Shown piece after piece: positions 1 to 40,760 of a DNA stretch of 40,760 nt (position 1 is its first letter; each line of letters begins with the position of its first letter). Origin of the DNA: Tropicibacter sp. R16_0 (lineage in GTDB: Bacteria; Pseudomonadota; Alphaproteobacteria; Rhodobacterales; Rhodobacteraceae). Location of the stretch: positions 1 to 40,760 of the forward strand of contig NZ_JAGHRE010000022.1 of NCBI RefSeq assembly GCF_017743935.1. Direction: 5' to 3'. The notes under the pieces are model-generated. The model ran no database searches. It had not been told where the DNA came from and worked only from the letters and a program-made list of their open reading frames with translations. A program made the translations under genes and the position numbers.

Positions 1-180
1 ACCAAGGGCTCCGGCTCCGGCGGCACCAAGGGCTCCGGCTCGGGCGGCACCAAGGGCTCCGGCTCGGGTGGAACCAAAGGCTCCGGCTCCGGCGGCACCA
101 AGGGCTCCGGCTCCGGCGGCACCAAGGGCTCCGGCTCCGGCGGCACCAAAGGCTCCGGCTCCGGCGGCACCAAGGGCTCG
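1..180 (+). repeat. 24-bp tandem repeat coding an octapeptide
   Basis: Seven complete 24-base units and a half unit run head to tail from the window edge. Each unit encodes the octapeptide GTKGSGSG (permuted). Differences are nearly all third-base changes (ggc/ggt/gga, tcc/tcg, aag/aaa), so the peptide is kept while the DNA drifts. One diverged unit (GSGGTKG) recurs at about 256-276. The array probably continues upstream of the window. Confidence 0.95.
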
Positions 181-384
181 GACTATGGCCTGCCGAAGTA
201 CAAGGACGACGGGAAAGAGGATGATCATTCCTACGACGAAACCGTGGTTTACGGGTCGGGCGGCACCAAGGGAGCTGCCAAGTCCGAAGACTTCATGGCC
301 CTGATGAACAAGGGGACCGAAGACATCGACGACGCCCATTCCGACGACAAATGGGATGACGATGAGGTCGACCTCATGGCGTAA
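1..384 (+). CDS. C-terminal part of a Gly/Ser/Lys repeat protein with acidic tail (partial)
   Basis: An open frame runs from base 1 to a TAA stop at 382-384; the start lies outside the window. The visible 127 residues consist of about 60 residues of GTKGSGSG repeats, then a hydrophilic, Asp-rich tail (with motifs KYKDDGKEDD and DDKWDDDEVDLMA). There are no hydrophobic segments or cysteines in what is visible. The composition suggests a flexible, disordered low-complexity region; basic Lys in the repeats and clustered Asp in the tail give it a strongly segregated charge. The family is not recognised and I assign no function. The frame is supported by synonymous drift between repeat units and by the terminator that starts 20 bases after the stop. 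Confidence 0.8.
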   Translation, partial: TKGSGSGGTKGSGSGGTKGSGSGGTKGSGSGGTKGSGSGGTKGSGSGGTKGSGSGGTKGSDYGLPKYKDDGKEDDHSYDETVVYGSGGTKGAAKSEDFMALMNKGTEDIDDAHSDDKWDDDEVDLMA

Positions 385-403
385 GCCACACCCACAGAAA
401 CCC

Positions 404-435
404 AAAAGGACCGGCCATTGCCGGTCCTTTTTTTT
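404..435 (+). terminator. Rho-independent terminator of the repeat-protein gene
   Basis: A perfect 12-bp stem (404-415 with 420-431) closes on the four-base loop CATT, and the T-rich tract continues to about 440. It terminates rightward transcription of the repeat protein. The A/T pairs at the stem base also give the other strand a short run of T, so it may act on the leftward thioesterase gene, whose stop lies at 434. Confidence 0.9.
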
Positions 436-946
436 ATTTTCGGATACCCAGTTTTGCGCCGATCTGCGGTTCGGATGGCAACCTCTGGTGATCATCAAGC
501 ATCTGCGCCAACCGCCTTTGGGCCCACTTGGGGTAGTTGGCAGACCGTCCTGTTTCCTGACTGACGTTGATGATCATCCCCTCTTGCGTGGCACACAGGA
601 CGTCATCCTTTTCCGCGAACATCTGCCCGAAATAGTGCAGGCGCTTGTGATCATGATCGACCAGGCGAAAGTGGAAATAGAACTTGTCGCCCTCAAGCAA
701 CTCACGCAGGAACTGAATGTGCGATTGGATCATGTAGGGGCCAGCTCCGGCGGTTCGAACATAGTCCTCGCCGATGCCCAGATAGTCGCCAACCATCTTT
801 TCCAGCGCCAGATCGAACGCCACCCCGTAGTAGCCCACGTTCATGTGCTTGTTGTAGTCGATCCAGTCCGGTTTCACGAACATGTCCCGCACGACGATCG
901 GCGCAGGGTAAGGCCCGTCATGGCCACTGACAGCGGTTTCACTCAT
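434..946 (-). CDS. Hotdog-fold acyl-CoA thioesterase (4HBT family)
   Basis: The 170-residue product carries the 4-hydroxybenzoyl-CoA thioesterase signature DYNKHMNVGYY near residues 30-40. The first Asp of that motif is the usual catalytic residue, and it is followed by the long FDLALEKM helix. Enzymes of this family hydrolyse acyl-CoA thioesters in the cytoplasm; the motif resembles thioesterases associated with carnitine/betaine degradation, but the substrate cannot be read from the sequence. I chose the ATG at 946 because AAAGGG sits 7 bases upstream; ATGs at 952 and 976 are alternatives. It lies 74 bases downstream of the acyl-CoA carboxylase gene on the same strand, so it may be the last member of that operon and remove CoA from the pathway product. 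Confidence 0.8.
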   Translation of the reverse strand: MSETAVSGHDGPYPAPIVVRDMFVKPDWIDYNKHMNVGYYGVAFDLALEKMVGDYLGIGEDYVRTAGAGPYMIQSHIQFLRELLEGDKFYFHFRLVDHDHKRLHYFGQMFAEKDDVLCATQEGMIINVSQETGRSANYPKWAQRRLAQMLDDHQRLPSEPQIGAKLGIRK

Positions 947-1020
947 GCGCATGCCCTTTTGTTTGCAGTCCAACAATTAAATTGCCCAGAAAGCCAAGGC
1001 TGCGCAAACACTTCCTGACG

Positions 1021-4000
1021 TCACCGGCCCGTGGCTTGATGCGCGTTCAAACCACGCATGATCCAGGACCGGGTATTAGCCGGGTCGATCACAGCATCGA
1101 TTTCATTGTACGAGGCCACGTTGATCGCGCCCCCTTCGGCATAGGCGCGCGCCACCAGCTTGTTGAACAAGGCCTCGCGCGCGGCCGGGTCGGTTTGCGC
1201 CTCCAACTCCTTGCGATAGCCCAGACGCACGCCCCCTTCGAGCCCCATGGCCCCGAACTCTCCGGTCGGCCACGAGATGGCAAACACAGGGTTGGCGAAA
1301 CTGCCGCCCGCCATGGCCTGGGCGCCAATGCCGTATCCCTTGCGCAGGGCGACAAAGAAGAGCGGCACCGAAAGATCGGCGCCAGCCCCGATGAAATCAC
1401 AGGCCGCAGCCACCCCACCCTCGCGCTCGCTGTCGGGACCAACCATGAACCCCGGCGTATCGCACAAAGACAGGATCGGCAGGGCAAAGCGGTTGCACAA
1501 CCGCATGAACCGCGCCCCCTTGGTCGAGGCTGGCGCATCCAACGCACCGCCCAGATGATGCGGGTTGTTCAGCATGACCCCCATGGGGCGCCCTTCGATC
1601 CTGAGAAACCCGGTGATCAATCCGATCCCGAACTGCGCGCCAAGTTCCAAAAAGCTGCCTGCGTCGGCCAGGGCCTGCACCACCTTGCGCGGGTCATAGA
1701 TCCGCTTGCGGTCCTCGGGCACCAGATGACGCAGCATCCGTTCGTCTGCCACGGTCCAATCATCGGTTGCGCCCTGGAAATACGACAACACCTGACGTGC
1801 TGCATCCACCGCCTGGGCGTCATCTTCGGTCAGAATATCGACCAACCCAATTTCGGCCTGCATTGGTGCCGGGCCAACCTCGCGCGGGTCAAAACGACCC
1901 AACCCTCCGGCCTCGATCATGGCGGGGCCGCCCAGGCCAATCCAACTGTTGCGGGCAGCGATGCGAATGTCGCCAGCCCCAAACAACGCCGCATTGCCCG
2001 CGAAACAAAAGCCCGAGTTGACCGCGATCTTTGGCCCCCAACCGCGCAAACCTGCGTAGGCGGTAAAGGTTTTGACATCAAGCGCGCAATGCATGGTGCC
2101 CGCAAAGTCGTCGTCATTGGGCCGCCCCCCGCCACCTTCGGTCAGAAAGATGCTGGCCAAGCCCAACTCCGCCGCCTTTTCCAACAGGCGGTCGGTTTTG
2201 CGGTGCCCAAACACGCCCTGCGTGCCCGCCATCACGGTCGAATCGTAGGCCAAGATGGCGACCTGCCCCGCCGCATCTTGAAACTGGCCTGCGTTCACGG
2301 TGCCCAAACCGGTCACGATCCCGTCGGCGGGCGAGGATTTGATCAATGCCTCGACACCCAGTTTCTTGCGTTGCGCTGCGATGACCAATTGGCCGTATTC
2401 ATGGAATGCCCCACCCGCGCACAGTCGGTCGACGTTCTCGCGCGTTGTCGCCTGCCCTCGGGCGCGGCGGCGTTCAACCGCTTTGGGTCGGGCCGAATCC
2501 AACGTCAGCGCCACGCGCTCGCTCAGCCTGTTCAGGTCGCCGCGTTGGCTGTCCGGATCAAGCGCGGTTTCATGTTCCCGGGCCTCGAGCGTGTCTCCAT
2601 CGGGTCGAAGAATGCACAGAGTTGCTCCGACCGGGACTGTATCTCCCTTGGCGGCCGGGAGCTCTTCGATCAAGCCCGACTGAGGGGCGACGATTGGGTG
2701 CTGCATCTTCATCGCTTCGATGATCATCAGCTCTTGTCCGGCCTGAACCATATCCCCGGGCGTGACCAAGACATCGCTGACAAGGGCCTGGATCGGCGCC
2801 GCAACACTCACGCAACCCTCGGGCACATTGATCTGTGACACATCCTCCTCGGGTGCATCTTGCTGCGCGTCAAACACGCGACCCGGTTGCGGGGCCGCGC
2901 CCGAGAGCCCGTCCAGAAACCGGGTGGTGACGTCCCACTGTTGCACCTGGGGGGCGGCCAGGATCGAGCGAAGATGACCGAGGTTGGTGTCTACGCCAGA
3001 GATCTCGGCCTCGGACAGGGCGCGATCTGCGCGTTGCAGCAACCCAGGCAAATCGGTTCGGCGGAGATGGACAATGATCTTGGCCAGCATCGGGTCAAAA
3101 CCGGGATTTGTGGCATAGCCTGCATAGCCATGCGTTTCGACCCGAACACCTTGCCCACCCGGCATATGAAACCGCTCCAACGTGCCACTCACCGGCAGGA
3201 CTGTGCCGCCCGGCTGGAGTGTCTGCGTGTTTACGCGCACCTCAATGGCTGCTCCGATGGGCGCTGCTGGCTCCAAGAGCTGCGGGTCGATATCCGCCAA
3301 GGCCTCACCCGCTGCCAGTCGCAGTTGCAGTTCGACCAGATCATACCCGGTGACCTCTTCGGTTACGGTATGTTCGACCTGTATGCGCGGATTGGTTTCG
3401 ATGAACCGAAATGCGCCCGCCTGCATGTCCACCAGAAACTCGACCGTTGCCACACCACGCAGCTTGGAGGCCCGCGCAAGGGTCAAGGATGCCCGGATCA
3501 TGTGCGCGCGCAGATCGTCGGTCAGCCCCAAGGCAGGCGCAAGTTCAACAACTTTCTGGTTCCGGCGTTGCAGCGTGCAGTCCCGATCCCACAGGTGCGT
3601 TGCGGCCTTTCCGTCCCCCAGAACCTGAACCTCGATGTGGCGTTGGTTGGTCAGGTACTCCTCGGCATAGATGTCCGCCATACCCGAACCTGACGCCGCT
3701 TCGGCGCGGGCCTGTTCAAAGACTGCCACCAAATCGTCGGGTGTCTCGACCCGTCGCATTCCGCGGCCGCCACCGCCCTGCACGGCCTTGAGCATGATCG
3801 GGCCGCCAACCTGTTCCAGAAACCCGCATGCCTCCTCGACGGTTGCAAACGGGCCATCGCCCTGCGGCACGGGCACGTCCAAAGACCGCGCCACCGCGCG
3901 CGCGCGCAGCTTGTCGCCCATTTCCTCGAGCGTTTCGGGATCGGGGCCAACAAAGGTCAGGCCAGCTTCAGCACAGGCACTGGCAAAATCCGCGCGCTCA

Positions 4001-4254
4001 CTCAGAAGGCCATAGCCGGGGTGCACGGCCTCACAGCCCGTTTCAACAGCTGTTCGGATAAGCGCCTCGATGTCCATATAGCCAGCCGCCCCTGCGCCAG
4101 GCAGTTCGCAGCTCTGATCCCCATGTTTGACATGCAGACAGCGCGCGTCGTCGGCGGTGTGGACCGTGACCACGGACACCCCCATCTGCGCCGCAGTGCG
4201 CGCGATGCGGATGGCAATCTCGCCGCGATTGGCGATCAGCAGTTTCTTGAACAT
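1021..4254 (-). CDS. Single-chain acyl-CoA carboxylase (biotin carboxylase, BCCP and carboxyltransferase)
   Basis: This 1077-residue protein contains every part of a biotin-dependent acyl-CoA carboxylase. The biotin carboxylase domain spans about 1-445 (start KKLLIANRGEIA, ATP-grasp loop GGGGRGM at 160-166, ETNPRIQVEH at 286-295). The biotin carrier domain spans about 475-550, with the biotinyl Lys at 516 in EAMKM. The carboxyltransferase (both halves) fills about 590-1077. The enzyme carboxylates an acyl-CoA using ATP and bicarbonate. The layout and size match the single-polypeptide, homohexameric 'long-chain' acyl-CoA carboxylases, which also accept short acyl-CoAs; the true substrate is unknown. 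The frame stays open upstream to 4578, but the ATG at 4254 begins the conserved domain and follows AAAGAGGGGGG. It lies 106 bases after the ProC-like gene in the same direction. Confidence 0.92.
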   Translation of the reverse strand: MFKKLLIANRGEIAIRIARTAAQMGVSVVTVHTADDARCLHVKHGDQSCELPGAGAAGYMDIEALIRTAVETGCEAVHPGYGLLSERADFASACAEAGLTFVGPDPETLEEMGDKLRARAVARSLDVPVPQGDGPFATVEEACGFLEQVGGPIMLKAVQGGGGRGMRRVETPDDLVAVFEQARAEAASGSGMADIYAEEYLTNQRHIEVQVLGDGKAATHLWDRDCTLQRRNQKVVELAPALGLTDDLRAHMIRASLTLARASKLRGVATVEFLVDMQAGAFRFIETNPRIQVEHTVTEEVTGYDLVELQLRLAAGEALADIDPQLLEPAAPIGAAIEVRVNTQTLQPGGTVLPVSGTLERFHMPGGQGVRVETHGYAGYATNPGFDPMLAKIIVHLRRTDLPGLLQRADRALSEAEISGVDTNLGHLRSILAAPQVQQWDVTTRFLDGLSGAAPQPGRVFDAQQDAPEEDVSQINVPEGCVSVAAPIQALVSDVLVTPGDMVQAGQELMIIEAMKMQHPIVAPQSGLIEELPAAKGDTVPVGATLCILRPDGDTLEAREHETALDPDSQRGDLNRLSERVALTLDSARPKAVERRRARGQATTRENVDRLCAGGAFHEYGQLVIAAQRKKLGVEALIKSSPADGIVTGLGTVNAGQFQDAAGQVAILAYDSTVMAGTQGVFGHRKTDRLLEKAAELGLASIFLTEGGGGRPNDDDFAGTMHCALDVKTFTAYAGLRGWGPKIAVNSGFCFAGNAALFGAGDIRIAARNSWIGLGGPAMIEAGGLGRFDPREVGPAPMQAEIGLVDILTEDDAQAVDAARQVLSYFQGATDDWTVADERMLRHLVPEDRKRIYDPRKVVQALADAGSFLELGAQFGIGLITGFLRIEGRPMGVMLNNPHHLGGALDAPASTKGARFMRLCNRFALPILSLCDTPGFMVGPDSEREGGVAAACDFIGAGADLSVPLFFVALRKGYGIGAQAMAGGSFANPVFAISWPTGEFGAMGLEGGVRLGYRKELEAQTDPAAREALFNKLVARAYAEGGAINVASYNEIDAVIDPANTRSWIMRGLNAHQATGR

Positions 4255-4360
4255 CGGTACGCCCCCCTCTTTCCCTGCCCCATGAAAGGCCCAGAGAGAG
4301 GGCAAATCCAGCCGCTCGGTCAGGGTTGACGCAAGGTCGCAGGCCAGTACGCGGGTGAAT

Positions 4361-5116
4361 TCAGGTCCCAAAGCGGCTGAACAGTGTCTCCAACCCTTCG
4401 TCGATGTGCTGTTGCATGCCCCGTTCGAGCAGGAAATCCCGCAACTCGGCATTGAACCCGCCGGGCGTGCCCAGGGCTGCGAGCAGATCATCCAGCGCGC
4501 CCGCATGTTCCATTGGCGCTGCGAGCAGCCCCCCGCCCACCAAAAGCCGCAGGAACCGCTCTGCCTCTCCTGCTTCACCAGTTTTTGCCGCCAGCCAATC
4601 GCGTGTCAGGGCAAGCTGTTTGACCGCAGGAGAGAGGATCGCTTGGGCGGACAGAAACGCCTCTAGATCTGCGGCGCTATTGACCGAAATCACATGGTTG
4701 TTCGCACCAAACAGGTCATGCATCAGTGACGATGCTGGACAGCACAAGACGGGCGAGCCCCCCTGTGCGATGGCCGGAAAGGGAATGGCGATCCCTTCGA
4801 CCTTTGCGGGCGCCACCAGTGCCGCCAATTCGGGTTCCGGCACTTCGGCCATCAACGAGATGACCGATTGCCCGCCCCGAAACCGCAGATCCGGTAGCAG
4901 AGCGCGCGCGACATCCGGCATCAGGCCCAGGATCACCACATCGCTTTGGTCCAGCACCTCTTGATTTGCCACAACAGAAACAGCGGCGAATTCCTGCGCC
5001 AGTGCTTGCGCGTTGGCCCGCGAACGTTCTGAAACAACGATCTGGTGACCGTCGCCGACGATCCCCCGCACAACGGCTGTTGCAATGGTCCCGGTTCCTA
5101 AAATCCCGATCCGCAT
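4361..5116 (-). CDS. Pyrroline-5-carboxylate reductase-like NAD(P) oxidoreductase
   Basis: The 251-residue product begins with a Rossmann nucleotide-binding motif (GILGTGTIATAV, residues 3-14) and ends with TPGGFNAEL, which resembles the C-terminal P5C reductase signature TPGGTT but lacks both threonines. True ProC enzymes reduce a cyclic imine to proline; the signature change suggests a different imine substrate or a divergent role, so I do not assign proC. Its ATG overlaps the stop of the upstream demethylase gene by one base (TGATG), implying translational coupling. The pairing of an N-demethylase with an imine reductase-like protein is chemically sensible, because oxidative demethylation and ring oxidation both pass through iminium species. 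Confidence 0.75.
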   Translation of the reverse strand: MRIGILGTGTIATAVVRGIVGDGHQIVVSERSRANAQALAQEFAAVSVVANQEVLDQSDVVILGLMPDVARALLPDLRFRGGQSVISLMAEVPEPELAALVAPAKVEGIAIPFPAIAQGGSPVLCCPASSLMHDLFGANNHVISVNSAADLEAFLSAQAILSPAVKQLALTRDWLAAKTGEAGEAERFLRLLVGGGLLAAPMEHAGALDDLLAALGTPGGFNAELRDFLLERGMQQHIDEGLETLFSRFGT

Positions 5117-7161
5117 CAGATATCCTTCATCAAGCGCAGCGCATCATAGATGGCCGCATGGGTGTTTCTGGCCGATACCGCGTCACCGATCCGAAACAGG
5201 TCAAACGCACCATCCGGGTTGCGTACCACCGATTGCGGACGTCCCGCGATCAGCGCAGCATGATCGACCTCTCCCCCATTGCGCGACAGTGGACGCAAGT
5301 CGAAATAGAGGTCGGCGTTCGGCAGCGTGCCATAGTTCACCACGATCATATCATAAGTCTGCTGTTCGCTCAGATCGCTGTAGTCCGTCCCGATCGCCGC
5401 CCGCAGACGGTTGCCTTCGCGCTCGATCCCGCACAGGCGGCGGGTGACGGTGAATGCCACGCCCTTGGCCTGAAGATCACGCATATAGGGTACAAGGTTC
5501 ATCGCCATGATATCGGGGGCAAAGATCCGGTCGGGCGTCATCACTTCGACCTCGGCGCCCGCAGCGCAGGCCGCCATCGCCGCCTGCAGCGCCGGATGAT
5601 CGCCGCTTTCGTCATAGATCAGCACCCGTCCCACCGGTTTCACTGCGCCCGAGATCACGTCCCAACTGCTGACCGCCAGGGGCTGTTCCTCGGCGGTTTC
5701 AAACAAAGTGGTGTTCGGCAACCCGCCAGTTGCCACGATCACCACATCCGGGGACAGGTCCAGCACATCGCCCGCCTCGGCCCAGGTGTTGAAGTGAAAC
5801 TGCACGTCCCGCGCCGCGCATTGGGCCATGCGCCAGTCGATGATCCCGATCATCTCGCGCCGGTGCGGGGTTTGCGCCGTCAGACGCACCTGCCCGCCCG
5901 GATCGGCCGCGGCCTCGAACACGGTGACGTCATGGCCACGCTCGGCCGCCACCCGCGCAGCCTCAAGCCCACCGGGACCCGCGCCAACGACAACCACGCG
6001 CCGCTGCGCGTCAGCGGGCGAAATCACGTGCGGCATTGTCAGCTCCCGCCCGGTGGCAGCGTTGTGCATGCACAACGCCTCGCCCGCTTGATAGATGCGA
6101 TCCAGACAATAGGTGGCCCCAACGCAGGGGCGGATGTCGTCCTCGCGCCCTTGGGCGATCTTTTGCACCACATGGGGGTCGGCCATATGCGCGCGGGTCA
6201 TGCCCACCATATCAAGCAGCCCCTCAGCCACCGCATGCCGCGCGGTGGCCACATCGGGGATGCGCGAGGCGTGGAAGGTGGGCATGCCGATCTCGGCCCT
6301 GACCCGGCCTGCGAAATCCAGATGTGGTGCCGCGCGCATGCCTTGAACCGGGATCACATCGGTCATCGCCGGGTCGGTATGAATGCGCCCCCGGATGACA
6401 TTGAGGTAATCCACCTGGCCGCTGTCCTGCATCACCCGCGCCATGTCCAGCCCGACGTCGGGCGTAATGCCGCCGGTCGCACTTTCATCCGCTGTGTACC
6501 GTACACCGATCAGGAAATCCGGGCCGACGCGGTCACGGATGGCCCCGATCACATCCATGCCGAACTGCATTCGACTGTTCAGGCTCTCGGCCCCGTACCT
6601 GCCCTCAAGATGATTGGTGAGCGGCGACCAGAACTGATCAATCAGATGGCCATAAGCCTCCAGCTCGATGCCATCCATACCGCCCGCCTGCATCCGCTCG
6701 GCCGCATCGGCGTAATCACGAATGATCCGCTCGATGTCCCAATCCTCGACCAGTTTGGGAAAGCTGCGGTGCGCCGGTTCACGGTGCGGCGTGGACGAGA
6801 CCGACGGCAGCCAATCGCCCTTGTTCCACCCGGTTCTGCGCCCCAGATGCGTCAGCTGGATCATCACCGCACAGCCGTGTTCGTGGCAGGCATCCGTCAG
6901 GTTGCGGATCCACGGGACGACCTCATCCTTGTAGGCCAAGACGTTGTTGAAAACAGGCGGCGAATCCGTGCTGACCGCAGCCGACCCCGCCGTCATGGTC
7001 AGGGCCACCCCGGCCTTGGCCCGCTCTTCGTGATACGCGCGATAGCGATCCTTGGGCATCCCGTCTTCGGGATAGGCCGGTTCATGCGCAGTCGTCATGA
7101 TCCGGTTCTTGAGCGTCAGATGCTTGACGCGATAGGGCTGCAGCAGCGGATCCTTGGACAT
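5116..7161 (-). CDS. N-methylproline demethylase-like FMN/FAD/Fe-S oxidoreductase (TMADH/2,4-dienoyl-CoA reductase family)
   Basis: The 681-residue protein has the architecture of trimethylamine dehydrogenase and 2,4-dienoyl-CoA reductase: an old-yellow-enzyme TIM barrel that binds FMN (about 1-340, QLTHLGRR at 102-109), a cysteine cluster segment (346-364), and a C-terminal dinucleotide-binding half with VVVGAGPGGLEAAR starting near 390. Within this family it most resembles stachydrine/N-methylproline demethylases (StcD type), which remove an N-methyl group as formaldehyde; that assignment is by recognition only. The cluster segment has Cys346, Cys352 and Cys364, but the residue equivalent to the second cysteine is Ala349. 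The ATG at 7161 follows AAGGTG; the frame is open to 7290 but would overlap the divergent TetR gene. It is the first gene of the leftward operon. Confidence 0.82.
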   Translation of the reverse strand: MSKDPLLQPYRVKHLTLKNRIMTTAHEPAYPEDGMPKDRYRAYHEERAKAGVALTMTAGSAAVSTDSPPVFNNVLAYKDEVVPWIRNLTDACHEHGCAVMIQLTHLGRRTGWNKGDWLPSVSSTPHREPAHRSFPKLVEDWDIERIIRDYADAAERMQAGGMDGIELEAYGHLIDQFWSPLTNHLEGRYGAESLNSRMQFGMDVIGAIRDRVGPDFLIGVRYTADESATGGITPDVGLDMARVMQDSGQVDYLNVIRGRIHTDPAMTDVIPVQGMRAAPHLDFAGRVRAEIGMPTFHASRIPDVATARHAVAEGLLDMVGMTRAHMADPHVVQKIAQGREDDIRPCVGATYCLDRIYQAGEALCMHNAATGRELTMPHVISPADAQRRVVVVGAGPGGLEAARVAAERGHDVTVFEAAADPGGQVRLTAQTPHRREMIGIIDWRMAQCAARDVQFHFNTWAEAGDVLDLSPDVVIVATGGLPNTTLFETAEEQPLAVSSWDVISGAVKPVGRVLIYDESGDHPALQAAMAACAAGAEVEVMTPDRIFAPDIMAMNLVPYMRDLQAKGVAFTVTRRLCGIEREGNRLRAAIGTDYSDLSEQQTYDMIVVNYGTLPNADLYFDLRPLSRNGGEVDHAALIAGRPQSVVRNPDGAFDLFRIGDAVSARNTHAAIYDALRLMKDI

Positions 7162-7186
7162 GGCAGTCACACCTTGGTTGGCTTTG

Positions 7187-7202
7187 TCGACATGACTGTC
7201 GA
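7187..7202. promoter_or_regulatory. Candidate TetR operator
   Basis: The perfect inverted repeat TCGACA-TGAC-TGTCGA lies in the 102-base gap between the divergent tetR-type and demethylase genes and covers the candidate -10 region of the leftward promoter. Position, symmetry and spacing fit repression by the adjacent TetR protein; binding is inferred. Confidence 0.6.
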
Positions 7203-7223
7203 TTTTCAGAACAAAAGTGTCAA
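7195..7223 (-). promoter_or_regulatory. Candidate promoter of the demethylase operon
   Basis: Reading leftward, a perfect -35 hexamer TTGACA (7223-7218) is followed after 17 bases by GACAGT (7200-7195), a weak -10. The start codon is 33 bases beyond. The weak -10 is shared with the palindrome at 7187-7202. Confidence 0.5.
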
Positions 7224-7263
7224 GGCAGTTGTGAGCCTTTGCCTGCGGTGCTAAGCCTGCATC

Positions 7264-7890
7264 ATGAATGACCAGACCCCTACCCGCCAACGCGGATCAG
7301 AAACCCTGTGGCTGGATGCTGCTGCGCAACTGCTCTGCGAAGCGGGCATAGACGCTGTCAAAGTGATGCCATTGGCAAAACGACTTGGCCTGTCTCGCAC
7401 CGGCTTTTATTGGCATTTCCGCGACCGCGAAGCCCTGCTCGAGGCACTTATTCTGCGGTGGGAGGCCAAGAACACAGGCAATCTGGTGGCCCGGACCGAG
7501 GCATTTGCCGAAAATATCTGCGAGGCGATGTTCAACCTGTGCGACTGCTGGCTGGATGACACGTTGTTTGATTCCCGGCTGGATCTGGCTATCCGAAACT
7601 GGGCACGCACTGATGCAGCCCTGCAAGAGCGCCTGAACCGTGCTGATGAACAGCGCCTGACCGCCATACAATCCATGTTCACCTACCACGGCTATTCCGA
7701 AGCCGAGGCCGAAGTCCGCACCATGACCGTGCTTTACACCCAGATCGGCTATCTCTCGATGCAAGTGCAGGAAAGCCATTGGAAACGCATCGCGCGGGTG
7801 CCGGATTATGTCGAGGTCTTCACCGGTCAACGCCCAAGCGAAAGCGACGTCGGACGCTTCATGTCCAGACATCTGACAGAGCAGGCATAA
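7264..7890 (+). CDS. TetR family transcriptional regulator
   Basis: The 208-residue protein has an N-terminal TetR DNA-binding domain: helix-turn-helix around residues 33-55 (VMPLAKRLGLSRTGFYWHF), with the characteristic FYWHFRDREALLEAL stretch. The remaining C-terminal part is an all-helical ligand-binding domain that cannot be matched to a specific ligand. It is divergent from the demethylase operon with 102 bases between the start codons, the usual arrangement for a local repressor relieved by a substrate or intermediate. The likely operator is the inverted repeat at 7187-7202. The protein is full length for the family. Confidence 0.88.
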   Translation: MNDQTPTRQRGSETLWLDAAAQLLCEAGIDAVKVMPLAKRLGLSRTGFYWHFRDREALLEALILRWEAKNTGNLVARTEAFAENICEAMFNLCDCWLDDTLFDSRLDLAIRNWARTDAALQERLNRADEQRLTAIQSMFTYHGYSEAEAEVRTMTVLYTQIGYLSMQVQESHWKRIARVPDYVEVFTGQRPSESDVGRFMSRHLTEQA

Positions 7891-7972
7891 GGCTCACATC
7901 GGGCGACGTCAGGAAACGGCGCAACGTCCAAAAATGCTCGCCTCCATCGCTCCACCCGCGTTCTGCGGTGGC

Positions 7973-7993
7973 GCGCCGCGCCCAGCGCGGCGC
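7973..7993. other. Perfect GC hairpin between convergent genes
   Basis: An 8-bp stem GCGCCGCG/CGCGGCGC with loop CCCAG sits 82 bases after the TetR stop, in the 228-base gap before the convergent GNAT gene. It has no T tract on either strand, so it is not a classical terminator, but it may help end transcription. A second small hairpin (GGTCT-CTTC-AGACC) lies near 8056. I see no gene in 7891-8118. Confidence 0.5.
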
Positions 7994-8118
7994 CCGGCCC
8001 AACGGTAGGAGGTGTTTCGCCAGAAACATCGACGACGGGCGGGAGCGCTTCGGGTCTCTTCAGACCAACCTGCAAATACACCCGCCGGACATGATCAAGG
8101 CAGCGCCCTGACTTCGTT

Positions 8119-8712
8119 TCACAGCTCGCGTAACCAGAACTGAAGTGGCTTTTGTGTTTCTGCCATCTCGCCCAGATCCTTCCACGAGAACTGGGCAACG
8201 GCGCCTGGAACCTTGGCATAACCACGCGCAGTCCAGAACTGGTCGAGCGGCTGATAGCCTTTTGGCTTGAGCGGGTGATCCGGCGCGCGTTGAACGCCAC
8301 AAAACGCAACCTTCGAAAACCCCAGCTCGCGTGCATGTGCCTCGCGCAGATCGAAAAACCGATGTCCCACGCCCTGCCCCCTGTATTCGGGTAGCAGCAC
8401 GGATTCGGCGCAATAGAAGACCTCTGCCAAATCGTGACCTGTTCCGGCAAAAGCCACTCCGAAATCATCTGCGTGATCCGTCAGCGGCGTACCTGTGGAC
8501 GCGCCGATCAGCCGATCGCCATCAAAGGCGCCAACAAGGACGGCCCCATCGCTATCGCGATACGTCTGCAAATAGTCACGCTCATACGCCAGATCCCCAT
8601 CATACAGATAGGGAAAGGCCCGAAACACGGTGATCCGCAGAGCAGCCACATCATCCAGCGCGGCATCAAGCGCCGCGCCGGTCAGAACGCGGACATCGGT
8701 GACCTCAGCCAT
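8119..8712 (-). CDS. GNAT family N-acetyltransferase
   Basis: The 197-residue product has the acetyl-CoA binding motif A (VLLPEYRGQGVGHRFF, about residues 107-122, with the R/Q-x-x-G-x-G core) of GCN5-related acetyltransferases, preceded by strand VLVGAFDGDRLIGAS. It transfers an acetyl group from acetyl-CoA to an amine; the substrate is not predictable. The C-terminal part (KGYQPLDQFWTARGYAKVPG) is the usual motif B region. Its ATG lies inside the end of the upstream NTF2-like gene (8-base overlap), so it should be translated from the same transcript. It is the last gene of the leftward block. Confidence 0.85.
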   Translation of the reverse strand: MAEVTDVRVLTGAALDAALDDVAALRITVFRAFPYLYDGDLAYERDYLQTYRDSDGAVLVGAFDGDRLIGASTGTPLTDHADDFGVAFAGTGHDLAEVFYCAESVLLPEYRGQGVGHRFFDLREAHARELGFSKVAFCGVQRAPDHPLKPKGYQPLDQFWTARGYAKVPGAVAQFSWKDLGEMAETQKPLQFWLREL

Positions 8713-9103
8713 TCGAAACCTGCTTCACCCAATCCGCAAGGTTGTAATAGGTGGTGACCCGGGTGATCTTGCCGTCTCGCAGATCAAAGAAGGATCCAGC
8801 AGGCAGGCGATAGGTCTGGCCCTTGGCTTCGGGCAAACCTGCGTCCGTTTCCAGATAGGTGCCGTTGACGATGTATTCCGCCGACGCGCGGGTGCCGCCT
8901 TCTGCCTCGAACACAACTATATCGGTCAGTTCTTCTTTGTAGCAGCGGTTCATGTGCGCGCAGAAATCCGCAAACTTCTCGCGCCCGACACGGATCTGCC
9001 CCTCGTTTACATGGTGGGCCACATCGTCGGACAGGCAGTCCAGCATGGTGTCCACATCACCTGCGTTGAAGGCTGAAAAATAGCGTTTGACGGTGTCGTT
9101 CAT
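8705..9103 (-). CDS. SnoaL/NTF2-like (ketosteroid isomerase-related) protein
   Basis: The 132-residue protein fits a single cone-shaped NTF2-like fold: an N-terminal helix (VKRYFSAFNAGDVDTMLDCL), then ISxDVxHHVNEG-like, and a C-terminal strand set ending DLRDGKITRVTTYYNLADW. Such proteins may be isomerases, hydrolases or binding proteins; no catalytic set can be called with confidence. The ATG at 9103 follows CGGAGA and overlaps the end of the phosphatase gene (ATGA), while its own end overlaps the GNAT gene. The three are clearly one transcriptional unit. An in-frame upstream ATG-like start at 9127 is less likely because it lacks a ribosome binding site. Confidence 0.78.
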   Translation of the reverse strand: MNDTVKRYFSAFNAGDVDTMLDCLSDDVAHHVNEGQIRVGREKFADFCAHMNRCYKEELTDIVVFEAEGGTRASAEYIVNGTYLETDAGLPEAKGQTYRLPAGSFFDLRDGKITRVTTYYNLADWVKQVSNG

Positions 9104-9561
9104 GTCATCTCCGTTGGTTCGCCCCAACGATCCTTGAGATGCTGAATGATCTGATCGCGGGTCTGTCGATAGCTGTTTAGCTTGTCATTCCGCGTCTCGC
9201 CGAGCCCAGTAGGGTCCATTATTGGCCAATATTCGACATCGAGGTGAAAATATCGGGTGAGTTCCAGTGCCCGGCGCTGACTGGCCGGCGACAGGGCAAT
9301 CACCAGGTCGAAAGAGCTCAGGTCGTCGCCCCACTGTTCCATCATGTCGAACGAGCGCGAACGGTGTCGGCTCAGCTCGACATCCATTTCCTGGCAAACC
9401 GCGATGGAAAAGCCATCGATCTCCATATCGTTGTGAACGCCTGCGGACTGCACATAGGTGTCCATCCCGTAGAACTTCTTCATGATCCCTTCGGCCATCG
9501 GGGATCGCACCGCATTGTGGTCGCAGCAAAACAAAACCGACTGCGGAAGCTGCAACACCAC
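9100..9561 (-). CDS. Low-molecular-weight protein tyrosine phosphatase / arsenate reductase-like protein
   Basis: The 153-residue product shows the phosphate-binding loop CDHNAVRS (Cys13 nucleophile, Arg19) near its start, and a DPTG segment near residue 117 that may supply the general acid Asp, as in low-molecular-weight phosphotyrosine phosphatases. It could dephosphorylate Tyr/Arg phosphate or act in arsenate reduction; the sequence does not decide. The start is GTG at 9561 (a second GTG follows directly), with GGGGGC from the end of the UPF0262 gene as ribosome binding site. It lies 3 bases after the UPF0262 stop. Association with UPF0262 and hisD is typical of Rhodobacterales genomes. 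Confidence 0.88.
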   Translation of the reverse strand: MVLQLPQSVLFCCDHNAVRSPMAEGIMKKFYGMDTYVQSAGVHNDMEIDGFSIAVCQEMDVELSRHRSRSFDMMEQWGDDLSSFDLVIALSPASQRRALELTRYFHLDVEYWPIMDPTGLGETRNDKLNSYRQTRDQIIQHLKDRWGEPTEMT

Positions 9562-9564
9562 GTG

Positions 9565-10044
9565 TCAGCCCCCGAAATGTAGCACGCAGATCAGCGTGAA
9601 CAGGCGGCGGGCGGTGTCGGTGTCGATATCGGCCTTGCCTTCCAGCCTTTCCTGCAAAACGCGGCTGCCTTCGTTGTGGATACCGCGCCGCGCCATGTCG
9701 ATCGTTTCGATCTGGCTGGGAGGCAAAGTCTTAACCGCGTTGAAATAGCTTTCGCAGATCTGAAAATAGTCTTTGACCACTTGCCGGAACGGCCCCAGCG
9801 ACAGGTGAAATTCCGCAGCCTTTTCCTCGGCTTCCGTATTCACGTCGAACACCAGGCGCTTGTCGCGGATCGACAGGTTCAAGTGATATGGACCGTCCGG
9901 AATGACACGATCGTCCCGCTTGGGCAGGGCAAAACTGTTCTCTTCCAGCAGGTCGAACATCGCCACCTTGCGCTCCTGCTCGATCTCGGGGGTCGGCGGG
10001 GGAAGGTTGCGGTCGTCCAGTTCGATTTGACTGATGCGGTTCAT
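9565..10044 (-). CDS. UPF0262 family protein
   Basis: The 159-residue protein is recognised as a UPF0262 member by its N-terminal MNRISQIELDD, the EIEQERKVAMFDLLEENSF segment and the central HLSLGPFRQVVKDYFQICESYF. The family has no established function and is largely alphaproteobacterial. It is soluble with no signal peptide. It lies between hisD and the phosphatase gene, with a 176-base gap upstream (10045-10220) in which I see no gene, and only 3 bases downstream. Confidence 0.9.
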   Translation of the reverse strand: MNRISQIELDDRNLPPPTPEIEQERKVAMFDLLEENSFALPKRDDRVIPDGPYHLNLSIRDKRLVFDVNTEAEEKAAEFHLSLGPFRQVVKDYFQICESYFNAVKTLPPSQIETIDMARRGIHNEGSRVLQERLEGKADIDTDTARRLFTLICVLHFGG

Positions 10045-10220
10045 CGGTGCGCGGTCTCGGTCAGCGTAAGTTGCGCACGGTCCTACAGGATCGCGTCAGC
10101 AGGGGCAACGCCCGGTTATCCCTGTTCAGATTCACCGAAATGGCTGCGGCATCAAGGTCACGAAATTGACCCCAAAAGCCTCTCTGCTGCCACGCGACAC
10201 CGGACCGCAGATCACCCAGA

Positions 10221-11522
10221 TTAGCGGTTCAACGCATCCAGGCGCACCTTGACCGAAAGCCCGTGTGCTTCCAGGCTCTCGGACTGCGCCAAACGTTCGG
10301 CGGCGGGGCCGATGGCACGCAGGGCCTCGGGCGTCATCTTGCTGAGCGTGGTGCGCTTGAGGAAATCCATCACCGACAGTCCCGACGAAAACCGCGCCGA
10401 TCGTGCCGTGGGCAGCACGTGGTTCGGCCCGCCCACATAGTCGCCAATGGCCTCAGGGGTGAATTGGCCGAGGAAGATCGCACCCGCATGCACCGTTTTC
10501 TGGCTCAACGCATCCGGATCGGCCACGCACAGCTCCAGGTGTTCCGGCGCAATCCGGTTCGACAGGCTTGCAGCCTCATCCAGGTCTCGCGCGGTAATGA
10601 CAGCACCAAAATCGCGCCAGCTCGGACCGGCGATGGAGCGACGCTGCAAGGAGGTGAGACGTTGCTCGACGGCTTCGCCAACGGCACGACCAAATGCGGC
10701 GTCATCAGTGATGAGGATGGATTGCGCGCTTTCATCGTGTTCTGCTTGGCTGAGCAGATCCAGCGCGATCCAATCAGGGTCGTTGTCCTTGTCGGCAATC
10801 ACCAGAATCTCGGAGGGGCCGGCGATCATGTCGATACCCACCTTGCCAAACACGCGCCGCTTGGCGGCGGCGACAAATGCGTTGCCGGGGCCAGTGATCT
10901 TGTCCACCGGAGCGATGCTCTCGGTCCCATAGGCAAGTGCGGCAATCGCCTGCGCACCGCCGATGCGATAAATCTCGTCCACGCCCGACAGTCGCGCAGC
11001 CAGCAGAACCAGCGGGTTGATCTGACCGTCCGGTGTTGGCACGGCAATGGCCAGCCGTTCGACGCCTGCCACTTTTGCCGGAATGGCGTTCATCAAAACC
11101 GACGACGGATAAGACGCCAGCCCGCCCGGCACATACAACCCCGCAGCCGACACCGCCGACCAACGCCAACCCAATGTGGCACCGCTCTCATCCGTCCAGC
11201 TGTCGTCCGCCGGCAGTTGCCGCTCATGATAGGCCCGAATGCGCGCGGCAGCCAATTCCAGCGCTTCGCGATCCGCGTCCGGCACCAGGGCGATCGCCTC
11301 ATCAACCTCTGCCCCTGAAATCGCCAGCGTCTCGGGCGTCAGCGTCATCCGGTCAAACCGTTCCGTCAATTCGATCACAGCCGCATCGCCGCGGTCGCGG
11401 ACATCCGCAATGATCCCGGCCACGACATCGTCCACATCTGGGCTGTCTTCGCGCTTGGCGCTCAGCAACTCGGCAAAGGCCTGTTCAAAGTCGGGCTGCG
11501 TGGTGTCGAGGAACTTGGGCAT
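10221..11522 (-). CDS. hisD: Histidinol dehydrogenase
   Basis: The 433-residue protein is a full-length HisD, which oxidises L-histidinol to L-histidine in two NAD-dependent steps, the last of histidine synthesis. Diagnostic features are IDMIAGPSEILVIAD, the zinc-binding Gln-His pair in LLSQAEHDE, the catalytic Glu-His in RIAPEHLEL, and GPNHVLPTARSARFSSGLS near the C-terminus. The ATG at 11522 follows AAAGGAGA. hisD is separate from other histidine genes and sits downstream of the murA/DUF2948 group, as often seen in alphaproteobacteria. Confidence 0.97.
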   Translation of the reverse strand: MPKFLDTTQPDFEQAFAELLSAKREDSPDVDDVVAGIIADVRDRGDAAVIELTERFDRMTLTPETLAISGAEVDEAIALVPDADREALELAAARIRAYHERQLPADDSWTDESGATLGWRWSAVSAAGLYVPGGLASYPSSVLMNAIPAKVAGVERLAIAVPTPDGQINPLVLLAARLSGVDEIYRIGGAQAIAALAYGTESIAPVDKITGPGNAFVAAAKRRVFGKVGIDMIAGPSEILVIADKDNDPDWIALDLLSQAEHDESAQSILITDDAAFGRAVGEAVEQRLTSLQRRSIAGPSWRDFGAVITARDLDEAASLSNRIAPEHLELCVADPDALSQKTVHAGAIFLGQFTPEAIGDYVGGPNHVLPTARSARFSSGLSVMDFLKRTTLSKMTPEALRAIGPAAERLAQSESLEAHGLSVKVRLDALNR

Positions 11523-11566
11523 CGGTGTCTCCTTTGCCGGTCACATACCCGCAGCAGCCACCGGCC

Positions 11567-12079
11567 TCAAGAACTATAGCCGCGGCTTTTGGGCAAGGAA
11601 AAGATCGCCATGCCCACAAGCAATAGGGTCATACCTGAAAAGCCCGTTCGAACCTGGTTCCAAACCTGCCAAACAGACGAATACTCGGACCAGATCGTTG
11701 ATGCCTCTGCCTCGGGCAGCGGAGTTTCGATCAAGGCCAACGCCTCGTTCATGGGCACGTTGACAGACATCGTCAAAAGCACACCACCACCAAAATAGAT
11801 CGCTCCCCCGGTGAGAAAGAAAAGGGCTGCGCGACGCGCCCCTGCGCGCCAAGCCACCACGCCGGTCAGAAGCAATACAAATGGTGTCCCAAAAAACGCA
11901 GGTGCAAAGACGCCATTGCGGACGCTCGCATTCATGGCTTGCATCGCCTGGATTGCGACGTTGGGGTCGGCCTGATCCAGCCCCCACATGGTTGAACACA
12001 CCCAGGCATAGAAAAACCCGAAGATGGCCCCCGAAAACAGCAGTGACAACACGGACAGAGGAAACAAAAAAATGCGCAT
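11567..12079 (-). CDS. DUF1772 (anthrone oxygenase-like) membrane protein
   Basis: The 170-residue product has four predicted membrane segments (about residues 3-27, 57-77, 84-104 and 146-162) and the loop NVPMNEAL at about 107-114, which is the family hallmark of DUF1772. The role of most bacterial members is unknown. It lies 44 bases upstream of hisD and 78 bases downstream of a GNAT gene, all in the same direction. It is not part of the usual murA-hisD neighbourhood as I know it and may be a lineage-specific insertion. Confidence 0.8.
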   Translation of the reverse strand: MRIFLFPLSVLSLLFSGAIFGFFYAWVCSTMWGLDQADPNVAIQAMQAMNASVRNGVFAPAFFGTPFVLLLTGVVAWRAGARRAALFFLTGGAIYFGGGVLLTMSVNVPMNEALALIETPLPEAEASTIWSEYSSVWQVWNQVRTGFSGMTLLLVGMAIFSLPKSRGYSS

Positions 12080-12157
12080 ATCGAAACCTTGATTTCAAAA
12101 TCTGATGTGTCTTGAACGGAGCAATGCCTCAAGTCCGTCGACAAATATTCTAGAAAT

Positions 12158-12667
12158 TTAAAGCAGCTTGCTAAGTGGATACTTGGCTTTCCCCAAAACG
12201 TCCTGAGTGGCCCGATCCTCAGCCCATCCATGGCGCAGGTAAAAACCGCGCGCCGTTGCGGTGCTGTCCAACGTGGCCTTGTGATGCCCCGCTTCGCGCA
12301 GATGCTGTTCGGCCTGGGCAAGCAACGCGGTTCCAACACCGCGCCCAACGGCAGACGGATCTACATATAGAACCGACACCGCCCCTTCCGGAGAGGTTGC
12401 ACCAACGCCACAGACCTGCCCTTCCAATTCGGCCACCCACAGATCATGTGTGCCGCTCAGCCACTGCCGGATTCCCTCGGGGGACTTGTTGGCAGTCCAT
12501 GCCGCAATCCTGTCCGGGTCGCCCTGATGATCCGCCACGCACAGTTCGGTGATCGACCGGATCAGAACGCGGCTCATGTCAAAGACATCGAACACGGTGG
12601 CCGGGCGCACCCGCTGGCCCTGGGGCACGCCGCCAAAGGTCTGCGAAATGCCCCGCTTGTTCTGCAT
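12158..12667 (-). CDS. GNAT family N-acetyltransferase
   Basis: The 169-residue protein contains the acetyltransferase motif A VDPSAVGRGVGTALLAQAEQ (about 113-132) and the motif B-like ATARGFYLRHGWAEDRA. The substrate is unknown. Its ATG overlaps the stop of the DUF2948 gene by one base (TGATG), so translation is coupled. The first 15 residues are poorly conserved in character and the true start could lie slightly downstream, but the coupled ATG is the simplest choice. Confidence 0.85.
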   Translation of the reverse strand: MQNKRGISQTFGGVPQGQRVRPATVFDVFDMSRVLIRSITELCVADHQGDPDRIAAWTANKSPEGIRQWLSGTHDLWVAELEGQVCGVGATSPEGAVSVLYVDPSAVGRGVGTALLAQAEQHLREAGHHKATLDSTATARGFYLRHGWAEDRATQDVLGKAKYPLSKLL

Positions 12668-13143
12668 CAGTCCGAATGGCTGGGCACGTGCTTTGACGGT
12701 GCCAGATAGGGGCGCGTCACGTCCTTGAGAGAGACCTCGAGCGCTTCGACCTGCAACCGGATCGCACCGTCACCGGCCAGCGTCAGCAACACGTGGCCTG
12801 CACCATCCTCACCCGCTTCGAATTCGACGGACAGCAGAGACAGAACCATGTCCTTATCGGACCGATCAATGCCTTGGCTGGCCACCTTGAGCACGTTGTC
12901 GACAACCAGAACCGATTGCACCCGCTCAAAGGCCCGGCCGCGCTTTCGGGCGGCGTCTTCGTCTTCCCACCGAAAGCGGTTGAGCAGGAGGGCAAAGCGC
13001 CGCTCGGACGCGCGCCAGGACATTTCCGTGATCGGAAACACTGCGTCCTGGGCAAGGGTCGAGATCACTTTCAGGTCCTCGTCATCCAGTGCACCCAGGT
13101 TCAGCGGAGCCTCGCGGCCGTCTTCGAATGTTGCGTCAACCAT
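12667..13143 (-). CDS. DUF2948 family protein
   Basis: The 158-residue soluble protein is recognised as DUF2948 by LGALDDEDLKVISTLAQDAV, the EMSWRASERRFALLLNRFRWE segment and the acidic LSVEFEAGEDGAGHVLLTLAGDGAIRL. The family has no known function and is typical of alphaproteobacteria, usually directly downstream of murA, as here. Its ATG overlaps the murA stop by one base, so the two are translationally coupled, hinting at a role linked to peptidoglycan synthesis; that link is inferred from context only. Confidence 0.88.
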   Translation of the reverse strand: MVDATFEDGREAPLNLGALDDEDLKVISTLAQDAVFPITEMSWRASERRFALLLNRFRWEDEDAARKRGRAFERVQSVLVVDNVLKVASQGIDRSDKDMVLSLLSVEFEAGEDGAGHVLLTLAGDGAIRLQVEALEVSLKDVTRPYLAPSKHVPSHSD

Positions 13144-14408
13144 CAGCCTTTGATCCGTTCGATTTTTGCACCCACACCTTCAAGTTTCTGCACCACATGC
13201 TCGTACCCACGATCCAGATGATAAACCCGGCTGACCACGGTTTCACCCTCGGCCGCCAGACCGGCCAGAATCAGCGAAACACTGGCCCGCAAATCGGTCG
13301 CCATCACCGGCGCGCCCTTGAGGCGACCCACTCCGGTTACAGTGGCCGTTCCGCCCTGCACGTCGATCCGGGCGCCCATGCGGGTCAACTCCGGCGCGTG
13401 CATGAAACGGTTCTCGAAAATCTTCTCTTCCAGCACACTGGTGCCCTCGGCCGTGCACAGCAGCGCCATCATCTGCGCCTGCAAATCGGTCGGGAACCCC
13501 GGGAACGGCTCGGTTGTCACGTCTACGGCCTGAACCCGGCCATTGCGGCGGCGCACTTTCAGACCCTTTGCGGTTTCTTCGACATCGATTCCGGCGGCAT
13601 CAAGCTTTTCAACAAAAGCCCCCACCAGGCTCAAACGTCCGCCCAGCAGTTCGACCTCACCACCGCAGATCGCAGGAGCCAGCATATACGTGCCCAATTC
13701 GATCCGGTCGGTCACCACCTGGTGCGTGGCGCCATGCAGGCGGTCAACCCCTTGGATTTCAATGGTCGATGTCCCCTCGCCCGAAATCTGCGCCCCCATT
13801 TTGCGCAGGCATTCGACCAGATCGACGATCTCGGGTTCGCGCGCGGCGTTCTTGAGCACTGTGGTGCCCTTGGCCAGTGTCGCGGCCATGACGATGTTCT
13901 CTGTCGCGCCGACGGATGCAAAACGCATCTCATGCACTGCGCCCGTCAACCCACGTGGGGCGCTCGCGTGAAGATACCCGTCCTTGAGCTCAATCTCGGC
14001 GCCCAAAGCCTCAAGCCCTTCGGTGTGAAGGTCCATCGGCCGCGCGCCGATGGCACATCCGCCCGGCAGCGAGACCACGGCTTGTCCGAACCGCGCCAAC
14101 AGCGGCCCCAGCACCAGGTTCGACGCGCGCATCTTGCGCACGATTTCATAATCCGCCGTGTGGCTGGTCAGATCGTGGCTGGACATGGCGATGACCTGCC
14201 CATCCTGCAGCGTCGACACCTCTGCCCCAAGCGACTGCAAAAGCGCAGTCATGGTCTTGATGTCACTTAGACGTGGCGCGTTGGTCAGCGTCAGCGGTTC
14301 CTCGCTGAGCAGTGTGGCGGGCATCAGCGTCAGACACGCGTTTTTGGCCCCTGCAATCGGGATCTGGCCGCTGAGCGCACCATTCCCTGTCACCAGAATC
14401 GAATCCAT
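13143..14408 (-). CDS. murA: UDP-N-acetylglucosamine 1-carboxyvinyltransferase
   Basis: The 421-residue protein is a full-length MurA, which transfers enolpyruvate from PEP to UDP-GlcNAc, the first committed step of peptidoglycan synthesis. Seen are Lys22-Asn23 in GAKNA, the loop [15 protein letters not shown] with the catalytic Cys118 (the residue alkylated by fosfomycin, so the enzyme should be of the sensitive type), and the C-terminal [21 protein letters not shown]. The ATG at 14408 follows AAGGGC. It is preceded by a 51-codon gene 6 bases upstream and followed by coupled DUF2948 and GNAT genes. Confidence 0.98.
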
Positions 14409-14414
14409 CTGCCC

Positions 14415-14570
14415 TTAACCCTCGCTTTCCTCGTCACCGTTGCTTTGAACCGTGCGTGCCTTGGCCTGCGCCTTGCGCCGACCCAGGTTTGCCTTAAGCG
14501 CCGCCTTGAGCCTGTCTTCGCGCGACGCTTCGGTTTTTGCCTTTTTTCGGGGTGTATCTTTGTCTGCCAT
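14415..14570 (-). CDS. Small basic 51-residue protein upstream of murA
   Basis: An ATG at 14570 opens a 51-codon frame ending in TAA at 14417-14415, six bases before the murA ATG. The product is rich in Lys, Arg and Ala with an acidic C-terminus (GDEESEG): a charged helix (REDRLKAALKANLGRRKAQAKAR) is likely, with no membrane segment. Small Lys/Arg-rich proteins at this position are common before murA in Rhodobacterales as I recall; the function is unknown. Position, direction and the tight spacing to murA suggest one transcript, and the murA ribosome binding site overlaps its stop region. Confidence 0.72.
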   Translation of the reverse strand: MADKDTPRKKAKTEASREDRLKAALKANLGRRKAQAKARTVQSNGDEESEG

Positions 14571-14612
14571 AACTCTTCTCTACAGGAGCCGAAAAAAACC
14601 GTCCAGATGCCC

Positions 14613-14639
14613 TTGCACCCGGTTTCGTTTGAGTCTAAT
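14613..14639 (+). promoter_or_regulatory. Candidate promoter of tRNA-Thr
   Basis: TCTAAT (14634-14639, five of six matches to the -10 consensus) lies 14 bases before the first tRNA base, with a poor -35 (TTGCAC, 14613-14618) 15 bases further up. Confidence 0.4.
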
Positions 14640-14653
14640 CAGCCCCCCACGGC

Positions 14654-14728
<75 letters not shown>

Positions 14729-14755
14729 TGAAAATATCCTAAAATCAAATAGATA

Positions 14756-14770
14756 CACGAGAATCTCGTG
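14756..14770 (+). terminator. Hairpin after tRNA-Thr, possible terminator
   Basis: A perfect 6-bp stem CACGAG/CTCGTG with loop AAT starts 28 bases after the tRNA. The T tract that follows is weak (CTACTTT), so its role as the tRNA terminator is uncertain. Confidence 0.45.
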
Positions 14771-14821
14771 CTACTTTGGCGTTGCAAGTTTGCCAAAACG
14801 AAACGAATCTACGCCTCAAAC

Positions 14822-14850
14822 CCGTACAAATCCGTACAAATCCCGTACAG
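14822..14850. repeat. Tandem CCGTACAAAT direct repeats near the tRNA 3' end
   Basis: Two exact copies of CCGTACAAAT (14822-14831, 14832-14841) and a truncated third (CCGTACAG, 14843-14850) lie about 95 bases beyond the tRNA. Short direct repeats at helical-turn spacing beside a tRNA end resemble integrase arm-type sites, but no integrase gene is present in this window. Confidence 0.6.
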
Positions 14851-15205
14851 CTCCTCTAGTTCTTCACACCCCGACCACAATCTACTTTGAAGCCGATTCG
14901 ACGGCCTCCCACCTAGGTCTCTGGCATCCAGCCAGTCGACGAAAATTCTTACCAAAGCGAACACAACGAGGGAAACTTCTGGCCTTTTGCGAAACAGGTG
15001 CATTTCCCCAACACGCTATGACCCAATTGAGCACGCTTGCGATCCTGCGCCCCCTTTTGAAGCAGCGCTTGTCGAGATCCACCTTGGTCTTACTTCACTG
15101 CAGACCTGGGATGCGAACGCGTAACCAAATGCGCCCAAGCACAGATAGCGTCCTTTGCCGAGTCACTGTGAAAGTCGCCAAACGTATGACTCAAGCCGCC
15201 CATAA

Positions 15206-15247
15206 CGGTCATTCGTGCAAGCAGCAGCGAAAGTCTGCTTTGAGCCC
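15206..15247 (+). repeat. Dispersed degenerate repeat, copy A
   Basis: The core (CGGTCATTCGTGCAAGCAGC then AGCGAAAG) followed by TCTGCTTTGAGCCC resembles stretches at 19089-19139, 27643-27677 and, inverted, 27752-27774. About three quarters of the bases match between copies A and B over 28 positions. Confidence 0.5.
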
Positions 15248-15453
15248 ATAAAGCACTGGATGCTGTGGGATGAACTAACGGCGGCAAAACACTAAACACC
15301 GGACCTTGCCTTGTGTCCGAACCGGCTAGCTGTCGACCGCGAGATACAGCCAAACCAATGACAGAAGAATTTTTGCTTTTGGCGCGATCATTCAAGAACA
15401 CTGCCTTTGGAAAGCTTACCTGCCCACCCAAATGAATCAGATGGAGCATTCAA

Positions 15454-15909
15454 ATGTTCGTATTGAACGGTGAGCGGCAGGACGTTCTGAAAGCATGGGC
15501 AGATGAGACACTTCTTTACCTTCTTCGGGAGCATTTCCAACTCAAGGGCGCAAAGTTTGGATGCGGTGTTGGCGTCTGCGGCGCATGCACAGTTATCGTC
15601 GACGGGGAGGCTGTGCGCTCCTGCACGTTTCCGACCAGTGCCTTAGAAGGCGTAAAGGTGCGAACCATTGAGGGTTTGGCGAAGGGCCATAGTATGCATC
15701 CGGTGCAAGAGGCTTGGTTGGCGGAGAGCGTGCCCCAATGCGGATACTGTCAGGCGGGCCAGATCATGAGCGCTGTGGCATTGCTGGACGGCACGCCCAA
15801 CCCCTCCGACGAAGAAGTTGAAACCGCGATGGACGGCAATCTATGCCGATGTGGCACTTATGCGCGTATTCGCAAAGCCATCGCGCGCGCTTCGGAGGCC
15901 GTAAGATGA
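15454..15909 (+). CDS. Molybdenum hydroxylase small subunit, [2Fe-2S] (IorA/aldehyde oxidoreductase type)
   Basis: The 151-residue protein has both iron-sulfur sites of xanthine oxidase-family small subunits. The plant-type [2Fe-2S] is formed by Cys37, Cys42, Cys45 and Cys57 ([12 protein letters not shown]); the second cluster by Cys96, Cys99, Cys131 and Cys133 (QCGYCQAGQ and [12 protein letters not shown]). It passes electrons from the molybdenum site to an external acceptor. The ATG at 15454 has GGAG 6 bases upstream. The next gene, the molybdenum-binding subunit, overlaps its stop by ATGA. There is no signal peptide; export would depend on the Tat signal of its partner. Confidence 0.93.
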
Positions 15910-17978
15910 AGCGTCGTGCATTCTTGAAAGCGGGTGGGGTTGGTCTGGTAGCTCTTATAGCTGCAGGGGCTGGCGTCTACTCGCAAGTGCCTGTCATTCC
16001 GAGCAGACCCAACCCTGATTTGGAGGCAGCAGCGGGTTGGATCACTTATCAAGATGGCCGCTACACACTGACCCTCCCACGGGCGGAGATGGGGCAGAAC
16101 ATCGCGACCGCGATGAAGCAGATCGCTTGTACTGAGCTCGATGTAGATTGGGACCTAGTCGATGTCGTTTTACACGACACGAACCGGGCCGGGCTCAAGC
16201 CAACGGTCGGCAGCGAGTCAGTGAAACTGTTTACAGAGCCATTGGCCCAAGCTTGCGCGTCTCTGCGAGATGCGATTGCGGCGGGCCGATCGAGAGGCGA
16301 GGTTGAGGTTGTTCAGCGAGCACGTTCTGAGTTGAAGGTGTTTCAGGGCGGTGGGAGTGTTGGGCAAGCGCCAAAGCTCACGCAAGGTCTTGAGATTGTG
16401 ACCGGGCAGGCGCTCTATGCGGCAGATGTTGAATTGCCTGGAATGCTCTTTGGGCGGGTCCTACGTGCCCAGACGTCAACAGAAGTTCCCTCGAAACCAA
16501 TTGCCTGGGATATGTCTGCAGCCCGCGAAGTGCCTGGCTTCGTTGCCGTCGTGGAAGACGCCGGCCCCCCGATTGGGCAAGCTCAAGGCCTGGGAATAGT
16601 TGCAGAGCGTCCCGGTGCTCTGGATGTCATTTCCGAAGCGTTGAACGTGGAATGGGGGATCGGAGTCGACCACCCCCGTGCGGATATATCGGCAAGCATT
16701 GACGTCGATCGCACCCGTTCCGAAGGCGCGCTGCCCCACGTTGCGATGGACGGCACGCCTGAGGCCGGTGAGTGGGACGTGGACCTACGCTTTGACATTC
16801 CGGCTGCGGCCCATGCCCCGATTGAGCCACGCGCGGCAATTGCGCATTGGCAAAGCGGCGACCTCAAATTGTGGGCGGGCACTCAGGATGCCTTTTACAT
16901 CCGTGACTTCGTAGCGGACGCCTTCAGTCTCGACACGGATCGTGTGCTCGTGCAATCCACGCGCATTGGCGGTGGATTCGGCGGCAAGACCGTCTGTACT
17001 GTGGAGGCCGAAGCAACGGCATTGTCTATGGCCGTCGGGGCACCGGTCAAAGTTCAGTGGACCCGGCCACAAGAATACGCTCTCGCGTTCCATCGCCCGC
17101 CATCATCGCATCGGTTGAAAGCCAGGTTGGCAGGTGGCCGGATCAGTGATTGGAAACACGATCAGGTCTCGTCTCACATTATGTTCACAGCTGCAGTTGT
17201 GCCAAGCTGGATGCAGGCAGGCACCGACATGTTCGCCGGTGATGGGGGCGTGGAACGTGGGATGGTTCCGCCCTATCGGCTGGGTCGTGCACGTGCGGCT
17301 TACGATGCGTTGCGGTTGCCCATTCATACCGGGCCTTGGCGCGGACTTGGGGCTGGGCCCAACGCGCTGGCAACTGAAAGCACCATGGATGAAGCTGCGC
17401 GTGCTGCCGGTGAAGATCCACTGGCATTTCGTCTGAGGCACATCGACGATCCAAGACTTGCCACTGTGCTAAACGCTGTAGGAGAGCTCTCGGGCTGGTC
17501 CTCGGAACCGCAGAGCACCACGCAAGGCGAAACGCGCATCGGGCGGGGCGTTGCCTGCGGCATTTACAAGGGTGTGTCCTACGCCGCGACAGTGGCAGAG
17601 GTCGCCATCGCCCCGAACGGGAATACCAAAGTGACGCGACTTTGGTGCACGCATGAGTGCGGGTTGGTGATCAATCCCGACCAGGTAAAGGCGCAATGCG
17701 AAGGCAACCTGATGTGGAGCCTTGGCATGGTGCTGTCGGATCAATTGCCAACGGATCGCGGGCGGGTCAGCGCAGAGTATTTCACAGATGCGCCAATCCC
17801 GCGGCTTTCCGATACGCCGGAGATTGTCGTTTCTCTTGTCGAAGGCACGGAACCACCCGTGGGCGCAGGTGAGACGGCGATGGTTTCCGGACCAGGAGCC
17901 ATCGTAAACGCGATCCGTGCGGCAACCGGGCAGCGCATTGCACAGTTCCCTGTCGATTTCGAGGCCCTTGCAGTCTGA
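15906..17978 (+). CDS. Molybdopterin-binding large subunit with Tat signal (IorB/aldehyde dehydrogenase type)
   Basis: The 690-residue protein starts with a twin-arginine signal ([10 protein letters not shown] followed by a hydrophobic stretch to about residue 26), so the assembled enzyme should be periplasmic. The cofactor-binding motifs are [22 protein letters not shown] and, near the C-terminus, [14 protein letters not shown], whose Glu is the expected active-site base. With the upstream small subunit it forms a two-subunit molybdenum hydroxylase of the isoquinoline 1-oxidoreductase/aldehyde dehydrogenase group; the substrate may be an N-heterocycle or an aldehyde. No XdhC-type chaperone or cytochrome c subunit gene is adjacent, so maturation and electron acceptor must come from elsewhere. 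Confidence 0.93.
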
Positions 17979-18074
17979 TGATACAACTCGAACACTCTGG
18001 CCAAAAACGATTCCCGGCTGTTGCGACGCTGGATCGTCCGAACTGATGTGCCTTGCACCAATGGGAAAGTGATT

Positions 18075-18983
18075 GTGACTGAAGAAATGAACTTCGCCTC
18101 TGCTGTCATGATGCGGCTTGTTGCTGCGGGGCTTCGGAAGCAAGGCATCGACGTGGCGCAGCGCAAGGCCAAAGGTGCTCACGTTCCGCTGCCACAAAAA
18201 CGGGATGTGTTGAAGCGCCTTTGGGAAAAGCATGGAACATTGGCCGTGCTACGTCTATCGGACGCAGCGCCGGACATGCCCTCAGAGCCCGTTGTTTTGG
18301 CGCTCAGGCAGGCGACCAGCGTTTCGGACCTTCTTGAACGCTGGCGACGTGTCGAAGTCTTTAGTCATGGGGCACACCGTGTTTTGTCAAAGGAGTTGCG
18401 TCCCGGTTGCTTTCAGCTTCAGCATGTCGGGCGTTCGGCTTCTGCGCAGCCTTCGCTACCGGAGAGCTTGCTGGTTTTGGGTGTGATCACGCGGTTGTCG
18501 GAACTGGCATGCGGGCAACCGCTTACGGTCAAATTGCCAGATGGTCAGGTCATTCGGCGCGATGGCGTTTGGCAGACCGTTGGTATCGAGGGATGGGATC
18601 AAACGATTTCCATAACTCAGACCACGTCAAACAGCCTCCATATCCCTGCCAAAACCGATCAGACGGAGCTCGTGGCAGTGTGCAAGAACCTCTTACTACA
18701 GGACACGGTCAAGCGTTGGAGTGTCCAAGACCTTGCATCCGAGACAGGCGTTTCATCGCGAACCTTGCAGCGCCGTTTCGCGGAAAAGGATGAGACGTTC
18801 TCCGGGTTGATATCCAAGACACGCCTGGAAAAGGCGGCCCTCTATCTTTGCGACAACGAAGGACCCGGATTGGCTGAGATTGGCTTCTTGGCTGGATACT
18901 CCGATCAAGCGCATTTCTCGCGCTCCTTCACTCAGAACGTCGGCACAACGCCAGCGGAATACAAACAGAACTTTGCATCCTAG
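18075..18983 (+). CDS. AraC family transcriptional regulator
   Basis: The 302-residue protein ends in an AraC double helix-turn-helix domain (about residues 205-300): WSVQDLASETGVSSRTLQRRF for the first and LAEIGFLAGYSDQAHFSRSFTQNVGTTPAEYK for the second. The N-terminal 190 residues resemble the arabinose-binding-like domain of regulators such as OruR/ArgR relatives; no ligand can be called. I chose GTG at 18075 because GGGAAAG sits 5 bases upstream; ATG at 18087 and TTG at 18021 are alternatives. It lies 96 bases after the molybdenum hydroxylase genes in the same direction and probably controls them. Confidence 0.86.
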   Translation: MTEEMNFASAVMMRLVAAGLRKQGIDVAQRKAKGAHVPLPQKRDVLKRLWEKHGTLAVLRLSDAAPDMPSEPVVLALRQATSVSDLLERWRRVEVFSHGAHRVLSKELRPGCFQLQHVGRSASAQPSLPESLLVLGVITRLSELACGQPLTVKLPDGQVIRRDGVWQTVGIEGWDQTISITQTTSNSLHIPAKTDQTELVAVCKNLLLQDTVKRWSVQDLASETGVSSRTLQRRFAEKDETFSGLISKTRLEKAALYLCDNEGPGLAEIGFLAGYSDQAHFSRSFTQNVGTTPAEYKQNFAS

Positions 18984-19506
18984 AGGCGATACAGTTGCGG
19001 CGATTCATGATTGCAGAACAATCAGGCGTCATTGCATTTTTATAGTGTACAGATGTGTCAATTCATGACGTTCAGCGAAAGGTGGTGAAGGTCCGCTTTG
19101 TCCCGCACAATGGACATTCAAGCAAGTTGCAGCAAAGGACCGGTATGCGGACGGAGCTGACCTTCGGTCAATACATGCGAATTAGAGAGAACGGCCCTTT
19201 GCGGTCACTCGGCCTTGTATTGCCATGCTGCGTTAGCAGCCCGCATTGCCGCCGTTCGCCGCTGCCGCAAACTTTGGGCAGTAGCGACCAGCGGCATTGC
19301 AGGAATGTGCAACCATCGGCGTTCGAGCGACATCCGAATGCGGATTGACTGCAAGATAATTCCAGATCCACTTGCGAAAACCTTCTCGGACGATCCTTGA
19401 AGATTCACGTCGATGAATTGGCCATCATCATCTTCATCATGGTCTGAAGCGGAGCCTTCGCTTCGGTCACTGGCGGCATCCAGGGAACCTGGAATGGGGA
19501 ATGTGG
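18984..19506. other. Intergenic stretch with repeat copy B
   Basis: No gene is seen in these 523 bases between an AraC gene ending at 18983 and a leftward SDR ending at 19507. The leftward frame of 125 codons at 19205-19582 has no recognisable domain and overlaps the SDR end, so I leave it out. Copy B of the dispersed repeat is at 19089-19139. Confidence 0.55.
19089..19139 (+). repeat. Dispersed degenerate repeat, copy B
   Basis: Contains GGTCCGCTTTGTCCCGCA followed by TGGACATTCAAGCAAGTTGC and AGCAAAGG. Both parts occur in copy A (15206-15247), in the opposite order. Confidence 0.5.
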
Positions 19507-20211
19507 TTAGAAGTCTTCCACCCACGGCCGCAGCTCCATTTCCCATGACCATGCAGACCGGTCCTGTTGCAGGAAGTGCCAATAGCTTTCAGCAATTGCG
19601 TCCGGCGACAAACGCGAGTCCGGGTTGCCGGGCTCGTCTAAATAGCCGGGGCGGTCAGCGTTACGGATGCGGCCATCCACAACCATGTGCCCAATGTGGA
19701 CGCCCTGGGGATGGAGTTCGCGTGCCAGCGATTGAGCAAGCCCGCGCAGAGCAAATTTGCCCATGGCGAAGGTGGCCGACTGAGGGTAGCCTTTCATACC
19801 TGCCGAGGCTCCGGTGAAGAGAATTGCACCGTGGTTTTGGGCGACCATGCGCTTGGCGGCTTCCTGGGCAGCATAGAACGCGCCCATGGCGTTAACTTGC
19901 ATTGCAGTTTCCACGCGGGCGGCATCCAGCTGGATAAAGGGCTTTCGGATGGCACGTGAAGGATTGTAGACCAGCACATCCGGCGCTTGCGCCCTATCCA
20001 GCTCAGCAAAGAGTTCAACAACCTCCTGATGCCGGCTTGCATTGCAAGAATAGGTGTTTGCCTGAATGTCCTTAGCCAGACCGGAAAGATCAGATGGCTT
20101 CCGTGCTGCCAGGCTCACACGAAGCCCATTGGCATGGAACAGGCGTGCAAGAGATGCGGACAATCCCGGGCCGGCGCCGATGATCAAGGCATGTTTGTAG
20201 CTCGGCCTCAT
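19507..20211 (-). CDS. SDR-family protein lacking the catalytic tyrosine
   Basis: The 234-residue protein has a classical short-chain dehydrogenase fold with a nucleotide motif IIGAGPGLSAS (10-20) and the Ser136 of the active site (FTGASAG). The usual Tyr-x-x-x-Lys reads Phe148-x-x-x-Lys152, so standard hydride transfer with Tyr as acid/base is not expected. A group of SDRs with this change is known and of unknown function. It starts 12 bases after the Ig-like secreted protein gene in the same direction, as third member of a leftward operon. It probably binds NAD(P) and may be regulatory or have altered chemistry. Confidence 0.85.
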   Translation of the reverse strand: MRPSYKHALIIGAGPGLSASLARLFHANGLRVSLAARKPSDLSGLAKDIQANTYSCNASRHQEVVELFAELDRAQAPDVLVYNPSRAIRKPFIQLDAARVETAMQVNAMGAFYAAQEAAKRMVAQNHGAILFTGASAGMKGYPQSATFAMGKFALRGLAQSLARELHPQGVHIGHMVVDGRIRNADRPGYLDEPGNPDSRLSPDAIAESYWHFLQQDRSAWSWEMELRPWVEDF

Positions 20212-20223
20212 GGCTCTGTCTCC

Positions 20224-21294
20224 TCAGTGCTGTGCGGGAATAACAATGGCTTCGTAAGGCTGCGGCCTCTGCCCGATGGTGTTGGCGATTGCATCGAAAG
20301 GCGCGCGCAGCGAGTTTCCGGAAATATCTTCAAGATCCGGATCGACGCGCAGGCGCACCCCGGCGGGCCAGGGCATCTTTGGAACAAATCGCCATGTGCG
20401 GCCGTCCGTTGCGACCGTGCCTGGGACCTTTGTTCCGGAACCATCCAGAATGTTTATCAGCCTGGCGGAGGCACCGCGGTCCATGGCCCGGTCGAAGGTG
20501 ACGGCAATTGGCACTGAGGTGCCGGGCTCCGGGCTGGTTATCAGCCAGTCATCCGGTCGTACCGCAGTTCTCAGGGCCGGACCAACCCTGAAGGGCAGCA
20601 CCAGGCGGTCACCTAGAGGGGCGCCTTCAGCGCTGGCCATAGTGTCCGCGACGATAAGCCGGTAGCTCTCTCCAACCTCAAGCGGGGCGCCGTCCGTTTG
20701 ATTTGGGCCAACACCCTGTTTGATCCGGCCAGGATCAAAGAGCAGTGTCAGGCGGCGCTGGCCCCTGTCCCAGAGTTCGGCGTGAAGGTTCAGGAACGGG
20801 CTGTCCACCCGGCTGCCGTCAGCGCGTTCCAGCCAGATACTGCCGCGGACCTGCCCGCGGGCCATCGGTTCTGAGAACATCAGATAAAGCCGCAGCATAT
20901 TGGCGGGCACCTGGGCATCGGCCGGGGCATGCCAAAGCAGTTCGGGTGTATTGATCTCATCACCGGGCACAGCGATTTCGGTTTCGAAGTCACGGAACCG
21001 GACAATGTACCCGGCCCCCGGCCGCAGGCCGAAACGCGGGTCGATAAACAGCGTTTGGCCTTCCGTCCGCAGCGACAGGGCCATGCTTCGGCTGCTGTCC
21101 GCTGCGGCATGCTGCAGGTAGATTTCCGATGGCGACCCGGTTAGCTCCCGGCGCTCCTTCTCATCCAGTCCTGATACAATCACGGAACCGCTGGTTGCGT
21201 CGAATTCCGCATGAACCTCTGCTGCTCCCGAAATGGGCGGGAGGAGGAGTGCGGCAAGCATTGCCTGCCGCACCATGAAACGTATCGCAGACAT
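20224..21294 (-). CDS. Secreted protein with bacterial Ig-like repeats
   Basis: The 356-residue product starts with a signal peptide (hydrophobic core MLAALLLPPISGAAE, cut near residue 25). The rest is beta-rich; segments such as INTPELLWHAPADAQVPANM with MFSEPMARGQV, and SPEPGTSVPIAVTFDRAMDRG with PGTVATDGRTWRFVPKMPWP, are typical of 'big' Ig-like (SbsA-type) domains that begin with a conserved P-x-D/x-G-x-x-V-P pattern. Two such domains are likely (about 115-215 and 245-345). There are no membrane anchors or catalytic motifs. Its ATG overlaps the stop of the upstream propeller-like gene by one base, so the two are translated together and are probably partners in the periplasm or at the surface. 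Confidence 0.75.
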   Translation of the reverse strand: MSAIRFMVRQAMLAALLLPPISGAAEVHAEFDATSGSVIVSGLDEKERRELTGSPSEIYLQHAAADSSRSMALSLRTEGQTLFIDPRFGLRPGAGYIVRFRDFETEIAVPGDEINTPELLWHAPADAQVPANMLRLYLMFSEPMARGQVRGSIWLERADGSRVDSPFLNLHAELWDRGQRRLTLLFDPGRIKQGVGPNQTDGAPLEVGESYRLIVADTMASAEGAPLGDRLVLPFRVGPALRTAVRPDDWLITSPEPGTSVPIAVTFDRAMDRGASARLINILDGSGTKVPGTVATDGRTWRFVPKMPWPAGVRLRVDPDLEDISGNSLRAPFDAIANTIGQRPQPYEAIVIPAQH

Positions 21295-22520
21295 CAGTTG
21301 TACTGCAGCGGGGGATCGACGTGGAAGCCAAACGGGTCCGGTGCGCCGTCCCAGTTCATTTCGACAACATGGTCTGACCGCTCGAAGAACATCGGCATCG
21401 CCAGCGTGTGCATCTCGAGGATGCGCGGATCTTCCGGGTTTTCACGCACGGTGACCGCCCAGGCGTCGTCAATGGTATCGATATGGACCACGCCGCTGAT
21501 CGGAACCGGGGTGTATTCCGCGCCGCCAATGCCAAAGAGGGGCTGAACGCCCTCGCCAGCGGGCATGGCTTCGGCGGCAGCCAGAATTTCAAGCGGGTAA
21601 GAGGCCGCGCTGCGGTGGGTGTTGGTCACCAGAACATTCTGCTGGCCGGTCCAGGCATTTGTATAAGCAATGGTGTCGATGGGCGAGTTGCCGTAGCCAA
21701 GCTCCGCGATCATCGTGCCGCGCACCTGCTTGCCGTCCTCCAGGTCAGCCAGCGGAATGCGCACAACCGGGGTGCAGCCATAAAGCGCGATCATGGTCGC
21801 CTCACCCTCAAGCTCGACAATGGTCTGGGTGATGATGGGCGCCCGGGTCTCCCATTGCGCGTGAACCGCATGCCAGATCTCGATCTTGGAGGCTTCGGCT
21901 GTGCCGTCAAACGGATAGCTGATCCGGCGCAGGGTCGAGTCGAACTCTTCGTTCGACACGCCAGCGACAAAGATCTCGCCGTTGTAGTAGTCGATGTCAG
22001 TGATCGCGAGCTGATAAAGCTGGCGGCCGAATTCGATGGTTTCCTCCTCTGGCAGCGCACCAATGCTTTGAGCCGAGTGTTTTGCCTTGGCCAGGTCCAC
22101 AAGCTCGATTTCGCCCTGGTTGACCTTGACGATCAGCGCTTCGGCATCCGGACCCACCCCCCGGTGGACGGACAGGAAGATTTGTTTGGTCGGCTTATGC
22201 ACCACCATGTCATTGATGGCGACCTCGGTGGCCGGAACACCCAGGAGCGCGCCGATTTCGGCGTTGATGTCTTCAAAGATCGTGCGGCCTTCAAAGGTCT
22301 TGGCGCGGCCAAGCTCATAAGAGGATTGGTCAGCCAGCTGTGCATTGCTGAGTTCAAACGCATGCACGATGCCAGCGCGGCCGTCACCGACGAAAAGCGT
22401 ATTGGCGCTGTCGAACGCGAGCGCGCCTGCGGATTTCAGGACCGGCGCGTCCGCAAAGGCTGCCGTTGCGGCAGCGAATGTGAGCGCGATGGCGCTGGAG
22501 GTTCTGAGGACGTGAGGCAT
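21294..22520 (-). CDS. Periplasmic beta-propeller-like protein
   Basis: From the ATG at 22520 (GGAGAG 5 bases upstream) the product has 408 residues with a signal peptide (LRTSSAIALTFAAATAAFADA, cut after about residue 24). The mature part shows repeated strand-turn units such as ALAFDSANTLFVGDGRAGIVHAF, NDMVVHKPTKQIFLSVHRG and ITDIDYYNGEIFVAGVSN, as in seven-bladed propellers. No catalytic motif or metal site is obvious. The function is unknown; propellers of this type often bind ligands or act as lactonases. It is the first gene of a leftward trio, 94 bases downstream of the LysR gene, with a perfect inverted repeat in that gap. Confidence 0.78.
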   Translation of the reverse strand: MPHVLRTSSAIALTFAAATAAFADAPVLKSAGALAFDSANTLFVGDGRAGIVHAFELSNAQLADQSSYELGRAKTFEGRTIFEDINAEIGALLGVPATEVAINDMVVHKPTKQIFLSVHRGVGPDAEALIVKVNQGEIELVDLAKAKHSAQSIGALPEEETIEFGRQLYQLAITDIDYYNGEIFVAGVSNEEFDSTLRRISYPFDGTAEASKIEIWHAVHAQWETRAPIITQTIVELEGEATMIALYGCTPVVRIPLADLEDGKQVRGTMIAELGYGNSPIDTIAYTNAWTGQQNVLVTNTHRSAASYPLEILAAAEAMPAGEGVQPLFGIGGAEYTPVPISGVVHIDTIDDAWAVTVRENPEDPRILEMHTLAMPMFFERSDHVVEMNWDGAPDPFGFHVDPPLQYN

Positions 22521-22585
22521 TGGGCTCTCCATTGTTGTCATGGACCCAAAGATAAAGGGGGGCAAAAATGACAACAGACCCTCAA

Positions 22586-22606
22586 ACTGGAACCGAACGT
22601 TCCAGT
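22586..22606. promoter_or_regulatory. Inverted repeat between LysR gene and propeller operon
   Basis: ACTGGAAC and GTTCCAGT (8-base arms, perfect) flank CGAAC. It lies just past the LysR stop and 66 bases before the propeller start codon. It could be an operator for the trio or, since TTT follows on the leftward strand, a weak terminator of the LysR gene. Confidence 0.55.
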
Positions 22607-22614
22607 ATTTAGAA

Positions 22615-23553
22615 CTAACTCAGCACGTCCTTTCTGGAAAGCAGGCCAGGGATGACCTCCTCAGAGAGTTTGATTGCCGCTTCAATGCGGGCAACCCGGC
22701 GCGCGCCCTGCCGGTAGGTGAGGAACACCGGATGGGGCCGCACACGGAAACCGGGCAAGCACCGCACCAGTCTGCCGGAGCTCACCAGGTCGCCAAGCAT
22801 GAACTCGGGCACCAGGGCAAACCCCAGTCCAGCCAGAGCAAGATCCAGCAGAATGTGAAAGCTCATCACCGCCAGAGGGCCGGAAACAGAAACCGGCGTC
22901 TCTTCCGCAGCGGTTTCAAACTCCCACACGGCTCCCGGGCGATCTCCGCGGAAGGTCAGGCAGGGGGCGTTGGCCAGATCTCTCGGATGCGTCAGCCTGT
23001 ACTCCGCACACACCTGAGGCGCGGCGACAAGAATACGCCTGAAGGATCCCATCTCACGCGCGATAAGGCGGTCATCATGGACTGTTCCGATCCGGAACGC
23101 GATGTCGATGCCGGGATCCTGCATGTCCGCAAAGCCGTAGTCCGGACGCATCACCAGGGTCAGATCCGGGTGGCGCTCGCGTGCGAGCGGGAAAAGCTTC
23201 GCCGCGACGAGGCCGCCGAATTCATGCGTTGCGGCAAGATTGACCTGTCCCGATATGCCGATGCTTTCTTCGCGGGCGATGTCTTCTATCAGATCGATTT
23301 CAGCCAGCACCGACGCTATCCGGTGTTCGAGACGCTCACCAATTGGAGTCAGCTTGACCGACCGCGCCCCGCGCTCAAGAAGCTTTACGCCCAATTGCTC
23401 TTCGAGCTGCGCGACATGCCGGCTGACGCCGGACTTGGCAATCCCCAGCTGGCCGGCTGCCGCACTTATTCCGCCGGTCTTGGCAACCGTGTGAAAGCTG
23501 ATGAGCGTGGGCAACCCAAGCGTTCTAATATCCTGAACCATGGGTTCAATCAT
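22615..23553 (-). CDS. LysR family transcriptional regulator
   Basis: The 312-residue protein has the N-terminal winged helix (about 12-70; ISFHTVAKTGGISAAAGQLGIAKSGVSRHVAQLEEQLGVKLLERG) and a C-terminal periplasmic-binding-like effector domain (VNLAATHEFGG onward). It is divergent from an SDR gene at 23634 with 80 bases between start codons and is followed by the propeller trio; either or both may be targets. The protein is full length. A second ATG (23541) follows five codons later; the first is preceded by GTGGG, though rather close. Confidence 0.88.
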   Translation of the reverse strand: MIEPMVQDIRTLGLPTLISFHTVAKTGGISAAAGQLGIAKSGVSRHVAQLEEQLGVKLLERGARSVKLTPIGERLEHRIASVLAEIDLIEDIAREESIGISGQVNLAATHEFGGLVAAKLFPLARERHPDLTLVMRPDYGFADMQDPGIDIAFRIGTVHDDRLIAREMGSFRRILVAAPQVCAEYRLTHPRDLANAPCLTFRGDRPGAVWEFETAAEETPVSVSGPLAVMSFHILLDLALAGLGFALVPEFMLGDLVSSGRLVRCLPGFRVRPHPVFLTYRQGARRVARIEAAIKLSEEVIPGLLSRKDVLS

Positions 23554-23633
23554 ATCCCACTGTTCTGAATTTATGGCAACACGTATCTGTTTCTCATCAA
23601 AGGCCCGCAGCGGGCGAACATGGAGATAGAAAC

Positions 23634-24518
23634 ATGAACATCCTGATCACCGGCGCCAGCAGCGGCTTTGGCAAACTGATCGTCGCGGAACTTCTGAAAG
23701 CCGGCCACAAGGTCGCTGGCACAGTCCGCGACCCTCAGGGCCGCAACGCCGAAGCCGCAGATCTTTTGCGGGACCTGGGCGCGGAAATTGTCGACATCGA
23801 TGTGACGGATGATGCCTCCGTCGAAGCTGGTGTCACGGCTGCAAGCAGCCGTCTGGGCGGTATTGATGTGCTGATCAACAATGCGGGCGTTGGTGTTCAC
23901 GGTCTCCAGGAAAACTTCTCGGCGGCTGTTTTTCAGCGTGTCTTCGACATCAACGTATTCGGCCCGCAGCGCATGATGCGCGCCGTGCTGCCGCAGATGC
24001 GCGCGCGGGGGGAAGGCCTGATCCTGAACGTCACCAGCGTACTGGGCCGTGTCACCCTGCCGTTCTATGGCCCCTATAATGCGACCAAATGGGCGTTGGA
24101 GGCAGTCAGCGAGAATTATCGCGCGGAACTCAGCCAGTTTGGGGTGGATGTTGCAATCGTTGAACCCGGCGGGTTCCCGACGGAGTTCCATGGCAACCTG
24201 ATCCTGCCGTCCTCAACCGACCGCAATGAGGGCTATGGCGAAATGGCCGGCGCTCCGGTGGCGGCACGCCAGCAAATGAATGAGTTCCTTGCGGCCAATC
24301 CGCAGCAAAACCCGTCTCTGGTGGCGGAAGCTGTTGTTTCCGTTGTTGACGCAGTTCCAGGCATGCGCCCGTTCCGCACCGAGGTGGACACTGTCGGCAT
24401 GGGGGATCTTGTCAAACCAATGAACGATCTCGCGGCAACCAGCACCGAAGCGCTCTTCACAAACTTTGGCTTGGCAGACATGCTGAAACTGAACGTTGCA
24501 GCCAGGAAAGCCGCCTGA
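23634..24518 (+). CDS. SDR-family oxidoreductase
   Basis: The 294-residue protein is a classical short-chain dehydrogenase: cofactor motif TGASSGFG (6-13), NNAGVG (about 82-87), active-site Ser in NVTSVLG and the catalytic YNATK. The C-terminal extension after about residue 230 is longer than average for the family. It should oxidise or reduce a small alcohol or carbonyl compound with NAD(P)H; the substrate is unknown. It diverges from the LysR gene, which probably regulates it. A strong hairpin follows in the gap to the next SDR gene. Confidence 0.88.
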   Translation: MNILITGASSGFGKLIVAELLKAGHKVAGTVRDPQGRNAEAADLLRDLGAEIVDIDVTDDASVEAGVTAASSRLGGIDVLINNAGVGVHGLQENFSAAVFQRVFDINVFGPQRMMRAVLPQMRARGEGLILNVTSVLGRVTLPFYGPYNATKWALEAVSENYRAELSQFGVDVAIVEPGGFPTEFHGNLILPSSTDRNEGYGEMAGAPVAARQQMNEFLAANPQQNPSLVAEAVVSVVDAVPGMRPFRTEVDTVGMGDLVKPMNDLAATSTEALFTNFGLADMLKLNVAARKAA

Positions 24519-24525
24519 AGCAATA

Positions 24526-24552
24526 GGCTGGCCGGGATTGCTCCGGCCAGCC
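24526..24552 (+). other. Strong hairpin between two SDR genes
   Basis: A perfect 10-bp stem GGCTGGCCGG/CCGGCCAGCC with loop GATTGCT lies 7 bases after the SDR stop. There is no T run, so it may stabilise the upstream message or attenuate transcription of the next gene instead of terminating it. Confidence 0.6.
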
Positions 24553-24599
24553 GCCAAGCCAACGCTGCTCTCCCTGTACTTCTGAATAGGATGATCAAC

Positions 24600-25439
24600 A
24601 TGACACACCCCGCGTTTCAATCTTCATCCGTTGCCGTCATCACCGGTGGCGCGTCGGGTATTGGCCTTGCCGCCGCGACCAAGTTCGCTGGCATGGGAAT
24701 GAAAATCGTCGCAGTCGACCGCGATACCGATAAGCTGGCCGAGGCCGAGGACGCTCTGCGTGTCGCGGGTGCGGCAGACGTGATGACGGCCTCGACTGAC
24801 GTCTCCGACCGTGTGCAGCTCGAAGCCCTTGAAAAAGAGGTAACGGGACGTTTCGGAGGCGCGGATATCCTGATGAATAATGCTGGTGTCGGCGGCCGGA
24901 CGTCATGCCTGACCGCACCTGACATCTGGGAGAAGATACTGGGTGTCAATCTTTGGGGCGCCATTCACGGCACCCAAGTATTCGCGCCGGGCATGATCGA
25001 ACGGGGCCGCCCCGGCGCGATCATCAACACTGGGTCCAAACAGGGGATTACAACACCGCCCGGAAACCCGGCCTACAATGTGTCCAAGGCCGGTCTGAAA
25101 GTCTTTACCGAAGCACTGGCGCACGAACTGCGAAACACCGAAGGCTGCCAGATTTCTGCACATCTATTGGTGCCCGGCTTTGTTCACACGGCGATGATCG
25201 GTGCCACCGAAAAACCCGCCGCCGCATGGACAGCGGAGCAAACGGTGGATTTCTTCGTGGAAAGCGTAAACCGCGGCGATTTCTACATCCTGTGCCCTGA
25301 CAACGATGTGCCGCGCGCGCTGGACGAGAAACGCATCGCATGGGCCGTCGGCGACATTATCGAAAACCGCCCGCCGCTCAGCCGCTGGCACCCCGACTAT
25401 GCTGACTCTTTCGCAGCTTTCGTCGCGCAGGAAAGCTGA
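24600..25439 (+). CDS. SDR-family oxidoreductase
   Basis: The 279-residue protein shows TGGASGIG (14-21), NNAGVG, active-site Ser in NTGSKQG and YNVSK. Its C-terminal region (FYILCPDNDVPRALDEKRI ... RPPLSRWHPDYADSF) matches in style the three SDRs of the 30.8-33.3 kb cluster (FYILPNIGDYQDIIDAR), indicating a related subfamily. I chose ATG 24600 because AGGA lies 8 bases upstream; ATG 24591 has no spacing to a ribosome binding site. It follows the SDR at 23634 by 81 bases and may share its LysR control. Confidence 0.88.
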   Translation: MTHPAFQSSSVAVITGGASGIGLAAATKFAGMGMKIVAVDRDTDKLAEAEDALRVAGAADVMTASTDVSDRVQLEALEKEVTGRFGGADILMNNAGVGGRTSCLTAPDIWEKILGVNLWGAIHGTQVFAPGMIERGRPGAIINTGSKQGITTPPGNPAYNVSKAGLKVFTEALAHELRNTEGCQISAHLLVPGFVHTAMIGATEKPAAAWTAEQTVDFFVESVNRGDFYILCPDNDVPRALDEKRIAWAVGDIIENRPPLSRWHPDYADSFAAFVAQES

Positions 25440-25611
25440 ACGAGCGCATTGCAGCACCGTAGTAGTAGCAGCACGCGGCTGCCAGTGCTCGTGTCGCATC
25501 CAGAAATGAATCCGTCCAACTTCTGCCCCCCGGAGAAAGTGGACCGTGCAATTGATCCCAGAAAATTGAGGCCGCTACTTCGGACTCATGATTCAATAAT
25601 TGGAGAAGCAG

Positions 25612-26040
25612 ATGGCAACTCGTGGGCATTGCTTGTGCAAAGAGACGCGGTGGGAGTTTGAAGGCGAGGTGACTTGGGCCTGCTACTGTCATTGCGACGA
25701 TTGCCGCAGAAACTGCGCCGCACCGGTCGTCGCCTGGCTGGGCGTACCAGTCAAGAACTTCAAGTGGACCGGAAACGAGCCGAAGACCATTGAAAGTTCC
25801 AAAGGCGTGTTCAGGCATTTTTGCAACGACTGCGGATCACCGATTGGATTTGAAGCTGATCATTATGCAGGAGGGATGCACCTATACGCAGCGTCCCTGG
25901 AAAACCCGGAGGATTTCAAGCCGACCTTTCATGTGAATTATCAGAGCAAACTGCCCTGGCTTCAGATGAACGATGACCTAACGAAGTACGAGGGGACATT
26001 GCTTCACGCCCCCGAGGATTTGAGTGACTACCACTCATAG
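25612..26040 (+). CDS. GFA (glutathione-dependent formaldehyde-activating enzyme-like) family protein
   Basis: The 142-residue protein has the zinc-binding cysteines of the GFA/CENP-V fold: GHCLCKETRW near the start, CYCHCDDCRRN in the centre and FCNDCGSPI about 50 residues later. The family prototype speeds the reaction of formaldehyde with glutathione, but most members have unknown substrates. The ATG at 25612 follows GGAGAAGCAG. It stands alone, 172 bases after an SDR gene, and is followed by a 163-base gap (26041-26203) without a gene. A link to formaldehyde released by the demethylase at the left end is possible but not supported by position. Confidence 0.85.
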   Translation: MATRGHCLCKETRWEFEGEVTWACYCHCDDCRRNCAAPVVAWLGVPVKNFKWTGNEPKTIESSKGVFRHFCNDCGSPIGFEADHYAGGMHLYAASLENPEDFKPTFHVNYQSKLPWLQMNDDLTKYEGTLLHAPEDLSDYHS

Positions 26041-26203
26041 GCTGGTTCTGCGCGTTCTGGAATGCTGCACGCTGCAAGCTGACCGACAGGACATTTCCTC
26101 CGCCCTCAGCCCTAGGCACTGCACTGGCGACGCGATTGTACTATCCCAGTGAATGTCTAATTGGCGAGCCAGTCAGTCCCGGCCCGCCAATCCTCGCCGG
26201 TTT

Positions 26204-26968
26204 TTAGAACTTTCCGTTCCCATGTACCATCTCTGCTGGCGTGGGCGAAACAACGTCCCAATGCTCTACAATCATACCGTCCTCAACGCGCCAAAGATCG
26301 AAGAAAGCCCAAGGTTTCCCGCTGACGGTGGCATCTGAGGCGACAAAGACAAAATTGCCTTCTGCCACAACAATCTGAGGCTCGAATTTGGTTATAACGT
26401 TGCCCTGTTCGGCCCAGGCTTTGGTGCCCTCCATCAGGCCATCAATCCCATCGGCAAGCATTGGATTGTGCTGCATGTAGACTTCAGAATACATGGGGGC
26501 TTTCTCCGGCGCGGCACCGCCCAAGACGTCGCGCACGAATCCAAGAACCAGCGCCTTGTTCTCTTCTGTTTTGCCGGGATCAGTGATTTCCGTCGCTCCA
26601 TCGGTCATACCACGGCCAGACACCGTCGTTTCAGGAACTGGCTGAAGATTGTCCCAATGTTCCGCAACTTTGCCGTCCTCCACCCGGAAAATGTCGAACG
26701 CGGCAAGGGTCGGTGCGCCAAAAGCGTCTGCGTTTTCAAAAGTGCTGTGCAGCACAACCATATCGCCTTCGGTGATGACCCTATGGGTCGTCGCGGTCAT
26801 ACCGGATTGCTCGACCAAAGGTATCAAGCCGACCAAACCCTCAGCTCCGGTCGGGATCTGCGGGTTGTGCTGGATGTAATCCGGGGTAACGAGTTGCCGC
26901 GCAACTTCCGGCTCGTGATCGGCAAAGGCAGCAGTGAAGAGTGCGATGACAAGTTCTTTGGGAGTCAT
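26204..26968 (-). CDS. Tandem SnoaL-like (NTF2 fold) protein
   Basis: The 254-residue protein consists of two copies of the same domain: residues about 1-115 (QHNPQIPTGAEGL, DIFRVEDGKVAEHWDNLQP) and about 130-250 (QHNPMLADGIDGL, DLWRVEDGMIVEHWDVVSP). Each matches the SnoaL-like polyketide cyclase/NTF2 fold, with the QHNP and EHWD motifs kept in both. Such proteins often act on small hydrophobic compounds, but function cannot be assigned. It diverges from an HxlR regulator gene, the common arrangement for a regulated target; no signal peptide is seen (the short hydrophobic N-terminus VIALFTAAF belongs to the first helix). Confidence 0.82.
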   Translation of the reverse strand: MTPKELVIALFTAAFADHEPEVARQLVTPDYIQHNPQIPTGAEGLVGLIPLVEQSGMTATTHRVITEGDMVVLHSTFENADAFGAPTLAAFDIFRVEDGKVAEHWDNLQPVPETTVSGRGMTDGATEITDPGKTEENKALVLGFVRDVLGGAAPEKAPMYSEVYMQHNPMLADGIDGLMEGTKAWAEQGNVITKFEPQIVVAEGNFVFVASDATVSGKPWAFFDLWRVEDGMIVEHWDVVSPTPAEMVHGNGKF

Positions 26969-27014
26969 GGTTTGATCCTCTGATTCGTATCCTCTCGAAA
27001 CGTAGTATCAAATC

Positions 27015-27056
27015 CATACCACATCGCAATTACGTACCTTGAACTGACCTGGTATG
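27015..27056. promoter_or_regulatory. Candidate HxlR operator half-sites
   Basis: CATACC (27015-27020) and its inverse GGTATG (27051-27056) flank a third half-site GTACC (27034-27038) in the 145-base gap between the divergent SnoaL and HxlR genes. Spacing and GTA-C-like ends resemble HxlR-type operators. Confidence 0.4.
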
Positions 27057-27113
27057 TTGAAGGCTACCGCAATAAAAGCCAGGGGAGGGTTGTGAAGAGT
27101 TCGTGCCAGGGCT

Positions 27114-27530
27114 ATGATGCCTGCCAGTTTCGAAACAGTACCAGAGACTGAGATGCTACCAATAGGTGTTACCAATAAAGCGGAGGCCTCAAACTGCTCC
27201 ATCCGTTCTGTGCTTTCCAATGTGACTGGCAAATGGCGGATGATCATCATCCTCGCGCTGGAGGACGAGCCGAAGCGCTTTGGCGATCTCAAGCGCTGCA
27301 TCGGAGATGTCACGCAGAGTGTGCTAACCGAGAACCTGCGCGGACTGCAGCGCGATGGTTACCTGACGCGCACCGTCGATCCAGGGCCGCCGGTGGCTGT
27401 ATCCTACGAATTGACACCTTTGGGCAGAAGTTTACTCGAGATGTTAAAGCCACTCGTCTTCTGGTCGCATGAGCAGATGGATGAAGTCAGGCGATTCCGA
27501 ATGCTATACGACCGTGAGCAGGCGAGTTGA
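27114..27530 (+). CDS. HxlR family transcriptional regulator
   Basis: The 138-residue protein is a winged-helix regulator of the HxlR (MarR-like) type: CSIRSVLSNVTGKWRMIIILALEDEPKRFGDLKRCIGDVTQSVLTENLRGLQRDGYLTR and SYELTPLGRSLLEMLKPLVFW. The first residue pair is MM; ATG 27117 or 27153 are alternatives. Members respond to aldehydes, quinones or thiol stress; the Cys residues (one near 28, one in the RCIG turn) could be redox sensors, but this is unproven. It diverges from the tandem SnoaL gene and likely controls it. Confidence 0.87.
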   Translation: MMPASFETVPETEMLPIGVTNKAEASNCSIRSVLSNVTGKWRMIIILALEDEPKRFGDLKRCIGDVTQSVLTENLRGLQRDGYLTRTVDPGPPVAVSYELTPLGRSLLEMLKPLVFWSHEQMDEVRRFRMLYDREQAS

Positions 27531-27642
27531 CCTCAAAGCGAACCTAAGACTGGAAACGTCGACCGGGCTCTCAGCTGCTTGCTCGGGTAGGCTTGGCACC
27601 ATCTCCACTGCAAACGGCAGCTTTCACAGGATCCGAGCAGCT

Positions 27643-27677
27643 TTCTCGCAACTGCAGCGAATTCACACTTTCCGCTC
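27643..27677 (+). repeat. Dispersed degenerate repeat, copy D
   Basis: Contains CTCGCAACTGCAGCGAA followed by CTTTCCGCTC, comparable with GCAAGCAGCAGCGAA and TCTGCTTTG of copy A. Similarity is weaker than between A and B. Confidence 0.35.
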
Positions 27678-27751
27678 TTTTGCACGAAGTCGCTTCCGGC
27701 CCAAATCGGACTTGTGCCCCTTGGTCAACACGCTGCATTGAGATCCGTGGG

Positions 27752-27774
27752 ACCGGCCGTTCGCTGCTGGCACG
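27752..27774 (-). repeat. Dispersed degenerate repeat, copy C (inverted)
   Basis: On the complementary strand it reads CGTGCCAGCAGCGAA, identical to CGTGCAAGCAGCAGCGAA of copy A apart from a three-base deletion. Confidence 0.4.
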
Positions 27775-28167
27775 TAATCGCGTCTTGGTGGGATTTGCAT
27801 TCCGCGGGCGGCGCTGCCCTTAGCTGCACCTGCAATATTGTCAAATCCGAATATCGAGAACACGCTGCTTCTGGAGTCCGCGATGCAACCATTGGCGCTG
27901 TGTTCAGTTTAAGGCAAATCAAGCCCTTCTGCGACGCTGGCGGGACAGTCAGAAATTTCGACAAAGGACAATCAGTCTCTGAGGTGGAAGTCAGATTGCT
28001 CTAGCTCAAGAAGCGGGCATTCCGGCTTAAGGCCTCGACTTTATCCCCGTTGGCCCAAGACCAGTTTGGCGAGGAGCGCGAGCACGGGGAAGCGACCGGG
28101 TCTTTCCCTTCCAATTCGCTCGGGATTCTCCAGTTCTGCGAATTGGAATTTATTCTTTGTTTGTTCC

Positions 28168-29010
28168 TCAGCTCATTGCAATCGCTTGAAGCTCCGCCTG
28201 CGACCGAACGCCCAGCTTGCTGTAAATGTTCTTCCGGTGAACGCGTTCGGTGGCCGGGGAAATATCGAGCTCATTGGCGCAGGCTTTCGAGGAATAGCCG
28301 CGGATCAGGTATCCGACAATTTCACGTTCGCGATGTGTCAGAACCTCGGAAGCAAACTCACCAAGTTTGCGACGCACACTGTCCGTCCGGCCATGCTCGA
28401 TCGACGTGGATTCAGGTAGGTCGACCAATGACGCGTGGCGCAGCACTGCTTTCTCTACCACGCCCGACAGACGGTCGAGGTTGCGCAGATTGTCGTCTGA
28501 GAACATTGGCAATCTCCTGGACCGTCCCAAGGAGAGGACCAGAGATGTGCCGTCATCAACCTGCACCGTGAATCCTGCCTCATCCACCAGCTTTGACGGG
28601 CGCATATATTCGCGGAAGAAATGGCTGTCGAAAAAATCGCTTGGGACGAGATCTCGCAATCCCCGCAAGCCGGACTGGCCGGATTGCGAGAACCTGTAGA
28701 AAGGGCTTTCCCGGTAAAGCCCGCCGGCAAAGCTGCCACAGGGTTCGTTGGACGCCTGAATGGCTGTGTAAGGTGCCGTTGGCGGGCCATCGGGGCGGTA
28801 CAGAACCACCAACAAATCATCGAACGGGGTTACCTTGAGCATCAATTCTCGCAGACAGGGATAGAAGCTATCTTGTCCGATGGTTTCGAAAAGATTTCCG
28901 ATGTCATCAAAAAGATCGGGCTGTGCCGCGCTCTGCGCCACCGTGGTTTGAAAATCGCCCGTGGGCACTGCGCTTCGGGCGGCCTGTTCCAGCTTACCTT
29001 TAGTGTCCAT
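28168..29010 (-). CDS. LuxR-type (GerE HTH) transcriptional regulator
   Basis: The 280-residue protein has a C-terminal LuxR/GerE helix-turn-helix (about 215-278: LTHREREIVGYLIRGYSSKACANELDISPATERVHRKNIYSKLGVRSQAEL). The N-terminal domain (LFDDIGNLFETIGQDSFYPCLRELM ...) is not a recognisable autoinducer-binding or receiver domain; it resembles the unassigned sensor domains of LuxR regulators beside alcohol/aldehyde oxidation genes. ATG 29010 follows GGGAGGG with 6 bases spacing; the frame is open to 29079. It lies 107 bases downstream of the aldehyde dehydrogenase gene and has an inverted repeat just before its start. Confidence 0.88.
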   Translation of the reverse strand: MDTKGKLEQAARSAVPTGDFQTTVAQSAAQPDLFDDIGNLFETIGQDSFYPCLRELMLKVTPFDDLLVVLYRPDGPPTAPYTAIQASNEPCGSFAGGLYRESPFYRFSQSGQSGLRGLRDLVPSDFFDSHFFREYMRPSKLVDEAGFTVQVDDGTSLVLSLGRSRRLPMFSDDNLRNLDRLSGVVEKAVLRHASLVDLPESTSIEHGRTDSVRRKLGEFASEVLTHREREIVGYLIRGYSSKACANELDISPATERVHRKNIYSKLGVRSQAELQAIAMS

Positions 29011-29038
29011 GACATTCCCTCCCGTGTTGCGGGTTATA

Positions 29039-29057
29039 GTCACGCAATCCACGTGAC
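29039..29057. promoter_or_regulatory. Inverted repeat upstream of the LuxR-type gene
   Basis: GTCACG and CGTGAC (perfect) flank CAATCCA, a 19-bp dyad 28 bases before the start codon. Length and symmetry are comparable to lux-box-like sites; autoregulation is inferred. Confidence 0.45.
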
Positions 29058-29117
29058 CTGTCAAAAACCGATCTTTCACATGTCAGATGGGTTTCGATCA
29101 GCCCTGCATCAACTCAC

Positions 29118-30620
29118 TTATAGTTGCATCGTGATGGTTTTGGTGATCAGGACTGCCTCGAGCTGTTCGCGCCCAAGATCCTTGCCATAACCGGACTGTT
29201 TTACGCCGCCGAAGGCCGTCGCGCTGTCGATTACGTCGTGACAGTTGATCCAGACAGAGCCAGATTGCAGCTGCCGGGAGACACGCTGCGCCCGAGCGCC
29301 ATTCTCGCTCCAGACGGAAGCTCCGAGCCCGTAGGCGTTGTCGTTGGCCATCGCGATCACCTCTTCTTCTTCATCGAAGGGAACCGCGACCAGAACCGGA
29401 CCAAAGATCTCTTCTTGCACCAGAGGGTGTGTATTGTCGTCCAGGGCAATGAGCGTTGGATTGACGAAATAGCCGGGACCTTCTGGCAAATCGCCGCCAA
29501 AGATCACGTCGCCGTCGCGTTTTCCCATTTCAAGATAGCGACCAATCGATTGTTGGGCGCCTTGTGAAATGACCGGACCGACATCGCAGGCGGGATCCAG
29601 ACCGGCGCAAACACTCAGCGCTGCAATCTTGTCTTTGATTGCCTTTACGCCGTCGTCAAAGATCGACCTGTGCAGATAGAGCCGCGAGCCTGCGGAACAG
29701 TTTTGCCCGGCGTTGAAGTAGATGCTCCACCGGGTGGCTTCGGCCAAATCATCCAGATTTGTATCTTCAAAAACGACCATCGGAGATTTGCCGCCCAATT
29801 CCAAGGTGGCCGGAACAAGATGGCTGGCCGCCGCCAGCGCAACGGACTTACCTACCTCGGTCGAACCGGTGAACGACACCTTGTCGACACCTGGGTGTCG
29901 GGCAAGGTAGTCACCGATAACCGACCCTTCGCCGGTCACGATGTTCAGAACGCCGGGCGGGAACCCGGCCTCTTGCGTCAGTCTGGCGAAATAGGTCATC
30001 GACAGCGGCGTCATGGCGGCCGTTTTCAGAACGATGGTGCAGCCAGCGGCCAGCGGCGCTGCAATCTTCCAGGCCGACATATTGAGCGGCCAATTCCATG
30101 GTGCGATGGCCGCCACCACACCGATGGGCTCGCGCAGGGTGTAGGAAAAGAAATCTCCCGGCACTGACAGCGACTTGGTGGCGCCCTCTATTTTCGTGGC
30201 CCACCCGGCCATGAAGCGGAACAGATCAGCCGAGCCCAGTACATCGAAGTCCTTGCAGGGGCCGATGGCTTTGCCGTTGTCGATGGTCTCGATCTGGGCA
30301 AGGATGTCGGCATCCCGCTCCATCAGGTCAGCCAGTTTCAACAGGATGTTCTGGCGTTCATTGGGCGCCATGCGCGACCAGATGCCAGAGTCGAAAGTGG
30401 CGCGAGCCGACGCGACAGCTGCGTCCACGTCCGCCGTGCTACCCAACAGAACCTCGGTTAGTTGCTGCCCTGTTGACGGCTCCATCACCGCCTTGGTGCC
30501 CGTGGCTTGGCCGTCGGTGAAATCACCGTTGATGAACATCTTTGGAATTTGCGAGACGGCTGTACGCACCTCAGGCAATACATTGAAACGGTTGAGATAG
30601 CGTTCGACATCTATATGCAT
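29118..30620 (-). CDS. NAD-dependent aldehyde dehydrogenase
   Basis: The 500-residue protein is a complete class 1/2-type aldehyde dehydrogenase. Asn176 (PWNWP), Glu274 (TLELGGK) and the catalytic Cys308 (NAGQNCSAGSR) are all present, along with the coenzyme loop FTGSTEVGK. It oxidises an aldehyde to the carboxylate; family members close to this pattern act on betaine aldehyde, aminoaldehydes or phenylacetaldehyde, and the substrate is not resolved. ATG 30620 follows GGAAAGG. It is divergent from the three-SDR operon with a 251-base gap. In the inferred pathway it removes an aldehyde made by the dehydrogenases, by the TPP-dependent complex or from a guanidino-amine. Confidence 0.93.
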   Translation of the reverse strand: MHIDVERYLNRFNVLPEVRTAVSQIPKMFINGDFTDGQATGTKAVMEPSTGQQLTEVLLGSTADVDAAVASARATFDSGIWSRMAPNERQNILLKLADLMERDADILAQIETIDNGKAIGPCKDFDVLGSADLFRFMAGWATKIEGATKSLSVPGDFFSYTLREPIGVVAAIAPWNWPLNMSAWKIAAPLAAGCTIVLKTAAMTPLSMTYFARLTQEAGFPPGVLNIVTGEGSVIGDYLARHPGVDKVSFTGSTEVGKSVALAAASHLVPATLELGGKSPMVVFEDTNLDDLAEATRWSIYFNAGQNCSAGSRLYLHRSIFDDGVKAIKDKIAALSVCAGLDPACDVGPVISQGAQQSIGRYLEMGKRDGDVIFGGDLPEGPGYFVNPTLIALDDNTHPLVQEEIFGPVLVAVPFDEEEEVIAMANDNAYGLGASVWSENGARAQRVSRQLQSGSVWINCHDVIDSATAFGGVKQSGYGKDLGREQLEAVLITKTITMQL

Positions 30621-30871
30621 GGGTGGAGCCTTTCCAAGTCTGCGTTTGCGACAGATTTCAGTGGGGGAAGGCGCATTTCCCATACCTCAATCGCGGTAGC
30701 TAGAGCACCCAGGTATAGGGCTCGCGGAAAATTCCGAAATAATTACAGCACTTTACCACTGTTTCGCTAACGCTACTGCAATTGCGGTATACAGGAGTAA
30801 TGGATCCTTTCCCATTCTTGCAGGGAACCGAAAGGGGCATGACGTGCCCCGCATCGAAAGGACAGTGGGAC
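30621..30871. promoter_or_regulatory. Divergent control region between aldehyde dehydrogenase and SDR operon
   Basis: The gap holds two copies of CAATYGCGGTA (30688-30698 and 30779-30789, one mismatch, 91 bases apart, same orientation) and the dyad CGGAA-AA-TTCCG (30725-30736). They are candidate sites for the LuxR-type or AraC-type regulator of the cluster. No gene is seen. Confidence 0.4.
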
Positions 30872-31678
30872 ATGTTGAAATCCCTCGAAGGCAAGGTCGC
30901 CGTCATCACTGGTGGCGCAGGTGGGATCGGCAGCGCAATCGCGCGATGCTGCCTTGACGGTGGGATGCGCGTTGTCATTGCCGATATCAGCGATGAAGCG
31001 TTGGAACGCGCAGCAAAAGACCTGAATGTGCCTGATCGGTTGCACACTGTGGTCTGCGATGTATCGACTCTGGCAGGCAATGAGCAGCTTTGTGCTGCGA
31101 CGCTGCAACGGTTCGGACAGGTCAACTTGGTTTGCCTAAATGCCGGCGCTGCCCGACTAAAACCAATGCAAGACGTCACCGAGACAGAATGGCGGTTGCA
31201 GGTGGGTGTGAACCTTGACGGTCCATTCTTCGGCATCAAGGCGTTTCTTCCGACGTTGGAGCAGCAGGATGACGCGCACATCGTTGTGACGGCTTCAGTC
31301 ATGAGTTTGTTTTCTGCCCCCGTCATGGGTCCGTATTTTGCTACGAAGGCGGCTGTGCTCTCTCTGGTCGAGAGCCTCTATTTCGATCTGCAAAACGCGG
31401 GCAGCCATGTCGGAGTGTCCGCCCTGATGCCCGGAGATACGCGCACGGACGCGATGAAGAACTCTGTGCAGGAAGACACCGATCCTGAACTGGCCGAAAT
31501 GGCAAAAAGTGATCTGGAGCACGGGACGCCGCCCGAAACTGTTGCGCGCGCGGTGTTGCAGGCCGCCCAGGATGGCAGTTTCTACATCCTGCCAAACATC
31601 GGCGACTATCAGGACATTATCGACGCCCGCCATCAGCGCATTCGACAACGGCTGTTGCCCGATGCCGAATTGGCTTGA
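30872..31678 (+). CDS. SDR-family oxidoreductase, first of three
   Basis: The 268-residue protein carries TGGAGGIG (11-18), LNAGAA, the active-site Ser in VTASVMS and YFATK. It is a paralog of the SDR at 32459-33277: both share the VNLDG, AHIV, PYFA(T/S)K and CPG/MPGDTRT segments. It starts the five-gene operon. I chose ATG 30872 (AAAGGA 9 bases upstream) because it begins the conserved fold; upstream starts (30782, 30839) add unconserved residues. It probably oxidises an alcohol or diol intermediate with NAD(P). Confidence 0.88.
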   Translation: MLKSLEGKVAVITGGAGGIGSAIARCCLDGGMRVVIADISDEALERAAKDLNVPDRLHTVVCDVSTLAGNEQLCAATLQRFGQVNLVCLNAGAARLKPMQDVTETEWRLQVGVNLDGPFFGIKAFLPTLEQQDDAHIVVTASVMSLFSAPVMGPYFATKAAVLSLVESLYFDLQNAGSHVGVSALMPGDTRTDAMKNSVQEDTDPELAEMAKSDLEHGTPPETVARAVLQAAQDGSFYILPNIGDYQDIIDARHQRIRQRLLPDAELA

Positions 31679-31697
31679 ACCCGATTGAGGAAAGATC

Positions 31698-32447
31698 ATG
31701 ACGAAGAACAGATTTGAAAACCGAACAGTGCTGGTCACTGGCGGCGGCGGCGGAATTGGCCGGGCCATGTGCCACAGTTTCGCTGGTGAGGGCGCTTTTG
31801 TGATTGCCGCGGACCTGAACCACGAAGCGGCAAAGGAAACCATTGCCCTGTTGCCTGAAAACGGTCAGGGATCGGCCGCCAAGCTGGACGTGACAGACGG
31901 TGATAGCTGGTGCGCTTTGCGAGAGCACATCCTGTCCGAGCGCGACGGTTTAGATATCCTGTGCAACAATGCCGGTGTGATGCTGACCGGTCCGCTGGAT
32001 CAGGCCAAGCTCAGCGATTGGTTGCTTCAGGCACAGGTTAACGTGGCAGGCGTCCTTCTGGGCTGTCAGACCTTCTTGCCCGATATTCGTCAGAGCGGCG
32101 GCAACATCCTGAACACCGCTTCGCTGGCAGGTATGCACCCCTGGCCCGATGCGGCGCTCTATGCGGCATCGAAATACGCGGTGGTTGGGCTGTCCGAAAC
32201 CCTGCGGCTCGAGGCCGGGGACAATGTCCATATCGGCATCCTCGCACCCGGTGGGATCGATACCGCAATGACCGCGCAGCTGGAAAATGATGGCGAAGAA
32301 CGCCTGCTCCCCCCTGAGGCGGTGTCGGAACTGGTGTTGGATGCCGTGGCCGAGCGACGTGATTGGGTGTTCACCCACTCGGAGTATCTGGATGCGATAG
32401 AAGCACGCCACGCCGGTATCGTGGCCGATTACCGCAAGATTACCTGA
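31698..32447 (+). CDS. SDR-family oxidoreductase, second of three
   Basis: The 249-residue protein has TGGGGGIG (14-21), CNNAGV, the active-site Ser in NTASLAG and YAASK. It is of classical length and differs from the flanking SDR pair, so it likely handles another intermediate. GAGGAAAG precedes its ATG; the gap to the first SDR is 19 bases and to the third 11, supporting one transcript. Confidence 0.88.
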   Translation: MTKNRFENRTVLVTGGGGGIGRAMCHSFAGEGAFVIAADLNHEAAKETIALLPENGQGSAAKLDVTDGDSWCALREHILSERDGLDILCNNAGVMLTGPLDQAKLSDWLLQAQVNVAGVLLGCQTFLPDIRQSGGNILNTASLAGMHPWPDAALYAASKYAVVGLSETLRLEAGDNVHIGILAPGGIDTAMTAQLENDGEERLLPPEAVSELVLDAVAERRDWVFTHSEYLDAIEARHAGIVADYRKIT

Positions 32448-32458
32448 AGGGCGACAAC

Positions 32459-33277
32459 ATGATCACGGATTTCAAAGGAAAGACCGCTGTTATCACCGGC
32501 GGTGCGCATGGGATCGGCTATGCCTTTGCGCAAGAGTGCCTTGGAAAGGGTATGAATGTCGTCATCACCGCCTCGCGGCAGAGTTCGGTCGACAAGGCAG
32601 TTGCAACGCTTGAAGGTGGCGATCGGCTGATCGGTGTGCAAAGCGATGCTGGTGATGCAGAGGCAAATGCGAAGCTGGCCAAACTGGTGAAGGACAAGTT
32701 CGGACAGCCAAGCCTGTTGGTTTTGAACGCGGGCATTTCGCGCATGGCTCCAATTCATGACCTTACACCTGAGAAATGGCGCCAGACATTGTCCGTTAAC
32801 CTGGACGGGGTCGCTTATGGAACGTTGGCGTTCTTGCCGTTGATGGAACAGCAGACAGAGGCGCATATCGTTATAAACGCTTCGATCTTCGGGTTTTTCT
32901 CGGCCGGGCTGCAAGCACCTTACTTCGCCTCCAAGGCCGGAGCAGTCGCTTTTGCCGAGACGCTTTACTACGACCTGCTGGCAGCGGGCTCACCGGTGGG
33001 GGTCTCGCTTCTTTGTCCCGGGAACACGCGGACAAACATCCTGGAAACCGCTTTGACAGGCGAGGAACCTGAAGAGTTTCGCCAACTGATCGAGGCGGAA
33101 ATGGCAGCCGGAACCAGCCCCGCGTTTGTGGCGCAGGCCACCCTGGATGCCGTCCGCGACAACACCTTTTACGTCACGCCAAACACCGGCGACTTCATTT
33201 ATCCGATCGAGGCGCGATTTGACCGCATCCTGAAGGGCCGCAACCCGGCCCCCGAAGATGTGGGCGATACCGTCTGA
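32459..33277 (+). CDS. SDR-family oxidoreductase, third of three
   Basis: The 272-residue protein has TGGAHGIG (12-19), LNAGIS, the active-site Ser in INASIFG and YFASK. It is clearly paralogous to the first SDR of the operon (same length class, shared FYVTPNTGDF / FYILPNIGDY near the C-terminus), suggesting a local duplication followed by divergence. The ATG at 32459 follows AAGGGCGACAAC; the frame is open upstream to 32363 but overlaps the previous gene. Confidence 0.87.
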   Translation: MITDFKGKTAVITGGAHGIGYAFAQECLGKGMNVVITASRQSSVDKAVATLEGGDRLIGVQSDAGDAEANAKLAKLVKDKFGQPSLLVLNAGISRMAPIHDLTPEKWRQTLSVNLDGVAYGTLAFLPLMEQQTEAHIVINASIFGFFSAGLQAPYFASKAGAVAFAETLYYDLLAAGSPVGVSLLCPGNTRTNILETALTGEEPEEFRQLIEAEMAAGTSPAFVAQATLDAVRDNTFYVTPNTGDFIYPIEARFDRILKGRNPAPEDVGDTV

Positions 33278-33305
33278 CCGAAACAAGACTTGAAAGGAAA
33301 AGGTC

Positions 33306-33761
33306 ATGAGCGAAGGAACCACTCACCACGCAACGCCTGATGACCCAAATGCGCGGGCGGTCATTCATGCATATGAAGACACGGTGATGAATGAGGGGGC
33401 GCATGCCTCTTATGACAAGCATTTTGCCGAGGATTGCTTTTACCTGTGGTATGGAAACAGCCCGGTTGCGGGCCGCTACGAAGGCATCGGGGGCCTCAAG
33501 CGGTTCTGGGATCTGTTGACCGAGCTTTGCGACCCCGAACCCTCGCCGGTCATAGAATTGGCCGGGGGGGGATTTTACATGTATCACGTGGAAGGCAAGC
33601 TGACAGGACCTGATGGAGAGGTGTTCACCACCAAGATCGTCGGCAATTACGAGGTCGAGGGCGACAAGATCAAATCCGGCAGGTTTTGGGCCTTTGACCA
33701 GGACGGGTTTGATGCATTTCTGTGGCGCGCCCGTGCCATTTTGGACAAGCGGCGCGACTGA
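33306..33761 (+). CDS. NTF2-like (SnoaL-type) protein
   Basis: The 151-residue protein fits a single NTF2-like domain: helix NARAVIHAYEDTVMNEGAHA, KHFAEDCFYLWYGN, and a C-terminal FTTKIVGNYEVEGDKIKSGRFWAF. The motif set differs from the two SnoaL domains at 26204-26968. It could be an isomerase, dehydratase or binding protein for a pathway intermediate; context puts it between the SDRs and the ureohydrolase. GAAAGGAAAAGG-like purines precede its ATG. Confidence 0.8.
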   Translation: MSEGTTHHATPDDPNARAVIHAYEDTVMNEGAHASYDKHFAEDCFYLWYGNSPVAGRYEGIGGLKRFWDLLTELCDPEPSPVIELAGGGFYMYHVEGKLTGPDGEVFTTKIVGNYEVEGDKIKSGRFWAFDQDGFDAFLWRARAILDKRRD

Positions 33762-33781
33762 AAATAACAAGGAGACGGGTG

Positions 33782-34765
33782 ATGACGGTTTCCAAAGAAC
33801 AGATTGCAGCATTCTATTCCACCGACACCCTGGCTGGCGATCGCATGGCGGGGATCGACGGGCTGCGTCACACCGGTATCGCCACCTTCATGCGCTGCCC
33901 GCATCGTACTGCACTGAAGGATGTCGATATCGGTATTCTCGGAGTGCCCTACGATGGAGGTCTAACGACCCGTACCGGCGCCCGTCACGGTCCCCGCGAA
34001 GTGCGCAACCAATCGAGCTTGATCCGGCGGATCAATGTCGCAACCGGCGCCCGCCCGTTCGAGGCCGCGCGGATTGCCGATCTGGGCGATGTCGCGTTCA
34101 CCGAGGTGTTCAGCCCGGCCACCGCCCTACCCGAGATCGAAGCACATGTTCGCGCAATCACCCAAGGCGGAGTTCTGCCCTTGCTGGTTGGCGGCGATCA
34201 TTCGATTTCCTATCCGTCGTTGCGGGCGGTCACGGAAAATGGAGCCAAGCCCTGCGCCCTGATCCATGTCGACAGTCATACCGATACATGGCCCGTCTTT
34301 CAGGGATCGAAATTTCATCATGGCTCGCCCTTCCGGCTGGCGGTCGAGGACGGGTTGATCGATCCCAAACGCACAGTGCAAATCGGCATTCGGGGCGGGC
34401 AGAATATTACAGACGGGCTCGACTACAGCCGCGATAGCGGTATGCGGGTAATGATGATCGAAGAATTCGATGATGTTGGCTGGAAGCAGGCGGCCGCTGT
34501 TGCCCGCGAGGTTGTTGGGAATGAGCCGGTCTATCTGAGCTTTGATATCGACGCGCTGGATCCCGTCTTTGCACCAGGAACCGGAACGCCTGAACCAGGC
34601 GGGATCACGATGCGTGAAGCACAGCGGTTCCTGCGCGAGTTGCAGGGTCTGGAATTCGTGGGTGGCGACATTGTGGAGGTGTCTCCCCCGTTCGACAGCG
34701 CGGGAGTGACTGCCTTGAACGCAGCCACCTTGCTGTTCGAGATGCTGTGTTTGATGACAGACTAG
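33782..34765 (+). CDS. Agmatinase-family ureohydrolase
   Basis: The 327-residue protein belongs to the arginase/agmatinase superfamily, which hydrolyses a guanidino group to urea and an amine using two Mn ions. All six metal ligands are visible: His140 (GGDH), Asp164, His166, Asp168 (HVDSHTDTW) and Asp255, Asp257 (SFDIDALDP). The usual DAHTD motif has Ser for Ala at 165. The substrate could be agmatine, guanidinobutyrate, guanidinopropionate or another guanidino compound; the sequence does not decide, so no gene symbol is given. It starts 20 bases after the NTF2-like gene and closes the five-gene operon. Confidence 0.92.
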
Positions 34766-34864
34766 AAAACCTATCGTTTTCAGATTGGTAGAAGACAAGA
34801 GCGTTTCGGTTTTCCGGGGCGCTCCTTTCGTTCGTCAGCAGTGTGCCCTCGCTGACATGGCCGA

Positions 34865-34878
34865 AAATCCTAGGATTT
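34865..34878. promoter_or_regulatory. 14-bp perfect palindrome upstream of the E1-alpha gene
   Basis: AAATCCTAGGATTT is a perfect palindrome in the 225-base gap between the ureohydrolase and E1-alpha genes. It is a candidate operator for the AraC-type regulator or another regulator. A hairpin-like GAGCG/CGCTC pair (34799-34824) lies upstream and may partly end the first operon. Confidence 0.5.
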
Positions 34879-34913
34879 AGTCCGTTCGTCCCATTGTCCG
34901 AATCCCCACCCGA

Positions 34914-34950
34914 GCCGATCTTTGAAGGGTCAGGATAGGTCCGGATCGGC
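34914..34950. promoter_or_regulatory. Inverted repeat GCCGATC/GATCGGC
   Basis: Perfect 7-base arms (34914-34920 and 34944-34950) flank 23 bases, 41 bases before the E1-alpha start. It could be a second operator or a leader hairpin. Confidence 0.4.
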
Positions 34951-34990
34951 ACCTGACATGGACGCAAACCCGCCTGTTAGGGAACTGGCC

Positions 34991-36007
34991 ATGAGCATAT
35001 CGAATACCGCGCTGACGATAGAGGACCGCAAGCTGCTGTTCACCAACCTGCTGCGTGCCGACGAATACGACCGAACCATGTACAAGCGCATGATGTCCGG
35101 CAAGCTTCTGGGGTTCTACCACCCCGGTGAAGGGGCGATTGCACCGGGCATCGGAGCTGCGACGTTTCTCAATCAGGATGACGTCCTCAGCCCACATCAC
35201 CGCGCCCACGGCATGGCCCACGCGTTGGCCAAAGGCGTGGATCTGAAACCCTATCTGGCCGAACATACAGGCAAGGCTGGCGGTTGCTCCGAGGGGCGCT
35301 CGTCGTTCCACATGTCTTTCCCCGAGCACAAGATCTACATGTTCTCGGGCTTCATCGGCTTCAATTTCGCGCCTGCGGTCGGATACGGCTATGCCGCCAA
35401 GCTGAGCGGCAAAGGTCAAGTTGTCATGATGTGCTCGGGCGATGGCTCCTACGGTCAGGGCCGCGCGCATGAGGCGATGTTGATGGCGCAGAACATGAAA
35501 CTGCCGATCATCTTCTGGTGCGAAAACAATGGGCTGGCGATCCACGCCGAGGCGTCCGAGATGCACCCGATGCCCGATATCTCTTCGCTGGCGGATGGCT
35601 ACGGCATGCCCAAACGCATTGTTGATGGACAGGACGTCTTTGCCTGTGCCGAGGCAGCACGCGAAGCGATTGACCATGCCCGCGAAGGCAAAGGGCCGAT
35701 GTTCGTCGAGTGTAAGACGCTGCGCTTGAAGGAACACGATATCGGGACACCGGACCTGATCGGTTCGACCCCGCGCAGCAAGGAAGACATTCTGAAACAG
35801 GCCGAGCGAGAGCCGGTGAAACTGGCCATGCAAAAGGTGCTGGCCGACGGATTGTTCACCATGGACGAGATTGACGATCTGCGCACCGCCGCCCGTGCTG
35901 AAGTGGAAGCAGCTTGGGATTGGGCCGATGCCCAACCGTTTCCAGAAGATGGTGAAGCAGAGCTGATGACTCACGTCTTTGCCCCCAATGCAGAGGACGC
36001 CGCATGA
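34991..36007 (+). CDS. Acetoin/2-oxoacid dehydrogenase complex E1 component, alpha subunit
   Basis: The 338-residue protein is a TPP-dependent E1-alpha: the TPP/Mg site GDGS (150-153) with the paired Asn179-Asn180 about 27 residues later, the His-rich SPHHRAHGMA near 67-77 and GGCSEGRSSFHMS around 97-109. With E1-beta it decarboxylates or cleaves its substrate and passes the acyl group to lipoyl-E2. Overall pattern is closer to acetoin dehydrogenase (AcoA) than to classical pyruvate dehydrogenase, but I do not assign a symbol. ATG 34991 follows AGGGA; upstream starts (34958, 34922) are unconserved. Its end overlaps the E1-beta start by ATGA. Confidence 0.88.
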   Translation: MSISNTALTIEDRKLLFTNLLRADEYDRTMYKRMMSGKLLGFYHPGEGAIAPGIGAATFLNQDDVLSPHHRAHGMAHALAKGVDLKPYLAEHTGKAGGCSEGRSSFHMSFPEHKIYMFSGFIGFNFAPAVGYGYAAKLSGKGQVVMMCSGDGSYGQGRAHEAMLMAQNMKLPIIFWCENNGLAIHAEASEMHPMPDISSLADGYGMPKRIVDGQDVFACAEAAREAIDHAREGKGPMFVECKTLRLKEHDIGTPDLIGSTPRSKEDILKQAEREPVKLAMQKVLADGLFTMDEIDDLRTAARAEVEAAWDWADAQPFPEDGEAELMTHVFAPNAEDAA

Positions 36008-36969
36008 CCCGGCAATTGCCTTTCATCGAAGCAATCCGCGAAGCTCTGCGCGAAGAGATGATCCATGACGACAAGGTCTTTCTGGTCGGACAGGACATCC
36101 GTGGTGCGATCTATCCGCATACCAAGGGTCTGGTGGATGAGTTCGGCCCTGACCGTGTTGTCGATACGCCGATCTCAGAGAGTGGCATGTATGGCATGGC
36201 CTCGGGCGCTGCGCTCCAAGGCTACCGCCCGGTGGTTGACTTCATGTTCGGAGGTTTCACTTATGTGACCTTTTCCGAGGCAACCGTCACCACCGGCCAA
36301 CAGTATTTTCTGCACGGTTCCAAGTCCAACATGCCGCTGGTGATTACGGCTGGTGTCGGCGCCGGGATGCGGCTGGCCAATGACCATTCGATGGCGATCC
36401 ACGGCACCTTTGCGCATCATCCTGGGATCAAGGTGGCCATGCCGTCCACACCCTATGACGCCAAAGGCATGTTCAAGGCGGCAATCCGGGACAATTCCCC
36501 GGTGGTGATCCCCTGGCACATGGCGCTGATGATGGACAAGGGCGAGGTGCCGGATGAGGACTACGTGGTGCCTCTGGGCAAAGCCGATATCAAGCGCGAA
36601 GGCGCGGATGTAACCGTCGTTGCGAATTCGCAGCAGTTGAAATTTGCGCTGCAGGTTGCAGAAAAGCTCGACGGTGAAATCAGTGTCGAGGTCTTCGACC
36701 CACGCTCTTTCGTGCCCTTCGACATGGATCTCCTCCTGACCTCACTGGCGAAGACCTCCCGCCTTGTGATCGTTGACGAGGATTGGGAAAGTGGCGGCTT
36801 CGCGGCCACGCTCTCGGCTCGCGTGATGGAACAGGGTTTCGACTTGCTCGATGCTCCCGTCCTGCGCGTCACTTTCCCGAACATGCCCATCCCCGGCGGG
36901 GTTCTGGAGCCGCGTGTGATGCCCAATCCCGAACGGATCGAAGCGGCCATTCGCGCTGTGATGGAGTGA
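36004..36969 (+). CDS. Acetoin/2-oxoacid dehydrogenase complex E1 component, beta subunit
   Basis: The 321-residue protein is an E1-beta transketolase-like subunit: EAIREALREEM at the N-terminus, VVDTPISESG (Glu at about residue 59, near the TPP pyrimidine), the conserved MFGGFTYVTF segment and the C-terminal domain VEVFDPRSFVPFD ... VTFPNMPIPGG. It pairs with the E1-alpha just upstream (four-base overlap). E2 begins 4 bases after its stop. Confidence 0.93.
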   Translation: MTRQLPFIEAIREALREEMIHDDKVFLVGQDIRGAIYPHTKGLVDEFGPDRVVDTPISESGMYGMASGAALQGYRPVVDFMFGGFTYVTFSEATVTTGQQYFLHGSKSNMPLVITAGVGAGMRLANDHSMAIHGTFAHHPGIKVAMPSTPYDAKGMFKAAIRDNSPVVIPWHMALMMDKGEVPDEDYVVPLGKADIKREGADVTVVANSQQLKFALQVAEKLDGEISVEVFDPRSFVPFDMDLLLTSLAKTSRLVIVDEDWESGGFAATLSARVMEQGFDLLDAPVLRVTFPNMPIPGGVLEPRVMPNPERIEAAIRAVME

Positions 36970-36973
36970 AGCG

Positions 36974-38209
36974 ATGAGTACAGTTCCCTTTCTGATGCCC
37001 AAGCTCGCGATGGCGATGAACGAAGGCACGGTGACCCAGTGGCATGTCGCAACCGGAGACCGGATCGCCAAGGGGCAGGAAATAGCCACCGTGGAAACAG
37101 AGAAAGTCGCCTATGAGGTCGAAGCCCCGCAAGACGGGTTCATTCGGATCATTGCCGACGAAGGCGCAGTGGTCCCCGTTGAAACACCAATCGCCTTTAT
37201 CGGCCAGTCCGAAGCAGATCTGGAAGGAAACCAAGCAAAGGTTGATCCCACTGGTTCCGTGACAGAGACCGAACCTGACATTGTGATGCCGGTTCCGCAG
37301 GTCGACGCTTTGGCCGCCAATTCCGATGTGGGGCGGATCAAGATCACCCCGCTGGCCAAGCGGATCGCGAAGGACGCCGGGTTCGACTATGTAGGCGTCA
37401 AAGGCTCTGGCCCGGGTGGCCGCATCAAGCGGATCGACATCGAAACCGCCCTGGCGGCTCGAGTATCTGCGCCGCAAGTTCCACCATCCGCCGATGTCCC
37501 GACGACCCTAATCCCCGTCTCCGACAGTCGCCGCTTCATTGCCGAACGGATGCGCAGCAGCCTGCGGGAAACCGCTCAGCTTTCCGCCAACTGGGAGAGC
37601 GATATCACCGATCTTCTGGCGTTCCGTAAGTCGCTGGTGTCCAAGGAAGAGTTGCTGGGTGCACGGATCTCGATGAACGCGGTTCTGGCAAAGATCGTGG
37701 CCCAGGCGGCGCTCGATGTGCCGATCGTCAATGCGCAGTGGGATGGTGACAACATTCGCCTGAACAAAACAGTGAACCTGGCTTTCGCGGTCGCGGTCCC
37801 CAATGAAAGCGGACTGGACAGTCGGCTTCTCGTGCCGGTGATCCGGGATCTCGAGAGCAAAGGTCTGGCGCAGATTCAGACCGAATTGGACGAGGCGATT
37901 GAAAAGGCCCGCGCTGGGCAGCTGACAGCCGCAGAAATGTCAGGCAGCACAATCACCTTCAGTTCGACTGCTGGGCTGGCGCCACCGGGCTGCACCAACA
38001 CACCGATCCTGAATGGGTCCAACGCAACCCTGGTGGGTGTGTCCACCGCAATCGAGCGCCCGGTGGTGAAGGATGGCCAGATCGTGCCGCGCACCATGAT
38101 GCCGATTTCCCTGACCTTCGATCACGCATTGGTCGATGGCGAGCCAGTGGCCCGTTTCGCCCACGCCCTGCACGAGCGGCTGGAAAATCCGGCGCTGTTG
38201 GTGGCTTGA
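36974..38209 (+). CDS. Dihydrolipoamide acyltransferase (E2)
   Basis: The 411-residue protein has one lipoyl domain (1-77, lipoyl Lys44 in ETEKVAYEVEA), a peripheral E3/E1-binding domain (about 118-155, ITPLAKRIAKDAGF ... SGPGGRIKRIDIE) and a catalytic domain (about 170-411). The catalytic motif reads DHALVDG with His384 and Asp388, in place of the more common DHRxxDG. It transfers an acyl group from lipoate to CoA. It starts with GGAG 7 bases upstream. No E3 gene is within this operon; the dihydrolipoamide dehydrogenase at the right edge could supply it. Confidence 0.93.
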   Translation: MSTVPFLMPKLAMAMNEGTVTQWHVATGDRIAKGQEIATVETEKVAYEVEAPQDGFIRIIADEGAVVPVETPIAFIGQSEADLEGNQAKVDPTGSVTETEPDIVMPVPQVDALAANSDVGRIKITPLAKRIAKDAGFDYVGVKGSGPGGRIKRIDIETALAARVSAPQVPPSADVPTTLIPVSDSRRFIAERMRSSLRETAQLSANWESDITDLLAFRKSLVSKEELLGARISMNAVLAKIVAQAALDVPIVNAQWDGDNIRLNKTVNLAFAVAVPNESGLDSRLLVPVIRDLESKGLAQIQTELDEAIEKARAGQLTAAEMSGSTITFSSTAGLAPPGCTNTPILNGSNATLVGVSTAIERPVVKDGQIVPRTMMPISLTFDHALVDGEPVARFAHALHERLENPALLVA

Positions 38210-38250
38210 AATCTACAGAAAACATCAAGAGACATGTGGAGAGGAGACCC

Positions 38251-39483
38251 ATGCTGACCTTGTTTGAAAACGGAAAGCCGATACGAAACCTTGAATCCGG
38301 GGTATTCGTCGTGGCTGCAATCATGCTCACGACCTTTGGTCCAAGTGGGTTTAACTTTCTGCCTCTTATGATGGGAGCCGCTGCGGCGCAGTTTGGGCTG
38401 GACCCGGCAACCGCAGAAGGTGCTGGCGCCCTGGAAAGCATCGCGGCGGTCGAACTGCTTGTATCGGGCGTGTCCTCAATCATCCTGTCGCTTTTCCTGT
38501 TGCGGCGGGTGAATTGGCGTCACATGCTGTATTTCTCGTTTGCAACGCTGCTGGTTGGGAACCTGCTGAGCATGACGGCAACCAGTGCCGAGGCGTTCAT
38601 GAGCTATCGCGCCATTGCTGGGATCGGGCAAGGTATGGCCTATGCGCTTGGCCTTGCATCGGTCAGCGTATCGGCGCGTCCGGCGCGGAACTTCGGGCTT
38701 GTTGTCTCGGCCGCCTGTCTCTGGCAAGTGATCGGTTTCATCCTGATTCCGACGCTTACGGCTGGTGACTTCAAGCCGATGATGCAGATCATTGCTTTGA
38801 CCACAGTGCCGGTTCTCATTGCCTCGATCTGGGTGCCCGACAATGGTCGCCTGGAGCGCGACGCGCAGCTGGTCCACTCGCGCGGCAATATCACCTTCCG
38901 CGACTTTGCCCTCCCGGCCATACTGGTTCTTGTCGGGTTCATGATCTTCAACGTTTCGCTTGGCATCATTTACCCCTACATGGAAATCATTGCCGGAGAG
39001 CTCGGAGCTACGACAGACGACTTCGGCCTTGCGGTTGTTGCGGGTTTCCTGGTCGCCGCCGCTCTCGGTTTCATGGCAGGCTGGATCGACAGAACTTTCA
39101 ACGACGTGCTGCTGATCGTGGTCTTTGGCGGAATCAACGCTGTGCTGCTTTGGCTGCTGGCAGGTGCCGCGACAGCATCAACTTACCTCATTCTGATCGG
39201 GCTCTACACGGCTGCGTGGAACTTCTACTACGCCCGCGCCTTCACGGCCACGTCGAACACGGACAGATCGGGTTACGCCGCCTCCTTTGGCCCCGAGGCG
39301 GTGACGTCGGGATTGATCATCGGTCCGATCCTGGCCCAAGCACTGACGGTCACGGGCGATTTTAGCGGGCAAATCGAAATTGCCGCTGTCGCAGCCTTGG
39401 TCGGATCGCTGGTGATCGCCTTTGCCATCAGGCTCGGCCATCGCAAAGCGCGCCAGCTGTTTGATGCAGAAGCGCCAGCCTGA
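38251..39483 (+). CDS. MFS transporter
   Basis: The 410-residue protein has about twelve membrane segments (for example 22-45, 78-98, 107-127, 173-190) and MFS-like loops after the second segment (LLRRVNWRHM) and in the centre (NGRLERDAQL). It is the last gene of the E1/E2 operon, 41 bases after E2, with GGAGAGGAG 4 bases before the ATG. It probably imports the substrate of the pathway. A terminator follows at 39504. The substrate cannot be predicted from sequence. Confidence 0.88.
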   Translation: MLTLFENGKPIRNLESGVFVVAAIMLTTFGPSGFNFLPLMMGAAAAQFGLDPATAEGAGALESIAAVELLVSGVSSIILSLFLLRRVNWRHMLYFSFATLLVGNLLSMTATSAEAFMSYRAIAGIGQGMAYALGLASVSVSARPARNFGLVVSAACLWQVIGFILIPTLTAGDFKPMMQIIALTTVPVLIASIWVPDNGRLERDAQLVHSRGNITFRDFALPAILVLVGFMIFNVSLGIIYPYMEIIAGELGATTDDFGLAVVAGFLVAAALGFMAGWIDRTFNDVLLIVVFGGINAVLLWLLAGAATASTYLILIGLYTAAWNFYYARAFTATSNTDRSGYAASFGPEAVTSGLIIGPILAQALTVTGDFSGQIEIAAVAALVGSLVIAFAIRLGHRKARQLFDAEAPA

Positions 39484-39498
39484 AGACGGCGAATTGAG

Positions 39499-40521
39499 TT
39501 AGGAAGAGGCGGCGAATTCCGCCTCTTTTGCGCGGAATTCGGTTGGCGTTACGCCGGCCCAGTTCCGAAATGCATGAAAGAAGCTTGGTGGGCTGCCATA
39601 CCCGACCAGATAGCTGATCTCATCCACGGTCATACGGCTGTTGCGCAAGTGATTGCAGGCCGTTGCCAAACGAACATCCAATACAATGTCGCGGACTGTG
39701 GTGCCGTTTTTGGCACATATCCGGCGCAGCGATCTTTCACTGGTGTTCATTGTCTTGGCGATCTCGGGAACGCTTGGAATGTCGGGTAGGTTTTCCGACA
39801 CGACCCGGCGAATGTGATCAACGTCGGCCTGAGCGTTTGGCAGCCCCCTGACAATCAGTTCGCATTGTTGTTCCAACATCGCAGCCACCACCGGATTGGC
39901 GTTCAGGGGGCTGGCCGTGAGCATTTCGCTATTGAAGTCGAAGCGATACCCCGGCTGATCGAAGACAAATGGTATTCCCAGCAGAGCCGATTTTTCCAGC
40001 CTGTCAGGCGTTTCTGGTAAGGGTACGTAAAAGGCATTGGCCCAGCGAGAAATTCCGAACACTTCTTGCGAAAATCTGTTCCAAGCAGCGGCGAACTCAT
40101 CAAGAAAATACTCATGCAGATCGTCGGGCGCCGATTCTTGGTATGTGATCGCGACGTAAGGGTGCGCTCCTTCAAGATCGTATTCGGCCTGCCAAAGTAT
40201 TTCGGCGATTGAAAGGAATTGAAAAACCCTCTCGAACACCACTCGACCCGACGAGGAAGAGGCCACAAGCATGCCCAGTGGGCCAAAATCCATCAGGCTC
40301 ATCGAAGCTCCCACCAGAACTCCAAGATCCGGGCGCCCGGAAACCTCCAGGGCCTTTCGCACCATCCTGTATTGTTCCCGTTGCAGGGCTGGGCCGGACA
40401 TCGAGGACAATCTGGTGTCGCTCCATCCTTCTTCACTCCAGAGCCTGCCGGGATCATGGCCAAGGCTTTCCAGCGTCTCAGTCATTCGGCGGATGTATTT
40501 GATCAACATGTCGGTCTGCAT
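39499..40521 (-). CDS. AraC family transcriptional regulator
   Basis: The 340-residue protein has an N-terminal arabinose-binding-like domain of the type found in OruR/AraC-like activators (about 20-210) and a C-terminal AraC HTH pair (about 240-335: VPEIAKTMNTSERSLRRICAKNGTTV, then MTVDEISYLVGYGSPPSFFHAFRNWAGVTPTEFRAK). It is convergent with the E1/E2/MFS operon and is the likely activator of that cluster, sensing its substrate; this is inferred from position. A dyad GGTCAG/CTGACC (40592-40618) lies upstream of its start. Confidence 0.9.
   Translation of the reverse strand: MQTDMLIKYIRRMTETLESLGHDPGRLWSEEGWSDTRLSSMSGPALQREQYRMVRKALEVSGRPDLGVLVGASMSLMDFGPLGMLVASSSSGRVVFERVFQFLSIAEILWQAEYDLEGAHPYVAITYQESAPDDLHEYFLDEFAAAWNRFSQEVFGISRWANAFYVPLPETPDRLEKSALLGIPFVFDQPGYRFDFNSEMLTASPLNANPVVAAMLEQQCELIVRGLPNAQADVDHIRRVVSENLPDIPSVPEIAKTMNTSERSLRRICAKNGTTVRDIVLDVRLATACNHLRNSRMTVDEISYLVGYGSPPSFFHAFRNWAGVTPTEFRAKEAEFAASS
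39504..39529 (+). terminator. Rho-independent terminator, catabolic operon
   Basis: A perfect 9-bp stem AAGAGGCGG/CCGCCTCTT with loop CGAATT is followed by TT. It starts 20 bases after the MFS stop and lies inside the last codons of the convergent AraC gene, so it also serves that gene's end in part. Confidence 0.8.
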
Positions 40522-40634
40522 GCCTGCATTCTACGGATGCTGGCCGAGAGTCCTATGAAAACTTCGAGTTCGTTTTGCTACCGACCGATGGGGTCAGAGT
40601 ATTGCTCCATTCCTGACCACACAAGGCGCGCCGA

Positions 40635-40760
40635 TCACATGTGGATGACGCGGTCATAGGCGTCCAGGACGCTTTCGTGCATCATCTCGGACAGGGTCGG
40701 GTGCGGGAAGACCGTGTTCATCAGGTCCTCTTCGGTGGTCTCCAACTGGCGGCCAACCAC
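40635..40760 (-). CDS. lpd: Dihydrolipoamide dehydrogenase (E3), C-terminal end (partial)
   Basis: The leftward frame runs from the window edge to a TGA stop at 40637-40635. The 41 visible residues read through TVFPHPTLSEMMHESVLDA and end in YDRVIHM, the hallmark C-terminus of dihydrolipoamide dehydrogenase, in which the His-Pro-Thr pair is the active-site base region. E3 reoxidises lipoate of 2-oxoacid dehydrogenase complexes with NAD. Its gene is on the opposite strand to the E1/E2 operon and separated by the AraC gene, so it may be the general E3 of the cell as well as serving this complex. Confidence 0.9.
   Translation of the reverse strand: MVGRQLETTEEDLMNTVFPHPTLSEMMHESVLDAYDRVIHM

Follow-up and report, generated by a model that had tools for sequence, protein, structure and literature searches.

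A candidate catabolic gene cluster joining a probable guanidino-acid hydrolase to short-chain dehydrogenases and an E1/E2 complex in Tropicibacter sp. R16_0

Guanidino compounds are a nitrogen source, and routes for their breakdown are still being discovered. Among the described enzymes closest to the ureohydrolase analysed here are GpuA, GbuA and human GDAH/AGMAT, which have in common with it the arginase-family fold, the metal ligands and an arginine equivalent to GbuA R72. The gene lies in a window of 40,760 bases, the whole stretch of DNA analysed and an entire contig of Tropicibacter sp. R16_0. Its product differs from the GpuA/GbuA/GDAH group in loop A, where an 18-residue segment stands in place of the ND(H/R)(M/Y)FG type, and it belongs to a separate clade; unlike for GpuA and GbuA, the genes at the window include no recognisable guanidino-acid transporter and show no gpuR/gbuR-like context. 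The ureohydrolases of a Halomonas/Paraburkholderia operon belong to the same wider subfamily (54–58%) and contain the HTDTW...FQG motif of the window enzyme. That operon comprises genes for a polar amino-acid ABC transporter, a urea-carboxylase-associated protein (UAAP) and an M20 carbamoylase, with a cupin in Paraburkholderia and Caballeronia; the window cluster lacks the ABC, UAAP and M20 genes, whereas the operon lacks the set of three short-chain dehydrogenases (SDRs) and E1/E2.

The closest ureohydrolase (62.5%) is encoded on a plasmid of Pseudomonas sp. MPC6, within about 5 kb of MFS and AraC genes of the window's families, but there class III aminotransferases, a serine hydrolase and acyl-CoA genes occupy the place of the SDRs and E1/E2. 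The acetoin and 2-oxo acid dehydrogenase complexes share with the window an E1 alpha (E1a), an E1 beta (E1b) and a lipoyl E2, with the TPP, lipoyl and acyltransferase motifs; unlike in those complexes, all family scores of the window proteins fall below the cut-offs and no E3 gene was recognised in the cluster. No paper describing this gene set was found in the literature searched.

The cluster encodes 12 proteins, and the gene list of the initial annotation is borne out, with all reading frames open and the motifs intact. At its start lie two genes on the reverse strand, divergent from the remainder: a LuxR-type (GerE) regulator (28168–29079; PF00196, 54.3 bits), for which an inner ATG near 29010 is a possible alternative start, and an NAD(P)-type aldehyde dehydrogenase (ALDH; 29118–30683; PF00171, 521 bits) with GQNC and ELGGK motifs. 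A five-gene unit follows on the forward strand, composed of SDR1 (30872–31678; TGGAGGIG and YFATK motifs), SDR2 (31698–32447; TGGGGGIG and YAASK), SDR3 (32459–33277), all three matching PF00106 (adh_short), a small NTF2-like protein (33306–33761) and the ureohydrolase of the agmatinase/arginase family (33782–34765; PF00491, 294 bits). With the likely starts, the gaps in this unit are 19, 11, 28 and 20 bases, inside the previously given range of 11–28.

The E1a gene of a TPP-dependent dehydrogenase (34991–36007, forward, ATG start; PF00676 (E1_dh), 180.8 bits; TPP motif GDG...NN) begins 225 bases past the ureohydrolase on the same strand. It is overlapped by four bases by E1b (36004–36969, forward; PF02779 (Transket_pyr) and PF02780 (Transketolase_C); DTPISE), and E2 starts four bases past E1b (36974–38209, forward; Biotin_lipoyl, E3_binding and 2-oxoacid_dh acyltransferase domains; ETEK lipoyl site, HALVDG). 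The MFS transporter (38206–39483, forward; PF07690 (MFS_1), 40.1 bits) overlaps E2 by four bases if it starts at a TTG, or begins 41 bases past it if it starts at the ATG at 38251. A convergent AraC regulator closes the cluster, as the initial annotation had it, but lies at 39499–40521 on the reverse strand, beyond the range given there; it has an N-terminal Arabinose_bd domain (PF12625) and an HTH_18 domain (PF12833). No unrelated gene interrupts the cluster.

The ureohydrolase scores 191.7 bits with the agmatinase model TIGR01230, above the curated cut-off of 174.3, and 285 bits with the subfamily model NF002564, below the cut-off of 302. Its best PDB match is 3-guanidinopropionase (3nip; 303.9 bits), together with guanidinobutyrase (270.5 bits) and proclavaminate amidinohydrolase (258.4 bits); E. 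coli agmatinase (185.5 bits) is a weaker match than these three. All metal ligands are kept in the alignment (His129, Asp152, His154, Asp156, Asp243 and Asp245 in GbuA numbering), of which those numbered 129–243 are named in PMC9772407 and the equivalence of Asp245 was assigned by alignment. The arginine equivalent to GbuA R72 is present, as in 32 of 34 alignment rows. In GbuA this residue caps the neighbouring active site and is proposed to be able to meet the substrate carboxylate, according to PMC9772407, where a human G105 variant without this arginine is described as still hydrolysing guanidino acids; because that variant is active, the arginine in the window enzyme is only suggestive. 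Loop A, TWPVFQG, is of neither the NDHMFG nor the NDRYFG type of GbuA and GpuA, which counts against the main reading set out below. By resemblance, the enzyme is probably a guanidino-acid hydrolase.

In a tree of 38 rows, the ureohydrolases of the window, of the locus L010 and of Pseudomonas MPC6 form one clade with a support of 100/100. The clade is identical in a tree of 34 rows, from which four entries with long branches or a broken frame (own_L006, own_L007, own_L008 and L032) were dropped. The genome itself has 13 ureohydrolase matches, which makes it less remarkable that one of them adjoins a catabolic operon.

Neither Pfam nor NCBIfam has a model that matches the NTF2-like protein. A single-sequence AlphaFold2 model of low confidence (pLDDT 63.8, pTM 0.60) showed in Foldseek a weak resemblance to NTF2-superfamily folds (best E-value 3.9e-3, TM 0.3–0.4, none at 0.001). 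SDR1 and SDR3 are paralogous (about 43%). Their PDB relatives include the Sphingobium C-alpha dehydrogenases 4y98, 4yae and 4ya6, ranked behind the uncharacterised entries 3ioy and 5ig2, and those of SDR2 likewise include C-alpha dehydrogenases. These enzymes, which we take to be of the LigD type, share the SDR fold and catalytic motifs with the window proteins and are among their better PDB matches, but they are not the top match, and R-alcohol and hydroxybutyrate dehydrogenases reach similar scores; a LigD-type label was tested and not adopted.

The catalytic motifs of E1 and E2 (TPP, lipoyl and acyltransferase) are intact. The acetoin-type identity proposed in the initial annotation was tested and not adopted, since every E1/E2 family score lies under its curated cut-off: E2 reaches 88.9 bits with the acetoin E2 model NF011457 (cut-off 307) over residues 4–159 only, and with the pyruvate dehydrogenase models E1a scores 206.6 bits (cut-off 393.85), E1b 287.1 (321) and E2 215.1 (445). 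The best NCBIfam model for ALDH is the phenylacetaldehyde dehydrogenase StyD (529.6 bits, below the cut-off of 850).

Conservation was searched in a genus set and, as samples drawn evenly from larger groups, in family, class and phylum sets, with all counts including the own genome. A close ureohydrolase occurs in one of four genomes of the genus and is absent from the other three. The own genome is the only one with the NTF2-like gene (one of 295 family and one of 398 phylum genomes), with E1a (one of 198 family genomes) and with SDR3 at 1e-60 (one of 385 class genomes), a rare family member. E1b relatives, at 43–47% identity, are by contrast frequent, with matches at 1e-70 in 31 of 137 class genomes. 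The whole gene set is absent from the 24 ureohydrolase loci examined, which were found by exact peptide patterns that distant relatives would escape, and from 11 E1b neighbourhoods examined out of 30 other genomes; none of these 11 contains a ureohydrolase or NTF2-like gene. E1a matches at 1e-30 occur in five of 14 genomes taken from the 24 with a ureohydrolase (best 35%). Viral contigs gave no NTF2-like or E1a match, and plasmids no near DNA match and no NTF2-like match. A 16S gene was looked for in the own genome without a hit; another of its contigs resembles Leisingera plasmids at about 80% over part of 19 kb, which suggests a roseobacter-like organism. Conservation as a single unit is not supported in these samples, where the gene set is a singleton; similar sets were found neither without the ureohydrolase nor with it, and the distribution therefore speaks neither for nor against a single pathway.

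Relatives of the MFS transporter are sparse (two of 72,556 plasmid records; four of 398 phylum genomes including the own) and distant, except for that of locus G888 (41%). Six of seven MFS loci were examined, leaving out G1158. On a Halioglobus plasmid, the related AraC adjoins the MFS gene, near a guanidino hydrolase of the DDAH/ADI family (PF19420, 67.9 bits, and PF02274, 57.2 bits, both above cut-off). The MPC6 and Halioglobus plasmids are mutually unrelated. Three of the six loci (G888, G927 and G943) have no guanidino hydrolase; this and the distance of the MFS relatives count against the main reading set out below. Relatives of the LuxR regulator adjoin polyamine ABC or APC permease/transporter genes in all three loci examined, and a urease alpha gene is present in the own genome.

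Horizontal acquisition of the cluster is possible, to judge from its base composition and distribution. The genes after tRNA-Thr have a GC3 of 0.600–0.720, compared with 0.726–0.754 in the four genes before it, and the absence of a close ureohydrolase from the three other genus genomes was also counted in favour. Against this, neither an integrase nor a tRNA-end repeat was seen, and a search for an island att site found none.

Tentatively, and with confidence well short of even, we read the locus as a catabolic cluster, probably gained by horizontal transfer, that acts on a compound with a guanidino group and at least one hydroxyl or keto group, from which urea would be removed last. The MFS carrier would import the compound, a direction of transport that we infer, and the three SDRs would oxidise its hydroxyl groups; the NTF2-like protein may provide an auxiliary step, acting as an isomerase, hydratase or lyase. 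Working with an E3 encoded elsewhere, E1/E2 would cleave the resulting 2-oxo acid or alpha-hydroxyketone to an acyl-CoA, and in the case of an acyloin also to an aldehyde, which ALDH would oxidise. The ureohydrolase would finally free urea, which urease could use, from a guanidino acid and leave an amino acid that enters central metabolism, with LuxR and AraC controlling the divergent units. The substrate class, the order of steps and the membership of all units in one pathway are what we infer from this gene content. The guanidino group, already part of the pathway in the initial annotation, gains indirect support from the intact ureohydrolase in a tight same-strand unit, from the MFS/AraC families near guanidino hydrolases on two plasmids, and from the LuxR neighbourhoods and genomic urease alpha. 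In the order of the initial annotation, urea leaves a guanidino alcohol or diol first, after which the amine would be oxidised to an acyloin and cleaved. The shared tight unit of ureohydrolase and SDR genes is consistent with this order, as are the class III aminotransferase genes near the MPC6 ureohydrolase, expected for early amine release. However, the ureohydrolase resembles guanidino-acid hydrolases and Pfam recognised no transaminase or amine oxidase among the 12 cluster proteins, so late removal fits better and we regard the urea-first order as very unlikely.

The tight five-gene unit and the overlapping E1a–E1b–E2–MFS unit, with intact catalytic motifs, argue for one pathway; the gene set occurs in one genome only, and the 225-base gap before E1a may divide independent units. 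It is possible, with confidence likewise well short of even, that two or three modules with no common pathway lie side by side, namely SDR/NTF2/ureohydrolase, E1/E2/MFS for a 2-oxo acid or acyloin, and ALDH with its regulator. The slightly different GC3 of E1a/E1b (0.720, near that of core genes, versus 0.643–0.684 in the five-gene unit) points this way, as do the common E1b relatives whose neighbourhoods lack the ureohydrolase and NTF2-like genes and the locus G927, which combines MFS, ALDH and E1a/E1b without a ureohydrolase; the single strand, the convergent regulator at the end, the divergent ALDH at the start and the uninterrupted gene order argue against it. A cluster for hydrophobic or aromatic compounds, with lignin-type SDRs, an NTF2-like lyase or isomerase and a ureohydrolase that is a hitchhiker or cuts a non-guanidino C–N bond, appears unlikely: the C-alpha dehydrogenases among the SDR relatives and the sub-cut-off StyD match of ALDH would suit it, but the SDR matches are broad, and among the cluster's proteins Pfam identified neither a ring-opening enzyme nor an oxygenase.

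Extending the guanidino reading, we speculate, with little confidence, that the cluster encodes an undescribed pathway for a hydroxylated guanidino compound, which may be a natural product of marine origin, through three SDRs, E1/E2 cleavage and a last, urea-releasing step by a ureohydrolase of the window/L010/MPC6 clade, and that the MFS/AraC pair belongs to a family recurring with different guanidino hydrolases and marking guanidino uptake. If the guanidino reading is wrong, this is an ordinary orphan catabolic region. If it is true, the cluster would link ureohydrolase chemistry to that of SDRs and a 2-oxo acid or acyloin dehydrogenase, and the combination of MFS, AraC and guanidino hydrolase would be a handle for spotting further such pathways. 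For this marine bacterium, the unusual breakdown cluster may permit feeding on a nitrogen-rich guanidino compound.

All 12 genes of the cluster were confirmed as open reading frames within a window that spans one entire contig, and the catalytic motifs of the SDRs, ALDH, E1a, E1b, E2 and ureohydrolase are all intact. The families proposed in the initial annotation were borne out apart from that of the NTF2-like protein, which has no family match, and the AraC gene sits beyond the range 28168-39483 assigned to the cluster. SDR1, SDR2, SDR3, the NTF2-like gene and the ureohydrolase gene are spaced by 19, 11, 28 and 20 bases, and the E1a, E1b, E2 and MFS genes overlap or almost touch their neighbours.

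The ureohydrolase exceeds the cut-off of the agmatinase model TIGR01230 (191.7 versus 174.3) and scores below that of NF002564. Its top solved relatives are 3-guanidinopropionase (GpuA; 303.9 bits), guanidinobutyrase (GbuA; 270.5) and proclavaminate amidinohydrolase (258.4), with E. coli agmatinase scoring lower (185.5 bits). The alignment shows that the metal ligands are retained, as is the arginine equivalent to GbuA R72, which is present in 32 of 34 aligned ureohydrolase rows. Parts of one account describe R72 from the adjacent subunit as capping the active site, with possible contact to the substrate carboxylate, and the human G105 variant as functional without this arginine (PMC9772407); passages of another link substrate binding and catalysis to loops A and B (PMC8125230). 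Loop A of the window enzyme is unlike that of GbuA or GpuA. The enzyme forms one clade (support 100/100) with those of L010, a locus in a gammaproteobacterial MAG (61% to the window protein), and the Pseudomonas MPC6 plasmid (62.5%). The own genome has 13 ureohydrolase matches (contigs C2, C3, C6, C11, C14, C22, C31 and C34), two of them near each other at the start of C22, one of this pair grouping with GbuA.

No window-like cluster was found among the 28 ureohydrolase loci examined. In all 15 Halomonadaceae loci (relatives at 55-58%) the ureohydrolase gene follows genes for an amino-acid ABC transporter and for a urea-carboxylase-associated protein, with an M20 carbamoylase immediately upstream in 13; Paraburkholderia and Caballeronia have this type of set with a cupin in addition. 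The transporter and associated protein share an operon with the ureohydrolase in 17 of the 28 loci, mostly with the carbamoylase (L012-L018, L020-L022, L024-L027, L032, L093 and L094). Outside the own genome, the NTF2-like protein, SDR3 (1e-60) and E1a (1e-55) have no match in any sampled genome, and in the three other genomes from its genus no ureohydrolase matches at 1e-95. A literature search, mostly of titles and abstract openings, returned no description of the gene set.

The strongest rival explanation treats the five-gene unit and the E1/E2/MFS unit, which lie 225 bases apart, as independent of each other. E1b is less distinctive: at 1e-70 it has matches in 31 of 137 genomes of the class, with up to 47% identity. 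The ureohydrolase and NTF2-like gene are absent from all 11 of its neighbourhoods opened, one of which (L082) unites E1a, E1b, E2 and ALDH. Relatives of the transporter and of the regulators give clues to the substrate. The MFS family is rare, with matches in 2 of the 72,556 plasmid records and, across the phylum, in 4 of 398 genomes including the own one, and on both plasmids a guanidino-type hydrolase lies close to it: a ureohydrolase on MPC6, and on the Halioglobus pacificus plasmid a DDAH/ADI-family protein adjoining an M20 carbamoylase (596.9 bits, above cut-off). Both also carry a window-type AraC (24% and 28%). Neither type of hydrolase occurs at the MFS loci of genomes G888, G927 and G943, so the tie holds in three of the six loci examined out of seven (the seventh being that of G1158). 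LuxR relatives adjoin polyamine ABC transporters at two loci and an APC permease at one (three opened from eight records listed; 200 matched), and the own genome holds a urease alpha gene.

The Halioglobus plasmid locus (L096, CP019045.1 49062-79997, locus 2500-29594) is an unannotated cluster also holding a second MFS, Amidohydro_3, a PLP-decarboxylase/SDR fusion, three N,N-dimethylformamidase-like stretches and an acyl-CoA ligase (61% to that adjoining the G888 MFS). The G927 locus (L047, contig C9) combines MFS, ALDH, E1a and E1b with FAD_binding_3, FAA hydrolase and cupin genes, company resembling aromatic catabolism.

No window protein passes a curated E1/E2 model (E1a 206.6 versus 393.85, E1b 287.1 versus 321, E2 215.1 versus 445), and with the acetoin E2 model E2 reaches 88.9 versus 307; the complex was initially called acetoin-type. 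The closest solved relatives of E1a are pyruvate dehydrogenases (~135 bits), then branched-chain dehydrogenases. Acyloin cleavage and 2-oxo acid oxidation are equally plausible candidate reactions. SDR1 and SDR3 are paralogues (43%), and the SDRs match C-alpha dehydrogenases and numerous other alcohol dehydrogenases in the PDB. In SDRs, Asp after the second strand typically indicates NAD and its absence NADP; its presence in SDR1 (VVIAD) and SDR2 (VIAAD) and absence from SDR3 (VVITASR) suggests NAD for the former two and NADP for the latter.

The region with the cluster was likely acquired horizontally. GC3 is 0.726-0.754 in the four genes upstream of tRNA-Thr (14654-14728) and 0.600-0.720 in 21 downstream; a search downstream for copies of the tRNA end spanning at least 14 bases gave none, and inspection by eye of the open reading frames listed at 14501-16000 showed no integrase. 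Between tRNA-Thr and the cluster, 15454-27530 encodes a molybdopterin-binding oxidoreductase subunit, AraC, LysR and HxlR regulators, three SDRs, a GFA-family protein and a SnoaL-like protein.

Urea loss was initially proposed to come first. We tentatively place it last, given the likeness of the ureohydrolase to guanidino-acid hydrolases and the fact that none of the cluster genes was recognised as encoding a transaminase or amine oxidase.
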